Source: Craspedostauros australis
Lineage: Eukaryota; Bacillariophyta; Bacillariophyceae; Mastogloiales; Achnanthaceae
NCBI GenBank assembly: GCA_026770025.1
Contig: JAMXDE010000053.1
Span: forward strand, 310,001 to 374,000
Reading direction: 5' to 3'
Length of the DNA: 64,000 bases
The translations under genes were made by a program, and so were the position numbers. A model generated the notes under the pieces. The model was not told where the DNA came from and made no database searches. It was given only the letters and a program-made list of their open reading frames with translations. Positions 1-64,000 of this stretch are shown here, in pieces. The number at the start of each line of letters is the position of its first letter. The stretch's first letter is position 1.

Positions 1-60
1 CCGTCGCAGGCCCACGCGCAGACGATACGATTCGGAGGAACATCAGCTCGTTGGATATGG

Positions 61-1048
61 TCTCTGCCTGGAATGCACAGGCCATTCCAACGACCATGGA
101 TGGGCAAGACGTATCCAAGAGGATACGATGAAGATGCACACGAAGTTTGAGGGTCGGGGGTGGCCTGGAAGGTGCCCTCCGCAAGAAACAAGTGGAGGGC
201 AAGAGTTTTTTGGTGGGTGGCGGCGGACACATCACGTGACTTGGGTGGTGATGGGCGCCATTGACAAGTCACCCAGATCGCCAAGCCACCCATCGCAGAT
301 GGGTTCAGAATCAAATCAGAAACAAGGATATGGAGGAGATTCCGAGTAGGATTGTCTGGAAGAGGCTGCAGCCTGGGATGGACACAAAATGGTGTTTTTG
401 GGGTGTCGCAAAAACTCCATGTTGGCGTCAGCACATGGAGATGTAACTTTGGAGGTATGAACGCCCCAACCATTTTGAACACATCAGTGTGTCGCCAGAG
501 AACGTGGGAACGCATGAGGGGCATGTGAAGAAGCTGCAAGGGTCCTATCGACGAGATACGGATCCAAATCCAAACGGCATGCGCGTCGGAATCGAGTGTT
601 CGAAATTTCTGCTTTTCAGTGCAGGGACAGTTTGGAGTGTGAAATGCACATTGGACTCGGAGCGCTTCATGGGGTGGATAGATGGGGAGTATCCGGAGCC
701 ATTGTGGTGCGCAGATTGTGAAAATGCCAGGGATGATAATGATGATCATGGGTGGTGAAGGTAGGGCAGCATGGTGCCATCGAGAATTTTTCGCACCCAC
801 CACCTGACAGACAGCAAGCCAAAACGACATTAAAAATAAAGTTCATACAAATTTAACTTCGATATTCAGAATCACTGATAGCCAAGCGTTCGAATGCACT
901 GTCTAGTTTTAATTTTAAATGGTGTGGTGTTGAGATATAGCATCATAAGCAGTTGTTTGGATGGTTTTGGGTGTGCTCTATTTTAGTCTACTTTATCACG
1001 ACTCATCACGAGTAAAACTCCACAACTAGTGCTATCGCGACCCATTTT
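61..1048 (+). repeat. Long dispersed repeat Z, copy 1
   Basis: This stretch is matched, in inverted orientation, by about 16268-17250, roughly 15 kb away. Collinear landmarks are a segment encoding KFEGRG.PGRCP (near 137-180), a segment encoding SY.RDTDP (near 545), a GATGATAATGATGATCATG-like patch near 731, an A/T-rich patch near 850-950, and the tail near 1010-1045. I estimate about 70 percent identity by eye. Short open frames here match frames in the other copy, so the repeat may once have been coding, but no family is recognised. The left border lies near the window edge and is uncertain. Confidence 0.65.
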
Positions 1049-1833
1049 ACATTCTCTGCAGGTCGTATGATACTCTTGGTCGACTGAAGTACTCTGCGAC
1101 GACTCTTGTCTGTTTTGGGCCGCAGTTGTCCTGTTTGGACACCACATCCCCAAGGCATCATTGATTGATAGGCAGACAGATACAAACATCCGAACAACAA
1201 CATGCACAAAGGTACAAACAGACAGACACACAACAGACAGTCACGTACTTTATGTCCAAAGCATCCCATCACCCTCTCCCAAAAGCATCCCATCACCCTC
1301 TCCCAAAGCAACCGCAGAGTCGGTACTCATGCACTGCTACTCTCCAGAGTATTATTGTACGACCTACTGCACGTAAGTACATTCTTCCATGGAGTGCACG
1401 GATACCAACACAAGTCTTCGAGAACCCTGGTCGCAAAGGTCTCCCCTTCGAACTTTCGCCCATTCTATTTCTGTTCATGTTCCATCTTCCGCGTATGCGC
1501 ACAAGACTTCGATGCGGTGAGATGAGCTAGAGATGGCTTTCAGCACAACTTCTGATACCGTGAGGACCCCCTGTTCACTCAGAGATCACCCTCCGGCGCA
1601 CAGCTACATGCACGAAGATCACGATCGCTAGTGGGAGCACACGTCGTGGCCATGGGAATGGTGCGGCAGACCATTGCGTGGATTGGAGGGATAATACACA
1701 GAAAGGTTGAACGTTTCGAGGATTATTTGAAGATGGTCACACCAAACTGCTCCTTGATTCTTGCATCCATGCATATTGTAATGCAAGTATTCATACATTC
1801 ATTCATTTCGTTCCATTCTACCTATTTCCACAA
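1049..1833. other. No gene seen; short tandem duplication
   Basis: Nothing here looks like a conserved protein. A 24-bp unit containing CATCACCCTCTCCC is present twice in tandem at about 1261-1308. The small overlapping open frames have no recognisable domain and are treated as chance. Confidence 0.5.
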
Positions 1834-3812
1834 TTAGAATTGTAGCTTCACGATACCGCGTAGCAGCTTCTTTACAGTTGTCGTGAGTCGAGCCTTGTTG
1901 AAGACGTCTCCCGACTGTCGCAGGACTTCTGCCGTCATCGGATAAGGATGGATGACGGCGGATAGCGCGGTGATGCTAGTGCCAGATTGAATGGCCAGCG
2001 TGACTTCGGAGATCATGTTGCCAGCACCTTCTCCCACAACGGAGATACCGAGGATCATGCCCTTGCTGTCGACTCGTCTTGCCATCCAGAATGGCCCAAT
2101 CGTTGTCCTTGAAGTGCTTCTCAATGATGGGTGCACGGAATCTCACGCTCATCCAGATCCTTGCCATACAGCCCGATGCTCGCGATCTCTTGGCTTGTGA
2201 ATGTGGTGTACGGAATCAGCAGCTTGGACATCTTCTCCTTGCCCAAGAACAGGGGGTTGTGGATGACGGCGCGGGACATGAAGTCGGAGCAGCAGTCTCC
2301 GACTCCGTACACGCGACCGTTACTTGTCTGTAGCTTGGCGTTGATAAAGATGGTCTTCTCGTTGTCGTACTTCACCATTCCAAGTTCCAAGTCCATACCC
2401 ATGACATTTGGACGACGCCCGGCAGCAACCAGCAATGCAGCGAAGACCAACTCGGTTGTGCATGCTGACGCCCCCTTCTCCAGCAACGTCATTTTCATCT
2501 CGGGGTATCCATTGTCCAGGACCTTGCCAGTCAATGCTACCTTCTTGTACTCCTTGACATTGAGGAGGAATTGGACGCCATCCTTGACCAGCTGTTGCTT
2601 GACGACCTCTGCCATGTCCTCGTCTTCCTTTGGGAGCACCTTGCCGGATCGACCCAGCACGGTCACCGAACTTTCCAACTGATGCATGGCTTGCGTCAGT
2701 TCCATTCCGATCACGCCGGCACCAATGATGATCATGTTCTTCGGCTGCTTCGTCATGTTGAAGATGGTCTCGTTGGTCAAGACGATGGGACGCGACACGG
2801 CACCATCGGCAGACGGCGGTGTGTTGGCCTTTTCGTAAAGCTCCTTGAGTCCCAGCATTGGAATGAACGTCGGGTATCAGCCGGTCGCAATCGCGGTACG
2901 CTTGAATTGCAGAGTGCGACCGTTGACTTCGATGGTGCGTTTGGAGGTGAACTTTCCACGCCCAATGAAGATCTCGACGCCGAGCTCCATGGAGTACTGT
3001 TCTGCGGAATCGTGATGATTGATGTCGCTGCGCACCTCGCGTATGCGTTCCATGACGCGTTCAAAATCGACGCGCACCGCGGATGGTGTGCGCAAGGTTC
3101 GCCGAATGAATGATAGCCTTCGATGGCACACAACCAACATTGAGACTGTGATGTTGCAGCGTGCAATCTACGATGCGCGGGGATGGAATCGTGCATTGCG
3201 ATTGTGTATGGATTCGGGAAGGAACGTCAGCAGCGAGGACGGTAACGACGGCAATGATGAGAATGACGGCACTTCCAATCATCAAATCCAAATGCGGCAG
3301 AGTAATGTGGTACAGCAACGCGATTAATAGCAATCTTCGATCATGTTGCGTTGCTACCCCTGAACAAATAATTCGCACGTACCAATCACCGCCCAACATG
3401 TGTTCCTCAACCATTGCGACGCGTGCGCCGACACCTGCTGATGCACCCGCTGTGATGAGACCGGCCGTACCACCACCGATGACAACCAGATCGTCGGTAT
3501 CATCTCCCTTTTCTGAAATAGGACCCTGCCATTCCGGTGGATGGACGTGATTCAACAAAGTGATGTTGTTTTCATCCAACGGCCAGACCTTGGAGGCCAC
3601 GTGAATGTCGTTGGCGCGCCCTGCAGAGCCTTGCCCAGAATGACCGCTTCGTCGCGGTTCGGTGCCTGACCATTGGCGATCAAGAAGTCCACAGCTTCGG
3701 AAGCCACGAAGTAATCCCTGTGCGTCTTGAAACGGTGCATGCGATCCTCCACCTTGATATTCTGCTTGAATCCTTGGGCGATCTCATTGAGTTCGTTGTC
3801 AAACGTGGTCAT
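1834..3812 (-). pseudogene. DEP-domain flavin disulfide oxidoreductase, broken
   Basis: The intact family uses FAD, NAD(P)H and a redox cysteine pair, as in mercuric reductase and dihydrolipoamide dehydrogenase. Read from 3812 downwards there is a DEP-like domain (HRDYFVASEAVDFLI), then a FAD-binding Rossmann stretch VVIGGGTAGL, then a 237-bp intron (3146-3382, GT/AG). The splice rebuilds the redox motif CLNVGCVPSK. Further on come the NAD(P)-binding MIIIGAGVIGMEL (near 2730), AAGRRPN, GVGDCC and the dimerisation-domain AVIHPYP (near 1955). The frame is broken at about 3615, 3085, 2150 and 2095, and a TGA stands at about 2875 where Gly is usual after ATG. A few residues are also missing after GDCC. 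This is either a decayed gene or a poorly read one. The DEP fusion is unusual for the family. Confidence 0.75.
3146..3382 (-). other. Intron in the disulfide reductase remnant
   Basis: On the minus strand the donor is GATTG/GTACGTGCG and the acceptor is ATCACAG/TCTCAATG. Removing the 237 bp joins GAT-TG to T-CTC and restores the D-C-L-N-V-G-C order expected at the redox-active disulfide. This is the clearest spliceosomal intron in the window. Confidence 0.75.
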
Positions 3813-4384
3813 GGTTGTGCCGTTGGTTGCGCTGTTGGCGATTGAATGACTGAATGGGTTGGTTGGGTTGCTGGCAATGTGCTTTGGTTGCTTTGTATAA
3901 CATTCTATTGTATTCTATGATATGATGGTTGTTGAGGTATGATGCTTTTGAGGAAAGCTTCTGCGATGGGCAGAGTCATCGACGAAGGCAATTGCTGTCA
4001 TCATTGTCAGCGATGTACTCCATGGAGAAGGAGTCTTCGACGATCAGAGGTTTCTCTTGGATGATGTGCGTTGTGCTCAAGAGCAATCCTGTTTGTTTCG
4101 TTGTCGTCGTTGTTTACGGGCACACGTGATCGTACTCTCTGCCTTGTTTGGTTGTGGATGTGGATGTGGATGCAAGAGTCTCGTGTCCATCCAAGGATGA
4201 TCAGTGCGCCTGTATCTCTGGTGATGTGTTGCTGAGGATGATGGTATTCCTGGTCGTCCGTCCCTGCTCTCAGAGATTGGAAACTGTTGTGCGTTGCTGC
4301 TTCGTGTATTGCGTTGTGTCGGATTACGAGCTTCAGTTATCAAGGGTTCTCGTTCTTCTTTGTTTTGATTGGCCCGAATAGTAT
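3813..4384. other. Intergenic, no gene seen
   Basis: Between the reductase remnant and the proline-rich fragment I see only low-complexity sequence, including a GTGGAT run at about 4152-4172. The open frame that runs through here from the proline-rich fragment loses any family likeness below about 4400. Confidence 0.4.
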
Positions 4385-5681
4385 CTTTCTGCGTTCTGCC
4401 CAATTCGGTATCTTTCCTTTCTTGCGCAAGCGCGATCTTGGAGCAGCTGAAACGGCACAGACGATCCGGGATTTGGATGCTGAAGTCGATGTTCTCCTGG
4501 AATGGTGTGGGCGCACCCTGTCCGCCCGCTGCCGCGCCTGGTCCTGGCGGTGGAGCGGATCGGTTCATCTGTCCCTGGTTGGGCGCCTGCGGATAAAATT
4601 GACCACCTGGAGGTTGCGCTGGTGCGCCTGCTTGCATCGGTGGTCCCGGAGGAGGCGGTGCCGACATGGGTTGCTGGGGAGCGCCAGGGGGCGGTGGTTG
4701 AAACATGCCAGCACGCGGTGGCCCTGGTGGTGGCGGTGCTTGTCCTGGGCCCGCTCCTGGCCCTGGTGGCGGAGGCGGGTGGAAACTGAAGCATGTCGGA
4801 TGGTCATTGCGACGAAGATGATGTTGGGCGTGCATCGGTCGTTTGTTCATTGGACAGAGAGGCGCAGGGAAGCAGAGAGTGCGAGTATGATTGAGCGAGG
4901 AGGGCGTTTGATTTGGAGTAACCGTCGTCCACGTGCACATTGACGCATTCGGGGATCGTGGGATGGATTGATTGGGCCGATGGCATCCACCAGAGAGACG
5001 TCGACGTTGATGAATGAAGTGCGACGGTGTGGTTGCAACGGTGTGGTTGCAGGAGCGTTTGCAAGGGCGATTGCAGAGCGATCCGAGTGTGAGTTGATGG
5101 AGAAGTTGGGCAAATCAAGATCATGGATTGTAATACATATATATGTCTTTGGGTGGACACGAAACATGCTTTGCAGATCAATCCAGACATGTCCGTGCAT
5201 GCCGGGATGTTGCGCCTGTCTTCATGTCCGTGCCACGTCTTGCATGAGTGCACAGCAAAGCCCTGTACACAGCACAATGAAGCATTACATTCCATGATAT
5301 TATAGAATACAATGCAACACCATGCAACGCAAAGCATGTCTGGTCGGCATTGCCAAATGCAACGCGGCATGACTCGAGAACACGAGTGATCCAAGCAACG
5401 CGAGAAATGTTCGCGCGCCGACGCTGGACTTACCCCTGCGGTGGGCCAGGTGGTTTGGGTTGGAAGCCCATGTTGGCCATGCCCTGATTGAGCTGCTGCA
5501 TGCCACCCGGCGGCGGTGGAGGAGGGGGAGCAAACCCTCCGGCCGCTGGAGGAGGAGGAGGAGCAAACCCCGCACCGGCTGCAGGCTGCGGCGGCACAAA
5601 CCCTCCACCGGCTGCGCGTGGAGGTGGAGGACGGAATCCTCCGCCGCCTGGTGGCGGTGGGGGTGGTGGATTGAAGGACAT
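4385..5681 (-). pseudogene. Proline-rich Sec24-like N-terminal fragment, two exons
   Basis: Exon 1 (5681-5434) begins MSFNPPPPPPPGGG and is rich in Pro, Gly and Ala. Its donor is CAGGG/GTAAGT. A 648-bp intron (4786-5433) ends CTTCAG, and exon 2 starts at 4785 in frame with FHPPPPPGPG, continues Pro-rich, and reaches ENIDFSIQIPDRLCRFSCSK near 4420-4475. That last segment resembles the border between the disordered N-terminus and the folded core of Sec24, the cargo-binding subunit of the COPII vesicle coat. The zinc finger, trunk and gelsolin-like domains that should follow are absent; the frame continues as basic low-complexity sequence. I therefore read it as a truncated copy. The Sec24 assignment rests on one short motif, and another Pro-rich protein is possible. 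Confidence 0.4.
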
Positions 5682-6269
5682 TGTCTTGTTTTGGCTTGGG
5701 TCTGCCTTGGGTCTGCCTTGGGTCTGCCTTGGAACGCTGGAGTGTGGATGTGAATGTGAATGTGAATGTGGATGGGAGCGTGGGAGCGTGGGAGCGTCGG
5801 AGCGTTGTGCCAATGGATTCGACTGTCGACTTGGTTGGTTTTTGTCGGACGGCCAGAACGATGACCTTTTTGCCATGGTGGTGTGTGTGTCTCGCATTGT
5901 TGTTGGTGTTGGTTTGCGAGAAAGTGGACCCGTGTCTTCCTTGTCCGTTGGGTCGCGTGATGCGCCAAATAGTCGAACTAGTCAACTCGGCGAGAGTTTG
6001 TCCACGAGTTACTCATGTTTGGTTCAAGGAATGCAAAGTCCTCGAGTGGCGCAGAGTATCACGAGACAAGAGCCCATCCGCTATTGGCAAGCTCTCTCTA
6101 TTCGACTAAATTCAACTCAACTCAACTGAACTCACACAGATCATACCCTACTGCACTGTCTTCTGCATCTTGTTTTGTTCCAATTCAGGCCTATCACGGC
6201 TGTAGCACACTCGCACTACATCCTATTATTCCTCTTGAGTCCAATTCAATCCATCATATCGTTGGTGAT
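5682..6269. repeat. Minisatellite-rich upstream region
   Basis: The region upstream of the proline-rich fragment has three short tandem arrays: an 11-bp unit CTTGGGTCTGC repeated three times from about 5695, a TGAATG-type array at about 5749-5780, and a GGGAGCGTG-type array at about 5785-5812. No gene is seen. The long plus-strand frame across 5488-6129 is glycine-rich only because it is antisense to the poly-proline exon. Confidence 0.5.
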
Positions 6270-7560
6270 TGAGCATTGTTGTTGTATCGTGTGTACGTAT
6301 GGAGTCTGGAATGGATGCGTATCCAAGCATTGCCTGTGGCGCTGGTGTCGATGCTGGCTTCTACTCTGCCACCCACGCATTCATGCATGCGTGCATGCCT
6401 CAGCTCGGCTTTGATTTCATTCATCGGCATTCCGAGATATTTCACCGATCGCGTTTCTTCTCTCAGTCGCATTCCTCCCACACTTCATTTCCTCCTCCGC
6501 CTTCGGATTCACGATGCACCCATCTCTACACATGGGATACAACATGATTGGTTGCCTGTGGTTTGCACATTCGAAATGGTGGCGGCATTGCCTTGATTGG
6601 GATATCATTGCTGCCATGGGTCTGATCGACATACCATACGTGCGACTGGGCGCACATCGTCTCTCCACTGGGAGACTGCGCAATTCTTATTCTTCTTGTC
6701 CAGATTTCATTCTGCCAGCTCCACCGACTTCCCGCTTGCAACGCTCCACTAACGCGCAAGGCAGGATATACGCGCATTGACGACGCCAGGCAAGCGATGC
6801 TCCACCAAGATGGAATGAAACGTGAAACAAGTAGAGCAGAGTAGTGAGTGCGTCGCCATCCATGGTGGGCTGTTGCAATTCGCGCGCATCTATCAACTTG
6901 AGTCGATCACGTGCTCAGCTTTCACACGACGATCATTGGGAGACATCGTTCTGTTTCCGACTCGTCCGCCTCACCTTTTGCAGCTTCTTCAGCATCAATT
7001 CCTTCGGCGTCGTTGCCGATGCCTCCACCAGCACCGTCTTTGTCCTCCAATCCGTCGGGACGTCGCTGCCACCTGCAATAGTGCAGCGTTGTTTTTCTTG
7101 AGGGAGAAATGCCATTGGAGGGACTGTTCCGACACAAGCTTGAGGGATGCGACGCAACGTTGTGGCGTGGGGCAACCAATGCCAGTAATGTCCGCGTGGA
7201 GTGGGACAAGTCGTCACGGCATGGTGAATTGCGCTGTCCATCCATCCTCACCGCCAAGAGCACGTGGCATCCAATTGCAATTGTGCAGAGTCCGGCATAC
7301 CGTACATCCTCGAAGAGACTCCAGCACTCCTTTGCTGTGTTCTCCTCTGTTCTGTTCTTCTCTGCTTACCTTCAACGTTGGATAGCACAGTCTTGACGGC
7401 TCTCTCGCATCCTTCGCTGCAATCTCAGCATGAAATACAGACGAGCAAACAAAGGGGAAGCAAGGTTGGGCATGCGAGAATCGTCAGGTGTGAAAAATAC
7501 CATGCTCCATTGCAATACATCATCATCATCGCTAGCATCGTAGTCACCATCATCATCCAT
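6270..7560 (-). CDS. Possible small spliced gene, not recognised
   Basis: Minus-strand pieces look coding but could not be assembled. One candidate exon is 7072-6975, with acceptor CTATTGCAG/G and donor AAG/GTGAGG; one frame reads DWRTKTVLVEASATTPKELM and another is acidic. A second piece near 6375-6480 reads SVKYLGMPMNEIKAELRHA. A third, at 7560-7372, begins MDDDGDYDASDDDD and has a GTAAGC donor-like site just beyond it. No domain is recognised. All three may belong to one gene or to none. Confidence 0.2.
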
Positions 7561-8725
7561 CCAACTTCGTCAACTGCCAAGCAGCGCAGTCCGCTCATCC
7601 ATCGATCCCATCGACACACGCACCATGGCATGCCGACATTGAGCCTCGCTTGAACCATGAGGCTGTCTCGTTTGTCTCGTACAGATGCTCGATACGATGT
7701 CACCCGTCCACTGGCGGTTGTTGTCTTGTGCGTGGTGTGTGAGGTGCCGCGTCCTATGTGCTATGTTCTACGCCCTATGTCCTGTATGCGATGCGCCATG
7801 TGCTTTGTGCTATGTGCCATGTGCTATGTCGTGTTGATGGAGAGGCAGTGATGGGAAAGAGCGGGAAGGGAGAAGATCGCTTGTGCCTGGTCATCGCTGG
7901 CGTCGAGAGAGGAGGGGCTGTGTTGATGAAGCGCTTTGTCACGTTTGCCGTGACGCTTCTCCCACGACGGAACTGTTCGCGACCACTTTCCGCGAAAGAT
8001 CCTCCAAGCGAAGTGGGTCACGAAATACGAGTCACGGAAAGCGTGATGAAATGCTGCACTTAGTTTCAGTAGATGGTGAGATGACTCAATCGAACACATT
8101 CATCTGTTGTCACGATGACGTCAAGTTGCCTTTTCCATCTGCTCCAAGTTGTCATACAACAATTTGAATTCTGAATGTCGCATACGACAACAAAAAAGTC
8201 ACAACGACCACACCGTCCAGCATCTCGGTCGCCACAAACCGCTTCGCACATGACCCTGTTGTTTTTTTTTTCACACAACGCAACAAGGCATCAACACGGT
8301 GGTCAACATGCTCATGAACAACAGATCAATGATTTCAAAAGACAACGCGGTACAACGCGACAGACTTCGATCGTGGATACACGTTTCTGCACGTTGCAAG
8401 TTAGCGAGCATCCTTTCAAAGGCAACGGTCATGGCTTTGCATGTACCAAATACCGTTAGAATGAGCATGCGGATTGCGGCGTCGAAGCACAGAGTGCACA
8501 ACATGCGCACTCACGTCGAGCTCCTCTCCAACTTTGAGCCACAGACATCGCGGTACAACGCTGTACAACGCGGCAAGTGCAAGTTCTTTCGTTGTTCTCC
8601 TCGTCCTCCATTTGCCTCTTCATAAAAAGAGCAACGCACTCTTGACACACACACCCCTTCCAAATCAACCAACGATTGATTTGAAGGAGCACCACCCACA
8701 AGCACAGACACCCATACATCCAACC
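7561..8725. other. Intergenic region with a degenerate tandem array
   Basis: A degenerate array of CTATGTGC/CTATGTCC-like 8- to 10-mers runs from about 7755 to 7832. The remainder shows no conserved frame. The last few hundred bases are the likely promoter and 5' leader of the gene starting at 8726; a TCATAAAAAGAG stretch at about 8620 is a possible core-promoter element, not demonstrated. Confidence 0.35.
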
Positions 8726-9553
8726 ATGGTGACTTTCACAGACGAAGACCGCGAGCTAGCGATGCACGCACTTCGCTCAGTCATTCTATTTGTCAAGTCC
8801 TTCAAGGAACTCAAGCCGGATTTGGTTCAAGCCGTCCGTGACTTTTTCGATTTGGTGAACAGAACATTCCAAAACAGCGAGACCAAGAAGGGCATGATGA
8901 AAGATACGAAGGCGGTAAGACTGTTTCTGTCGCAAAAAACCTTGGATGCTTCGTACCAACTCGACAAGCTGATGACAATCCTTGACCGTCGCCTGGGGTG
9001 GGACAACAATGACCAAACGTATCCGACGACACCCACCGTTTTGGCAGACATTTGTAAACGTGTACAGGACGACGTGCGGCGACTGGCTGAGACCATCCAA
9101 CGCAAAACAAGCAAGGCGGTTTCTGAAGCCTGTGGTATCCTCGAAATGGCAGCCAAAAACCGCGTGGACGAGTTGAATGAAGCGATACGTCGCACCAATC
9201 CAGACGACGAGGAAATGGCCGAGGGTCTGGATGGAGTTGAGGACGAGTGGGGAGATATCGTCGCCGGCTGGACCCATGAAACTTTCGGCGACCTGGCCGA
9301 CTTTCTGGCTACTTGGCTTTGCGGCCCTCCAGACAATGTCAAGCGCAAGAGCAAGCGCAAGAGCAAGGGCAAGCGCAACCATACCGGTAGCAATCGCACC
9401 CGCACCCGCACCCGCAACCGCACCCGCAACCGCAACCGCAACCATAGCAGCGGCGGCGCCATCGGCAGCAGCAGCAGCGACAGCCGCCACGGCAGCGGCA
9501 GCATCGGCACCGACGGCGCTATCGGCAGCAACAGCCGCCGCTCCGCCAACTAG
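8726..9553 (+). CDS. Unknown helical protein with basic low-complexity tail
   Basis: The frame is open further upstream, but the ATG at 8726 has a good eukaryotic context (CAACCATGG) and starts the part that looks like protein, giving 275 residues. Residues 1-200 are rich in charged and aliphatic residues with helical periodicity (for example ALRSVILFVKSFKELKPDLV and later WGDIVAGW). From about residue 212 the protein becomes a basic tail of KRKSKRKSKGK followed by Arg/Asn/Thr repeats encoded by CGCAACC-type repeats, and then a Gly/Ser tail. There is no signal peptide or clear membrane segment. The tail could bind nucleic acid or act as a nuclear localisation signal; that is inference. No family is recognised. 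The gene is intact, unlike its neighbours. Confidence 0.55.
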   Translation: MVTFTDEDRELAMHALRSVILFVKSFKELKPDLVQAVRDFFDLVNRTFQNSETKKGMMKDTKAVRLFLSQKTLDASYQLDKLMTILDRRLGWDNNDQTYPTTPTVLADICKRVQDDVRRLAETIQRKTSKAVSEACGILEMAAKNRVDELNEAIRRTNPDDEEMAEGLDGVEDEWGDIVAGWTHETFGDLADFLATWLCGPPDNVKRKSKRKSKGKRNHTGSNRTRTRTRNRTRNRNRNHSSGGAIGSSSSDSRHGSGSIGTDGAIGSNSRRSAN

Positions 9554-9745
9554 TGCAGATCAGGACACGAGCAACAAAGCCCTGAAGGCAACAGAAAAAC
9601 GATAGTAAATAGTAACATAGCACAATGATTGAATGACACTGACTTCTTACCTTAGTATCTGCTACAACTGTTCTACCATCATTTCGATGGTATTGTGTCC
9701 ATGAAGATGAAGCGACGCGTTTGTGCAAGAACGATGCCGAGAGCC

Positions 9746-11210
9746 TCAGCAGCCTGCAGAGCTCCTTGACCCGCCCATAAAACTGGATCGGCGGGCCACG
9801 TGGTCGAGGCTGCTGTCTTGCTGGCTCCTCCAATGGCGATGATAGAAAGGACCGCTCATCATCGGGCTCATTTGACTCAGGCTTGCGCTTGAGATGTCAT
9901 TGGACTTCTCCAATAACGAGCTCGGATTGTGCGCCACCTGTTTCGCATATCGTTTGCAGTAGCTGCGTGCGACTGTTGTTGTGATCCAACTCACCATCAA
10001 AGTGCGACGATGAGGCATCCGTGTAGTAGCTGCGAGACAAGGATGTGGGACTTCCTGATTCGTATGTAGAGAGCCTTGTTGCGCTGTGGACCGTGGATGC
10101 ATCTGATTCGAAATTCGTGGTGAAGGGCAACTTCCAGGCGTCGACGTTCGGCAGCAGGAAGGAAGGACATCGGGATCTGGCTGTTGTTGGGAGACAGTCT
10201 CTGCAAGTTTCGACGTGTTGTTGGCTGTTGCTGTTGCCATCAATTGCACTTGCTGGGCGAAGTTGGGCTGGGCAAGATCATTGGCATGATTTGCATCATG
10301 CTCAATGATCGAAGCAGCAGCAGTAGTTGCATGAGTTGGATCCTCCTCCTCATCCTCCTCATCATGATCATCATCATTCGTGCTGCGAAGCCGACGGTTA
10401 GGCTTCTGAATAGCGGAGGTGGGCATGTGGGGGAGCTTATGCGTCGGTAATTTCGACAGCATTTGCTCCCAATCTTCACGAGTGATCGGCGGCCTGTCAT
10501 CAATGCGCATGTGTGGCGATTCTGATCGCCGTTTGCTGGGCGATGTCAGAGAATCGATCGGTCTGCCGACGGTCGACGCATACATCGATGCAGGATAGCG
10601 ACCGGACTGCTCATCGGTGAGGGTAGTGCATGTCGTCTGCAACGTTGCGACGGTGGCATCATCGATGCGACATGGTGGCCATCCTTGTTGTTATTGTCAG
10701 CATTGCTGGCAAAGTGCAGCTTCCTGCCTGGGCCGTATCGATTCTCTAAGTATCGCATGCGCTCCTTGGCTGCTGCCAGTCTGTGCGCAATGCGGCCGTC
10801 TTCTTGGGATCGACGGGCGGTTCCTGTGTGGTTGGAAGTTGATGGTCGTGGCGGAGGTTGATGACTCCTGCAGTTGTTCTTGTCGGAGCTGCGGTTGTGG
10901 ATGCTTGTGTGGTTGGCAGCTGGAGGTGTTACCAACGAGCCTGCATCCTCCATCGAAGCCGTAGGCGGAGTCCGCAGGTGATGCCTTTCCCAGAGTGGAC
11001 GTCAGGTGTGATGTGTGGCGATCCATGATAGCTTCGGCTGCTGCTGCTGCTGCTGCTGCTGATCGTCTTGGAGGTGTCGTCGCCCTTGTTGGTTGGATGG
11101 GCCATGGCGGTGTGAGCATAGTGCAATGGGCGCGAGACGAAGTGTTTGATCGAGGAGGTGCCTTCATGGAGATCTACCACGGCCTCATCACAGAGTGCAT
11201 CGATGTTCAT
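9746..11210 (-). pseudogene. Ser/Thr/Pro-rich unknown protein in several frames
   Basis: The minus strand carries consecutive protein-like stretches that share one composition (Ser, Thr, Asn, Pro, His) but lie in different frames. A possible start is 11210 (MNIDALCDEAVVDLHEG). Later stretches include HRLAAAKERMRYLENRYG (near 10790), PPITREDWEQMLSKLP (near 10470), an acidic patch DDDHDEEDEEED (near 10360) and SDASTVHSATRLSTYESG (near 10090). The frame changes at about 10980, 10640, 10140 and 9900. No GT/AG intron explains the changes. The best reading is a disordered protein gene broken by small indels, or one with sequence errors. A (GCT)n run at 11037-11062 encodes a Ser or Ala tract. No domain is recognised. 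Confidence 0.4.
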
Positions 11211-11720
11211 GATGCTACTCGCATGCCGCTCGCACGTTGGTTGTGTTGGATGTGCAAGGAAATGGTTTTCTCGCTCGTGGTAATTTGTGGTTGTTGGTCG
11301 GCATCCGCCAAATTCCAACCAAGTTGCCAACGCGACAAGATCCACAACCAGAACAAACCGCTGAATTTTGGTGGGGCTCGCCTTTGAACGAATCAATCGC
11401 CAAAGAAATCACTTTTTCTGTGGTGCGGCGACACAGACACGTTCGTCAGAACAGTTGGTTTGTCGGACCGAACAAAAGCACAGTGGCACTTCGGAGGCAC
11501 TTGCGAGAACGTTTGACACCAAGAAAGCATCATCGTTCCGGACGTGTCAGAGAGTTCTCCCAGGACTGACTTTTTGGAACTCCAAGACACAACAAGCGCA
11601 TCAAACTCACGTTCTGAAATGGCGAACCTTCAGATTTATTGAACTCGGCTTCATCGACCAAGATGTGATTCACCCTTGTGCAGAGCAATGGAATCACTCG
11701 ACAACACAACGACATGTCAC

Positions 11721-11752
11721 TGGAGGTGGTTGTAAGGGTCATAATTTCATAA
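11721..11752 (-). repeat. 32-bp repeat S, copy 1
   Basis: These 32 bases are an exact inverted match to 28222-28253. The shared core includes AAATTATGACCCTTACAACC when read on the minus strand. Flanking sequence is clearly less alike. Confidence 0.75.
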
Positions 11753-11885
11753 CCCGTCAGCCTCGTTCACCCCGATTTCAAGTCACGACCATCAGTCCCG
11801 TATCCAAATCTGCCCCCAAGACTAAATCAGTGCCCGTCAATCCATTGATTCCTTCCATGCATCAGCATTTCTCTCCATGACCACT

Positions 11886-11985
11886 TTCCTTGTGACCCCA
11901 TTCAGGGTTATCTTGTCATCACTTGCGGATTGCTAAGATAAGCATCAAGTTCATCCTATTATGTTGTGGAGAGTATAGAATATGT
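11886..11985 (+). repeat. Dispersed repeat W, copy 1
   Basis: Starts with GTGACCCCATTCAGGG and ends with CATCCTATTATGTTGTGGAG. A diverged inverted copy lies at about 32872-32962, with the same two end motifs. The GACCCC(A/G)TTCAG end also occurs at 28374-28397 and, inverted, at 26766-26787. Confidence 0.6.
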
Positions 11986-12030
11986 TTATACCATAGGATG
12001 AGTCACTGTGCTCCATTGTATTATGAGCCA

Positions 12031-12178
12031 ACTTAGTGAGTCGACCTGCACTTTGTTACGGGACTCAAGAACATTTATTCAGTAGATCCAAACCAAGCAT
12101 ATAATCGTATTCTCCCACCTCTTCTTATAAATAATTAACCATTACATTTTTGAGATAGATCCTATTTTAAGTTTTATG
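12031..12178 (+). repeat. Inverted repeat Y, left arm
   Basis: Runs from ACTTAGTGAGTCGACC to TTTTAAGTTTTATG and includes a shared block around TTATAAATAATTAACC. Its inverted partner is at 17972-18119. Just outside, 12005-12024 contains a sequence whose reverse complement (AATGGAGCACAGTGACT) recurs at about 28804-28820. Confidence 0.75.
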
Positions 12179-12362
12179 CATATTCAAAGGCTTTCTGAAG
12201 TCGTATGGGTCGATCCCTGTGAAATTCCTAGTTGTTTTGCAGAAAGTTCGATCATGTTCTCATGCATTTATCGTATGGTATCCAATCACGGAATAGACGC
12301 CGGGATTGTCGTTCGTTTGGTACGCGTTAAATACACGTTAGCATCTGCGACATGATCTCACA

Positions 12363-12462
12363 TTTTGCTCGTCACAAAACACATCACACAAAACACATCA
12401 CACAAAACACATCACACAAAACACAAAACACAAAACACATCACACATCACACATCACACATC
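12363..12462 (+). repeat. CA-rich minisatellite
   Basis: Tandem AAACACATCACAC and AAAACACA-type units lie about 260 bp upstream of the DDE-protein start codon. No function is evident. Confidence 0.7.
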
Positions 12463-12724
12463 ATCGGCATCTGTTCACAAATTCAGGCATCATCGCCACA
12501 CTTTCGCTCCATTTCGCAACTTTCTTCGCCAATGTCATGTGTACTCTCTGTTGTGTTCCATGCTTGTGCTCGCCCTAGTAGTGTAGTAGTAGTAATAGTT
12601 GCTGTGGCTGTCAATGAATGGTGGCCTTTCATCCCATGCTCTCCTCTCCTCACTTCGTCTCAAACCTGTGCAGATCATCACATCCGACCAAATAACAACT
12701 ACACTCTCCACCAACAATTCCACC

Positions 12725-15700
12725 ATGTTTCCCTCTGCTGCTGCCAAGGCCCTCTCCAAGGATGGCAACCCCTCCCCCAGTAAGAAACCGCGTTCTCCTT
12801 ACCCTGTATCTCCTCCCTTCGATTCGAAGGGGTTCCTGCTGCCAACTGCGGAGCAACTGTTGCCTGACAAGCCGTCCGCTGCGTTGAGGAAGCCGAGCAC
12901 CATCACGCGAGTGATCGATGTGAAGCCGATGCATGCAGCGGATGGCAACCTCGTCCCGAACAGTACGCATGCGCACGCTCGCGAGCTGCATGTGTACGTT
13001 CACATCCTCGACAATAACGGAAGCGTCTTCGACGACTCCAATGTCAGGGTGCGTTCGGAGGGACGAGGTGTTGGCGATGGTACGTTGGTGAGCGTTATCG
13101 TGAACGCGCCACCCCCGCCTGCTGCAGCTGATGTTGCACCACCTGCCGAGCCTGCCCCACCGGCGAGGCTCCCTCGTCGCTGCAATGCTGTTGTTGCTGG
13201 TGTCTACGCAGACACCTCCAATGACAGCGACACCACCTACGACGACAACGACAGGGGTGAACGAACGCGTGCCAGCAGGAACAGGAGAGGAGGTCAGTTC
13301 GGGTTTGATCCGGAAGAGGCGGGAAACTGGAGGCGCGATGCCATTGTTCGTGTCATGGCAGTGCTTGGATCTAACCTAGATCCTGAACTGTTGTACCACA
13401 TGCCCAAAACAGGATTCGTTCTTGACAGCAACGGTGATAGGACAACATGGTGGAACTTGACACGCGTGTGGGTCACTGTGGCTACTGCGCTCTGGGGTGT
13501 CTTGCTCCCTCAGGAGGAGTTGCCAACTCGTCAGATTAAACAGGTGGTGGAGTTTGTCCGCGCTCGCGTGGACCTGCCGCCGCCTGCACTCGGTTCAAAT
13601 CTGTACACCCTGTGTGTGAGGGGGGAAAAGACAATTGCTAACGTGGCGAAAGCCGTTCTCGCTGCATCTACTTCATGCAACAACGTCACTGCAATCCTGT
13701 CTCGTCATGTGGAAATCATGCCGGAGGAACAACGTATTCGTGTCGCACCAGCACGCGCCACTAACACTAGGAGTCAACTAACAACGTTGCGACGCGCCTT
13801 CGACATATTCAGCTGTGGCGGAATCATTCCGCCCAAGGTTCTACAGTATCGTGTGCGTGCTTGCAACCTGTCTGGTGTGACGTCGTTTCTCATGACCACC
13901 ACTACGTACAAGGCAGGGTTGAGTCACACGGTACAGTTTGGAGGTGTCAAATTTGAAAATGTCCCCGTGTTCGATCGCGGAAGCACGACCATCGAACAAC
14001 TATTCGGCATGTACTCATCCACGACCAACAACCCAGTGGGAATGCCCGCTTTCACCCTCATCACCAACCTACTCACACGCAAAAGCAAGATCAAGACGGG
14101 CCTCTCTTCCTTCGAAAGCTACTTCTGGATGGCGACGGAGAAACTCAAACAGGCGATTTCGCGCCTAGTAGACCTACTGAAGGCTAAGTATGAAACAGAC
14201 GGGGAGGAACAAAACGATGCCAATGACGAGAGCGACAACCACAACGACGAGCCAGATGACGTCATCGCTCCACATGTGCGCACAGCCGATTCCCTCTTGC
14301 ATGCACTCGAACTGCTTGTTGTGTTCCTCAAATGGGAATTCACCGCCTCCCACATGCAGCTTCAGTGTGACGATCCCATGCATTCGGCTGCGTTCGCACT
14401 CACCACCAACAAGGAGAAGAAGAAGGCAACAACCACATCAACCAATCAACGCCAACCACGCACCAACAAGCACAAGCGCAAGAAGACCACCTCTGTCACC
14501 AACGACACTCCAAACGTCACAAATGACAATTCTCCCACCACTACAAATGACCAACCCTGTAAAGTATGCAACCGTTGTGGATCAGCAATGCGATTTGTGA
14601 ATGATCGTTTTGTTCCTTTTGTCACAATGCTTAAGGACAACGAACTCGCAGAACACAAGGACGAATTACAATCCATGCTTGCGGCGGCGCCGGGATTCGC
14701 CAACGAAATTGTTAACTACATGGCTCACAAAGTGCGTGCAAAAGTTCAATTCCGACAAATCGCCTTTTATCAATCCGAACTCAATGATAAGCCTGAAAGA
14801 GCCTATGTGGTACTTGACCATAAGCAAAAAATTCTACCGACAGGCCAAGGCGAAGCCCAACAAGAATATTGGGGGAAGAAGGGAATGTCACTGCTTGGGG
14901 CGATGGTCATCACGTGTCGCAATGACATTTTTACTTATCGGTTCATCGACATTGTGGTCGATGGAAGACCGACACAAGACACTCTTCAAGTTGGTGGACT
15001 GCTGGAGATCGTGCAAAAAAAGGTCAAAGACATTCACCCATCCGTGACTGAAATCATCTTACAGAGCGATAATGCGTGTTGTTTTGCCAGTCACGAGCAC
15101 ATCGCGCTCATCACGTCCAAACTCAACAAGAACCTTGTGACACGAAACGCGGCCAAAATCATCATGTGGATCTACACGGAGGCCCAAACCGGTAAGAGCA
15201 TGCTGGACACCCACTTCGCGTACATCACACGTGTACTGCGAAAATACGTGCAAAGTGGCAAGGACATCAAGACCCCGTTCCAACTCTTCCTCGCGCTCCA
15301 AGCCGGCAGCATCGCGGGGACAACCACGGTACTTGCCAACGCGTCGTCCCTCCAAGGCAACATCACGACGCTTCCTGGCGCACCAAAAAGACGATTCCGC
15401 GCGAATGGGCAACAGGTACGTCAAACTCACGAGGTGAAGTATGATGATGACCAGGCGCGGTTGGTGGCTGCATCTGGTATCACGGAAGACGTCGTGGTCA
15501 AGAGCGCTGAATGGGAAGGGTGGACCATCAACGAGTTGGGTGTCGTCCCTGCCGATTCGCACACGTCCGACAAGCTGCCGATCACGTCCGAATCGTCCAG
15601 GAAAACGGACAAGACGCGCAAAATGGGGCGCACAGCAACAGAGAGCAAGGCGTTCGCGATTGGCAAAGCCCTCCAAGACGGACAACAACATCTACCATCC

Positions 15701-16273
15701 GATCACACCACAGCACTACAAGACCAGACCGCGGACACAGAACATCCACCACTTGCAGTGCCCGGCTGGGCAAGCAAAACAACACGGACCAACGCCAAAC
15801 TACCAGACTACATCGCGGACAAGTTGAAGGACATCTGTGAAGCGTCCGCGAAGGACCCAAAAAACAGGCCATCGGAGCACGAAGCACACGAGAAACTGAT
15901 GAACAACGCAAGAACCAAAACTGACTGGTACGTGCAACTGCACGCAAATCCCATGCGTGTCAAATCGTCGCTGTTTGCGGCGTACAGTGCCAAACAACGC
16001 AAAGAAAAGAAGCAGGCTGCCCTCATCAAGACGGAAACCACCACAACACTGACCACCACCACCACCAACACAACAAGCAAAGCAACAGTAACAGCATCTG
16101 CAATCGTGGCCATCAATAATGTGCCAGATGGAACAGAGGAGGAACGAATCGAAGAGGAGTTGCAGAGAGAGGAAGAGGAATTGGAGAATCAGAGGTGGTG
16201 TGATGCTCACACAGTGAAGGCGAATGCAGAAAGTGAGGCTGTGTTGGATGATGATGGCACGAAAATTTTGTGA
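12725..16273 (+). CDS. DDE transposase-like protein, unassigned family
   Basis: Of the possible starts I prefer the ATG at 12725 (context CCACCATGT), giving 1182 residues without an intron. The first ~200 residues are Pro/Ala-rich and acidic. A central region near residues 560-590 is Lys/Arg-rich and could be a nuclear localisation or DNA-binding patch. A small cysteine cluster CKVCNRCG lies near residue 614. The likely catalytic core follows: D698 in VVLDHKQK, D782 in LQSDNACCF, and E819 in IYTEAQTGKS. The last two are 36 residues apart, as in many DD(35-37)E transposases, and D828 in SMLDTHFAY is a second acidic candidate. The C-terminus is Thr-rich and then Glu-rich. The surrounding inverted repeats support a transposase role. 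I could not assign a known superfamily. Confidence 0.6.
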   Translation: MFPSAAAKALSKDGNPSPSKKPRSPYPVSPPFDSKGFLLPTAEQLLPDKPSAALRKPSTITRVIDVKPMHAADGNLVPNSTHAHARELHVYVHILDNNGSVFDDSNVRVRSEGRGVGDGTLVSVIVNAPPPPAAADVAPPAEPAPPARLPRRCNAVVAGVYADTSNDSDTTYDDNDRGERTRASRNRRGGQFGFDPEEAGNWRRDAIVRVMAVLGSNLDPELLYHMPKTGFVLDSNGDRTTWWNLTRVWVTVATALWGVLLPQEELPTRQIKQVVEFVRARVDLPPPALGSNLYTLCVRGEKTIANVAKAVLAASTSCNNVTAILSRHVEIMPEEQRIRVAPARATNTRSQLTTLRRAFDIFSCGGIIPPKVLQYRVRACNLSGVTSFLMTTTTYKAGLSHTVQFGGVKFENVPVFDRGSTTIEQLFGMYSSTTNNPVGMPAFTLITNLLTRKSKIKTGLSSFESYFWMATEKLKQAISRLVDLLKAKYETDGEEQNDANDESDNHNDEPDDVIAPHVRTADSLLHALELLVVFLKWEFTASHMQLQCDDPMHSAAFALTTNKEKKKATTTSTNQRQPRTNKHKRKKTTSVTNDTPNVTNDNSPTTTNDQPCKVCNRCGSAMRFVNDRFVPFVTMLKDNELAEHKDELQSMLAAAPGFANEIVNYMAHKVRAKVQFRQIAFYQSELNDKPERAYVVLDHKQKILPTGQGEAQQEYWGKKGMSLLGAMVITCRNDIFTYRFIDIVVDGRPTQDTLQVGGLLEIVQKKVKDIHPSVTEIILQSDNACCFASHEHIALITSKLNKNLVTRNAAKIIMWIYTEAQTGKSMLDTHFAYITRVLRKYVQSGKDIKTPFQLFLALQAGSIAGTTTVLANASSLQGNITTLPGAPKRRFRANGQQVRQTHEVKYDDDQARLVAASGITEDVVVKSAEWEGWTINELGVVPADSHTSDKLPITSESSRKTDKTRKMGRTATESKAFAIGKALQDGQQHLPSDHTTALQDQTADTEHPPLAVPGWASKTTRTNAKLPDYIADKLKDICEASAKDPKNRPSEHEAHEKLMNNARTKTDWYVQLHANPMRVKSSLFAAYSAKQRKEKKQAALIKTETTTTLTTTTTNTTSKATVTASAIVAINNVPDGTEEERIEEELQREEEELENQRWCDAHTVKANAESEAVLDDDGTKIL

Positions 16274-17250
16274 GGGGTGTGCATCGCTGCGACAACACGA
16301 GTTGTGGAGTTTTGCGGGTGGCAGACCATGCTACTACAACGAGTCTAGAGGCCATCCAAAAAACACATCCAAATATCGGCTTATCATGCTATATCTCAAC
16401 AACACATCGCTTAAAATTAAATGTAAACATTGCATTCAGACGGCTGGCTATCTGTTAATCAGAATATCGAAGTTAAATGAATATAGAACATATTATGGAA
16501 GTCATGTTGGTTTGCTGTGTGTTGTGTGGTGGATTCGAGAAAAAATTGTTGATGCCACAATGTTGCCCTCCAATGAGCACACATGATCATCATCATCATC
16601 CTTGTATTTCAAAAAAATGTGCATACCATTCGCTCTGCATACCTCCCAGCTATCCGCTCCATGAAGCATGGCCACAGATATTGGCTCTGCATGCAGCAAT
16701 GCATCCACACACTGAAACAGAGCATGTTCGAAAAATCATTTTCGATGTGGATGCAGTTCAGATACGGATCCGTATCTCGTCCATACGATCCTTTCACCCC
16801 CTCCAAGCGCTCCTCGTGCATTACCACACTCCATGGCGACACGCGGATGCATCCATACTGGGCTGGGAGTGCATGGCCGACGTGATGCACCTCCATATGA
16901 TGATGTGGTGGTGCATTTATTGCTCCCACCAAACATGACCATTCCGCAGATATGGTTAGCTGCAGCGTCTTCCAGACAACTTGAGAAGAGCATGCTTCAC
17001 GACGTGCATCTTCAATTGATGCCGCACGCATCTTGTATGGGTGGCTTGACGATTGAGGGGCGTCGTCTCATCGCCCCTCACCGCCAAAGCCACGCGACCG
17101 GTGCTGCGCGAGCCCCAACCAAAACTCCTCAAAACCACCTTTGCCTCTGCGCGGACACCTTCCCGGTGCTCCGCGGCCCTCAAACTTCGAGGGTGCCTTC
17201 ATATTGGCCTTCTCGAGGCATCCTGCGCATCCATAGGCGCTGATATGGTC
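16268..17250 (-). repeat. Long dispersed repeat Z, copy 2
   Basis: Inverted partner of about 61-1048. Its inner end (16268-16345) reaches the stop codon of the DDE protein, so the 3' flank of that gene belongs to the repeat. On the minus strand it keeps frames with KFEGRGAPGRCP and SYGRDTDP that match copy 1. Confidence 0.65.
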
Positions 17251-17971
17251 TGTGTGTGTCACACATTGGCCAAAACCAACCAGCCGATTTGGGGCCAAAT
17301 TGTGATCGTATTTTGGGGGCCTACGACGGCCCCAAATCAACCCCTCTCCCCACCTCTGTTCGTCCACCCATCAAACGTTGCGTGGAGATGACGGCGATGT
17401 GCTTGGATCTTGAATTGGCCGCCTGGTTGTTGCGGCGCCAAGCATACCGTTCGACGGCCATTGTGGTGTTTTTTTGGTGTTGCTCCACTTCCATGTCGGT
17501 GTGTCGAGTTTGCCACTCTCAACCGGCCTCACATGTTGGGGGATGTGGAGATTTACCTCCAATTGTACCGAATGTCCAAAAAGACCACTACACAAAACAC
17601 TCGAGGAGTACCAACCCTTCTCAACCACTTCGCCACGACGAAGCAGACCTGATGATTTTCCGCATCGTGATATGATTGGTGTTTCATGACGAAGTATCCA
17701 ATTTCGTGACGTCGATGACGGATTGGACAAGCACATTGTGCAATTAACGTAAACACGAATTCGCCGCTTCCCCCAACATTCTACAACTAGTGCTATCGTG
17801 GATGGACTGTTGGATGGTCTCATCCGAACACCTGAAAAAGAGACTAAACAATTCAAAATCGGAACAAAGTTGCAGAAACAAAGAACAGCAAAGGGTTAAA
17901 TTGGATCGATGTAGTCGGTAGAAGACGGCCGAGTCCCTAAAGCAGTCTAAAAATGCGCACATTGTCGGGTC
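17251..17971. other. No gene seen; recurrent 13-bp motif
   Basis: The open frames have no recognisable domain. The 13-mer ACTAGTGCTATCG lies at 17786-17798; the same 13-mer is at 1025-1037 and, inverted, at 32308-32320. Confidence 0.4.
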
Positions 17972-18119
17972 CATAAAACTTAAAATAGGATCTATCTCAA
18001 AAATGTAATGGTTAATTATTTATAAGGAGAGGTAGGAGAATACGAATATGTACGTTGTTTGGATATCTGAGACAAAAGTTCTGGAGTCCCGTAACAAAGT
18101 GCAGGTCGACTCACTAAGT
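17972..18119 (-). repeat. Inverted repeat Y, right arm
   Basis: Inverted partner of 12031-12178. Its outer end abuts the outer arm of the next inverted-repeat element at about 18120. Confidence 0.75.
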
Positions 18120-18171
18120 GGGGTCTTATATTATGCTGTGGAGTATTCGCAAGTGTTGCTGTTGCCGTGAA
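18120..18171 (-). repeat. Outer tip of inverted-repeat element T1, left arm
   Basis: On the minus strand this reads CAACACTTGCGAATACTCC, matching the outer end of the right arm at about 28750-28780. It is cut off from the rest of the left arm (26456-26788) by the LINE and Copia insertions. CTGTTGCCGTGAA at about 18159-18171 recurs, with one difference, at about 26458-26470 and is the LINE target-site duplication. Confidence 0.6.
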
Positions 18172-18422
18172 TAATAATAACTCAAGGATCACATTAGAAA
18201 TGTGCCATAAGGCTTTACCCTCGCCGCTGCAAGCCCCGTAGGGCCGTGCTTTGAGCGAGCTGTCGTGTGTCGTCTGCTGTGAAAGCCCCAACCAAGCCGC
18301 CAACGCCCGCCTCTCGGCATGCATCGACTGCGATCGTCGCCGCGCTCTCACCGCCGCGTGAACGGCGATCATAGAGTTCACCCACTGTTGCATTTGAACC
18401 TCGGTGCCGTGTTTGATATGTC

Positions 18423-19199
18423 TGTTGGAAATCCGGGGTTATAGTAGTAGACTAATCTGTTATCAGTCTGTACCGTTTTAGAACTGTGAGCACAACATGC
18501 TCATCTCCTTTCGATTCCAATTCACAACAAGCATGATCTGCAGTAGCCACCCGAGATTACACCCTTCAGCTTGGCTCCTTTCGTCTGCATCTTCATCTTG
18601 CTTTCATCGTGGTTCATCGCTTGCTTGGCTGAGGATTGGAGAGCACCTACATTCGTCAAGTTCATACTCGTAGACCTGTAGGTACCTCTCCTTCGGTCTC
18701 TTGTCACCTCACTGGTCCCACTTCATTTCAGTTCCTCCCTCCTGTCATCTCGATGGTTGCCTTTGGATGCTTGGAACTTATTGTCATCTGGATCGTGGTC
18801 TTGGGTGAATAGGGATCGCCTCTGTTTCGCTTTCTCACATTAGGTTCTCAGGGACGCGTCGACTTGTTCAGATATATTGGTTGTCGCGCTCATTCGATTC
18901 ACTCAGGGCTGGTGTGTTGCCATCGTCATAGATCTCTCGGTTCCCGACCGTTATCGGGACATGGCCGAGTAGGCCACTGGATGAGGGTGCTTGGATGTCG
19001 CATAAGACAGGTAAGGCCATTGGGCTGTCCGAGTGCAACTGGTCGATTGCTAGGTTGCGGTTTGTCTGGGAGATGCTATTGGGGGTTGCGGCAATCGTGG
19101 GTATCTTTGCACTTAATACCATTCCGGTTCCAGTCAGTCCTCATGGGAGCTGCGGCAGAATACGGTATCTTTGCAAAGTCGTACCCCCGATTCCTGACA
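18423..19199 (-). repeat. 3' LTR of Copia 1
   Basis: 777 bp, TG...CA ends. No difference seen from the LTR at 25029-25805. Confidence 0.95.
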
Positions 19200-19295
19200 C
19201 CCTTCCATTGTCGCACCACCATACTCACTCACACACACAAATCGTCTCTCGTCTTACTCCCTTGTCTCGCTCTTGCACTCATCTCTTCTGTCCCA

Positions 19296-22200
19296 TTAAT
19301 CCATGGTCGATCTCAATTGAATGATGCTCCCTTTGTGTCTGTCGTAGATCTCCTTCTTTGTGTTCTTGGTGAAGCCGTCTGCGATGTTGTCCTCTGAGCG
19401 CACAAATTGAATTCGTGCCTCTCCGTTGTCTATCAGCTCCCGAGTGAAATGATGTCGTATATCGATGTGTCTCGTTCGCGCTGATGTCGACGGATTGGAG
19501 GCAATGAAGATAGCCCCCACATTGTCCACGTACACATCCGCTGGTTTGGTCATCGTCAACCCGATGTCCTCCATTAGCTGCGTGAGGAAGCGAATCTCTT
19601 TTCCTGCTTCTGACAGCGCGACGTATTCCGCCTCTGTCGAGCTGAGAGTTACACTTCGTTGTGCCTTCGATCTCCATACGATGGGCACCCCTTGCAGTAG
19701 GACGAGATGTCCCCCGACACTGATCCGGTTATCCTTGTCTCCCGCAAACTCGCTGTCTGCGTAGATCTCGATCTTCCATGCGTCGTTCTCCAGCGGGGTT
19801 GGTTGCATTCGTAGTCCGTAGTCCCTTGTGTCCGATACGAACTTCATTACTCGTAGCATCTCCTTGTATGCTGCAGCTGATGGTCCGTCCAGCACCTTGG
19901 TAAGTTCGCGCACCGCATTCGCAATGTCTGGTCGCGAGTGCTTCACCAAGTATAGCAGCATACCTACTCCGCTTCGGTATCTGCTGTGTCGGTCACTGTC
20001 CACTTTGGGTAGGTCGTTGTTTCTCTGGATACCCTGTCCTGGTGTTCCTGGAGTTCCGTATCGTTGTAGAGTCAGCACGTCATCCTTGAATGTATCGATG
20101 ATGTTCTTGATGATGTGTGGCTGGTTCACCCAACAGTTCGACTGATCGTTGTTGAAGATGATCTTGCAGCTGAGGTAGTCTTCGAGGTCGTTCTCCACCT
20201 TGATTCCGAATTGCTCAGCTTTGATGTCGATGGTTAGTTGCTTCAACTCCTCCTTTTCTCCGATGCATAGGCAGTCGTCGACGTAGGTGCCTATCAGCAG
20301 TAGTCTCCCTTCCTGATTCCGAATCAGAAGGCATGGATCCACTTTGCTCTGTCGAAATCCCAGCTTGAGTAGAATATCGACCAGCTTTTTGTTCCATTGT
20401 CGCGCGCTCTGCACTAGTCCGTAGATGGTCTTCTTGAGCAGCAAGCATTCGTCGGCCTCATGCCTCATCCCCTTTGGGCATTGCATGTAGATCTCTTCGT
20501 CAAGTTCTCCATGTAAGAATGCTGTCTCGAAGTCGATGATCATACTATCCATGTGCAGCAGCATCTTCATAGTGAGCATGATGCGGTAGGTTGCATCATG
20601 AATCACTGGTGCGTGGTGTGCTGAGAAGTCCACTCCTGCGATCTGTGAGTAGCCGCAGGCGACGAGTCTGGCCCGGAAGACTCCGTTCCTCTTCTCCTTG
20701 AATACCCACTTGGTCTTCACGCATCGCCGATCCCTCGGCATTCGGTTCCTCTTGATCTTCTCCCATACTCCTCTTCTGGTCATATCGTTGAACTCCTTAT
20801 TGATGGCCTCTCTCCACTTCGTTCTCTTCTCGGGATCTGCATGGTCCCAGCATTCTTCGAAGGTGGTAGGGTCCAGCATCATAGCTACGCTTGCTTGCTC
20901 GGGTCTGACTCGATCATTTGTCACTTGGCTCGCAGCGATGAAGTCATCCAATCTCATCTTTCCGTGAGTGGTGTCTATCATCATCCCTGCGACGTCTCTG
21001 TTGAACATCGACCCGTCTGTATGGAAGCTCGGCCCCTCTGTCGCCGCTGTTTCGGCTTCTGTCTCTTGGGCAGTCTCTTGCTTCTCCTCGTCAGATTCCG
21101 ATGCTTCGCTGGATCCGTAGTCTCTGTCCTCCTTAGGGACGGGCGAATTGTTATACCCTGCGAGATCTCTGACCATTCTTGGTACGTACGCAACAGGTGT
21201 TGCGACTGGAGTCGAGGGCGGTTCTTGCTCTACCGTTCTTTCCTCGCTCCTTCCATCCTCGTCCCTTCCGGATTCATCGCCGACGTCTTCGTCTGGTTCC
21301 TGATCCTCCTGGACGGGTAGCAGATCGTCCTGCTCTACCGCAGCATCTTCTGAATCTCCTTGTTCTCTAGTTCTGCTGCGCTGGTCATCATCATCGGTCT
21401 CTATGTCACTCATACTGTCCGATTGACGAAGCCAAGTCACTCCTCTCTCTGGAGACGAGTCTCTTGATGAGGAGTCGTCGTCTGCGTTCATTACTCTGGA
21501 TCTGCTGGCATCCTTAATACCTTTGAACTCTCCATACGACTTATTCAACCATGTTATGTCTCGAGTCATCAGGATTCTTGAGGTAGCAAGGTTCATCATG
21601 CGGTACACTCCTTTCGCGTGCGACTCTCCGTATCCCACGAACATGGCAGGTTTGGAGCGGTCGTCTAGCTTGGCCTTGATAGTCTGTCCACCGATGTGTA
21701 CCATCCCCATCTCGCCGAACACACGCAGGTCATTTGCATACTTCGGGACTTTTCCGTTTAACAGTATACACGCTGGCTCCCTTGACTTCGTGCCAATGAT
21801 GTTCTCCAGCTGCGTTGCCGTGTGAGCAGCCTCTGCCCACAGCTTCCCTCGCGTTGTTTTTGGTAGATGGGTTTGGTTCAGCATGGCGCGTACTTTGCCG
21901 TAGAGTGTCGCGAATTTCCTTTCGACGCGACCGTTCTGTTGGGGAGTCGATGCCGCAGTGTACTCGAAGGTTGGGGCGAATCCCTTGTTAAGTAAGAGTT
22001 TCTCTGTAGAACGATTCTCTCCTGCGTTGTCACATCTGACATTTTGAACCGTTACTCGCTGATTCGCCTGGAGCCATTGGAACAACAAAAGCATCTTCGA
22101 CCCCACGTCGCTCTTCTCTGTGATGAAGTAACTCCAGCAGTAGTCACTGTAATCGTCGATCACAAGAAGCCAGTATTTGCCCCTTCCCAGGCTGTGTGTC

Positions 22201-25010
22201 TGAACGCTTGATGTGTCCATGAACAATCGATCCCCGACTCCTTTCGCTCGTTGTTGAGTCGCTTTCGACATCGGTCTCTGTCGCGATTTCCCAATCGCGC
22301 AGTCAACACACACTTTCAGTTTTCCTGTCACGTTCCAACCGTACCTCCCTGCTGTTCGAGAGATGGTGTACGCGTCAACGTGGCCTAACATTTTATGAAT
22401 TGTGTTGATGTCGATTGGTGCGTCGGTCGACACGCCAACATGAGCTTGGTCGTTGGCCTTGGCGTTGCTCACCATGTTCACTCCACATACGAAACCGCTC
22501 TGGGTTGCCATGATGCGGTCGAAGCTGATGCGCACGCTGCCTTTCTTCAGGCTGATCACAATGCCGCGGTTGCTGATGTCGAAACCATTCTCGAGAGCTT
22601 TGTTAATGCTCAGTAGGTTCACCCACAGTTTCGGCACGTACTTCACTGACTTGAGCACAACGATGGATGTCTTTCCGTTCTTCTGCATGACGGTCATGCG
22701 CTTGTCCCCAACCTTGGTTGCCTTGAGGAAGCGTCCGCTTCCGATCTTCACGTCCTGATCGGAGACGCGAACGTTGGTCATTCCTTCGTCGCTGTTGGTG
22801 AGGTGGCATGATGCGCCCGAATCCCCCAACCAGGTGTTGGTCTCATAGCTGTCCGGTGCGATGGAAGAGCGCCTTGCGCTCACATGGTCCGTGTTGCCGA
22901 CCACCATGGCTACCTCGTGTTGGTCTGTGCGTTCAGAGTAGATTGGTAGCACCCAGTGCTCCGGCTTTGGGTCTCTGACTCCGCTGTCACTTTGGTGATG
23001 GGTCCAACGGATGGAGTTCGCGGCATGGAGGGTCATGCACGAAATCAGATCGCTGGGGAAGGGTTGGAAGTGACGAGACTCCAAGCTGTTGTTGATGTTG
23101 CACGGGTTGCGACACACACCCAATGTGGTGATCATCCCGATCTCGTGTAGCTTGAAGTACACCGTGCGCGGCTCGATCTGTAGCTCGCGGTCTTGAGTGT
23201 GGGTGGCTACAGCATCGTAGCACAATAGGGCGAGTTCGTTTCGCACCTCATTGGCTCGGAGCACGTTGCTCAACGATGCTCGCACAGCATTGCGGAGGGA
23301 ACCAGCTCTTTCGAGTCTGGTGCGTCGCTCCGCGCGCTCTTCATCGTTGGTCGGCACATTGCCACTTGGCTCGTTGTGGAGCTGGATGAAGAAAGGAACT
23401 TGGGGGCATTCCACGCACCATGCGTAGAGTGGTCCTCGCTTGAGGCACAGAGGGCACCAGGCCGTGTTGGTGGTGAGCCCTGTCGAGTTCCCGATCATGC
23501 GGTCCACGCGAGAGAGTTCTGGAGCGAAGTTGAACACTGGACGGCGAGCCGTTCCTTCTTGATTGGCACCGCCCATGTCGTCGTCCACGTCTTCGGTGTC
23601 GGTGGCCCCTTCGTTGGTGAGGCTTGCGTCGTAGTAGGATTCTTGTCCTAGGTTGGAGTTGCTCATCTTGTTGTTGACGTTGTGTGGTCTCAAAGAAAGA
23701 ATGGGAGATGTGTCAGTCTGTTCGACGATGGCTGCAAAGGCGACGTCCTCCATTACCTTGGAGTCAGCTTGGTAGTTGCTGTCGTTGTCGCGTGTTTTCG
23801 CCTCGCCTGTGTTCACAGACAAGTTGGTCACATTTTCCAATTCGTTCGTGTTTCCCGAGGTGGGCACACAAATTAATTCGTCTGTCACCACAAGAGCTAC
23901 ATCGTTATTTCCTTCCATTCCATCAGTCGCCACGTTGGCCGAGTCTGCCTCCTTCATGGCTGCCTTCAGCTTGAAGCACTGTAGGATCTTGTGTCCCTTC
24001 TTACCGCAGTACTTACACTCCCCATTGAACTTGGGCTTGCTGTTGTTGACTCCTTGGCCACTCTTCTTGTTCTTGCCGTTGTCTTTCTTGGGGGCGGAGC
24101 GGCAGTCTGCCTTCTTGTGGCCGTAGGCGCCACAGTTGCGGCAGTGACCTTTGAAGCCTCCTACTGCAGCGAATGCAGTCTCTTCCCTGTTGCTGTTGTT
24201 CTCACGTCTGTTGCCGCCGAGCTTGAGGTGTCGGCCGTCGTAGGTGGCACTGACAGCCTCGCGGATGTCTTCGAGGGTCATGGTGTCTTCCATACCATCG
24301 AACTTGAGCTCCAAGAGCTTGACGTCCGTCTCGTATTCCCTTCCGAGGGCGTTGAGTACGAGCATGTGGTACTGTTGCATATCCATCTTGATGCCAGTAC
24401 TACCGAGGCGATTACGCAGCACTTCCATCTCAGTTAGGAACGTGTCTGGGTGCTCACCTTTCTTCAATCGCATCCCGTTGAGTTGAGCCAACAACTTTGC
24501 CTTCATAGGCGCAGTACGTTGCTCATAGATGCGTTCAAGGGCCTTCCACGCCTTGCGTGGGTCTCCACTTTCAGTGGGCCCGCCCTTGGTTCCCACCACA
24601 GCCATGAAGGCGACATTGCCTTCCGTAGTTTCATGGTTGATCGCCATGGCCAGTTCTTCAAACGCGCACTTAGCCAGCCCATTCTTGTATAACTCCTTCT
24701 CCTCAGCAGTCATCGAGGCTATCTTCTTCGCGATAGACTCACCCTCTTCGATCTTCACATCGGAGATGAGGGCGCTGGGGCCGAAGGGAGCTGGCTTCAC
24801 CTCCACCTTGTCTAGATCCATGAGATACAAGTCCTCAAGACCCCTGCCCGCGGCGCGAGCTAGGAACTTGATGCTCCAACCTGTCCAGCTGGAACGCTTG
24901 CCGTCGAAGATAACGACGCGGTCGTTCTTGCGGAGATAGGAGCTCATGGTGGTGTGGTGGTGGTGGTATTTGTTGCTGTGTTGGTGGGTGATGGAAACGT
25001 TGGATTTCAA
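19296..25010 (-). CDS. Copia 1 gag-pol polyprotein
   Basis: A single frame of 1904 codons; the more likely start is at 24947 (ACCACCATGAG). Domains in order are a Copia-type Gag, two CCHC zinc knuckles (about residues 288-302 and 331-345), an unusual spacer of about 380 residues, aspartic protease (WLGDSGASC, about 727), a pre-integrase zinc region, integrase, reverse transcriptase with YVDD (about 1575) and RNase H ending in the usual Copia region of LSSTEAEY. The spacer has its own C-x2-C...C-x2-C pattern (CPLCLKRGPLYAWCVEC) and an Arg-rich helix. The gene order protease-integrase-RT-RNase H is diagnostic of Copia. Products would assemble virus-like particles in the cytoplasm and integrate cDNA in the nucleus. 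Confidence 0.95.
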   Translation of the reverse strand: MKSNVSITHQHSNKYHHHHTTMSSYLRKNDRVVIFDGKRSSWTGWSIKFLARAAGRGLEDLYLMDLDKVEVKPAPFGPSALISDVKIEEGESIAKKIASMTAEEKELYKNGLAKCAFEELAMAINHETTEGNVAFMAVVGTKGGPTESGDPRKAWKALERIYEQRTAPMKAKLLAQLNGMRLKKGEHPDTFLTEMEVLRNRLGSTGIKMDMQQYHMLVLNALGREYETDVKLLELKFDGMEDTMTLEDIREAVSATYDGRHLKLGGNRRENNSNREETAFAAVGGFKGHCRNCGAYGHKKADCRSAPKKDNGKNKKSGQGVNNSKPKFNGECKYCGKKGHKILQCFKLKAAMKEADSANVATDGMEGNNDVALVVTDELICVPTSGNTNELENVTNLSVNTGEAKTRDNDSNYQADSKVMEDVAFAAIVEQTDTSPILSLRPHNVNNKMSNSNLGQESYYDASLTNEGATDTEDVDDDMGGANQEGTARRPVFNFAPELSRVDRMIGNSTGLTTNTAWCPLCLKRGPLYAWCVECPQVPFFIQLHNEPSGNVPTNDEERAERRTRLERAGSLRNAVRASLSNVLRANEVRNELALLCYDAVATHTQDRELQIEPRTVYFKLHEIGMITTLGVCRNPCNINNSLESRHFQPFPSDLISCMTLHAANSIRWTHHQSDSGVRDPKPEHWVLPIYSERTDQHEVAMVVGNTDHVSARRSSIAPDSYETNTWLGDSGASCHLTNSDEGMTNVRVSDQDVKIGSGRFLKATKVGDKRMTVMQKNGKTSIVVLKSVKYVPKLWVNLLSINKALENGFDISNRGIVISLKKGSVRISFDRIMATQSGFVCGVNMVSNAKANDQAHVGVSTDAPIDINTIHKMLGHVDAYTISRTAGRYGWNVTGKLKVCVDCAIGKSRQRPMSKATQQRAKGVGDRLFMDTSSVQTHSLGRGKYWLLVIDDYSDYCWSYFITEKSDVGSKMLLLFQWLQANQRVTVQNVRCDNAGENRSTEKLLLNKGFAPTFEYTAASTPQQNGRVERKFATLYGKVRAMLNQTHLPKTTRGKLWAEAAHTATQLENIIGTKSREPACILLNGKVPKYANDLRVFGEMGMVHIGGQTIKAKLDDRSKPAMFVGYGESHAKGVYRMMNLATSRILMTRDITWLNKSYGEFKGIKDASRSRVMNADDDSSSRDSSPERGVTWLRQSDSMSDIETDDDDQRSRTREQGDSEDAAVEQDDLLPVQEDQEPDEDVGDESGRDEDGRSEERTVEQEPPSTPVATPVAYVPRMVRDLAGYNNSPVPKEDRDYGSSEASESDEEKQETAQETEAETAATEGPSFHTDGSMFNRDVAGMMIDTTHGKMRLDDFIAASQVTNDRVRPEQASVAMMLDPTTFEECWDHADPEKRTKWREAINKEFNDMTRRGVWEKIKRNRMPRDRRCVKTKWVFKEKRNGVFRARLVACGYSQIAGVDFSAHHAPVIHDATYRIMLTMKMLLHMDSMIIDFETAFLHGELDEEIYMQCPKGMRHEADECLLLKKTIYGLVQSARQWNKKLVDILLKLGFRQSKVDPCLLIRNQEGRLLLIGTYVDDCLCIGEKEELKQLTIDIKAEQFGIKVENDLEDYLSCKIIFNNDQSNCWVNQPHIIKNIIDTFKDDVLTLQRYGTPGTPGQGIQRNNDLPKVDSDRHSRYRSGVGMLLYLVKHSRPDIANAVRELTKVLDGPSAAAYKEMLRVMKFVSDTRDYGLRMQPTPLENDAWKIEIYADSEFAGDKDNRISVGGHLVLLQGVPIVWRSKAQRSVTLSSTEAEYVALSEAGKEIRFLTQLMEDIGLTMTKPADVYVDNVGAIFIASNPSTSARTRHIDIRHHFTRELIDNGEARIQFVRSEDNIADGFTKNTKKEIYDRHKGSIIQLRSTMD

Positions 25011-25028
25011 TCGTAACGTTTCGAAACG

Positions 25029-25805
25029 TGTTGGAAATCCGGGGTTATAGTAGTAGACTAATCTGTTATCAGTCTGTACCGTTTTAGAACTGTGAGCACA
25101 ACATGCTCATCTCCTTTCGATTCCAATTCACAACAAGCATGATCTGCAGTAGCCACCCGAGATTACACCCTTCAGCTTGGCTCCTTTCGTCTGCATCTTC
25201 ATCTTGCTTTCATCGTGGTTCATCGCTTGCTTGGCTGAGGATTGGAGAGCACCTACATTCGTCAAGTTCATACTCGTAGACCTGTAGGTACCTCTCCTTC
25301 GGTCTCTTGTCACCTCACTGGTCCCACTTCATTTCAGTTCCTCCCTCCTGTCATCTCGATGGTTGCCTTTGGATGCTTGGAACTTATTGTCATCTGGATC
25401 GTGGTCTTGGGTGAATAGGGATCGCCTCTGTTTCGCTTTCTCACATTAGGTTCTCAGGGACGCGTCGACTTGTTCAGATATATTGGTTGTCGCGCTCATT
25501 CGATTCACTCAGGGCTGGTGTGTTGCCATCGTCATAGATCTCTCGGTTCCCGACCGTTATCGGGACATGGCCGAGTAGGCCACTGGATGAGGGTGCTTGG
25601 ATGTCGCATAAGACAGGTAAGGCCATTGGGCTGTCCGAGTGCAACTGGTCGATTGCTAGGTTGCGGTTTGTCTGGGAGATGCTATTGGGGGTTGCGGCAA
25701 TCGTGGGTATCTTTGCACTTAATACCATTCCGGTTCCAGTCAGTCCTCATGGGAGCTGCGGCAGAATACGGTATCTTTGCAAAGTCGTACCCCCGATTCC
25801 TGACA
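25029..25805 (-). repeat. 5' LTR of Copia 1
   Basis: 777 bp, TG...CA ends. It should carry the element's promoter. Confidence 0.95.
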
Positions 25806-25811
25806 TATGTC

Positions 25812-26450
25812 GGCCCTCCCGGAACAAACGCATCTCCGCTTCGGTCATATCCTGACTCGCACCCTGGATCATTCGGCGGACCTTGCGTCGCAGGTCCTGG
25901 ACCGAGGGGTGCATCTCTTCGTCATGCACTTTGGCATTCCGCGCCAGCCATACCTCCCACGGGATTCTCCAAATCCATCGTGCGATCTCTCGGGCCCAAG
26001 CATTGGCATCTGGGTAACGACACTCATGCGTCATCATCCAGTGGGCCTGATGGAGAGCCCAGTCCTCGTGGATAAACCCCATTGTGAGGGGGTACCACCC
26101 GATGATGCTTTGCACATCGTTGGATCGTGCATTCCTTCTCCATCTCACAAGACCGACCCGCATGCGCTGAACCAGCCTTGGGGCGGTCCCGATCTGAACC
26201 ATGCAATCGATTAGGCCAGAAGTGGCCCCATCCCATGCTTCCTGATGCTCCGGGCAACGGAGAACGTGTTGAGTGGTCTCGTTGCTGGCACAAAACTTGC
26301 ATTTCGGCGACTGCAGCTGGCCTGTCTGATGAAGTTTGTGGTTGACGCCCAGAAAGCCCGAGGCCCACTTGGAGATGAAACGCGTGGACCCACGGTTCAT
26401 CTTGGATTGTCGCGCTGTCTTGTATGTACGCCAGTCGATCTGGCGAAGCT
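25812..26450 (-). pseudogene. LINE C-terminal zinc-finger region (RVT zinc-binding)
   Basis: From about 26450 the minus strand reads LRQIDWRTYKTARQSKMNRG and then a zinc-binding motif CKFCASNETTQHVLRC, of the C-x2-C...H...C kind seen after LINE reverse transcriptases. It continues with QSIIGWYPLTMGF, QAHWMM and WEVWLARNAKVHD, an order that I associate with stramenopile LINE proteins. The frame is open up to the Copia insertion, and it continues on the far side of that insertion as MQQWVNSMIAVHAAVRARRR (18393-18334). The insertion is therefore the only visible interruption in this LINE segment. The 5' part with endonuclease and reverse transcriptase is absent. Confidence 0.6.
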
Positions 26451-26898
26451 GCTGCTGTTGTTGCCGTGAATGTAGACGTGAACGTGTAGGGATGCCAAAA
26501 ACAACCCTGTGCTACTTGACACAACATGCACAAGGGAGGAAACGCACAACAGAGCCCAATCGTCCACAACATGAGGAATCAACACGACACTGAAGCTGTC
26601 ACAACATCACTACCCACTCTGTTGGATACCATTGTAGTCTGATATCGACCAACAATGACGGCATCATTCTCATCCACAGTGAGGACAAGCCATGTATTAG
26701 TGTTGTAAGAGCTATCTAAATATATCTAACCCTACTGGACAACATTGACAGGATTATGCTCGACCTCGCTGAATGGGGTCGTATGTTGACACATTCACAG
26801 CTTCAGTGTCGCACATCTCTTGCTGCTTCACACATTCACAAATACATGTGTCTTGCCTAAGTGCAGTTTTCAACTGCCATATACCAGATGAATGTGTT

Positions 26899-26930
26899 TG
26901 TATGTATGTATGTATGTATGTATGTATGTG
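26899..26930 (+). repeat. (TATG)n microsatellite
   Basis: About seven tandem TATG units inside the interior of element T1. Confidence 0.9.
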
Positions 26931-28221
26931 TTGCTCCGTGCCATCTGCAGTTCATCTCCATACTGCTCTCCAAGCGTCGTCGCTTTCCTGCTTCCCTCTG
27001 TCTTCCTTTCTCTATTGGCTGTGCTGCTGGTGTCCACTCCTTCATTCATTGAATGCTCCACGTACCTATCCCAACCATCACAGCATTCAGCACAATCGTT
27101 TGCTTGCTTATTGTCTCATTGTTAATGCTTTGATGATACAAATGGCCATTGTAGCTTCCCACTCACACCTTCTTTGCTTCTGGGTATCGTTGATGTATTC
27201 CACATCTTCCTTTGCTTTCTTCTCAAGAGCCATCGCTTCGTATGTCAGGTTACAATTGTCATCCATAGTCCCTGTTTCGCGAGAGTGCTCTTCCGTTGCC
27301 TCAACTTCAGCATCTGCCATTCCATTGCTCCCTACGTCCTCCAAGATCTCTTCCAGCCTTCCAACGAAGGCAGGTCCTACCAGAAATGGTTCTACAATTC
27401 TGACTTGGAAGCCAGATACTCCATTGCAATGGCAGTGACATCAATGTAGTCAAACTTACAACAGATAATTTATGATGGTCGTGGTGGCGCCATGTCTCAC
27501 GGATCGACAGGCAACGCTTCAATGCCAGGCTATAGCAGTTACGCCAATCAATCGAACGATGGCCTGGTAAGCCCAATGAAGTCGTAGAACTCCATGGAGT
27601 CACCATACTCTCAAATCAAAGACCTGAAAGATACTGCTTGATGATGGAAGATGCTTGAGCTGAGGTACCGACCCCTCCGCACACTTGTTGGCATGGTGTC
27701 AAGGATGCAGTGTGCCACAGCACACATGAGGAGGCACTGCTGTGCAGCAAGATGCTTGAGAATGACAAAGATGACAGAAATCAAGGCAGCCTGGTGCCAG
27801 CGATGATACTGGAGGGTGGAAGTCATGATGGTGGGGGAAGATATGATCCGCTGGAGTTCATCAGATGATAAATACAGAGTTACACTAGGTGCATCTAAAG
27901 AAGGAGTTAAATTGCAACAGACAGTTGCGATGAAACGGGTGGGCACGAATGATCAATTTGCAGTAGAGCACATCGGATCAATCTGGTGTGAGCACAAAGT
28001 TTTGCTCCGATGTAGCCGTTGAGAACGAATTTTGGACTACCACGACTCCTCAGAGAGATTATGAAATTATGAACGGTCTCCGAGGAGCGTTCATATTCGC
28101 GGACAAGGAGTCCATAATTATTTCGATTGACGTTATGTCGACGTTGACCCCCAATTCGATGAGGAGCCGAAAGGTATCTTGTGTCCTAAATGGAGCGATA
28201 TGATTGGTCGAGAGGCCCAGA

Positions 28222-28253
28222 TTATGAAATTATGACCCTTACAACCACCTCCA
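28222..28253 (+). repeat. 32-bp repeat S, copy 2
   Basis: Exact inverted match of 11721-11752. Confidence 0.75.
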
Positions 28254-28790
28254 CTATTATCATGATGATGGGCTGATGCAAGTCGTGTGTAATGGAGGAG
28301 GAAGATACAAGCCAAAAGGCACCTCGCACTGGCCGAAGGCAATGGCCAAGAGTATGTTCCCACCAGACATGAGCGATACGACCCCGTTCAGGGTACGATC
28401 GTACGATCCTGCCGATTTTTTATCGGACAACATTACTTTATTAGCACACGGTGTAGCGTGTTTTCGAATAGGCTTAGATATATTTAGCTAGCTTCTACGA
28501 CACAAATACCTGGCTGACTTGTCCTCGTCGTGGACGAAAATGATGACGTCATTGACGGTCGATGTCAGACTGCGATGGCATCGAACGGTGTGGATGGCGA
28601 TGTTTTGGCAGATTCGGCGCCGCGTTGATTCCTCGCGTCGTTTTGGGTTTGGCTTGGTGAGGGGTTGCCTCCTTTGTTCGTGTTGTGTCATGGAGCACGG
28701 CGATGGTGGTGGCATCCCTACACGTCCACTTCCACGTCCACAACAATAGCAACACTTGCGAATACTACACAACATAATAATATATATTGT

Positions 28791-30499
28791 AATACAATAT
28801 GGTGGAATGGAGCACAGTGACTTCTCCTTTGGTCTGCAAAATAGAATTTGATTTAACACTTGTTATAGCATTGTTTGTAAAAACAAAGTCCTGCGAAACC
28901 TGCTTTGCTTCCCATGGACATGAGACAACATGGTCATCTACTGAGCTGTTGGCATGGTGCAGAAAGAGACTGGTGGCGGAAGTGTTGTTTTCCGTGTTGC
29001 TTCTTGTGTTGTGATTTGAGTGCGTGCAGGTTCATTGACACCGAAACAAAAAGCCAAGAGGAGAACAGATGAACAACAGACAGAAGCCAATGCTGGCTGT
29101 TAGAAATGACTAGCAGAGAGGAGGTCCAAACACGTGGGCAGGGAATAGACCTGAAGTGAGGACAAGGCTGTACTATCCGTTCATGACCTAGACAATATAA
29201 TACATCGTTTCTTGTTTTCAGTTTCAGTTCTTTTCATTTTTGACAACAACATCTGTGAACAATACCACTTTCTTTACATCTTTCGAAAGCTGTTGAGCAC
29301 AGCTTTCCAATGAATATGTCTAAGTTTTATGTTTCTTACTGCCATCTTATTGCTAATCAAGCCTGAAGTACTTGTGACTTAGTTCTGCACCATGGAACTG
29401 AAGTGAAACTGTTCGGCAAGGCTCAAACTGTGAGGCTGGCAACGTCAAATCCGTTTTTTCCACATCACACTCGCTGAAACTGCTGTTGTACTTTGCTTTC
29501 AGCAATTCCTTGCTTTCCTCTTCCAAGGTTGTCATCTCCTCTTGTGTCCTTTACATCTTTATCACCTCCTTCCTTCAAGCATGCATGGGTGTGGCAACAT
29601 CATCACTTGTGATGTTCATCTTCATTTTGTCTTGGCTTTGCAACATCGCACCTTCCGCAAACTCAAACAATCATGGAGCTCACAATTTCATCGCACTCAC
29701 AAAAATCATCATAGTTGCACGATCACTGCACACATACTACCATGGTGCCATCTCCAAAACACACACCCAAGCCACCACTGCACCCTCAATCTTCCAGCCC
29801 CCACAAGGAAGCAACAGCAACACCCAAATTGCATCCTGCTTCCAATCCTCCACAATTCCAAGCAGAGAGCATGCTTGCATATGACATTGGTCACCCATAC
29901 ATTGTATTTGTCCACGAGTCTCTCATGTCTCCAATGAACAATGACAGCAAAGATCGAACAGCACATCTGCCACCAATGCCCACCTACTGTGATTTCTTGG
30001 AGAGTGGTCCACCCAACAGCCCACCAATCCATGAGGTAGTGTCAACAGGGATGTGTGGTCTTCCTACAACAGCTCATCAAATCTACCCCAGCAGACTTCT
30101 CCATCTGACCACACCAATTCCATGAGCCAACAATGCACAGCGCCTTCCTCCAGGTTGAGCAACAGCAGCATTGAACGCAACTGCTCAACATGGGTCAAGC
30201 CAACTATTCGCCACATGGATCAATCAGCAATGGCAACGCACTTTGCCTCAGCCAGGAGAGATCCTTCATTCAGTGTCAGTCCAGTTCTGTTTGGATCAAG
30301 CATCAGCAAGCAGCCCAACCAAGTTTGCCAGCCCATCTCTGTTGCAATCAACCATTGATAGAAGCGCAGATGACAATGCATCTGCTGCATCTGCTCCCCA
30401 AGGGGCTGGATCTGCATCTCAACATCATCCAGGGAACCACATATAACATCAACATGAGACAAAGCCAGCACTTCAGTATGTGCCACTACCTGTGAGTGC
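28791..30499. other. CpG-poor region, possible transposon 5' part
   Basis: The composition matches the piggyBac remnant downstream: CpG is scarce and CA/TG is common. A plus-strand frame at 29742-30125 begins MVPSPKHTPKPPLHPQ and contains MLAYDIGHPYIVFVHESLM; it may be a decayed N-terminal segment of the same transposase, but it lacks a diagnostic motif. AATGGAGCACAGTGACT near 28804 matches, inverted, sequence just outside repeat Y. Confidence 0.3.
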
Positions 30500-32271
30500 A
30501 CGCAACTGCGCGTTCAGCCCATCCGCAATGTGGAAATGAACATTGACACTATCCTAGAAATCTTCTTTCCAGTTTCACTACTGGAGAAGATCCAATTCCA
30601 CACCAACAGCCATCTTTGCAACATCAAATCGATGGCAACTGCCATCACTGCCCCTGAGCTGTACATCTTCTTTTCCATGGACTACTAAATGGGATTCTTC
30701 TGAGTTCCAGCAAAAATTGACTACTGGAGAGCTGCCTGGATCTCTGTTCCAACTCATCTACTCATGACATACATGTCCAGAGCAAGATATGAAATGGTAT
30801 GGAAGCATATGTACTTCACTGCATTGCCAACCTTGGACAAAGTGTCTGAATTGTCAGTGGAGACTGCAGCTGAACCACCAGAAGCTGAGGATGCCATGAG
30901 CCCCATGGACTTTGTTCCAGCTTGGGAACTGAATGCATCAGGAGTGTCAGAAGGGTTGCCACCAGAATCTGAGGAGCATGCTGCTGGTAGCCCACAGATC
31001 CCAAGCAGGGAGGCAAGAGCATCCACACTATCACAACGGAAACCATCCTCCAACTATCATCCAGCAATACAAATGGATTGTTCGTGGTATGCCAAGGTTC
31101 AGCCCCTTCTCATTCACACCAACAGTGTGTCGAAGCGGCTGTGTCTGAAACCTGGCTATGCTTGCGCCATAGATGAGATGATGGTTCAATTCAAGGGAAG
31201 ATCTGCACAGATGCATCGCATGCAGCAGAAGCCAATCAAGGAAGGCTACAAATTCTATTCCCTTTGTTGCTCAGCCTCGGGGTTCATGTTCCATGTGCTG
31301 CCATCGGGGCGCCTGGACAAAACCACCAGGATCAACAACACCATCACAGAGCTGCTTGCCAAACTCAATCCTGCTGACAAGCATGTTGTCGCCATGGACA
31401 ATCAATTCACTACAAAGACTGTCATTGAGAAGTTGAGGGAGATGGGAGTGGGCATTGTGGGAACTGCAAGGAATTGTTGTGGATTCCCTCCCAAGGAAAT
31501 GAAGGACATCGAAGATGATTGCTTCAACTCTCTGTACATCTGGACAGAGAGTGACAAGTATGTCATTACTTGATGGGTGGATAGCAATGTGGTGCTCATG
31601 GTGAGTACAGTCCACTATGCAAATGAGACAGTCGCAAAGAATTGACATTGACCACAACAGACCACAACGAACAAGAACCATCTGAAGACTGTCTGGGGTG
31701 ATGACTGGAATGCTGCAAACAGGATCTCAAAAATGATCGATGACTACAATCATTGGATGGGAGGGGTGGATCGGTGTGATCAGCTTATCGCATACTATCA
31801 ACCAAATCTGCGGTGTTGAAGGGTATGGATGCCAATCATGTTTCACCTACTTGACATACTGAGGGTGAACTCATGGATCACACACAGTCACCTTGTGGAG
31901 GAGGAGGATTGAATGGATCACAAATCATATGGCTTGGCAATGGTGGAAGCACTGGTGTTGAAAGTGAGGACCTGCAAAGTCCGTGGCACAAGGAGGGCAA
32001 GGAGAATCCCAAAGGAGATAAGAACAAGGATAAGGATGAACAATAATCAACCAGTGTTGAGCAAGGATAGGTTCATGGGTGTGTATAAAGACCACAGACA
32101 GATAATCAACAAAGATGGAAAGCAACGACTTTGCCAATATTGCTGCTACTTGAAGGCCACAAAAACATTACTGGCCTAGAAGAAAACACTCCCAAGAGGG
32201 TCAAACGGATCTGCAGCTTGTGTAGAGTCCATGTCTGCAAAGACCATTGGGTTATATACCATGGAAGGTGA
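30500..32271 (+). pseudogene. piggyBac-type transposase, decayed
   Basis: One plus-strand frame carries the landmarks of the piggyBac DDE domain (DDE_Tnp_1_7): EIFFPVSLLEKI, PAKIDYW, MSRARYEMVWKHMYF, ACAIDEMMVQFKGRS (first Asp, near 31173), MDNQFTTKTVIEKLREMG (second Asp, near 31397), GIVGTAR, and later DDYNHWMGGVDRCDQLIAYY with a further conserved Asp near 31772. A cysteine-rich C-terminal region follows (LCQYCCYLK near 32130; CSLCRVHVCKDH near 32212). In-frame stops lie at 30686, 30701, 31571, 31642, 31648 and 31817, and there is one frame change near 32165. Five of the six stops are TGA, and those where Arg is expected look like CGA-to-TGA decay. No clear TTAA-bounded ends were found. It cannot code for a working enzyme. 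Confidence 0.85.
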
Positions 32272-33246
32272 TGAAGTATGGTAAAACAAAAATTCAGTGG
32301 TTCCTGACGATAGCACTAGTAAACAATGGTGCCAGTTTAGTTTTCACGTAGGCCGTGGTAGGACAAACGCGTTCAAAAATTAACACGGTGTCGAGATATA
32401 CGATATAATAGTAGAATTATCACTGGGCGATGAAGGGATAGAGTGTGCATATGGAGGGAAGGCAGTGTGTGCTGCTTGAGACATGGACGAAGCTCAACGT
32501 CCCAGGGCATCAACGGGAGCAGAACCGAGAACAAGGCAGTGTGAAAGTCAAGGCGGGGGTGAAGATCTGGATTACCCACCAACCCACAACTCTGGATTTC
32601 GACCACTGATCCACAGCCCAGATGATGCATCATCATCACCTTGCCTACTGCTACCGCGCAATCCTCAACATCTCTTCGCACCCAACCGCCTTGCCCACGC
32701 GAAATGTGAGTCTGTCAATCAAGGGCACGACTGGACAGCAAGCTGAAGCACGACTGGTGATTCCCAACACAATGTGCCCTTCTGCGTCCGCATGCCTTTC
32801 GTTTGTAGTCGTAGATTAATGCGAAAAATATAAACTTTTTAACTATAAGGTCCAGGCGTCTAATATTTCACACATATACCCTCCACAACATAATAGGATG
32901 ATAATGGCCCTCAAAGTAAAAATCGGCAAGAATGTACTATCGTATCCTGAATGGGGTCATACAGAGTATCATTGAAACAGAACACGACCTCTCCAAACCA
33001 CTGCTTTTCCACGCTCTCTCTCGATCTTCGGTCTTTTCTACGACCACACGAACAAGAACGACGAACATGATAGCAGTCGTCGTAACAGCAGCAGCAGTCT
33101 CAATACTGAAGGCATGGACCAAGACGACAGCCAGATGTTCCCTGTGGTGGACTAGTCATGCTTCTCTCACTCCTTCTCGACGGTTCTGTGCAAGCGACTG
33201 CACCAGGTGTCAGACCAGAAGCAGCAGAACTGGAAGCACGCCAGCT
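32272..33246. other. No gene recognised; repeat fragments
   Basis: Contains the 13-mer CGATAGCACTAGT (32308-32320), a GTGTCGAGATATA patch near 32388 resembling the A/T-rich end of repeat Z, and an inverted copy of repeat W. A polar frame near 33040-33155 (YDHTNKNDEHDSSRRNSSSS) could be the end of a gene, but nothing supports it further. Confidence 0.35.
32872..32962 (-). repeat. Dispersed repeat W, copy 2
   Basis: Inverted, diverged copy of 11886-11985. It shares CCTCCACAACATAATAGG at one end and ATCCTGAATGGGGTCATA at the other. The latter end also matches 28374-28425 up to a CCGATTTTT patch. Confidence 0.6.
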
Positions 33247-34192
33247 GCTAGTGCCTCAAAGAGCCAGCTGTAGCCAAACAGATTGGCGATGTTTGGCTAC
33301 AATTCGATCACAATAACTGCTCTGTAGAATGTAGTACATTTTCTACGTAAGTCCCGAACAAAAACAGGCCAACAACAACATCAGCCGTAGTCAAACTCTC
33401 CGGACTTGGCTCATGTGCGTGTTCCTGTACTCATCTTGCCATTGTAGCATCATGTAATGTTGATATATACAATCCTAAAGTTTGGTGGCTGTTGCTGTCT
33501 TGCTCGGTGAGCACTGATGTGATCCGTCAAGCACCCCCATCATTCACGGACGTTTTTGGCTTCTGGTTGGCATGTTTTCTTGGTCTGAACCATCGCTGAC
33601 GTCACGATGACGCAGGCGTTGGAACCAGAATTCTCCAAACTTGTCAACGAAATTGGGGATCCGAGTGGTCAAATATCGTTCCGACCTCCATGGGAGCACT
33701 CAACGCAAGCATGCCACCATACCATCGCACTCAAACACAATATAGACCATATGGTTGTGACCGTCTTGGAGAGAGGATTCTGAAATTATGTCTATTGTAC
33801 AGATTGAGCCAAATACCGCTAAGTCCGGAGACTTCAAAGATGGAGAGTCGAATTTCTCGAAGAACAGAGGCAAGATCCTACTGGACTCCTGTAGAATCCT
33901 ACGTGTAGCCAAACATCGCCAAACAAAACCCGGTCCGTCCGTCGTCCGAAGGCAAAACCACACCAAGGGGGTCAACAAACACATCAAGATCGACGAGATG
34001 GTAGTAACAACATGGTAATGCTATCACTTGCCTGGATAGCCCTTTCTCTTAAGTTTACGTAGATACAAAGAGATGTTGGATTGAGTGTCTATAAAACGAA
34101 GTCTGAGTTTGGGAAAAACAGGTCCAAAATCTGTATCCAAACATCGCCAAACATCGCCAATTTTTGGGGTCTGGCTCTTTGAGGCACTAGCG
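33247..34192. mobile_element. 0.95-kb inverted-repeat (MITE-like) element
   Basis: GCTAGTGCCTCAAAGAGCCA at 33247-33266 is repeated as its exact complement ending at 34192 (21 bp exact). The match continues inward for another ~25 bp to ATTGGCGATGTTTGG. Further TTGGCGATGTTTGG copies lie inside. No transposase is present. No target-site duplication is obvious (left CCAGCT, right GTTATC). Confidence 0.6.
33607..33783 (+). pseudogene. Truncated copy of a duplicated unknown gene
   Basis: A 58-residue frame (MTQALEPEFSKLVNEIG ... IDHMVVTVLERGF). Bases 33635-33779 are about 95 percent identical to 39585-39729, where the frame runs on for a further ~75 residues. Here it stops directly after the duplicated block, so this copy lacks the C-terminal part. 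No family is recognised. Confidence 0.5.
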
Positions 34193-34418
34193 TTATCGTT
34201 GCTGTATTCTACATTTGGTGCAGGTCGTAACTGTGGGGACACCAACCTTGCATAGTGACGGCACAGACACATCAAAAGAGGATGATTGGTGCCATCTGCA
34301 TCGCGTGCATGGTGGTGGCAACGAACTCACGGTCATCGCCGTCGTCCCCGTCATCCTCGCTCCAACGCAGAAGCGAAGCAGCAGCAGCAGGAGAAGAAGC
34401 AATGAGAGTGAGAGTGGG

Positions 34419-35161
34419 AACCACCAACCAATACGGAAGATTGCCGTGATCGGCGGTGGCAGCGCTGGTCTCTCCTGGCGCAAGCTTTCGAGAACAACAG
34501 CAATACCGACACCAACGACAACAGCGACAACAGCGACAACAGCGACAACAACGTCGCTTGGAAGGCATCATCCAAGGCTGAGAGCATCCAGCAGCAGATG
34601 CGACAGTAGATCGATGATGCCAAGATCCCCAAGCACACCATCAGGCCCATCATCGATCGACTCATCGACAATGCCGATCGTTTCTTCGAGTTGGGGATCT
34701 ACTTCCACAAGCCCTTTGCGTGATGGACCAAGGCAATGATGGCCACCCACGGCAACTTCAATGGAAGCACTTGCAAAGACGCAGATGTGGAGAAGGCCGC
34801 CATCCTGACTGTCTGCAGTGATGCGGCGCACGCCATGCCACCGTTCCTTGGACAGGGCACCAATCAGGCCATCCAAGACGCTAACTGTCTGGCCAACGCC
34901 ATTCGGCAATACAATATGCAATACGATGAACAAGCCAATGGTGGCAACAGCCTCAAAGACATCCTGCAGATAGAATACATGGACAAGCGATGGTCCACCA
35001 TCGGGACCATCACGGCCACCACGGCCAACCCTGGTCTGATGGGATACCTGAAGGCCTTGTGAGGACCGTTGGCCAAGTTCCGGGATGTGTGCTTCTTCAT
35101 CATGGACAAGACGAGCGTTGCAAAGAAGATCTTTCTGGATGCTGCTGTTCCGAGGATATGA
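34419..35161 (+). pseudogene. Zeaxanthin-epoxidase-like FAD monooxygenase remnant
   Basis: The intact family are FAD-dependent aromatic or carotenoid hydroxylases. Visible parts are the N-terminal FAD-binding loop KIAVIGGGSAGLS (near 34437), a fragment near 34560-34725 (DDAKIPKHTIRP, FFELGIYFHKPFA), the second FAD motif SDAAHAMPPFLGQGTNQ (34815-34870), and a C-terminal stretch KFRDVCFFIMDKTSVAKK followed by FLDAA (35072-35145). About 150-200 residues between the first two parts are missing and are replaced by a CAACAGCGA-type minisatellite (34505-34550). The family's GDAAH is SDAAH here, stops interrupt at about 34606, 34722 and 35060, and one frame change lies in the minisatellite. It is a truncated, decayed copy. 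Confidence 0.75.
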
Positions 35162-35436
35162 GAACGTATGGAGCGGTGTGAAATCGCGGTGTGATGCAGA
35201 TAGATTCTGTGGACGGCTTTCGCTTGTTGTTGATGGACTAGCCACACTCGTCCGATCCAGACATTCCATACTTCTCACCAACCACAACACTCAATCACAA
35301 TCACAATCATAATCACAGGCGAACACCTCTCAATCAAGCAACCTTCCCATCAACCAACCACCTCCCTTTTCCATCCTACTCGTACAACAACACACTCACA
35401 TGCACCAGAGTATCAATACTGTCTTCATGCGCTGTT
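35162..35436. other. Intergenic, no gene seen
   Basis: Low-complexity CAATCACAATCACAATCA at about 35287-35313. Otherwise nothing is recognised. Confidence 0.4.
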
Positions 35437-36891
35437 CTAATTACTCGACGACCAGAGTACTCCAAGACAATGCAGGATCGCATTAATCATCGATGTGCCG
35501 TTGTTGTCCACACAGCAAGCAGAAGCATCATCAACTCGGACGAGCCGATCCGCTCTCTTGTCATCCCACGCCTGTTTCAACGCCTCACTGCCCTGCAGCA
35601 GAATGTTGAAAGTCTCGCTCGTGAGATATATTGTACTCATTAGACCCAGCGCATCCATTGTACTCCGTTTGCTTGTTCTCATCAGCATCTCTCCAAACAG
35701 GGCCAGTGGCCTCGACCATGTCGGAAGGGAACACAGCACTGCTCTCACCTTGTTGCGATGATTTCGCCGCAAGATACGTCCAACAACCGCATTGTACGAA
35801 TGGACGTGTTCGCCAGGCGGGCGTGATCGAATGTGGAGATAGGTGAGTTGGGTAGTCTGCTCCAAGGCTTGCTGAAGTGCTTCCATCTGTGCCGAGAGCG
35901 TCTCAGGCGCACCTTTAAACATGCCAGGATTACCATCGACACAGTATGTGAGAGATGACAAGCCCTTGTTTCCCAGGAGCGAGATCAATGCGTCGAACAT
36001 GATCATCTGCTTTTGTTGCGATGGCATGTCCCAGCAACAGGAAACCCTGAGCTTCTTCAAGTGTGATGCATCTGAAAGGAGTTTGATGATCTGGTCGATT
36101 TCTTGTTGTGAGTAGATTCGTCGGGCGCCGTAGATCACACCGAAATCGATGTCGAGCTTGTTGATGCGCTTGTTTGACTGGAATAGCTTTGCCAAGCTAT
36201 CGCAAGTGATACAGGTGTCCAAAAAGGAGACTTTGGTGATGCTGCAATTGTTTGGAGACAGCCATCTGCACAGATCAGCGCCCCCATTGGCGATCTTACT
36301 GATATGAAACATAACGTATTTGGAGTTTTGGGAGATATTGAACATGAGCTTGTCGCAATCAACAAGATCACATGAATGCAAATGCACACGATGTATCACA
36401 AGAGGGATATCGTGGAGCTGCTTCATCTCCACGAAGCATTGAGGCAAGCGGATACATTGATCGAATGGAGATTTGAATGGGTGTTTGGCAGCCAATCGAA
36501 GTCCGAAGCGAATGGCTTGCTTGTCTTCTTCTCCGAATTGGTCATTGCTGCCGAATTCCAGATTCAGGGATCGAATGCCTATCTGCCCGTAGCCCCTGTG
36601 ACAACCATCGCTCAGTAAAATACAAGGCGATAAAGCAACGTGTTTGTGCCGGCGCTCCATCGATTCCAAGTCAGCAAAGGCGAATCCTGCTTCGATGGCC
36701 ATGTCCCAGTGTTTCATCTGCTTGGGTGTGACACTGTAGCAGTCGATCTGCCGTCTTGGATGACTCTGCACATTGAACACAGTCTTCGATGACAGCTCTT
36801 TTCCATGGAGCTGTTTCCAGAAAGTCTTGAAGTCTGGATCATGATGGCTGTTGGTATTGGTGTTGGCAACAGCATCCATGTTGTGGTTCAT
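35437..36891 (-). CDS. Unknown large protein, LRR-like central region
   Basis: An intact intronless frame. The ATG at 36891 (MNHNMDAVANTNTN) is preferred over the one at 37002, because the upstream segment is partly encoded by a CGACAACAG minisatellite; this gives 484 residues. The middle of the protein (about residues 200-340) has repeated leucine-rich segments such as ITKVSFLDTCITCDSLAKLF, INKLDIDF, HLKKLRVSCCWD and LSSLTYCVDG, spaced like degenerate leucine-rich repeats. These usually mediate protein binding. There is no signal peptide, membrane segment or catalytic motif. The C-terminus has a run of helices. The LRR reading is an inference from spacing. Confidence 0.6.
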   Translation of the reverse strand: MNHNMDAVANTNTNSHHDPDFKTFWKQLHGKELSSKTVFNVQSHPRRQIDCYSVTPKQMKHWDMAIEAGFAFADLESMERRHKHVALSPCILLSDGCHRGYGQIGIRSLNLEFGSNDQFGEEDKQAIRFGLRLAAKHPFKSPFDQCIRLPQCFVEMKQLHDIPLVIHRVHLHSCDLVDCDKLMFNISQNSKYVMFHISKIANGGADLCRWLSPNNCSITKVSFLDTCITCDSLAKLFQSNKRINKLDIDFGVIYGARRIYSQQEIDQIIKLLSDASHLKKLRVSCCWDMPSQQKQMIMFDALISLLGNKGLSSLTYCVDGNPGMFKGAPETLSAQMEALQQALEQTTQLTYLHIRSRPPGEHVHSYNAVVGRILRRNHRNKVRAVLCSLPTWSRPLALFGEMLMRTSKRSTMDALGLMSTIYLTSETFNILLQGSEALKQAWDDKRADRLVRVDDASACCVDNNGTSMINAILHCLGVLWSSSN

Positions 36892-37873
36892 CCTTTTCTT
36901 GTTGTCACTGTTGTCGCTGTTGTCGCTGTTGGTGGTCGTCCCTGTTGGTGGTCGTTGGTGGTACAATCGTACGAGTAGAGCTGGTAGAGTATGTGGTCCC
37001 AAATCAGTTGCGCTTGGATGGCGATTGTGAGCTCATCTGCTCAAGTTTGCTGTCCTCCATCTCATGATCCTGTGCATTGATCACGAAGCAACGTGCCATC
37101 AGTGAACACGCCTGGATGGACTTGCGCAGTTCCACCACGGTGTATGGTATGGTATGGTGTGGTGTAGTGTGGTAGTAGTATGGTATGATACGACCGTGGA
37201 CAGCCCATCATGATCCGAAGCTGACTAGCTCGTTCGCTCGCTCGCTTGCACGATACGACCTTCGATGATGCCCAACTTGTCCACGCTGTGCAGTTGTGCC
37301 TCTTCATGTGATACCATCGGTCGTGTAATATGAGTACATCCCTCTGTGATGGTCTTGGGGGAGTCAACCACGATACTACACATACTCCGATCGATGCAGC
37401 CTCAGCGCTTCGAGTGGTGTGTTGTGATGTGTACGTGAAGGCTGGAACCTTGCTGATCGGGGTGACACGATACGCGTAGGAACACGCCACGTTTCGGCGT
37501 TTGGACGTCACCAAAAAATCAATCAACAGATCCGTCGGAGGGAGAGACATCAATTGATTCGATGGACTAAAAGTCCAAAGGATCACAACAGGTGCGTGCC
37601 TCATTTGTTGCGTTGGTATCTTCCTTGTTGTGCACATCTCTGCTCAACACAGAGAGAGGCCATCTTCACTGTTGGCTGCTGTTCCCGTCCCGTTCCGCAA
37701 TCGGACAACGCGCTGCGAGTACAAACGACACGCGGAGAGTAGAGTACTATTCTATAATACTATTCAAGGGTGCACTCTGCCATACTCGTACTCACATTCG
37801 AGTACCATTGTGCATTCGCACCAACGACGAACATCATCACAACCAAAGAGACGCAATTCCAAGCAACGCAAAG
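36892..37873. other. Divergent intergenic region with minisatellite
   Basis: Lies between the divergent genes ending upstream at 36891 (minus) and starting at 37874 (plus), so it probably holds both promoters. A GTATGGTATGGTGTGG-type array lies at about 37140-37185. No core promoter motif could be fixed. Confidence 0.4.
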
Positions 37874-38362
37874 ATGGCACGAACGCTCCATTCGTATTCT
37901 CTGTTCGCCGTCATCGCGGTGATGATTACTGCGATGTCCCACTGCGGATACCACGCTCGTCCATCCTCGGTTCATTCGCTTCCTTCAGAAGCCTCGCATG
38001 GCGCATTCCATCTCCACAATGATCGGCCATCCGCGTTCGTCGCCAAATCATCGATGATCACAATGCCACTGCAGATCCGCGGCGGCAGCCTTGCCGACTG
38101 GATCATCCCGGCTGGCTACAATCCATTTGGCTACAAGATGACGGCGCTGGGCGAGCAGTTCCTGCGGTACGAAGGTTCGATGGATTGTGACATTGGACGG
38201 TTTCTCAAATCCTTCTCAAGCACCCACTACAAGACCAAGTCCACCCTCAAGGGCGCGTGGATGGAGGTAGTCAAGATATCCAAATCGGGCCAATCGATGC
38301 GCATCTATAGGCAGCTGGATGAACTGATTCAATTCCTGTTGGATGCGGGGATGATTCGGTGA
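37874..38362 (+). CDS. Small secreted or plastid-targeted unknown protein
   Basis: The ATG at 37874 (CGCAAAGATGG) gives 162 residues; longer upstream frames lack this context. Residues 1-28 form a signal peptide (MARTLHSYSLFAVIAVMITA...). Further on, RPSAFVAK near residue 52 could be the cleavage region of a transit peptide. In stramenopile algae with secondary plastids a signal peptide followed by a transit peptide, often with Phe at the cleavage site, marks plastid proteins; this is inference. The mature part has a compact domain: GGSLADWIIPAGYNPFGYK, LRYEGSMDCDIGRFLKSF, SKSGQSMRIYRQLDELIQF. The high density of Gly and aromatic positions suggests a conserved fold. I cannot name it or give a function. 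Confidence 0.6.
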   Translation: MARTLHSYSLFAVIAVMITAMSHCGYHARPSSVHSLPSEASHGAFHLHNDRPSAFVAKSSMITMPLQIRGGSLADWIIPAGYNPFGYKMTALGEQFLRYEGSMDCDIGRFLKSFSSTHYKTKSTLKGAWMEVVKISKSGQSMRIYRQLDELIQFLLDAGMIR

Positions 38363-38688
38363 AAACCAGCAGTGGCCACACATACACACAGCGCGATGAT
38401 CCGTTCCACCACGTCGAGCAAGAACAGAATGGAGTCAAACAACCACGCATGTATGCATGCTCGTACGCTACAATTAACTGCGCGGACGCGCATCATTTCA
38501 TGTGTCAACGATCACATTTGTCCCAATGGTTAGTGCTCGATTGTCGCTTTGAGCTTGCGTGAGTCTTTCAGAACTGTACCATACACCAAACATCCAACAG
38601 AACGGAGACCGTTCGAACAGCGCCACGTCATTCTGCTGACCCATTGCCGGTGTCGTTTCCTCCAACGCAATACTCTTGTGCTGATCCA

Positions 38689-39297
38689 TCACACCTCCCT
38701 CCAACATTCGATCATTCCTCTCGTCGGTCGACTTTGGTGGTCTCTTTCTTCTATCTCTTTCGTCAACAACTGTCCAGTCCACGACCGAAACGTCCCATCC
38801 ATGAAATGGTCGACGACAGTGTCAATCGGATGAATGATGAAACGAATGTTGGCCAACCCCACGAACGTCGGCATCCACTTGGCTGCCATGGCAGGCACCG
38901 CCATCGGCGTCCGCGCCAAGGAAAACCGCGACGACCGCACGATGAGATTGATCGTCATGCCCGGAATTCCCACACTGGCCAGCGATTGCCACAGCATCAC
39001 GTCCATCGTCGACACGGCTGTCGGCACGGTTTTCTGCGTCGCATTGTACGTGTCGTACCCCGTCGTGCAGGCGACCGCGAGGCAATATCCGAAGGCCAAG
39101 ACGTAGCTGGGCATCACCCAACGCGGGTATTGGTAACGGAAGGATTCGCCGACTTCATTGGCGTATCCCAAGTATCGCAGCGGCGAGTCGCGGAAGATGT
39201 TATGCGGCAGCAGCGTGCTGTCACCGTCTTTGGGGGTCTTCGGTGGTGCGCTTGATGATAACGATGATGGTGACAATGATGACGATGATGCTGTCAT
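38689..39297 (-). CDS. Mitochondrial fission process protein 1 family
   Basis: MTFP1 (MTP18) is an inner mitochondrial membrane protein that promotes mitochondrial division. The 202-residue frame starts in good context (ATCACCATGACAG). After a Ser/Pro-rich head come the family landmarks in order: FRDSPLRYLGYANEVGESFR (residues ~35-54), a membrane-like segment MPSYVLAFGYCLAVACTTGY, the DVMLWQSLASVGIPGMTIN segment, and KWMPTFVGLANIRFIIHPID followed by VVDHFMD. The length is normal for the family, with a slightly longer C-terminal tail. It has no intron and looks intact. It converges with the secreted-protein gene ending at 38362. Confidence 0.85.
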   Translation of the reverse strand: MTASSSSLSPSSLSSSAPPKTPKDGDSTLLPHNIFRDSPLRYLGYANEVGESFRYQYPRWVMPSYVLAFGYCLAVACTTGYDTYNATQKTVPTAVSTMDVMLWQSLASVGIPGMTINLIVRSSRFSLARTPMAVPAMAAKWMPTFVGLANIRFIIHPIDTVVDHFMDGTFRSWTGQLLTKEIEERDHQSRPTRGMIECWREV

Positions 39298-39584
39298 GGT
39301 GATGTGTCTCTTGAGCTGGCTGCTCTCTGTCTCTACTCGTGGAGAGATCGTTCTTCTCCTCGATTGTGAGATGCCTTGATTGGATCTCTATTGTCCGCGA
39401 CAATTCTGCAGATCGTTCTCTTCAACGGTGCGGATTGCAATTCTCCAAGTTCTCTGATCGGCCAAGCGCAGGGGGCAGGAGTATTGCTTGTTGGGAGCGT
39501 CGATGATCGTGGGTGCAGATCGTATTATTCGTACGGTGTACTCTCCGTGTGCATTGCTTTGGCTTTGTCTGTGATGGTCATTGA

Positions 39585-39729
39585 CCAAACTTGTCAACGA
39601 AATTGGGGATCCGAGTGGTCAAATATCATTCCGACCTCCGCGGGAGCACTAAACACAAGCATACCACCATACCATCGCACTCAAACACAATATAGACCAT
39701 ATGGTCGTGACCGTCTTGGAGAGAGGATT
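39585..39729 (+). repeat. 145-bp duplication, copy 2
   Basis: About 95 percent identical to 33635-33779 in the same orientation and of equal length. It ends at the same codon of a shared reading frame. Confidence 0.85.
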
Positions 39730-39952
39730 GCCGTTCGTCTACCAAGAGGGCAGCAGTCACGGAGACTTGGTCTGTGATGCAGGGATGGGGTTCGCCGCAG
39801 CAGACGATGGGCTGTTGGCAGCGATCGATGTCGTGGCGCGAGATTTGGGAACGTACGCGCGTGCCATTGATGTCCCATCTATTGAGGCTGTGTCCAAGAC
39901 GTATCTGGCGTTGATGCGGTGGTGCTTCCATTTGAAAGGGTTGTTGTTTTAA
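39701..39952 (+). CDS. Unknown protein, C-terminal part
   Basis: A frame of 83 residues that continues the one in the 145-bp block: MVVTVLERGLPFVYQEGSSH, then DAGMGFAAADDGLLAAIDVV and VPSIEAVSKTYLALMRWC. It looks folded (alternating Gly, acidic and hydrophobic residues). Upstream, the same frame is closed by a stop within the block at about 39654, although the homologous frame at 33635-33779 is open there. So the gene is probably a fragment, or has an upstream exon. No family is recognised. Confidence 0.4.
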   Translation: MVVTVLERGLPFVYQEGSSHGDLVCDAGMGFAAADDGLLAAIDVVARDLGTYARAIDVPSIEAVSKTYLALMRWCFHLKGLLF

Positions 39953-40173
39953 GTCGCAATAGTTCTATTGGCCACCTGGATTGGTTGGTTGGTCGGTTGG
40001 CTAATTGATTGATTGATCGATCGGAAACTGGCACTTGACCGTACCGTCAGTTGATGGCCATGAAGACATCTCTATGGCATTGTACATACATTAAAACTGT
40101 GAAACACAGAGTACTCGTGGTGCTTTTGATTGGTAGTAGGTATATTCATCATCAATGAGTCTATGTTATGCAC
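39953..40173. other. Short intergenic region
   Basis: A GGTTGGTTGGTCGG and GATTGATTGATCGA run lies at about 39985-40022. No gene is seen. Confidence 0.4.
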
Positions 40174-42027
40174 CTACACCCCATGCTCCTGCTGCCAAGT
40201 CGAAAGGAAATCAGCGATCTCATTGTGACCAAGATCTGCAGCAAGACGAGCAGGTGTGCAATTGTGGCATAGCACATTGATGTCAGCATTGTCGAACTCG
40301 ACCAGATACTTGACAACATTCAAGTGACCACCGGCACATGAAATATGAAGTGGGGTGATGCCGCTGATGTTGTGTGGGCTGACATTGACGTTGGAAGAGT
40401 CCAGAAGATACTTCACAACATTCAAGTGACCGCTGGCACATGCAGCAAAAAGTGAGGTGACACCTTCATTGTCTTGTGCGTTGACATTGACGTTGGAAGA
40501 TTCCAGAAGATACTTCACAACATTCAAGTGACCGTTGCCACATGCAGCAAAAAGTGAGGTGACACCTTCATTGTCTTGTGCGTTGACATCAGCGTTGGAA
40601 GATTCCAGAAGATACTTCACAACATTCAAGTGACCGCTGGCACATGCAGCAAAAAGTGAGGTGACACCTTCATTGTCTTGTGCGTTGACATTGACGTTGG
40701 AAGAGTCCAGAAGATACTTCACAACATTCAAGTGACCGCTGACACATGCAGCAAAAAGTGAGGTGACACCTTCATTGTCTTGTGCGTTGACATCAGCGTT
40801 GGAAGATTCCAGAAGATACTTCACAACATTCAATTGACCGCTGGCACATGCAAAATGAAGTGGGGTGAAGCCGTTACTGGCTTGGATGTTGACCTCAATA
40901 TTGCCCAATTCCACCAAGCACTTCACAACTTCCAAATGGCCGCATAAGCATGCCCCATGTAATGGAGTGAGGCCTTGGTGGATTTGTGTATTGGCATCAG
41001 CGTTGGAAGATTCCAACAAATATTTGACAACGTTCGAATGGCCGCACACACACGCAATAAAAAGCGGAGTGGCACCACGAGCGTCTTGGACGTTGACATC
41101 AGCATTGCATGAGTCCACCAAGTACTTCACAACCTCCAAAGGGTCACCTCCAGAGCACTCAACATTCAATGAAGCGCATTGATTCCACCTCTGAAGATTG
41201 ACAGTGGGACATAACTCGACCAGGCGCTTCATTGTATCCGAAGCACCACGTCGGCATGCATAATGCAGCAGCGTGCAGCCAGCACTATCCACGATAGTCA
41301 CATCGACGTTGAGCGATTGCACCAGATACTTCATGCAGTCCAGATGACCTTCCAAGCATGCCCATTGAAGTGGAGTGAGGCCGCGAGTGTCTCGAACATC
41401 GATGTCTGCATCACATGAGTCCACGAGATACTTCGCACAATCCAAATGACCGTGATGGAAAGTGCACTGGAATGCAGTTGCACCACGGAAACCAGGGATG
41501 GATATGTCAGCGTTGCATGCTTCCACCAGGTACTTCACACAATCCAGGTGACCATTCCAGCATGCTGACACAAGCGGGGTGCTCCCATTGTTGGCTTGGA
41601 TGTTGATATAGGTCGAGCTTGATTTCACCAGATACTTCACACAAGCCAAGCGGCCTTTGCTGCATGCTCGATGCAGGAGAGTCTTGCCATTGTCATCCTT
41701 GATGCTACCGTGATCGTCTCTTGGGTTGTTGTTCTTCCACTCCTTCAACATTGTCAGATTCCCGTCCGTGGCAGCGCGAAGGAGTTTGTCTTTCGTGATG
41801 TTGGACATGTCGGCGTCATGATTGTTGGCTGTGACGTGTGGTGTGTTGGTATTGTGTGAGTGGTGTCCGAAAGCTGAAGCAATCCGCGACAGTACATTGC
41901 GGATGCATGAAGAATAGAAACACATCGCGTGGACGTGACGAGATGATGTGAGTTGTCGCTGATGTGATATGAGAGGAATGGAGTATGTATGCGATAGAAG
42001 TCCAATTCGCACAGAGGATTCATTCAT
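40174..42027 (-). CDS. Ankyrin-repeat protein
   Basis: An intact 617-residue frame of about 15 ankyrin repeats of 34 residues, from roughly residue 75 to the C-terminus. Typical units read GxTPLHxAC.xGHLxVVKYLxESxNADVNxQDN. Ankyrin arrays bind partner proteins; the partner is unknown. A later ATG (about 41808, MSNITKDKLLRAATDG) may be the true start, because the first ~70 residues are not repeat-like. Four central repeats are nearly identical. One repeat (RWNQCASLNVECSGGD, near 41190) is degenerate, with a longer loop. There is no signal peptide, membrane segment or second domain. Confidence 0.8.
   Translation of the reverse strand: MNESSVRIGLLSHTYSIPLISHQRQLTSSRHVHAMCFYSSCIRNVLSRIASAFGHHSHNTNTPHVTANNHDADMSNITKDKLLRAATDGNLTMLKEWKNNNPRDDHGSIKDDNGKTLLHRACSKGRLACVKYLVKSSSTYINIQANNGSTPLVSACWNGHLDCVKYLVEACNADISIPGFRGATAFQCTFHHGHLDCAKYLVDSCDADIDVRDTRGLTPLQWACLEGHLDCMKYLVQSLNVDVTIVDSAGCTLLHYACRRGASDTMKRLVELCPTVNLQRWNQCASLNVECSGGDPLEVVKYLVDSCNADVNVQDARGATPLFIACVCGHSNVVKYLLESSNADANTQIHQGLTPLHGACLCGHLEVVKCLVELGNIEVNIQASNGFTPLHFACASGQLNVVKYLLESSNADVNAQDNEGVTSLFAACVSGHLNVVKYLLDSSNVNVNAQDNEGVTSLFAACASGHLNVVKYLLESSNADVNAQDNEGVTSLFAACGNGHLNVVKYLLESSNVNVNAQDNEGVTSLFAACASGHLNVVKYLLDSSNVNVSPHNISGITPLHISCAGGHLNVVKYLVEFDNADINVLCHNCTPARLAADLGHNEIADFLSTWQQEHGV
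40379..40850 (-). repeat. Near-identical 102-bp tandem repeats in the ankyrin gene
   Basis: About four to five units of 102 bp, each one ankyrin repeat, differ at only a few positions, for example GACATTGACG against GACATCAGCG. The outer repeats of the same gene are much more diverged. Confidence 0.85.
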
Positions 42028-42127
42028 TTTATGAACACAGCTTCGAAGAGATGGTTGGATGGAGCTGCCAGAATACGCCTTTCCCTCATGATCTCATGTT
42101 CCGTCTCGTCATGCGTCGTGTTGTCAC

Positions 42128-42234
42128 ACCTGTTTCGTTTCGTTTCGTTTCGTTTCGTTTTCGTCGTGTTCTGCCGTGTTTCGTTTCGTCACATCTCGCC
42201 TCGCCTCACCTTGCAATGAAAATGGGCGGAGTTG
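42128..42234 (+). repeat. TTTCG microsatellite
   Basis: GTTTCGTTTCGTTTCGTTTC at about 42137-42160 and looser copies to 42200. It lies just outside the second Copia element. Confidence 0.75.
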
Positions 42235-42897
42235 TGTTGAAACAGGTCTCAATCCTGTTGCTCATGTAGACCGGGTGGGGCTACAATTGGTTCACTAAGT
42301 TAGTTGTTCTGTTATCCCGGGTTTGTAGGTTGGTGATTCCTCTTTCTCTGCGATTTATGAGCTCGACTTGTCTGTCAAAAGTCAACTCATGTCAATCTCC
42401 AGTTGCCCTGCAAACTCGTGTAGTTCTGACTCCTATTGAGTCAGATCATTTCCTAATTCCTAACGATCCACCGCGATGTGAATCCTCGACCTGCGCCAGT
42501 TTCCCGCAGTTCGTCGTGTTGTTGTCTTATTTGGTCTTGGTTGTGTCAGACAGAGATTCAGGAACTCGATTGCGTCAGTCTCTAATCCTGACGTCTTACC
42601 TAAGTGGTTCCTCTCATCCATATATATCTGGTCTTGCTCCTCTGCTGACGTTCATGCTCTGCTCCTCACGTTCCCGCTGACGTTAGATTCCTCTCGATCG
42701 GTAGATTATTTGTTTCTGAAGATTCCGAGATTCTTTCGTCATATTCGAGGATTCTGCTGTAAATTTCCGTTTTCGGGTTTGGAACATTTGATCGTGAGAA
42801 GGAGTTCTGGACAAACAAATATGTGTGAGCAGTCATTTGCGCAACTGTGACCCCTACCGGGTCATACACGAATCTGAATATTCGTCATGTTCCAACA
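42235..42897 (-). repeat. 3' LTR of Copia 2
   Basis: 663 bp; starts TGTTGGAACATGACG on the minus strand. No difference seen from the partner LTR. Confidence 0.95.
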
Positions 42898-42949
42898 CTC
42901 TCCCTGTTTGTGCAGAACCTCTCCTTTCATCTCAAAATGACGTCGATTG

Positions 42950-45900
42950 TCACTTCAACCCTCCTTGTCTGATGGATGGCACCAGTCTCTCATGAATGCT
43001 CTCCTTCACATTCTTGGTCATGGGATCCGCGAAGTTCATCTCGGATGGTGTGAACTTCATGGTCATCTCTCCTCCCTGTACCATCTCCTTGATGAAGTGA
43101 TATGCCACATCGATGTGCTTGGTGCGTAGTCCAACCTGCTGGTTCTTGGTCAAGAAGATTGCTCCAGTGTTGTCGCCATGTAGAGTGATCTGCGTGTTGG
43201 TTCCGGTCATCTCATCCAGCAGCATCTTGGCGAACTTGCATTCGGTTGCGCAGTTTGCCATCGACACGTACTCCGCCTCTGTGCTCGAGAGTGTCACCGA
43301 TCGCTGTGTCTTGGACTGCCAGCTCACAAGACACCCTCCGACCGTCACGATGTTGCCTGAGACGCTGCGACGATGATCCTTGTTCGTTGCGTAATCCGAA
43401 TCGCACCATGCTTCGATCTCCAGCCTGCGCGGCTTCCTGAGCTTGATGGCATAGCTGTCCTCCTTCGCAATCTCAGCCTTGATGTATCCGATCAGTCTCG
43501 CCATCGCCTTCCAGTGTTCCTTGGTTGGATGCTCCAGATGTGATGCAAGTTCTCTGACAGCGTTGGCACACTCTGGTCCCACTTTCTTCATCATCCAGAG
43601 GAGCTTGCCAACAATGGATCGGTATCCAGCGCGATTGTCCACTTCATCATCTTCGGCTGCCTTCACCAGGGTAGTTGATGGGTATCCTGGGGTCTCAAAG
43701 AGTCTGATGTTCGATCCGTAGTGCTGTTCGAATTCCTTGATCATCTGCTCCACGAAGTCGTCCATGCTGACCACCAGGCACTTGCCATCTGCATCAGTCA
43801 TCCTCTTGTACCATACTCCCAGATGTTTGGTGAGCTCTCCAAGGTCCGTGATGTTGAACTTGCGTGCGATCTCTTCCTTGATCCATTCGACTGTGACTGG
43901 GTCTCCTCCGATAGCAGCATCGTCGACATACACTATCACCAGTGCTGTGACTTGCCCGCTCGACTTGTACACGAACAAGCATGGATCTGCCAGACTCTTG
44001 GTGAATCCAATGTCCACCAGTGCTGCTGTGAAAGTCTTCATCCATGCTCTGGGTGCTTGAACCGTTCCATACACCGCCTTCAGCAGTTTTGCAACATGCT
44101 TGTGACGATATTCTGGATCTGCCCTTCCGTCAAAGTCTCCGTCCACGAATCCTTCTGGGATCTCGATGTACACCTCTTCTTCAATCTCTGCGTTCAGGAA
44201 TGCTGCCTCCACATCCAGGGCTTCGATCACCCATCCAGTGTTGGCCAGGCACACCGCCAGCATTGTTCGAATTGTGGTATCACTTGCGACCGGGGAGAAT
44301 GACTCTGTGAAGTCCACTCCAGGGATCTGTTCGTATCCCTTCACCACCAGCCTCGCTTTGTACCGTGTTGACCCATCCTGTTCGGACTTCTTCACGAATA
44401 TCCAGCGAGACTTGAGTGCAGTGCGTCCTCGTCCCATGCTGCCTCGATCAATGACTTGGAGACAGTCGCGCTTCTGGAAGTTGTGAACCTCCTTTTCAGC
44501 TGCTCCCTTCCACTTGTCACCATCTGGCCTGCTCAGAGCGTCCTGCAGCGTCTTCGGTAGCCCTGGATCAGAAGTAAGAGAAGCGTTGAAAACCATCAAC
44601 ACTCTCCCGGATCTGGTGTTTGGCCTTCCATCATTCCGGCCTTGCACCTCGTAGGATCTCCAGGTCTGTAGTTTCGCTCGCTCTCTCTCCATCTTGGATG
44701 ACCCTCTCCCAGCTTGCGGAACTGCCAGACGAGTTGGATGTCTCTCACGTTGGTTCGCAGGTGTCACATGCCGTTCATTCACCTGATGCACATCCACCAT
44801 CTCGAAGTCATCCATGCCCTCATTTCCATCCGAATCAGAGACAAGCCCAGGATCCACAACGATTCCGTTGATATCGTCCCGGACATGGTCGGTTGGGTCC
44901 GCCATCACACCGCTCTCATCGTCCGAAATGACATGAGGAAGTTCATCGATGCTGACCATCTTTGGAATCTTGGTGGTTGCCGCTCTCTCCCCAGTGGACG
45001 GAGTCATCATCAGTGGAACATCCGCATCGACCACAGCCTTCTCATCTGGGACTGCGGCTGCGGTTGCTGCTGGTGTTGGATTGGATGCAGGCTCAGGTTG
45101 TGCAATGATCTCCACACCATCCACGACCCCTGCTCCATGCCACTCCATCCAGTTCAGGTCTCTGGACATCACCACCTTGTTGGTATCGACCTTCAGCATC
45201 CGATAGGTATCGCCTGCATGGTTGTCAGCATAGCCCAGCATCACCGTTTTGAATGCTTTCGGTGTAAGCTTTGGCTTCTTGGCGCGATCCGTTACGTATC
45301 CGACGCGTCCCCATTCCATCAGATGCGGATAGAGCTTGGGATTCTGGCCGTAGAAGGTTTCATCTGGACTCTTGTCATTGCCTGTTGTGACCGTCAGGTT
45401 ATGGAGCCGGGTTGCCGTGTGGATTGCCTCCGCCCAAAGCCGTCCTTGTGCCTCATCAGTGAGATCAGCATCCAACATGAGCGCCAGTGCCGAATCTCGA
45501 ATCGTCACGAATCCTCTCTCGACAACACCATTCATCATTGGTGTGTTGGGGGCGGTGTACTCCAGTTGGATTCCATGCTCGTCACAGACCTTCTCCAGCT
45601 TCCCTTGGTTCTCACCAGCATTGTCACACCGAATGGCCTCCACCTTCAGGTCTGCACCTTTGAGTTTGGTGAGTAGAGTCTCCACCTGTCCTGCAAGCTG
45701 GCTCTTGTTCGTCAGGAAGTAACTCCACTTCTTCTTGGAAACCTCATCCACGATCAACAGCCAGTAGTTGCTTCCTTTGGCCGTCTTCTTGTATGGACCA
45801 GAGATGTCCAGGTATAGGCGTTGAGCGATGTGGGTAGCTTTCTCAAATGCCTTCTTCCTCACTCCCTTCGCCTTTGCTTTTGCCTTTGCACATGCCTCAC

Positions 45901-47398
45901 ATGCTCTCCAAGTCCCAGTGAGTGACCAGCCTGCCTTTGCTGCTGTCAGCTTGGTGTAGCGCTCGTTTGGATGCCCCAGGATGCGATGAGCTCGATTGAC
46001 ATCCATGGTGCTCTTCCTCTCCACAGTTCCCGTGGCCATGATGGATTCCGTTGGCTTCCCCTTTGACTTGCATTTGAGGAAGTACAGGTTGCCGTCTCCA
46101 TTGTCATCTTCATGTTGGAACTTCAGACTGATGTTGGCGCTTGGATGTTTCAAAGTGATATCATCCTTGCCTCCACTGAGCGTGCATCCCTTCTCCAGGA
46201 ATTGGGGAATGCTGATGATGTTGTGTGCGAATCCTGGGACCACGAAGACTGACTTCAAGATGAACTCGGTACCGTCCAGACACTCTCCATGGAATTCCCC
46301 CACATGGGTTGGTGTCACCATGTTGCGGTCTCCCACCTGCACCTGTCTGTCATCGGTGACCGCCACCAGATCTGTGATCCCTTCGGTTGACCAGGTCACA
46401 TGGCATGTAGCTCCGGTGTCAGCCAGCCACTTGTTCTTGTCTCCAGCCTGCCTGCCATCTGTCCCAGTTACATGAGATATCGCTGCCATACCAACGAACA
46501 TTCCAGAGTGGGTGTTCCCAGATCCTCCTGCTTGTCCGCCCTGTCCGTTCTTCTCCGGACAATCCTTGGCCTTGTGCCCTTGCTTCTTGCATCTGTAGCA
46601 CTTGATTCGTTGGAGGTAGTCATTGTTGTTGGTTGGTGGCTTGGTGCACTCTGCTGCCTTGTGTCCGTATTCTCCACACTTGCGACACGTGCCCTTGAAC
46701 CCGCTCTGATACCCCTTCGTCATGGTGTTGAAGGCCTTGTTGGTTGAAGTCGACGCAGTGCTCCCATCCTCACTCGTCCTCACCTTCCTCTTCCAGAATC
46801 GGATCAGGGACTTCTTCAGCGACTCCCACTTGAGGTCTCCATCATTCAGCTCTCTATCCAGTGTGGTCTTCACCTCGCTGTAGATCTCCTCCGGTAGGTT
46901 CACCATCACATGCGCAATGCAGTCGTCATCCGTCTTCTCCACGCCGAAATCCTTCAGCTCCTTCACAATCTTGTTGATTCTCATCATCCACTGGCTTGGA
47001 TCCTCTTCCGGAGTCTGCAGTGTACACATGGTGAACTCGTTGAGCTTCGTCACCTTGTCTGCCTTGTCCCGCGGTGCATACCTGTCCTGAAGTGCCTTCA
47101 ACGCTGCCGCAGCATCACCCTTGGGTTGGTGATCTGTCTTGCACTCCCTCACGATGCTTCTCGCCAGCCCCTCAGTGCTGAGCATCAGTGTGCTGTATGC
47201 TGCCTTGTTCATCCGCTCAGCCTTCTTCTCTGCTTCGCTCTTGGCTGCCTGATCATGCCTTGGTACCGCGACTGTCTCGTCCAACACCTCATCGTACCCC
47301 TTGCACGCAGCGAGAGCCATGAAGACGTCCAACCACTCGTCAAAGTCCTCGCCATCGAACTTGACGATCTTCACCGACTTGACCCCGTCTTCATCCAT
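42950..47398 (-). CDS. Copia 2 gag-pol polyprotein
   Basis: One frame of 1482 codons starting MDEDGVKSVKIVKFDGEDF. The order is Gag (to about 230), two CCHC knuckles (CRKCGEYGHKAAEC, about 241; CYRCKKQGHKAKDC, about 267), protease WLADTGATC (about 322), a pre-integrase zinc region, integrase, a linker rich in Asp and Pro, reverse transcriptase with YVDD (about 1155) and RNase H with LSSTEAEY. In contrast to Copia 1 and 3, only about 40 residues separate the second knuckle from the protease, which is the usual Copia spacing. It is the most compact of the elements here. Confidence 0.95.
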   Translation of the reverse strand: MDEDGVKSVKIVKFDGEDFDEWLDVFMALAACKGYDEVLDETVAVPRHDQAAKSEAEKKAERMNKAAYSTLMLSTEGLARSIVRECKTDHQPKGDAAAALKALQDRYAPRDKADKVTKLNEFTMCTLQTPEEDPSQWMMRINKIVKELKDFGVEKTDDDCIAHVMVNLPEEIYSEVKTTLDRELNDGDLKWESLKKSLIRFWKRKVRTSEDGSTASTSTNKAFNTMTKGYQSGFKGTCRKCGEYGHKAAECTKPPTNNNDYLQRIKCYRCKKQGHKAKDCPEKNGQGGQAGGSGNTHSGMFVGMAAISHVTGTDGRQAGDKNKWLADTGATCHVTWSTEGITDLVAVTDDRQVQVGDRNMVTPTHVGEFHGECLDGTEFILKSVFVVPGFAHNIISIPQFLEKGCTLSGGKDDITLKHPSANISLKFQHEDDNGDGNLYFLKCKSKGKPTESIMATGTVERKSTMDVNRAHRILGHPNERYTKLTAAKAGWSLTGTWRACEACAKAKAKAKGVRKKAFEKATHIAQRLYLDISGPYKKTAKGSNYWLLIVDEVSKKKWSYFLTNKSQLAGQVETLLTKLKGADLKVEAIRCDNAGENQGKLEKVCDEHGIQLEYTAPNTPMMNGVVERGFVTIRDSALALMLDADLTDEAQGRLWAEAIHTATRLHNLTVTTGNDKSPDETFYGQNPKLYPHLMEWGRVGYVTDRAKKPKLTPKAFKTVMLGYADNHAGDTYRMLKVDTNKVVMSRDLNWMEWHGAGVVDGVEIIAQPEPASNPTPAATAAAVPDEKAVVDADVPLMMTPSTGERAATTKIPKMVSIDELPHVISDDESGVMADPTDHVRDDINGIVVDPGLVSDSDGNEGMDDFEMVDVHQVNERHVTPANQRERHPTRLAVPQAGRGSSKMERERAKLQTWRSYEVQGRNDGRPNTRSGRVLMVFNASLTSDPGLPKTLQDALSRPDGDKWKGAAEKEVHNFQKRDCLQVIDRGSMGRGRTALKSRWIFVKKSEQDGSTRYKARLVVKGYEQIPGVDFTESFSPVASDTTIRTMLAVCLANTGWVIEALDVEAAFLNAEIEEEVYIEIPEGFVDGDFDGRADPEYRHKHVAKLLKAVYGTVQAPRAWMKTFTAALVDIGFTKSLADPCLFVYKSSGQVTALVIVYVDDAAIGGDPVTVEWIKEEIARKFNITDLGELTKHLGVWYKRMTDADGKCLVVSMDDFVEQMIKEFEQHYGSNIRLFETPGYPSTTLVKAAEDDEVDNRAGYRSIVGKLLWMMKKVGPECANAVRELASHLEHPTKEHWKAMARLIGYIKAEIAKEDSYAIKLRKPRRLEIEAWCDSDYATNKDHRRSVSGNIVTVGGCLVSWQSKTQRSVTLSSTEAEYVSMANCATECKFAKMLLDEMTGTNTQITLHGDNTGAIFLTKNQQVGLRTKHIDVAYHFIKEMVQGGEMTMKFTPSEMNFADPMTKNVKESIHERLVPSIRQGGLK

Positions 47399-47469
47399 CT
47401 TGTCGTTGTTCTTCAGCCCTGATGGCCCAACGTCGTGTGTCTGAGTGTCTCAAGACACGTTTTAAAACG

Positions 47470-48132
47470 TGTTGAAACAGGTCTCAATCCTGTTGCTCAT
47501 GTAGACCGGGTGGGGCTACAATTGGTTCACTAAGTTAGTTGTTCTGTTATCCCGGGTTTGTAGGTTGGTGATTCCTCTTTCTCTGCGATTTATGAGCTCG
47601 ACTTGTCTGTCAAAAGTCAACTCATGTCAATCTCCAGTTGCCCTGCAAACTCGTGTAGTTCTGACTCCTATTGAGTCAGATCATTTCCTAATTCCTAACG
47701 ATCCACCGCGATGTGAATCCTCGACCTGCGCCAGTTTCCCGCAGTTCGTCGTGTTGTTGTCTTATTTGGTCTTGGTTGTGTCAGACAGAGATTCAGGAAC
47801 TCGATTGCGTCAGTCTCTAATCCTGACGTCTTACCTAAGTGGTTCCTCTCATCCATATATATCTGGTCTTGCTCCTCTGCTGACGTTCATGCTCTGCTCC
47901 TCACGTTCCCGCTGACGTTAGATTCCTCTCGATCGGTAGATTATTTGTTTCTGAAGATTCCGAGATTCTTTCGTCATATTCGAGGATTCTGCTGTAAATT
48001 TCCGTTTTCGGGTTTGGAACATTTGATCGTGAGAAGGAGTTCTGGACAAACAAATATGTGTGAGCAGTCATTTGCGCAACTGTGACCCCTACCGGGTCAT
48101 ACACGAATCTGAATATTCGTCATGTTCCAACA
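47470..48132 (-). repeat. 5' LTR of Copia 2
   Basis: 663 bp; partner of 42235-42897. Confidence 0.95.
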
Positions 48133-48376
48133 GAGTTGTGCCATGATGCTTTGCGCTGTTTCGTTTTGCAGGTCGTTGGCCTTGGTTTGGTAGTGGCAGC
48201 ATCGGTAGTGTGGCACAGCGTGGGTTGTTTTCGATGTCCACGATGCTCGTACACCACGTGACAGGTGCCGACTGGCCTTTTCACGATCGATGATTCTCAA
48301 GGTGAGTCTCCACGTATTGGCCGTTGAGCTTGTGACGCCAACATCGTGTCGTCCACGATCATTCATTGACGAGGAG
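48133..48376. other. Flank between two Copia elements
   Basis: Begins with the GAGTTG duplication of Copia 2. Without that insertion it would be continuous with the TTTCG-rich flank at 42128-42234. No gene is seen. Confidence 0.5.
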
Positions 48377-48570
48377 TGACAATTCTCACAGAATTCCTTA
48401 CTTCTTACTTCTTTACTAATCCTATTAGTCAAATACTGGTCGGGGGCTGTCTTCGGACAGCACTCACAAATAAACAACAAGAGCTCCGACCAGGGCACGC
48501 AACAACGGGCCAATACGTCTTTCGTAGTTACTTGCACTGTTTGACAGATTAAGAGTCGTGCTTACCAACA
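48377..48570 (+). repeat. Probable 5' LTR of Copia fragment A
   Basis: TG...CA ends, an A/T-rich promoter-like stretch (CTTACTTCTTTACTAATCC) and a CGACCAGGGCACGCAACAAC downstream part. No second LTR is left for comparison, so both borders are estimates. Confidence 0.4.
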
Positions 48571-50854
48571 CTGAGCAACACCCAACACCACACTACCCTT
48601 TTACCACCTTTCGAGCTATCACCATGGACCGTCCAACCAACATCAATACCTTCAACAAGATCATCCAAGAGCTGGTTCAGCTCGATGATGAAGAGATGGA
48701 GTTCCTCGGCAAGAAGCTCGGGAGACTCAATCGCACAATCCGCAACTCGGACGCGACCATCGTGGCGGCATTGACGCTTTCGCCAACGCTGTCAGCAATC
48801 AGCATCACCAACATCCTCCGCATCTTCGTGTACGCAAGAGCCAACACGATCACTGCACGCACAGATTGGGCAGCAATTGACCTGTTCAACGACGCGAACA
48901 ACTACGTGCCACCAGAGGTCAGCACGCCAGTCGCGAACGCAGCCGCTCAAGTCCGATCGGAAATCGCAATCAGAGAGGCAGCCGCAGCCACGGAGATGAC
49001 AGTCGCAACCAGCCGCGAGATAACCGTCAGCTCTCCGAGCCGCGCGACACGCACATCACAATCACCACGGACCCTGCGAACTCCATCAGGATGGAAGTTC
49101 GACAAGGTCAGCATGCCGGAAGCACCCGAGTTCACTGGAATGAACTGCGACTGGTACGACTGGAAGATCGCATTCAAGCGCCAGCTGGTCACATCCAGAT
49201 ACGCCGCATATCTCAGTGCTGACAAACCATCGCACTTCGAGGCAGAGATCGACCAGCAGCTGTACACAGTGCTGCACACGAAGACAGCAGATGGATGTGC
49301 AGCGTTCATCGTGGAAGCCCACGAACCCAACGGACACGATGCGTTCCAGGCACTCGTGCGAACATACGAGTCACCCGAACACAAAGCTGAAGCCATCGTC
49401 GAAGAAGAACAGAAAATCGCCGAGCTCCGTTATTACGGATCCGAGCCCTTCCCAGTATTCGTCAATGCTTTCTCCAGATGCATCCGCGTCATGGAGCAGA
49501 ACGGGAAGCAAATGACAGACCAACAGAAGATCGCAAAGTTCTTCCGCAACATCACGGACGATCGCTTCACGAGCGAGATGTCCAGGTTCCGTCACACGGA
49601 ACAGTCCTTCAACGCAATCCGAGAGGCGTTCATGCAACATGATGCGCTCCTCACAAAGTCGGAAGGACACTACTCTCCCAAGCGCAACTGTCGATACCAG
49701 CAGAAGGACACCAAGGACGACTGCAAGAGGCCACGCGAATCCTCCAAGTGGGATCGCAAGGGCGCCGCATCATTTCGGTTGCCGGACTCCGTCTTCCGTC
49801 GCATGCCGGCAAGCACTCAAGTGCTCCTCGTCGAGGCGTCTCGTCACTTCCGCACCACCGGGAAATCAATCGATGAAGACACACTCAAGCGCAACAAGCC
49901 AACAGAGTACGCGCGCAACCTCGAGTTGCCACTGACCCAGCGAGGGTCCAAGCGGCCTCGCACAGGCAATCACAAGAACAGACGACCTGGCACCCAAGGA
50001 TCATGGAACACCGGTTCTTGACAATCAAAGACGGGCACAACTCGCCGTCAGTCGGAGATTGTCATCCACCTCAAACCCCGCAACTGTAGGGGGGCAAGCG
50101 TGACGACCGCAGCGGGAGTGCCCGGACGTGCACGTCCGGAGGTACCACAAGAGTCCCGTCCGTGCACAACCCACCCGACAGTGGAGCACTACATCCGAAG
50201 GGCAAGAGTAACGAACAATAGCCAATGCTTTATCATCCTAGACTCAGGGGCGGACGGAGACATCGTTCATGCATCGGGCTGGGAGGTGACCCACACACAC
50301 CAACAAGAGTTTCGTGCCCGAGGGGCGACGATCAACTCACCAATCGAGACATTCCAGATGGTCGACGCGGTGGCAGCATACGAGCCCCCATCAGGCGGCG
50401 TGATCCTCATCAAAGCGAACTACGTGGCTCTCGACAAGCATCCACAGCAGACGGAATCACTGTTTAACACACATCATATGCGCGCGTCCGGACTGAACGT
50501 CTACGATCGCCTAATCGAACATCAGGGACAGCAGCGGGTCTCATCGGACGAAATCAGCATACCACTGGAGAACCATGAAGGCAACACGCTCAGAATTCCC
50601 ATCAGAAAGCCGACAGCCCACGAGATGGCAACGGCGCAGCATATCATCATATGCGGTAGACATCAGCGTCTACGACGCAACGCAGGTCGGGTCGATTTCA
50701 CGAGAATCTTCCGTCACCTTCCGCCACACGTGGTGGAGAAGACAATGGCGGCATCCACTCAGCTGGCGGATGCTCCGATCGAGGCAGAGTCAAGGCTCAT
50801 CCCGCAGCAGTATCGAGCGCAGCGAGCAGGAGTGCTGCAACCCACAAGAATCAA
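48377..50854 (+). mobile_element. Copia fragment A (5' part), broken
   Basis: A 5' remnant of a Copia element of a different group: a probable 5' LTR (about 48377-48570, TGACAATTCTC ... CCAACA), Gag (start about 48624, to 50021), then a protease region (about 50100-50854) with ILDSGADGDIVH and a pre-integrase part (HLPPHVVEKTMAASTQL). Integrase and reverse transcriptase of this group are absent. It is broken, with a few breaks besides the loss of its 3' half. It is cut off at 50854 by Copia 3. Assignment to a separate diatom Copia group is from memory of its pre-integrase motif. Confidence 0.65.
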
Positions 50855-51651
50855 TGTCGAGATGTACATGTGAGTATATGTCAAGATGTACGTGTATATG
50901 TGCATCGTTCACCCGTTATTCTCTCATACGCACTTGGACGGTATAACTATACTCGTGTAGATAGTATACTGTGATTCGTCAGAATTACAGGGGAAATGGA
51001 ACACACGAAAAGGGGCAAGATTTCTGGAGGAAATTTGCAAATAACGATTTCTGAGAGAATCAGAAGATCGTCCGTCCATGCATCAATGGTACCAAGAGAA
51101 TCTCGAGGTACTTCCCAACTAAACCTCAGATGACGATATCATCTGACAGACTACTGCATCACCAATGGAACGTGACATCTGGAGAGCAGAAGGACGCCTA
51201 CTGACGTCGACAGGATGTCAACATGTCACCACGTCGACAGCTGTCTCCAAGTCAGAGCAGGAGGCGAAGATACGATGACCCATGAAGATCATGGATACTG
51301 AAGGTGAACTTCAAATGGTAAGTACTCATGGAGTAGAAGCCAGTACTGAATGAACAGAGTGTCGAATGCGGAGTACGCATCAAACACGGAGGATCGTGTA
51401 GCACGAGCACACGATGTTGAGAGAGAGAGAGAGAGAGAGAATACAGAGAGGAGCGAGAGAGGATCTCGCGTACCGACTCATAGTCGGAGACTGAATCTAC
51501 AAAACAGATTGAAGCGCCGAGAGCATCGGGCAAGAGAACGAACGGACACCGAGAGTATCGGAGTGCCAACGTAATGAAATAGCAAACAGACGACTATCAA
51601 CCAACACCATCTTCCACGATCGTAGGTTACCGTGAGCGGAACTTGCCAACA
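50855..51651 (+). repeat. 5' LTR of Copia 3
   Basis: 797 bp, TG...CA; contains a (GA)n run at 51419-51440 that differs in length from the partner. Confidence 0.9.
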
Positions 51652-51733
51652 CGTTTATAAACGATAGATCAGGGCAAGCCCGCGGATCGGATCGTGCAAG
51701 GAAGACGAACATCATTCAAGAGCAGCAGGCTGA

Positions 51734-52965
51734 ATGAGCGAGAAAGAGGAATTGAAAGACATCCCTCTGTCCAATCCGACTATCAAGAGAGAAGAAGGTG
51801 CAAGTGAGACTCCACCACGAGAAGAGAAGGAAGCAGCCGCGGCTACTGTCCTATCAAGCGCAGACGCAAGCGCGATCGACGAGACCGAAGAAGAACAGTC
51901 TGCAAGACTACACCATAAGGAGAAGAGGATTCTCAAGGCGATCAAGCAAGAGGAGACTGGTGTGACGAAGAGCTTTCGCACAGCCAAACAGGGTGGGAAA
52001 AGTGAGACACCACCAGGAGGAGAATTTGTGACGAAAACAATCTCCGCGCAACAACAGGCGAAAATCGAAAAAGTGACAACACAGAAACTGACGGAAATCA
52101 AGGGCGCGAGCGCACCAACGACGAAACAACGAACCAACATGGCGACATCAACCAACGTGAACAAGCGACGCATCAAGGCGCCGATGTTCAGCGGTGAACA
52201 GGAAGACTACAGCGCATGGGAGTCCCAAGCGAAGGCATACGCTCGTACACAGAAGACGAGAGACGTGATGTTGGGCAAGACCAAGGTGCCAACAGTGAGG
52301 GAAATCGCGGCAGCCGCCGATGAAGACAAGGAAGCGATGGAGGAGATCTACGAACTGGGATGCGACTGCTTCAGTGATCTGATCCTCATGATAGATGCAG
52401 AGAAAGGAAAAGGCAAGCAGGCCATCCAATACATCAACCAATGCATCTCCGACGACTACCCTGAAGGAGACGCACACGCAGCGTGGAACGTTCTCGCGGA
52501 GAAGTTCCGACCATCCGATGCGGTGACGAAGATCAAACTCAAGCGCCAATTCAACAACGAAAAGATGAAGAGAGACACGGACCCCGACATCTACATCACG
52601 CAACTCGAGAGTCTACGATCGCGTCTCCACGATGTCAAGTATGAGATCACGGACGAGGAAATGATCATGCAAATCCTCAGCACGGTGAGCAACGAATACA
52701 AAACTCACATCGTGAACTTCCAACACCAACTCATATTCAATCCGGAACTGGTTACCATCAACACGATCAGAGGAGTACTCCGCACTGCATACGCCACGCA
52801 CAGAGGAGGCAAAGCATATGTCGACGACTTCCAAGACAGCAACACGAAGAGCAACGACACCGGCTTCACAAGCACCGGCAACTTCAAGGGTACTTGTCAC
52901 AACTGTGGCGTGTATGGCCATAGATCCGCCGATTGCCCAGAACGCAAGAAATCGAACAACAAGAA

Positions 52966-53040
<75 letters not shown>

Positions 53041-56000
53041 AATGAACGGAAAGCGCAACAAGGGAACCGGCTTCAAGGGCAAGTGCAACTACTGCGGCAT
53101 CTTCGGACATCGCGAGGCGGAGTGCCGAAAGAAGAAGTTCAACGAAAGCAAGAAGAACAGCGAACAAGCCAACGCGGCTACGGAAGGACACGACAAGAGT
53201 GGGCACGAGATGGTACTCTCAGCAAAGGACATTCCGCTCTGCATGTTGGTGTCCGACGACTACATCGAAGACTCCTTCTTCGATAACTTCGAATACGTCG
53301 GGAGTGACGACGAAGTGCAGGATGATGAGATCATCCCGGAGTGGCTCAGCGAGGAGCCAATCATCCACGAGGTGGATCCAAGACGCGAAGTGAGCTACGA
53401 ATGCTGCTTCAACGCGCACGACCTGATCGGTTCATACGGCGACGAAGCTGAGATGGACAACGAGGCCAACGATAGTGACATCGAAGAGGCCATGAGCGAT
53501 GACGACGACGACGCCAACGAGAACGGCGCAGATGAAGACGACGAGGCGGACTGTGGCGCGGCGCCTCCTCCTCCAGCGGCGGGGAACAACAGATCGGGCA
53601 TCTTCGACGAGGATGACAGCGACGAATCCGAGGACGGCAATCATCCAGACGACAGCTTTAATCCAAACGAGCGTGTCGTCTACCCAGGGAACATCGACTT
53701 CCCACCAATCGAGGATCCCAACAGGTCCAACTACCTCCATCGTCATGACACCGTCCCATATGCAACAGAGACAGCATTGGTGATCCAGAAGCAACTCATC
53801 TTCGATGCAGTGATGGAAGCAGGAGTGAGCCTGTTCCCAGGAATCGAACGAGGAGTACTCAGACCGATATGGGTCAACATGATGGGATCGATCCTATCCG
53901 AGAACTTCAGATCAATTGAAGAGATTCTCGCCAATTCGGTTGTGATCAATCGCATACTGGAAGCAGCCGAGACAGAGACAATCCCAGAGACGGATCTTCA
54001 CTACATCCTAGGAGGATGTATGCGCGTACTCTTACGCGAGCGACCACGCGTCCACCCATATGATCCAGCCACAGGATCTCATCGGAACAGTACGGTTCCA
54101 TCGGACTACGCGCAACTACCCGATGACATGGATGACGGAGATCATCATCCTCCATACAACGAAGATGGAGTTCACGAAGACGATGATGATGGCAGCTTCG
54201 ACGACGAGATAGCTGCGGCAACTGTGGAGCAACTCCACGAGCTCAGCACCAAGTACAAGGACAAGGTCAACAAGGACACCTGGCTCGCCGACAGCGGAGC
54301 TTCGTGTCACATCGTCAACTCGGACGCCGCTCTCTTCAACGTGCGGCACATCAAGTCCTTCGTCCAAGTGGGAGACAGCACGAAACTGGACTCTCCCAAG
54401 ATGGGATCCATTCGCTTGAAGGTCAAGCAACGAGACAACACTGGCCACGTCATCCGGCTCGACGACGTGAAGTACACACCCAAGATGGCAGTGAACCTTT
54501 TCTCCACGAACAAGGCTCTGTACAACGGTTACCAGCTTGGTAACAACGGCATTCTGATGGACATCATCAACGAATCCGGAACGAAGATCGTGTTCGATCG
54601 AGTCTTCCCCACATCCAACGGATTCATCACGGGAGTGCAGATGCATTCCATCATGCCAACAGACGACGACAAAGCTTGCACAGCCATCGTCAAGAATCCA
54701 TCTAAGGAGATCAGCGCGGTGAACCTGCACCGAATGCTCGGACACGCGCCACTCGAAACCATGAAGCGGACGGCCGCTCAGTATGGATGGAAGATTATCG
54801 GCGAGATGCCGGTATGTCGCGACTGCGCGGTCGCGAACGCAAGAGTGAAGAACATCCCGAAGGCAACCATTCCAAGAGCGACTCGCCGCGGCGAACGGCT
54901 CTTCATTGACATTAGTTACACTAAACACATAAGCTTCGGAGATAAACGCTACTGGACCCTAATCGTGGACGACTGCACGGATCACTGCTGGAGTTTCTTT
55001 CTCAAGAACAAGAGTGATCAACCAGGATACATCAAACGATTCGTCCAGACGATCAAGTCACAGACTGGTGACCAACAGATCATCTTCCGAGGTGACAACA
55101 GCGGAGAGAACAAATCCACGCAGGATATTCTCATCGATGCAGGACTCAACGTGAAATTCGAATACATGGCATCGAACACGCCGCAACAGAACGGCAGAGT
55201 GGAACGCAAGTTCGCGTACCTCTACACCAAGATTCGCTCCATGCTCAACGGAGCACAGCTCGACGAAGAGTATAGGCATGGCCTGTGGGCAGCAGCTGCT
55301 AACACTGCCACCGCCATCGCCAATATCACCGTAGCGAAGAACCAGAAGGAGTCACCACATCGACAATTCTTCGGCAACGATCCACCATACGCGGATGCAC
55401 TCCGCACATTTGGAGAGGTGGGTGTTGTGAAGACTACCTACGGCGGGATTACCGCCAAACTCAAGAACAGAGGAGAAGAGATGGTGTTCATCAGATATGC
55501 ACACCAACATGCATCAGGGGTCTACAACATGTACAGACCATCGACCAAGTCACTCATCTGTTCACGAGACATCAAGTGGCTCAACCAATCATACGGACAG
55601 TTCCGTGGCTGGGCACCAGCACCGAACATATCCAACGAAACAGGAACAACGGACGCAGACGGCTTCACAACCATCGGACGGAAGGGAGCAACGCCGAGGA
55701 CGGCAACGTATCAAACATCGGAAGCGAAGAGAGTATCTTTCGCTGACAGCAACAGATACTACATCCTATCAGATAGCGATGATGAGGATAATGAGGACGA
55801 CGGAGCAGTGACTCAACTAATCCAGAATGACGAGGAAGATCGGAGCGAATCCAATCATGAGGATGACGAGATCATACCATCCGGCGACGAAGCCGACGAT
55901 GACGAGACAGGCGTCACTCCTCCGAACACACCAGCAAGATCTACACATGACAGATCATCCAGACCTCCACCGAACAAACCAAGCAAGCGTGACATAGCTA

Positions 56001-57960
56001 GAAAGGAGAGGATCCGACGTCACGAAGCACGAGGCAGGAAGGGAGAAGCTAATCCCAAACCAACTGCGGGGAAGAGCATTCCCAGAGCTCTGCGTGAGCT
56101 CGCAGACTTTAACGAACGAGGTCGAAAGGAAGAAGGCTATGAGAGCGATCCATCATCCAATGAGGCGAGTGACGAACTCAGCGACGAGATGATCGACGAT
56201 TCCAACAACGAAACTACAGATGACGAAGAAATCGAAGACGAAGATGAAGAGATCGAGATCACTCACCATAGCACAACAGGACTATACGGAATGAATGCAA
56301 TCATCACCGAGACACCAGCAATCGATATCGGATTATCGATGCAGGACGAGAACAAGGAACCAGAGAAGCACATCGAACCTACAACATTCGATGGAGCCTT
56401 CAATCACCCAGATCCTATCCATCGGAAGGGATATCGAGCAGCCATCAAGAAGGAGTTCGACTCTATGGATACACGAAAGGTGTACAGCAAGATCAAACGA
56501 GACGCCATCCCACACGGTCGCAGATGCTGCAAGTGCAAATGGGTCTTCAAGCTGAAGCGTGACGGCACACATCGAGCGCGGCTCGTTGCATGTGGCTATT
56601 CACAAGTCGCAGGAGTGGACTTCCAAGAGCATTACTCACCCGTCATCCATGACGTGACCTATCGGGTTATAATGGTGATCATGCTGATCAAGAAGATGGA
56701 CTGCGCACTCGTCGATGTCGTAACGGCATTCCTACATGGAGACCTCGACAAGGAGATCTACATGAACTGTCCCAACGGGATGGATCATCAACCAGACGAA
56801 GCCCTGACCCTACACAAGCCAATCTACGGACTTGTGCAGAGCGCCAGGCAATGGTTCAAGATGTTGGTATCGACCCTCAAGAATATCAACTTCGAACAGA
56901 GCGCAGCAGACCCGTGCCTGTTCTACAGGAAGACGAATGAAGGAAGTATGATCGTGGCCATCTACGTGGACGATTGCTTCTGTTGCGGAGACTCCAAAGC
57001 ACTGGAGACATTCCTGAAGGACATCCAAGGCAGCAAATTCAAGGTGACAATCGAGCGCGGACTCGGAGACTACCTCAGCTGCAACATCGAACTGAACCAT
57101 GACAAGACTAGAGCGACATTGCGTCAACCACATCTCATCCGACACCTCATCGAAGAGTTCGGAACCAAGGTTGAGAAGATGCAACGCTACGGGACACTGG
57201 AACCCCGGGTCAAATCATCGTACGACCATCCGAAGATAACGGACTGCAGAAGGTCGGACCAGAAGAACATGCCGAATACCGCCGAGGCGTCGGTATGCTA
57301 CTCTTCCTCATCAAGCACTCGCGACCAGACATCGCGAACCCTGTGAGGGAACTCTCCAAGGTATTGATTGAGCCCACCAAGGCCGCAATGAAGGAGATGT
57401 ATCGGATCATCAAGTATGTGATCGATACAAAGGACTATGGATTGAAGATTCATCCAGCGCGTCCAGACGACGACGGCTGGGACATGGAGCTCTTCTGCGA
57501 TAGCGAATATGCAGGAGACAAGAACACAAGAATCAGCGTAGGGGGATTCATCCTATACCTGTGCAAGGTACCAATCCTTTGGCGATCCAAAGCACAGAAG
57601 GCCGTCACACTCAGCTCATCTGAAGCAGAATACGTTGCCCTTTCCGAAGCGGCAAAGGAAATCTTCTTCGTTATGCAGTTACTCGAAAGTGTGGGCGTCC
57701 CAGTGAAGACACCGATCAAAGTCCGTGTGGACAACATCGGAGCGATCTTCATCGCCAAGAACCCATCAACATCCCAACGATCGCGGCACATCGACGTGCG
57801 CCATCACTACGTGAGGAATATGGTAATCAACAAAACCATCGAAATCATTTTCGTCAAATCCGAGCAGAACGCAAGCGACGGATTCACCAAGAACATCAAG
57901 GCCGACTTGCAACGCGAACATGAGAAGTCGTACCTTGACACATCGAGAACATTCGAATGA
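51734..57960 (+). pseudogene. Copia 3 gag-pol, about one break
   Basis: Domains in order are Gag with an acidic/Thr-rich head, a first zinc knuckle (CHNCGVYGHRSADC), a poly-Asn run encoded by (AAC)n at 52966-53040, a second knuckle (CNYCGIFGHREAEC, about residue 452), a spacer of about 385 residues rich in Asp and Glu, protease WLADSGASC (about 850), a pre-integrase zinc region, integrase, reverse transcriptase with YVDD (about 1742) and RNase H. The spacer is similar in length and position to that of Copia 1. The region is nearly open but carries about one break, so it is listed as a fossil. Confidence 0.85.
52966..53040 (+). repeat. (AAC)n run coding for poly-Asn
   Basis: About 24 AAC triplets between the two zinc knuckles of Copia 3. 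On the other strand it gives a spurious poly-Leu/Val frame. Confidence 0.9.
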
Positions 57961-57980
57961 CCGAATGCACACAGGAAGGG

Positions 57981-58779
57981 TGTCGAGATGTACATGTGAG
58001 TATATGTCAAGATGTACGTGTATATGTGCATCGTTCACCCGTTATTCTCTCATACGCACTTGGACGGTATAACTATACTCGTGTAGATAGTATACTGTGA
58101 TTCGTCAGAATTACAGGGGAAATGGAACACACGAAAAGGGGCAAGATTTCTGGAGGAAATTTGTAAATAACGATTTCTGAGAGAATCAGAAGATCGTCCG
58201 TCCATGCATCAATGGTACCAAGAGAATCTCGAGGTACTTCCCAACTAAACCTCAGATGACGATATCATCTGACAGACTACTGCATCACCAATGGAACGTG
58301 ACATCTGGAGAGCAGAAGGACGCCTACTGACGTCGACAGGATGTCAACATGTCACCACGTCGACAGCTGTCTCCAAGTCAGAGCAGGAGGCGAAGATACG
58401 ATGACCCATGAAGATCATGGATACTGAAGGTGAACTTCAAATGGTAAGTACTCATGGAGTAGAAGCCAGTACTGAATGAACAGAGTGTCGAATGCGGAGT
58501 ACGCATCAAACACGGAGGATCGTGTAGCACGAGCACACGATGTTGAGAGAGAGAGAGAGAGAGAGAGAATACAGAGAGGAGCGAGAGAGGATCTCGCGTA
58601 CCGACTCATAGTCGGAGACTGAATCTACGAAACAGACTGAAGCGCCGAGAGCATCGGGCAAGAGAACGAACGGACACCGAGAGTATCGGAGTGTCAACAT
58701 AATGAAATAGCAAACAGATGACTATCAACCAACACCATCTTCCACGATCGTAGGTTACCGTGAGCGGAACTTGCCAACA
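57981..58779 (+). repeat. 3' LTR of Copia 3
   Basis: 799 bp; partner of 50855-51651. Confidence 0.9.
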
Positions 58780-61700
58780 TCCCCGGCCAACAAGTATCCG
58801 TTGACCACTTCGTCGGACGCACACCAGGACACCTCTTCTCAGGACGAGGAAAAGGCGACCCAACCGACATGCACAAGGGAGGAGCCATCTTCATAGACCA
58901 TGCTTCAGGTTACATTCACGTGGAACCGGTGGCCGCCCTCACGACTCATGCCACTCTAGAAGTAAAAGAGAAGTTCGAGCTTATGTGCCGCGATGTAGGC
59001 GTACCCGTCAGATCCTACCTCTTGGACAACGCCACTACATTCACATCGCCAGAATACACGAGACACCTCGAGGCCTTCCATCAGGTCCACCGGTTCGCCG
59101 GTGTGGGGGCTCATCACCACAACAGGATAGCTGAAAGAAGCATCCGAACTATTGTGTCAATGGCTCGGACCATGATGATGCACCAAAGCATCCACTGGCC
59201 AGACATCTTCGATGCGCAACTGTGGCCGATGGCCGTGGTACACGCGGCTTACATCTACAACCGCGTCCCTAACCCAGCAACAGGGCTAACCCCCTATGAT
59301 ATACTTGCTCGTATCCTACTTCCGCTCAAGCAACTACACAACTTGCATGTGTGGGGCAGCCCCGTTTATGTGCTAAACAAAGCGCTGGCTGATGGACGCA
59401 AGATCCCGCGCTGGGAACCAAGAGGCGAACGCTACGTGAACATGGGCCTCTCAACAAAGCACGCGTCCACGGTCCCTCTAGTGCTGTCGTTGCGGACTGG
59501 ATCCATCACGCCGCAATTTCATGCCGTGTTCGACGACTGGTTCGCCACCATATCAACGGACCCCAAACACTTGCCCGACTATCAGTCTGATGAATGGACG
59601 CGAATGTTTGGAGACACGACGTTTCAGTACCCATTCGACGAAGACGATGTGGAAGCCATGGAACAAGAGGACACCTTCGCGTCGGACGCCGTCGATCAGG
59701 AACGCCTGCGACGCAACGATGCTCCGGTTCCAGGAACTTCTCCGCCAGTTGTGTACCAACCACCACCCGAAAGGCGAGAAGCGGGAACGGCTCCGGTACC
59801 CTCAGGTGAAGAGCTCCCGGTAACTCCGCCAATGGTTGACGCCCTCAGCGATTCCCTGGCCCCTCGGATGCAAGCCTCAGAGGGAGAGGTGCCACGAGTA
59901 CAGCCAATTGAGGGAGCCGCAAAGAACTCGCCAAAGGCCGCACCAGCAGAGCAATCAACTCCACGGGTTCCACGACCGGAACCCACACCGGTACCGCCGA
60001 TCACCTTGAAGCAAGAACCGGCATCCCCAGTCTACACGCGAACATCCTCTCCAGTCCCCGTCACAGACGAAGCAGTCCCAACACAGAGGCCGCGGAGCAC
60101 GCGAGCGCGCAAGCAACCCCTGCGTTTCACTTACCAACGTTTGGGAGGCAAAACTGCGTGGCTGGACGACGAGGACGCCGAAGAGTACTACTTCTGCCCA
60201 GCGGTAGCCAGCATGCATGAGGACGAACATGATGAGACAGTGCTCCAATTGCACCCTGACTCACCCTCTCTGATGAAATTCTCACACACCATTCTTGACT
60301 GTCTCAAAACAATTGAACCCCTCCAACGAAAAGGCAGCGACTCTCTCTCCATCGATCTTCACCAATTCAAGGTGGACGCCCACTACCTACTACGTCGATT
60401 GAGGCTACGTTTCAAGACTTTGAATCCGCACGCCCCAAACCATTCGCTCCCACCACTTGAGCCGAAGCACGACAACCGAAAAACGGAAGCCTACATCAAC
60501 ATGGCCGATTGGTGGGTCCCGGACCCCCACACCATGAACGACGAAGGCCTCGTTGACTTCGATGAGGTCTACGAGGATCTCTACAACGACATGACGGCGT
60601 ACTTCGACGAGGGTCTTGACCAACTCATCTGCAGCGAGAGCAACAGGACCCTACTGACAAACTACGCAGTAGAGAAGCTCATCAACAAGCTGAGCGAATT
60701 CATCCGCACTGGCGCCACAAGCCCTGACTTCGACGCCCTGGACTTCCTGCGACACGCAAAGAGGGGCGGATGGCACAAAGACGATATCGAGACTTCGCTA
60801 CGTGCGGGTGTGCTCCCACCGAAGAGCAACACAACCGCTAGCACCCTGTGGAAGCGAGCACAGTCTGTGTGGACCGAGATTGGTCATCACCCTCGTGCTC
60901 GCCTGATGTACGAACTGTTCCGACGCCAGATCACCACTCTGCGTCCTGGACCATGGCCGTTGCCGAATGAACGCGATGTGAACGAATTTGCTCTGGGATT
61001 GTGGCCTTTCAACGCGAAACCTCTGTTGACAGAGCCCAACACACGAAATTCGAACAACAAAACATCACCACATTCTCTCCTGCGTGTCGACCCAACGACG
61101 ATCCTAGACACCAACAACATCATCCCGTCAACTGACTGGGCCAACATCGAGCAACACGCCTACGCTGCGTCATTCGTCGAACCCAGTTCTGACGCGACCA
61201 ACTACCCTATCTACGTGGACGACCACATGATGAGCTACTTCGTCACAGGCGGCGACTTCGACATTACGGAACGCTCAACAGCCTACAAAGCATCAACCAA
61301 CGATCCAGACACTCTCTCCTTTGATGAAGCACTCAAGGACAACAACAAAGAAGCGTGGATGCAAGCTGCAAGCAAGGAGATCAAGGAACTCACCGAAAAG
61401 GGCACCTGGGAAGAAGTGGACAGAACCCGTATCTTCGACCCAGTCTACCCTGGAACGTGGGTCTTCCGCCGCAAGCGCCTCCCAGATGGAACCATCAAGA
61501 AATACAAGGGCCGCTGGTGCTGTCGAGGCGATCTCATGAAAGAAGACGCCTCCACCTACGCTCCCGTCGTGGCATGGTCGTCTGTCTGTATCTTCCTGAG
61601 CACCGCTATCGTGATGGGTTGGCCCACGACCTCTATCGACTTCACCAACGCCTTCGTCCAGGCCAAGATCCACAAGCCCGTCTACCTCTGTCTCCCTCGC

Positions 61701-62950
61701 GGATTCAAATCCAGCAAGGGCGCCAACACGTGCCTCAAGCTCAACAAAAGCTTGTACGGTTTGACTATCGCTCCCCGCCTCTGGTATGATCACCTCATCA
61801 AGGCACTCCTCGGCGAAGGATTCAAGGCATGCGATCAGGAACAGTGTCTGTTCATCAAGCCGGAGATCATGATTGTGCTCTACGTTGACGACGCTGGCAT
61901 CGCGTCCAAAACACAGACGGTGGCGGACGCATTCATCGTGTCGATGCGCAAACGTGGGTTTGAGCTCACTCGGGAAGGCAGCTTCACGGAGTTCCTGGGA
62001 ATCGAGCTACTCAGGGACCCCAAGTCGGACTGCATCCATCTCCGCCAGCCAGGGCTTATTCAGAAGGTCCTCACTGCCACAAGAATGACCAACTGCAGTC
62101 CATGCCCCGTACCAACAACACAGATTCTGCTCGGAAAGGACGTAGGCGGACCACTCTTCGACGAGAAGTGGAACTATCGCTCCGTCGTCGGCATATTGCT
62201 CTACTTGACAACGAACACGCGCCCTGACCTCGCCTTCGCCGTCTCTCAAGTCGCCCGCTTCGGGCACGACCCGCGCCGCTCCCACGGAAAAGCGATCAAA
62301 CGAATCATGCGCTACCTCAAGAGCACCGAAAGCATGGGCACGATCGTCAATCCTACGGGCTAGCTCGACCTCAAGTGTTTCGTGGACGCCGACTTCGCCG
62401 GACTCTACAAGTGCGAAGACGACACGAGCGCAACTTCTGTCACTTCCCACACCAGATATCTCATCACATTGGGTGGGTGCCCGCTGATCTGGAAGTCAAA
62501 ACTCCAGACGGAAATCGCTCTCTCCACCATGGAAGCGGAATACGCGGCCCTGTCCCTGGCGATGCGCGCTCATCCCCATCCAACAGCTCATCTGCCAAGT
62601 CATCGACAATGCCGGCACAAGCATGCCGCTGCACACGCAGCTCCAATGTACGGTGTTTGAGGACAACCAGGGATGTATTGCGCTCGCCACCAACCATCAA
62701 CCTACGGCACGAACTAAGCACTTCCTGACCAAGTGGCACTTCTTCTGGTACTGGGTCAAGGCAGGGTTCATTTGCATCACACACATCGCTACAACCGAAC
62801 AACCCGCCGACATCTTCACAAAGGGGCTGGCGGTCGTTCTCTTCGAGTATCTGCGCAAGCAGATTATGGGCTGGTAAAACCAGCAACACCAGGGATGGAG
62901 TTTTCTTCGAAATCTACGTCTTGTCACGACACAACACTGAGAGGGAGAGT
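58780..62950 (+). mobile_element. Copia fragment B (3' part), broken
   Basis: The 3' part of a Copia element of another group, beginning at the border of Copia 3. Parts are integrase (SVDHFVGRTPG near 58800; VDNATTF-like region near 59020; HNRIAERSIRTIV near 59120), a Pro-rich linker, an extended region of unknown role (about 60250-61050), reverse transcriptase (GTWVFRRKRLPDGTIKKYKG, 61453-61512; YVDD near 61882) and RNase H up to about 62877. A purine tract GAGAGGGAGAG precedes a possible 3' LTR. Gag and protease of this group are missing; about two or three breaks are seen in the rest. Confidence 0.75.
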
Positions 62951-64000
62951 TGAAGTTCAACTAAGAACCAACTACTTTCCTTTTTAGGGTATCCCGTGTC
63001 GTTGCTTGAAATTACTTTTGGCGCGTAATTGTCCAAACCCGACAATGGACAGACCTTCCTTGCCCTCCCCTCTTTTCAGTCACGAATCGTTCCCGATTCC
63101 CATGCTACGGTCCGTCTAAGCCAACCAACGCATGTGGGAACTATATGCTCCTCAGATCCTGTCAGATGGACTTCACTTGGATTCCCTTCTGCTGTCACGA
63201 CGTTTGTCGGCCATGTCAGCCACATCGTGAGCAATCTAAGCTGCTTCAACCTCAGCAATGGAATCTTGATGCAAGTGCAATCTGCTGGCTCCGGCTGCAC
63301 AGCTCCCATCCCTTCAACATCTGCTGAAGCCACGAGACCTACTGCATGACATCGCCAGCGATTCAGGGGAGAAGGACACGGAGGAAAGTACAGCCTCTTC
63401 TCAGCACTGAACCATGAGGGTCAGTGCAGAGCCGTGCCAATACATGACCATCGTTTCTCTATCCTGCCTACAGCTACTAACTCATAATAACAACTTCGGA
63501 TTAGTACAAACTCTACTACTCTATTCATCGTTACAAGCCTTGACAGTCATACAACATTCAAGCCCAGTGAACTGCGTTAATCGGCCTCATCTGAAGCTGG
63601 CAGTCCACAAGGCCTACTCCGGTTCGTCTACGAAAGTACACGAATCCTAACTGGTAGCTGCGAGTGGTTTCATTACATTCACCCAACTCTATTGAACGAC
63701 TTCCTCTGCCAACCGCTCGCACGGTCTCTCAGAGACCAAGCCAAAAGGCGCAGCTCGCAAACCGAGCAACCCAACTCAAGCAAGACCCCAGGGTCTTCAT
63801 CCGAATGCATCTGAATCATCGTCAGACGCCATCGCTCGAAAACCGAGCAACCCAAGACAAAAGTCCCACCTGCCAGTGACCGACAGTGTCACCTGACAGC
63901 AGCCTCTGCCAAGCAAGCAATCCAACCGCTTGAACACCAAGCGCTTGCCTCCTCAAGAGCTTTCGCCGAGTCTCAGTGCACACCTTCCAAGAAGTGAGAC
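62951..64000 (+). other. Possible 3' LTR and flank of Copia fragment B
   Basis: A 3' LTR should start just after the purine tract near 62950 (TGAAGTTCAACTAAG), but with no 5' partner its end cannot be set. AACCGAGCAACCCAA occurs twice, near 63760 and 63841, with a looser third copy near 63908, suggesting a degenerate ~80-bp tandem repeat. No gene is recognised. Confidence 0.35.

Follow-up and report, generated by a model that had tools for sequence, protein, structure and literature searches.

Among the described DNA transposons, the Sola superfamily is characterized by a DDD transposase, 4-bp target site duplications, a length of mostly 2–9 kb, and inverted repeats of 11–1124 bp (PMC10741241). 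The same source gives a 2-bp TA duplication for Tc1/mariner elements, whose inverted repeats in plants measure about 30 bp, and inverted repeats of 40–270 bp for Ginger. Kolobok and piggyBac are described as targeting TTAA specifically, and duplications of 3–5 bp are reported for KolobokP (PMC9587614).

At the locus analyzed here, a complete DNA transposon of 6101 bp was delimited at positions 12025–18125 (+ strand) of the window, i.e., the whole stretch of 64,000 nucleotides of Craspedostauros australis DNA that was analyzed. Its ends were placed by the comparison of copies, and its completeness is further supported by the inverted repeats and by related copies of full length. It is very probably an autonomous DNA transposon moved by a DDE/D transposase. 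By gross anatomy, as judged against published descriptions, the closest superfamily appears to be Sola.

The left terminal inverted repeat was located at 12025–12178 (+ strand, first bases GAGCC) and the right one at 17972–18125 (− strand, first bases GACCC on that strand), in both cases from the comparison of the arms and from the copies. The inverted repeats noticed around the gene in an earlier sequence-only reading proved to be real and large: in the window, the arms at 12022–12178 and 17972–18128 are 88% complementary over 157 nt. These arms take in three bases of the target duplication, and the repeats proper measure approximately 154 bp.

Near both ends, a subterminal motif, GTGAGTCGACC, was found at 12036–12046 (+ strand) and 18104–18114 (− strand), representing a putative binding site of the transposase. 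It occurs twice in the window, compared to 0.05 occurrences expected. In the copies, the motif was present in all 46 ends located by a pattern holding most of the motif, a count that is partly circular. Because that end-finding pattern contained most of the motif, the count was repeated with anchors omitting it. Many further copies with the same ends were found: all 30 left ends identified by these anchors carry the motif, as do 22 of the 24 right ends sought in other copies, and no end was detected in the two remaining right-hand stretches.

The transposon is bordered by the target site duplication TTAT at 12021–12024 and 18126–18129, established by copy comparison and by the single TTAT at the empty site. 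Perfect 4-bp duplications were observed in 23 of the 25 copies sought at both ends, the other two (L015 and L023) being copies without a located right end. All 23 duplications corresponded to [A/C/T]TA[N] (H-TA-N), with the central TA at every site and no clear bias among the ten flanking bases to the left or right. TTAA was not observed at any of the 23 sites. Among the papers searched, none joined the terms "NTAN", "target site duplication" and "transposon".

When the flanks of an insertion were joined and searched for, empty paralogous sites carrying one copy of the duplication were obtained for three of the nine insertions tried. For the insertion in the window, the empty site aligned without gaps over 198 nt at 98%, with a single TTAT. 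For L012, 16 empty sites were identical over 140 nt, and for L006, one empty site was found at 94%. For the other six insertions, a clear spanning empty site was not found. In contig C4, the host repeat carries a 612-bp insert at this TTAT; it was considered as a possible short derivative of the transposon and rejected, as its ends (CCCTTC...GAAGGG) differ and notable similarity to the transposon is absent.

In the genome (74.8 Mb), at least 150 matches to the transposase core were obtained, and the copy number of the element is well over a hundred. An in-frame stop was present in 2 of the 146 core matches listed, and 110 of the 146, including the two with such a stop, sit in frames of at least 1150 aa. 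One other copy was 99.98% identical to the window element over 5746 bp, indicating that transposition has been recent. The dN/dS ratio among 12 copies was 0.18 in the core and 0.15–0.44 elsewhere; judged by these values, the transposase frame is under purifying selection. The search of the own genome scored only the best candidates (39–40 for long queries and 146–150 for short ones), so that it would overlook more diverged families present there.

The transposase gene occupies 12725–16273 (+ strand), and the reading of an intact frame of 1182 residues was borne out, the sole stop lying at its end. Upstream of the core, a Lys/Arg-rich stretch was found near residues 558–591, as had been noticed earlier. 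The small Cys cluster reported before the core is likewise present as CxxCxxC (C612, C615, and C618; 14558–14578, + strand), with only the latter two positions conserved: C615 and C618 are Cys in 13 of 13 copies, while position 612 is Cys in 3 and Arg in 10. In the interior on the 3′ side of the gene (16274–17971), a second conserved gene was not found. Continuous frames were followed in copies covered up to about 200 bases short of the right repeat, and each of the five frames downstream of 16274 carried a stop in 5–11 of 12 copies; a second conserved gene was therefore rejected.

The predicted catalytic core comprises residues 655–865 (14687–15319, + strand), where a low-confidence model of this crop gives a strand and helix order that is partly RNase H-like. 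D698, D782, and E819, named previously as acidic residues in motif-like settings, are present at these residues (all on the + strand). D698 (14816–14818), the putative first acid, is Asp in all 42 distinct core sequences and falls on predicted strand 1 (693–703). D782 (15068–15070), the putative second acid, lies four residues past the predicted strand 774–778; residue 782 is Asp in 40 of the 42 sequences and Asn in 2, and these two may be dead copies or may count against D782. E819 (15179–15181) is Glu in 42 of 42 sequences and lies in the predicted helix 809–821, which is of low confidence. D828 (15206–15208), Asp in 42 of 42, is located near the start of the predicted helix 826–843.

The interval of 36 residues between D782 and E819 had been likened to that of DD(35–37)E transposases. 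The protein contains 8 D-x35..37-E pairs, compared to a mean of 12.0 in 500 shuffles of its sequence, and the argument from spacing (DD36E) was rejected, as such pairs are no commoner than chance. The role of E819 as the third acid is doubtful, and D828 appears more likely on the crop model, though both residues are invariant in the 42 sequences. A published position rule (PMC3985635) was used in placing the third acid at D828.

AlphaFold prediction of the full protein with 13 paralogs yielded a mean pLDDT of 33 and was unusable. For residues 655–865 with 42 distinct paralogs, the mean pLDDT was 47, and the order of strands and helices is suggestive only. The crop model placed D698 on the first strand, D782 shortly past the strand 774–778, and D828 in a helix; the fold matches were not significant. 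In this model, the helix 809–821 occupies the expected place of the fifth strand of RNase H, and a short extra helix (710–716) lies between the first two strands. Among the best 50 of 570 matches in the PDB fold search, 16 were, by title, RNase H-like proteins or complexes containing them, none of them significant, and the rest belonged to many unrelated folds. For the low-confidence crop model, no fold match reached an E value of 0.001 in PDB or BFVD. Given these weak models and fold matches, an RNase H fold and the triad can only be proposed. The paralogs aligned were 75–96% identical to the window protein in one alignment and 87–100% in the other; the alignments are shallow because distant relatives were not found.

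The transposase was originally described as belonging to no recognised family, and this holds for Pfam, NCBIfam, PHROGs, and the PDB sequences, where only sub-threshold matches were obtained; among solved structures, searched through the PDB sequences, no relative was found. The rve domain was absent from the full protein (Pfam) and from the 42 core sequences. No significant relative was found in phages. In plasmids, two Pseudanabaena records matched 70 residues outside the core with an E value of 0.4 and were taken as chance. No relative was detected in the GTDB genome contigs or in the IMG/VR viral contigs, in the latter of which two matches, lying in frames 79 and 26 residues long, look like chance. 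These contig scans depend on exact peptides of 7–8 residues or short DNA patterns, by which distant relatives would be missed.

The inverted repeats, the duplications in 23 of 25 copies, the empty sites, and the copy number strongly support the view that the gene encodes a DNA-transposon transposase; its DDE/D type is read from motifs and a weak model. The sequence-only reading had raised the alternative of a domesticated transposon, considered here as a host gene of transposase origin present in a single copy. A long intact frame under purifying selection would suit such a gene, but the number of copies, the target duplications, and the near-identical recent copies make it extremely improbable, and for the window copy it is refuted by that copy's own target duplication and empty sites. 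The remaining readings are alternatives within the DNA-transposon explanation, and the element may represent a divergent branch of Sola or else a lineage of transposases that the searched libraries lack. Membership in Sola (Sola1, Sola2, Sola3, or a diverged branch) is a tentative assignment with a probability a little below one half. The 4-bp duplication, the length of 6.1 kb, and the repeats of about 154 bp all fit the ranges described for that superfamily, and D828, if it is the third acid, would give a DDD triad, although E819 is no less invariant and the model is of low confidence. The likeness is anatomical, and the described size ranges are wide.

It is also possible, but rather unlikely, that the element belongs to an as yet unnamed superfamily specific for H-TA-N targets. 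The searches of Pfam, NCBIfam, and PHROGs, of PDB sequences, and of phages, plasmids, IMG/VR, and GTDB gave no significant match; together they covered protein families, solved structures, and phage, plasmid, viral, and prokaryotic sequences, and Pfam may lack models for the rarer eukaryotic superfamilies. Should this unlikely case hold, the element would found a eukaryotic DDE/D superfamily defined by a single gene of about 1180 residues, repeats of about 154 bp, GTGAGTCGACC, and H-TA-N. Similarly doubtful is an origin in another named superfamily, e.g., Academ, CMC/Chapaev, Ginger, or Kolobok. Academ, Chapaev, and Ginger make 3–4-bp duplications, which, like those of 3–5 bp reported for KolobokP, are compatible with the 4 bp observed here, but a second conserved gene was not found. 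Classical Kolobok and piggyBac share the 4-bp duplication and differ in their described TTAA specificity (0 of 23 sites here) and in the lack of a Pfam match; KolobokP is untouched by the TTAA test. Ginger and the retroelement integrases resemble the element in the DDE type, which is putative here, and, as described for Ginger, in long inverted repeats, whereas the window transposase is without the rve integrase domain expected of Ginger. Tc1/mariner elements likewise have TA at the center of the target and a transposase of the DDE/D type that is proposed here, in contrast to which the 2-bp duplication and the repeats of about 30 bp described for plants differ from the 4 bp and about 154 bp found here.

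For the element as a DNA transposon with a DDE/D transposase, the following mechanism is proposed. The gene product would bind GTGAGTCGACC, 11 bp inside each end, and the transposon ends would be cut by an RNase H-like core in which D698, D782, and, most probably, D828 act as the catalytic acids. Joining of the ends to the target would leave a stagger of 4 bp around TA, the repair of which would yield the NTAN duplication. Excision from the old site (cut-and-paste) would be expected from the transposon class.

Being complete and recently mobile, with known ends and target and with many copies of the transposase still open, the element provides a practical start for the biochemistry of a transposase lineage that is little studied. 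If it belongs to Sola, it would offer material for settling the triad and the structure; if not, a further superfamily may be gained.

DNA transposons of this kind have been recently active in this genome, alongside Copia-type elements whose direct repeats are identical. The rve domain was weakly detected in two of three Copia-type frames examined within the window.

The putative transposase gene ran as one frame of 1182 residues without interruption at 12725-16273 (+), as reported in the sequence-only reading. The flanking inverted repeats of that reading were also recovered, at 12022-12178 and 17972-18128 (157 nt, 88% complementary). Comparison of copies placed the true ends of the element at 12025 (GAGCC...) and 18125 (...GGGTC), giving a length of 6101 bp, with TTAT on either side.

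Both ends were sought in the window copy and 24 others, and a perfect 4-bp target duplication was found in 23 of the 25; in the fetched stretches of the other two (L015 and L023), the right end was not found. The 23 duplications were TTAT (5), ATAT (4), CTAT (4), ATAG (2), ATAC (2), ATAA (2), CTAG (2), TTAG (1) and TTAC (1), all with a central TA and none with G as the first base. No flanking preference was evident in the ten bases on either side of these targets.

The motif GTGAGTCGACC starts 11 bases inside each end, at 12036-12046 (+) on the left and 18104-18114 (-) on the right. These were its only occurrences in the window, where 0.05 matches were expected. When the ends of other copies were located with anchors that omit the motif, GTGAGTCGACC was present in 30/30 left ends (window copy included) and 22/24 right ends; for the two right misses, the stretch concerned yielded no end at all. 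Outside GTGAGTCGACC, the inverted repeat was variable among subfamilies, and the motif suggests itself as a candidate site for transposase binding.

When the window flanks (11925-12024 and 18130-18229) were joined with one TTAT, nine other near-complete matches (90-98%) were present among the matches listed, and a fetched uninterrupted relative aligned over 198 nt, ungapped, at 98%. The element had therefore inserted into another repeat, with an exact 4-bp duplication. Eight further insertions were searched jointly for empty sites, with 40 matches listed. For the insertion of copy L012, at least 16 uninterrupted sites were identical over 140 nt and at least 12 more matched at 86-99%; for that of copy L006, the matches listed included a single site, 94% identical across the join, and they held no clear spanning match for the remaining six. 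The host repeat hit by the window element also carried, at L061 (C4:3180621-3181232 of the host assembly), a distinct 612-bp insert whose ends read CCCTTC...GAAGGG, located at, or at most 2 bases from, the same TTAT site; it is possibly a TA-targeting short element.

The window is part of contig C51 of the host assembly, which comprises 90 contigs and 74.8 Mb. At least 39 matches were obtained with the full protein, at least 146 with the 261-residue core and at least 150 with an 81-residue piece. Among the 146 core matches listed, two had a stop inside the matched stretch, and 110, including both of these, belonged to frames 1150 aa or longer. One copy, L001, shared 99.98% identity with the window element across the 5746 bp compared. 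Across 12 copies, dN/dS was 0.18 in residues 641-925, 0.15 in 421-560 and 0.21 in 201-420, and 0.37, 0.44 and 0.32 in residues 1-200, 561-640 and 926-1182, respectively. Copy number, the near-identical L001 and dN/dS do not give the picture of a domesticated gene, one of the possibilities raised earlier, but that of a transposon family of several subfamilies, recently moved, with its gene kept under selection.

The earlier statement that the protein belongs to no recognised family held for Pfam, NCBIfam, PHROGs and PDB sequences: searches with the whole protein and with profiles gave no match above cut-off in the first three and no significant match in the last, the best sub-threshold Pfam match being to a glycosyltransferase family (E 0.0085). 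Scans of phages, IMG/VR and GTDB genome contigs found no relative within their reach, and the plasmid search returned only a non-significant match located outside the core. The Lys/Arg-rich patch (near residues 558-591) and the Cys cluster (CxxCxxC, residues 612-618) were both present, although 10 of the 13 copies compared had R instead of the first Cys; the second and third Cys were kept in all 13.

D698, D782 and E819 were found at the residues previously assigned to them. The 36-residue spacing between D782 and E819, which had been offered as evidence, was uninformative by itself, since the protein contained 8 D-E pairs so spaced against a mean of 12.0 in shuffled versions. AlphaFold models were weak: mean pLDDT was 33 when the whole protein was modelled and 47 when residues 655-865 were modelled alone. 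The latter model contained a strand (693-703), a short helix (710-716), strands 722-732 and 735-745, a helix (756-770), a strand (774-778) and helices 790-805, 809-821 and 826-843. This predicted order resembles an RNase H-like core, except for a helix in place of the fifth strand. The model put D698 in the first strand and D782 four residues past strand 774-778; E819 lay within helix 809-821, and helix 826-843 had D828 close to its start. As described in excerpts of PMC3985635, the RNase H-like core comprises five strands and three helices, with the third catalytic acid in the C-terminal core helix; the weak model thus favours D828 over E819 as third acid, and hence a putative triad D698-D782-D828 in which 45 residues separate the second and third acids. 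E819 and D828 were each conserved without exception in the 42 distinct core sequences, and the paralogs therefore cannot choose between them. D782 was replaced by N in two of the 42 (L026 and L075); if D782 has a catalytic role, these copies should be inactive.

No Foldseek match to the weak model reached significance, the lowest E being 0.077 in PDB and 0.0041 in BFVD. Going by title, 16 of the best 50 of 570 PDB matches were RNase H-like proteins, alone or in complexes (Argonaute, HerA-NurA and NurA, RNase HI, Cas12), the remainder representing many other folds; this share, grouped by titles partly after excerpts of PMC3985635 and without a baseline, is suggestive only.

Insertion with a 4-bp duplication was observed; from the class of the element we infer binding, cutting, the triad and excision. 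Most likely, the transposase would bind GTGAGTCGACC and cut at the G of GAGCC/GACCC. The ends would then join target DNA at positions staggered by 4 bp around a central TA, and repair would turn the stagger into the NTAN duplication.

The element is filed as a DDE/D inverted-repeat transposon of known kind. It possibly belongs to Sola, described in excerpts of PMC10741241 as having a DDD transposase, 4-bp duplications, a size that is mostly between 2 and 9 kb, and inverted repeats of 11-1124 bp; by gross features alone, its duplication, 6101 bp and inverted-repeat length fit that description. Sola's DDD triad would have a counterpart if D828, favoured by the weak model, is the third acid, but E819 is equally invariant. 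PMC9587614 describes Kolobok and piggyBac as specific for TTAA and reports other duplications for KolobokP; TTAA occurred in none of the 23 sites. Tc1/mariner elements generate 2-bp duplications, in contrast to the 4 bp found here. An rve domain is expected of Ginger, but was absent from the protein. Pfam may not cover Sola, so the lack of a Pfam match is no proof of novelty, and a new superfamily is considered rather unlikely.

A Copia-type retrotransposon adjoins the element at 18423-25328, with a 1904-aa frame (19296-25010, -) that is Copia-like by eye; its two direct repeats (300 nt, at 18423 and 25029) are 100% identical, as expected of a recent insertion. Two more Copia elements, at 42234-47768 and 50855-58779, have frames of 1482 and 1870 aa with RVT_2, Pol_BBD and zinc knuckle, flanked by direct repeats 98-100% identical. 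A 1164-aa frame (58869-62363) ends with a Copia reverse transcriptase domain, and a 617-aa frame (40174-42027) consists mostly of ankyrin repeats.
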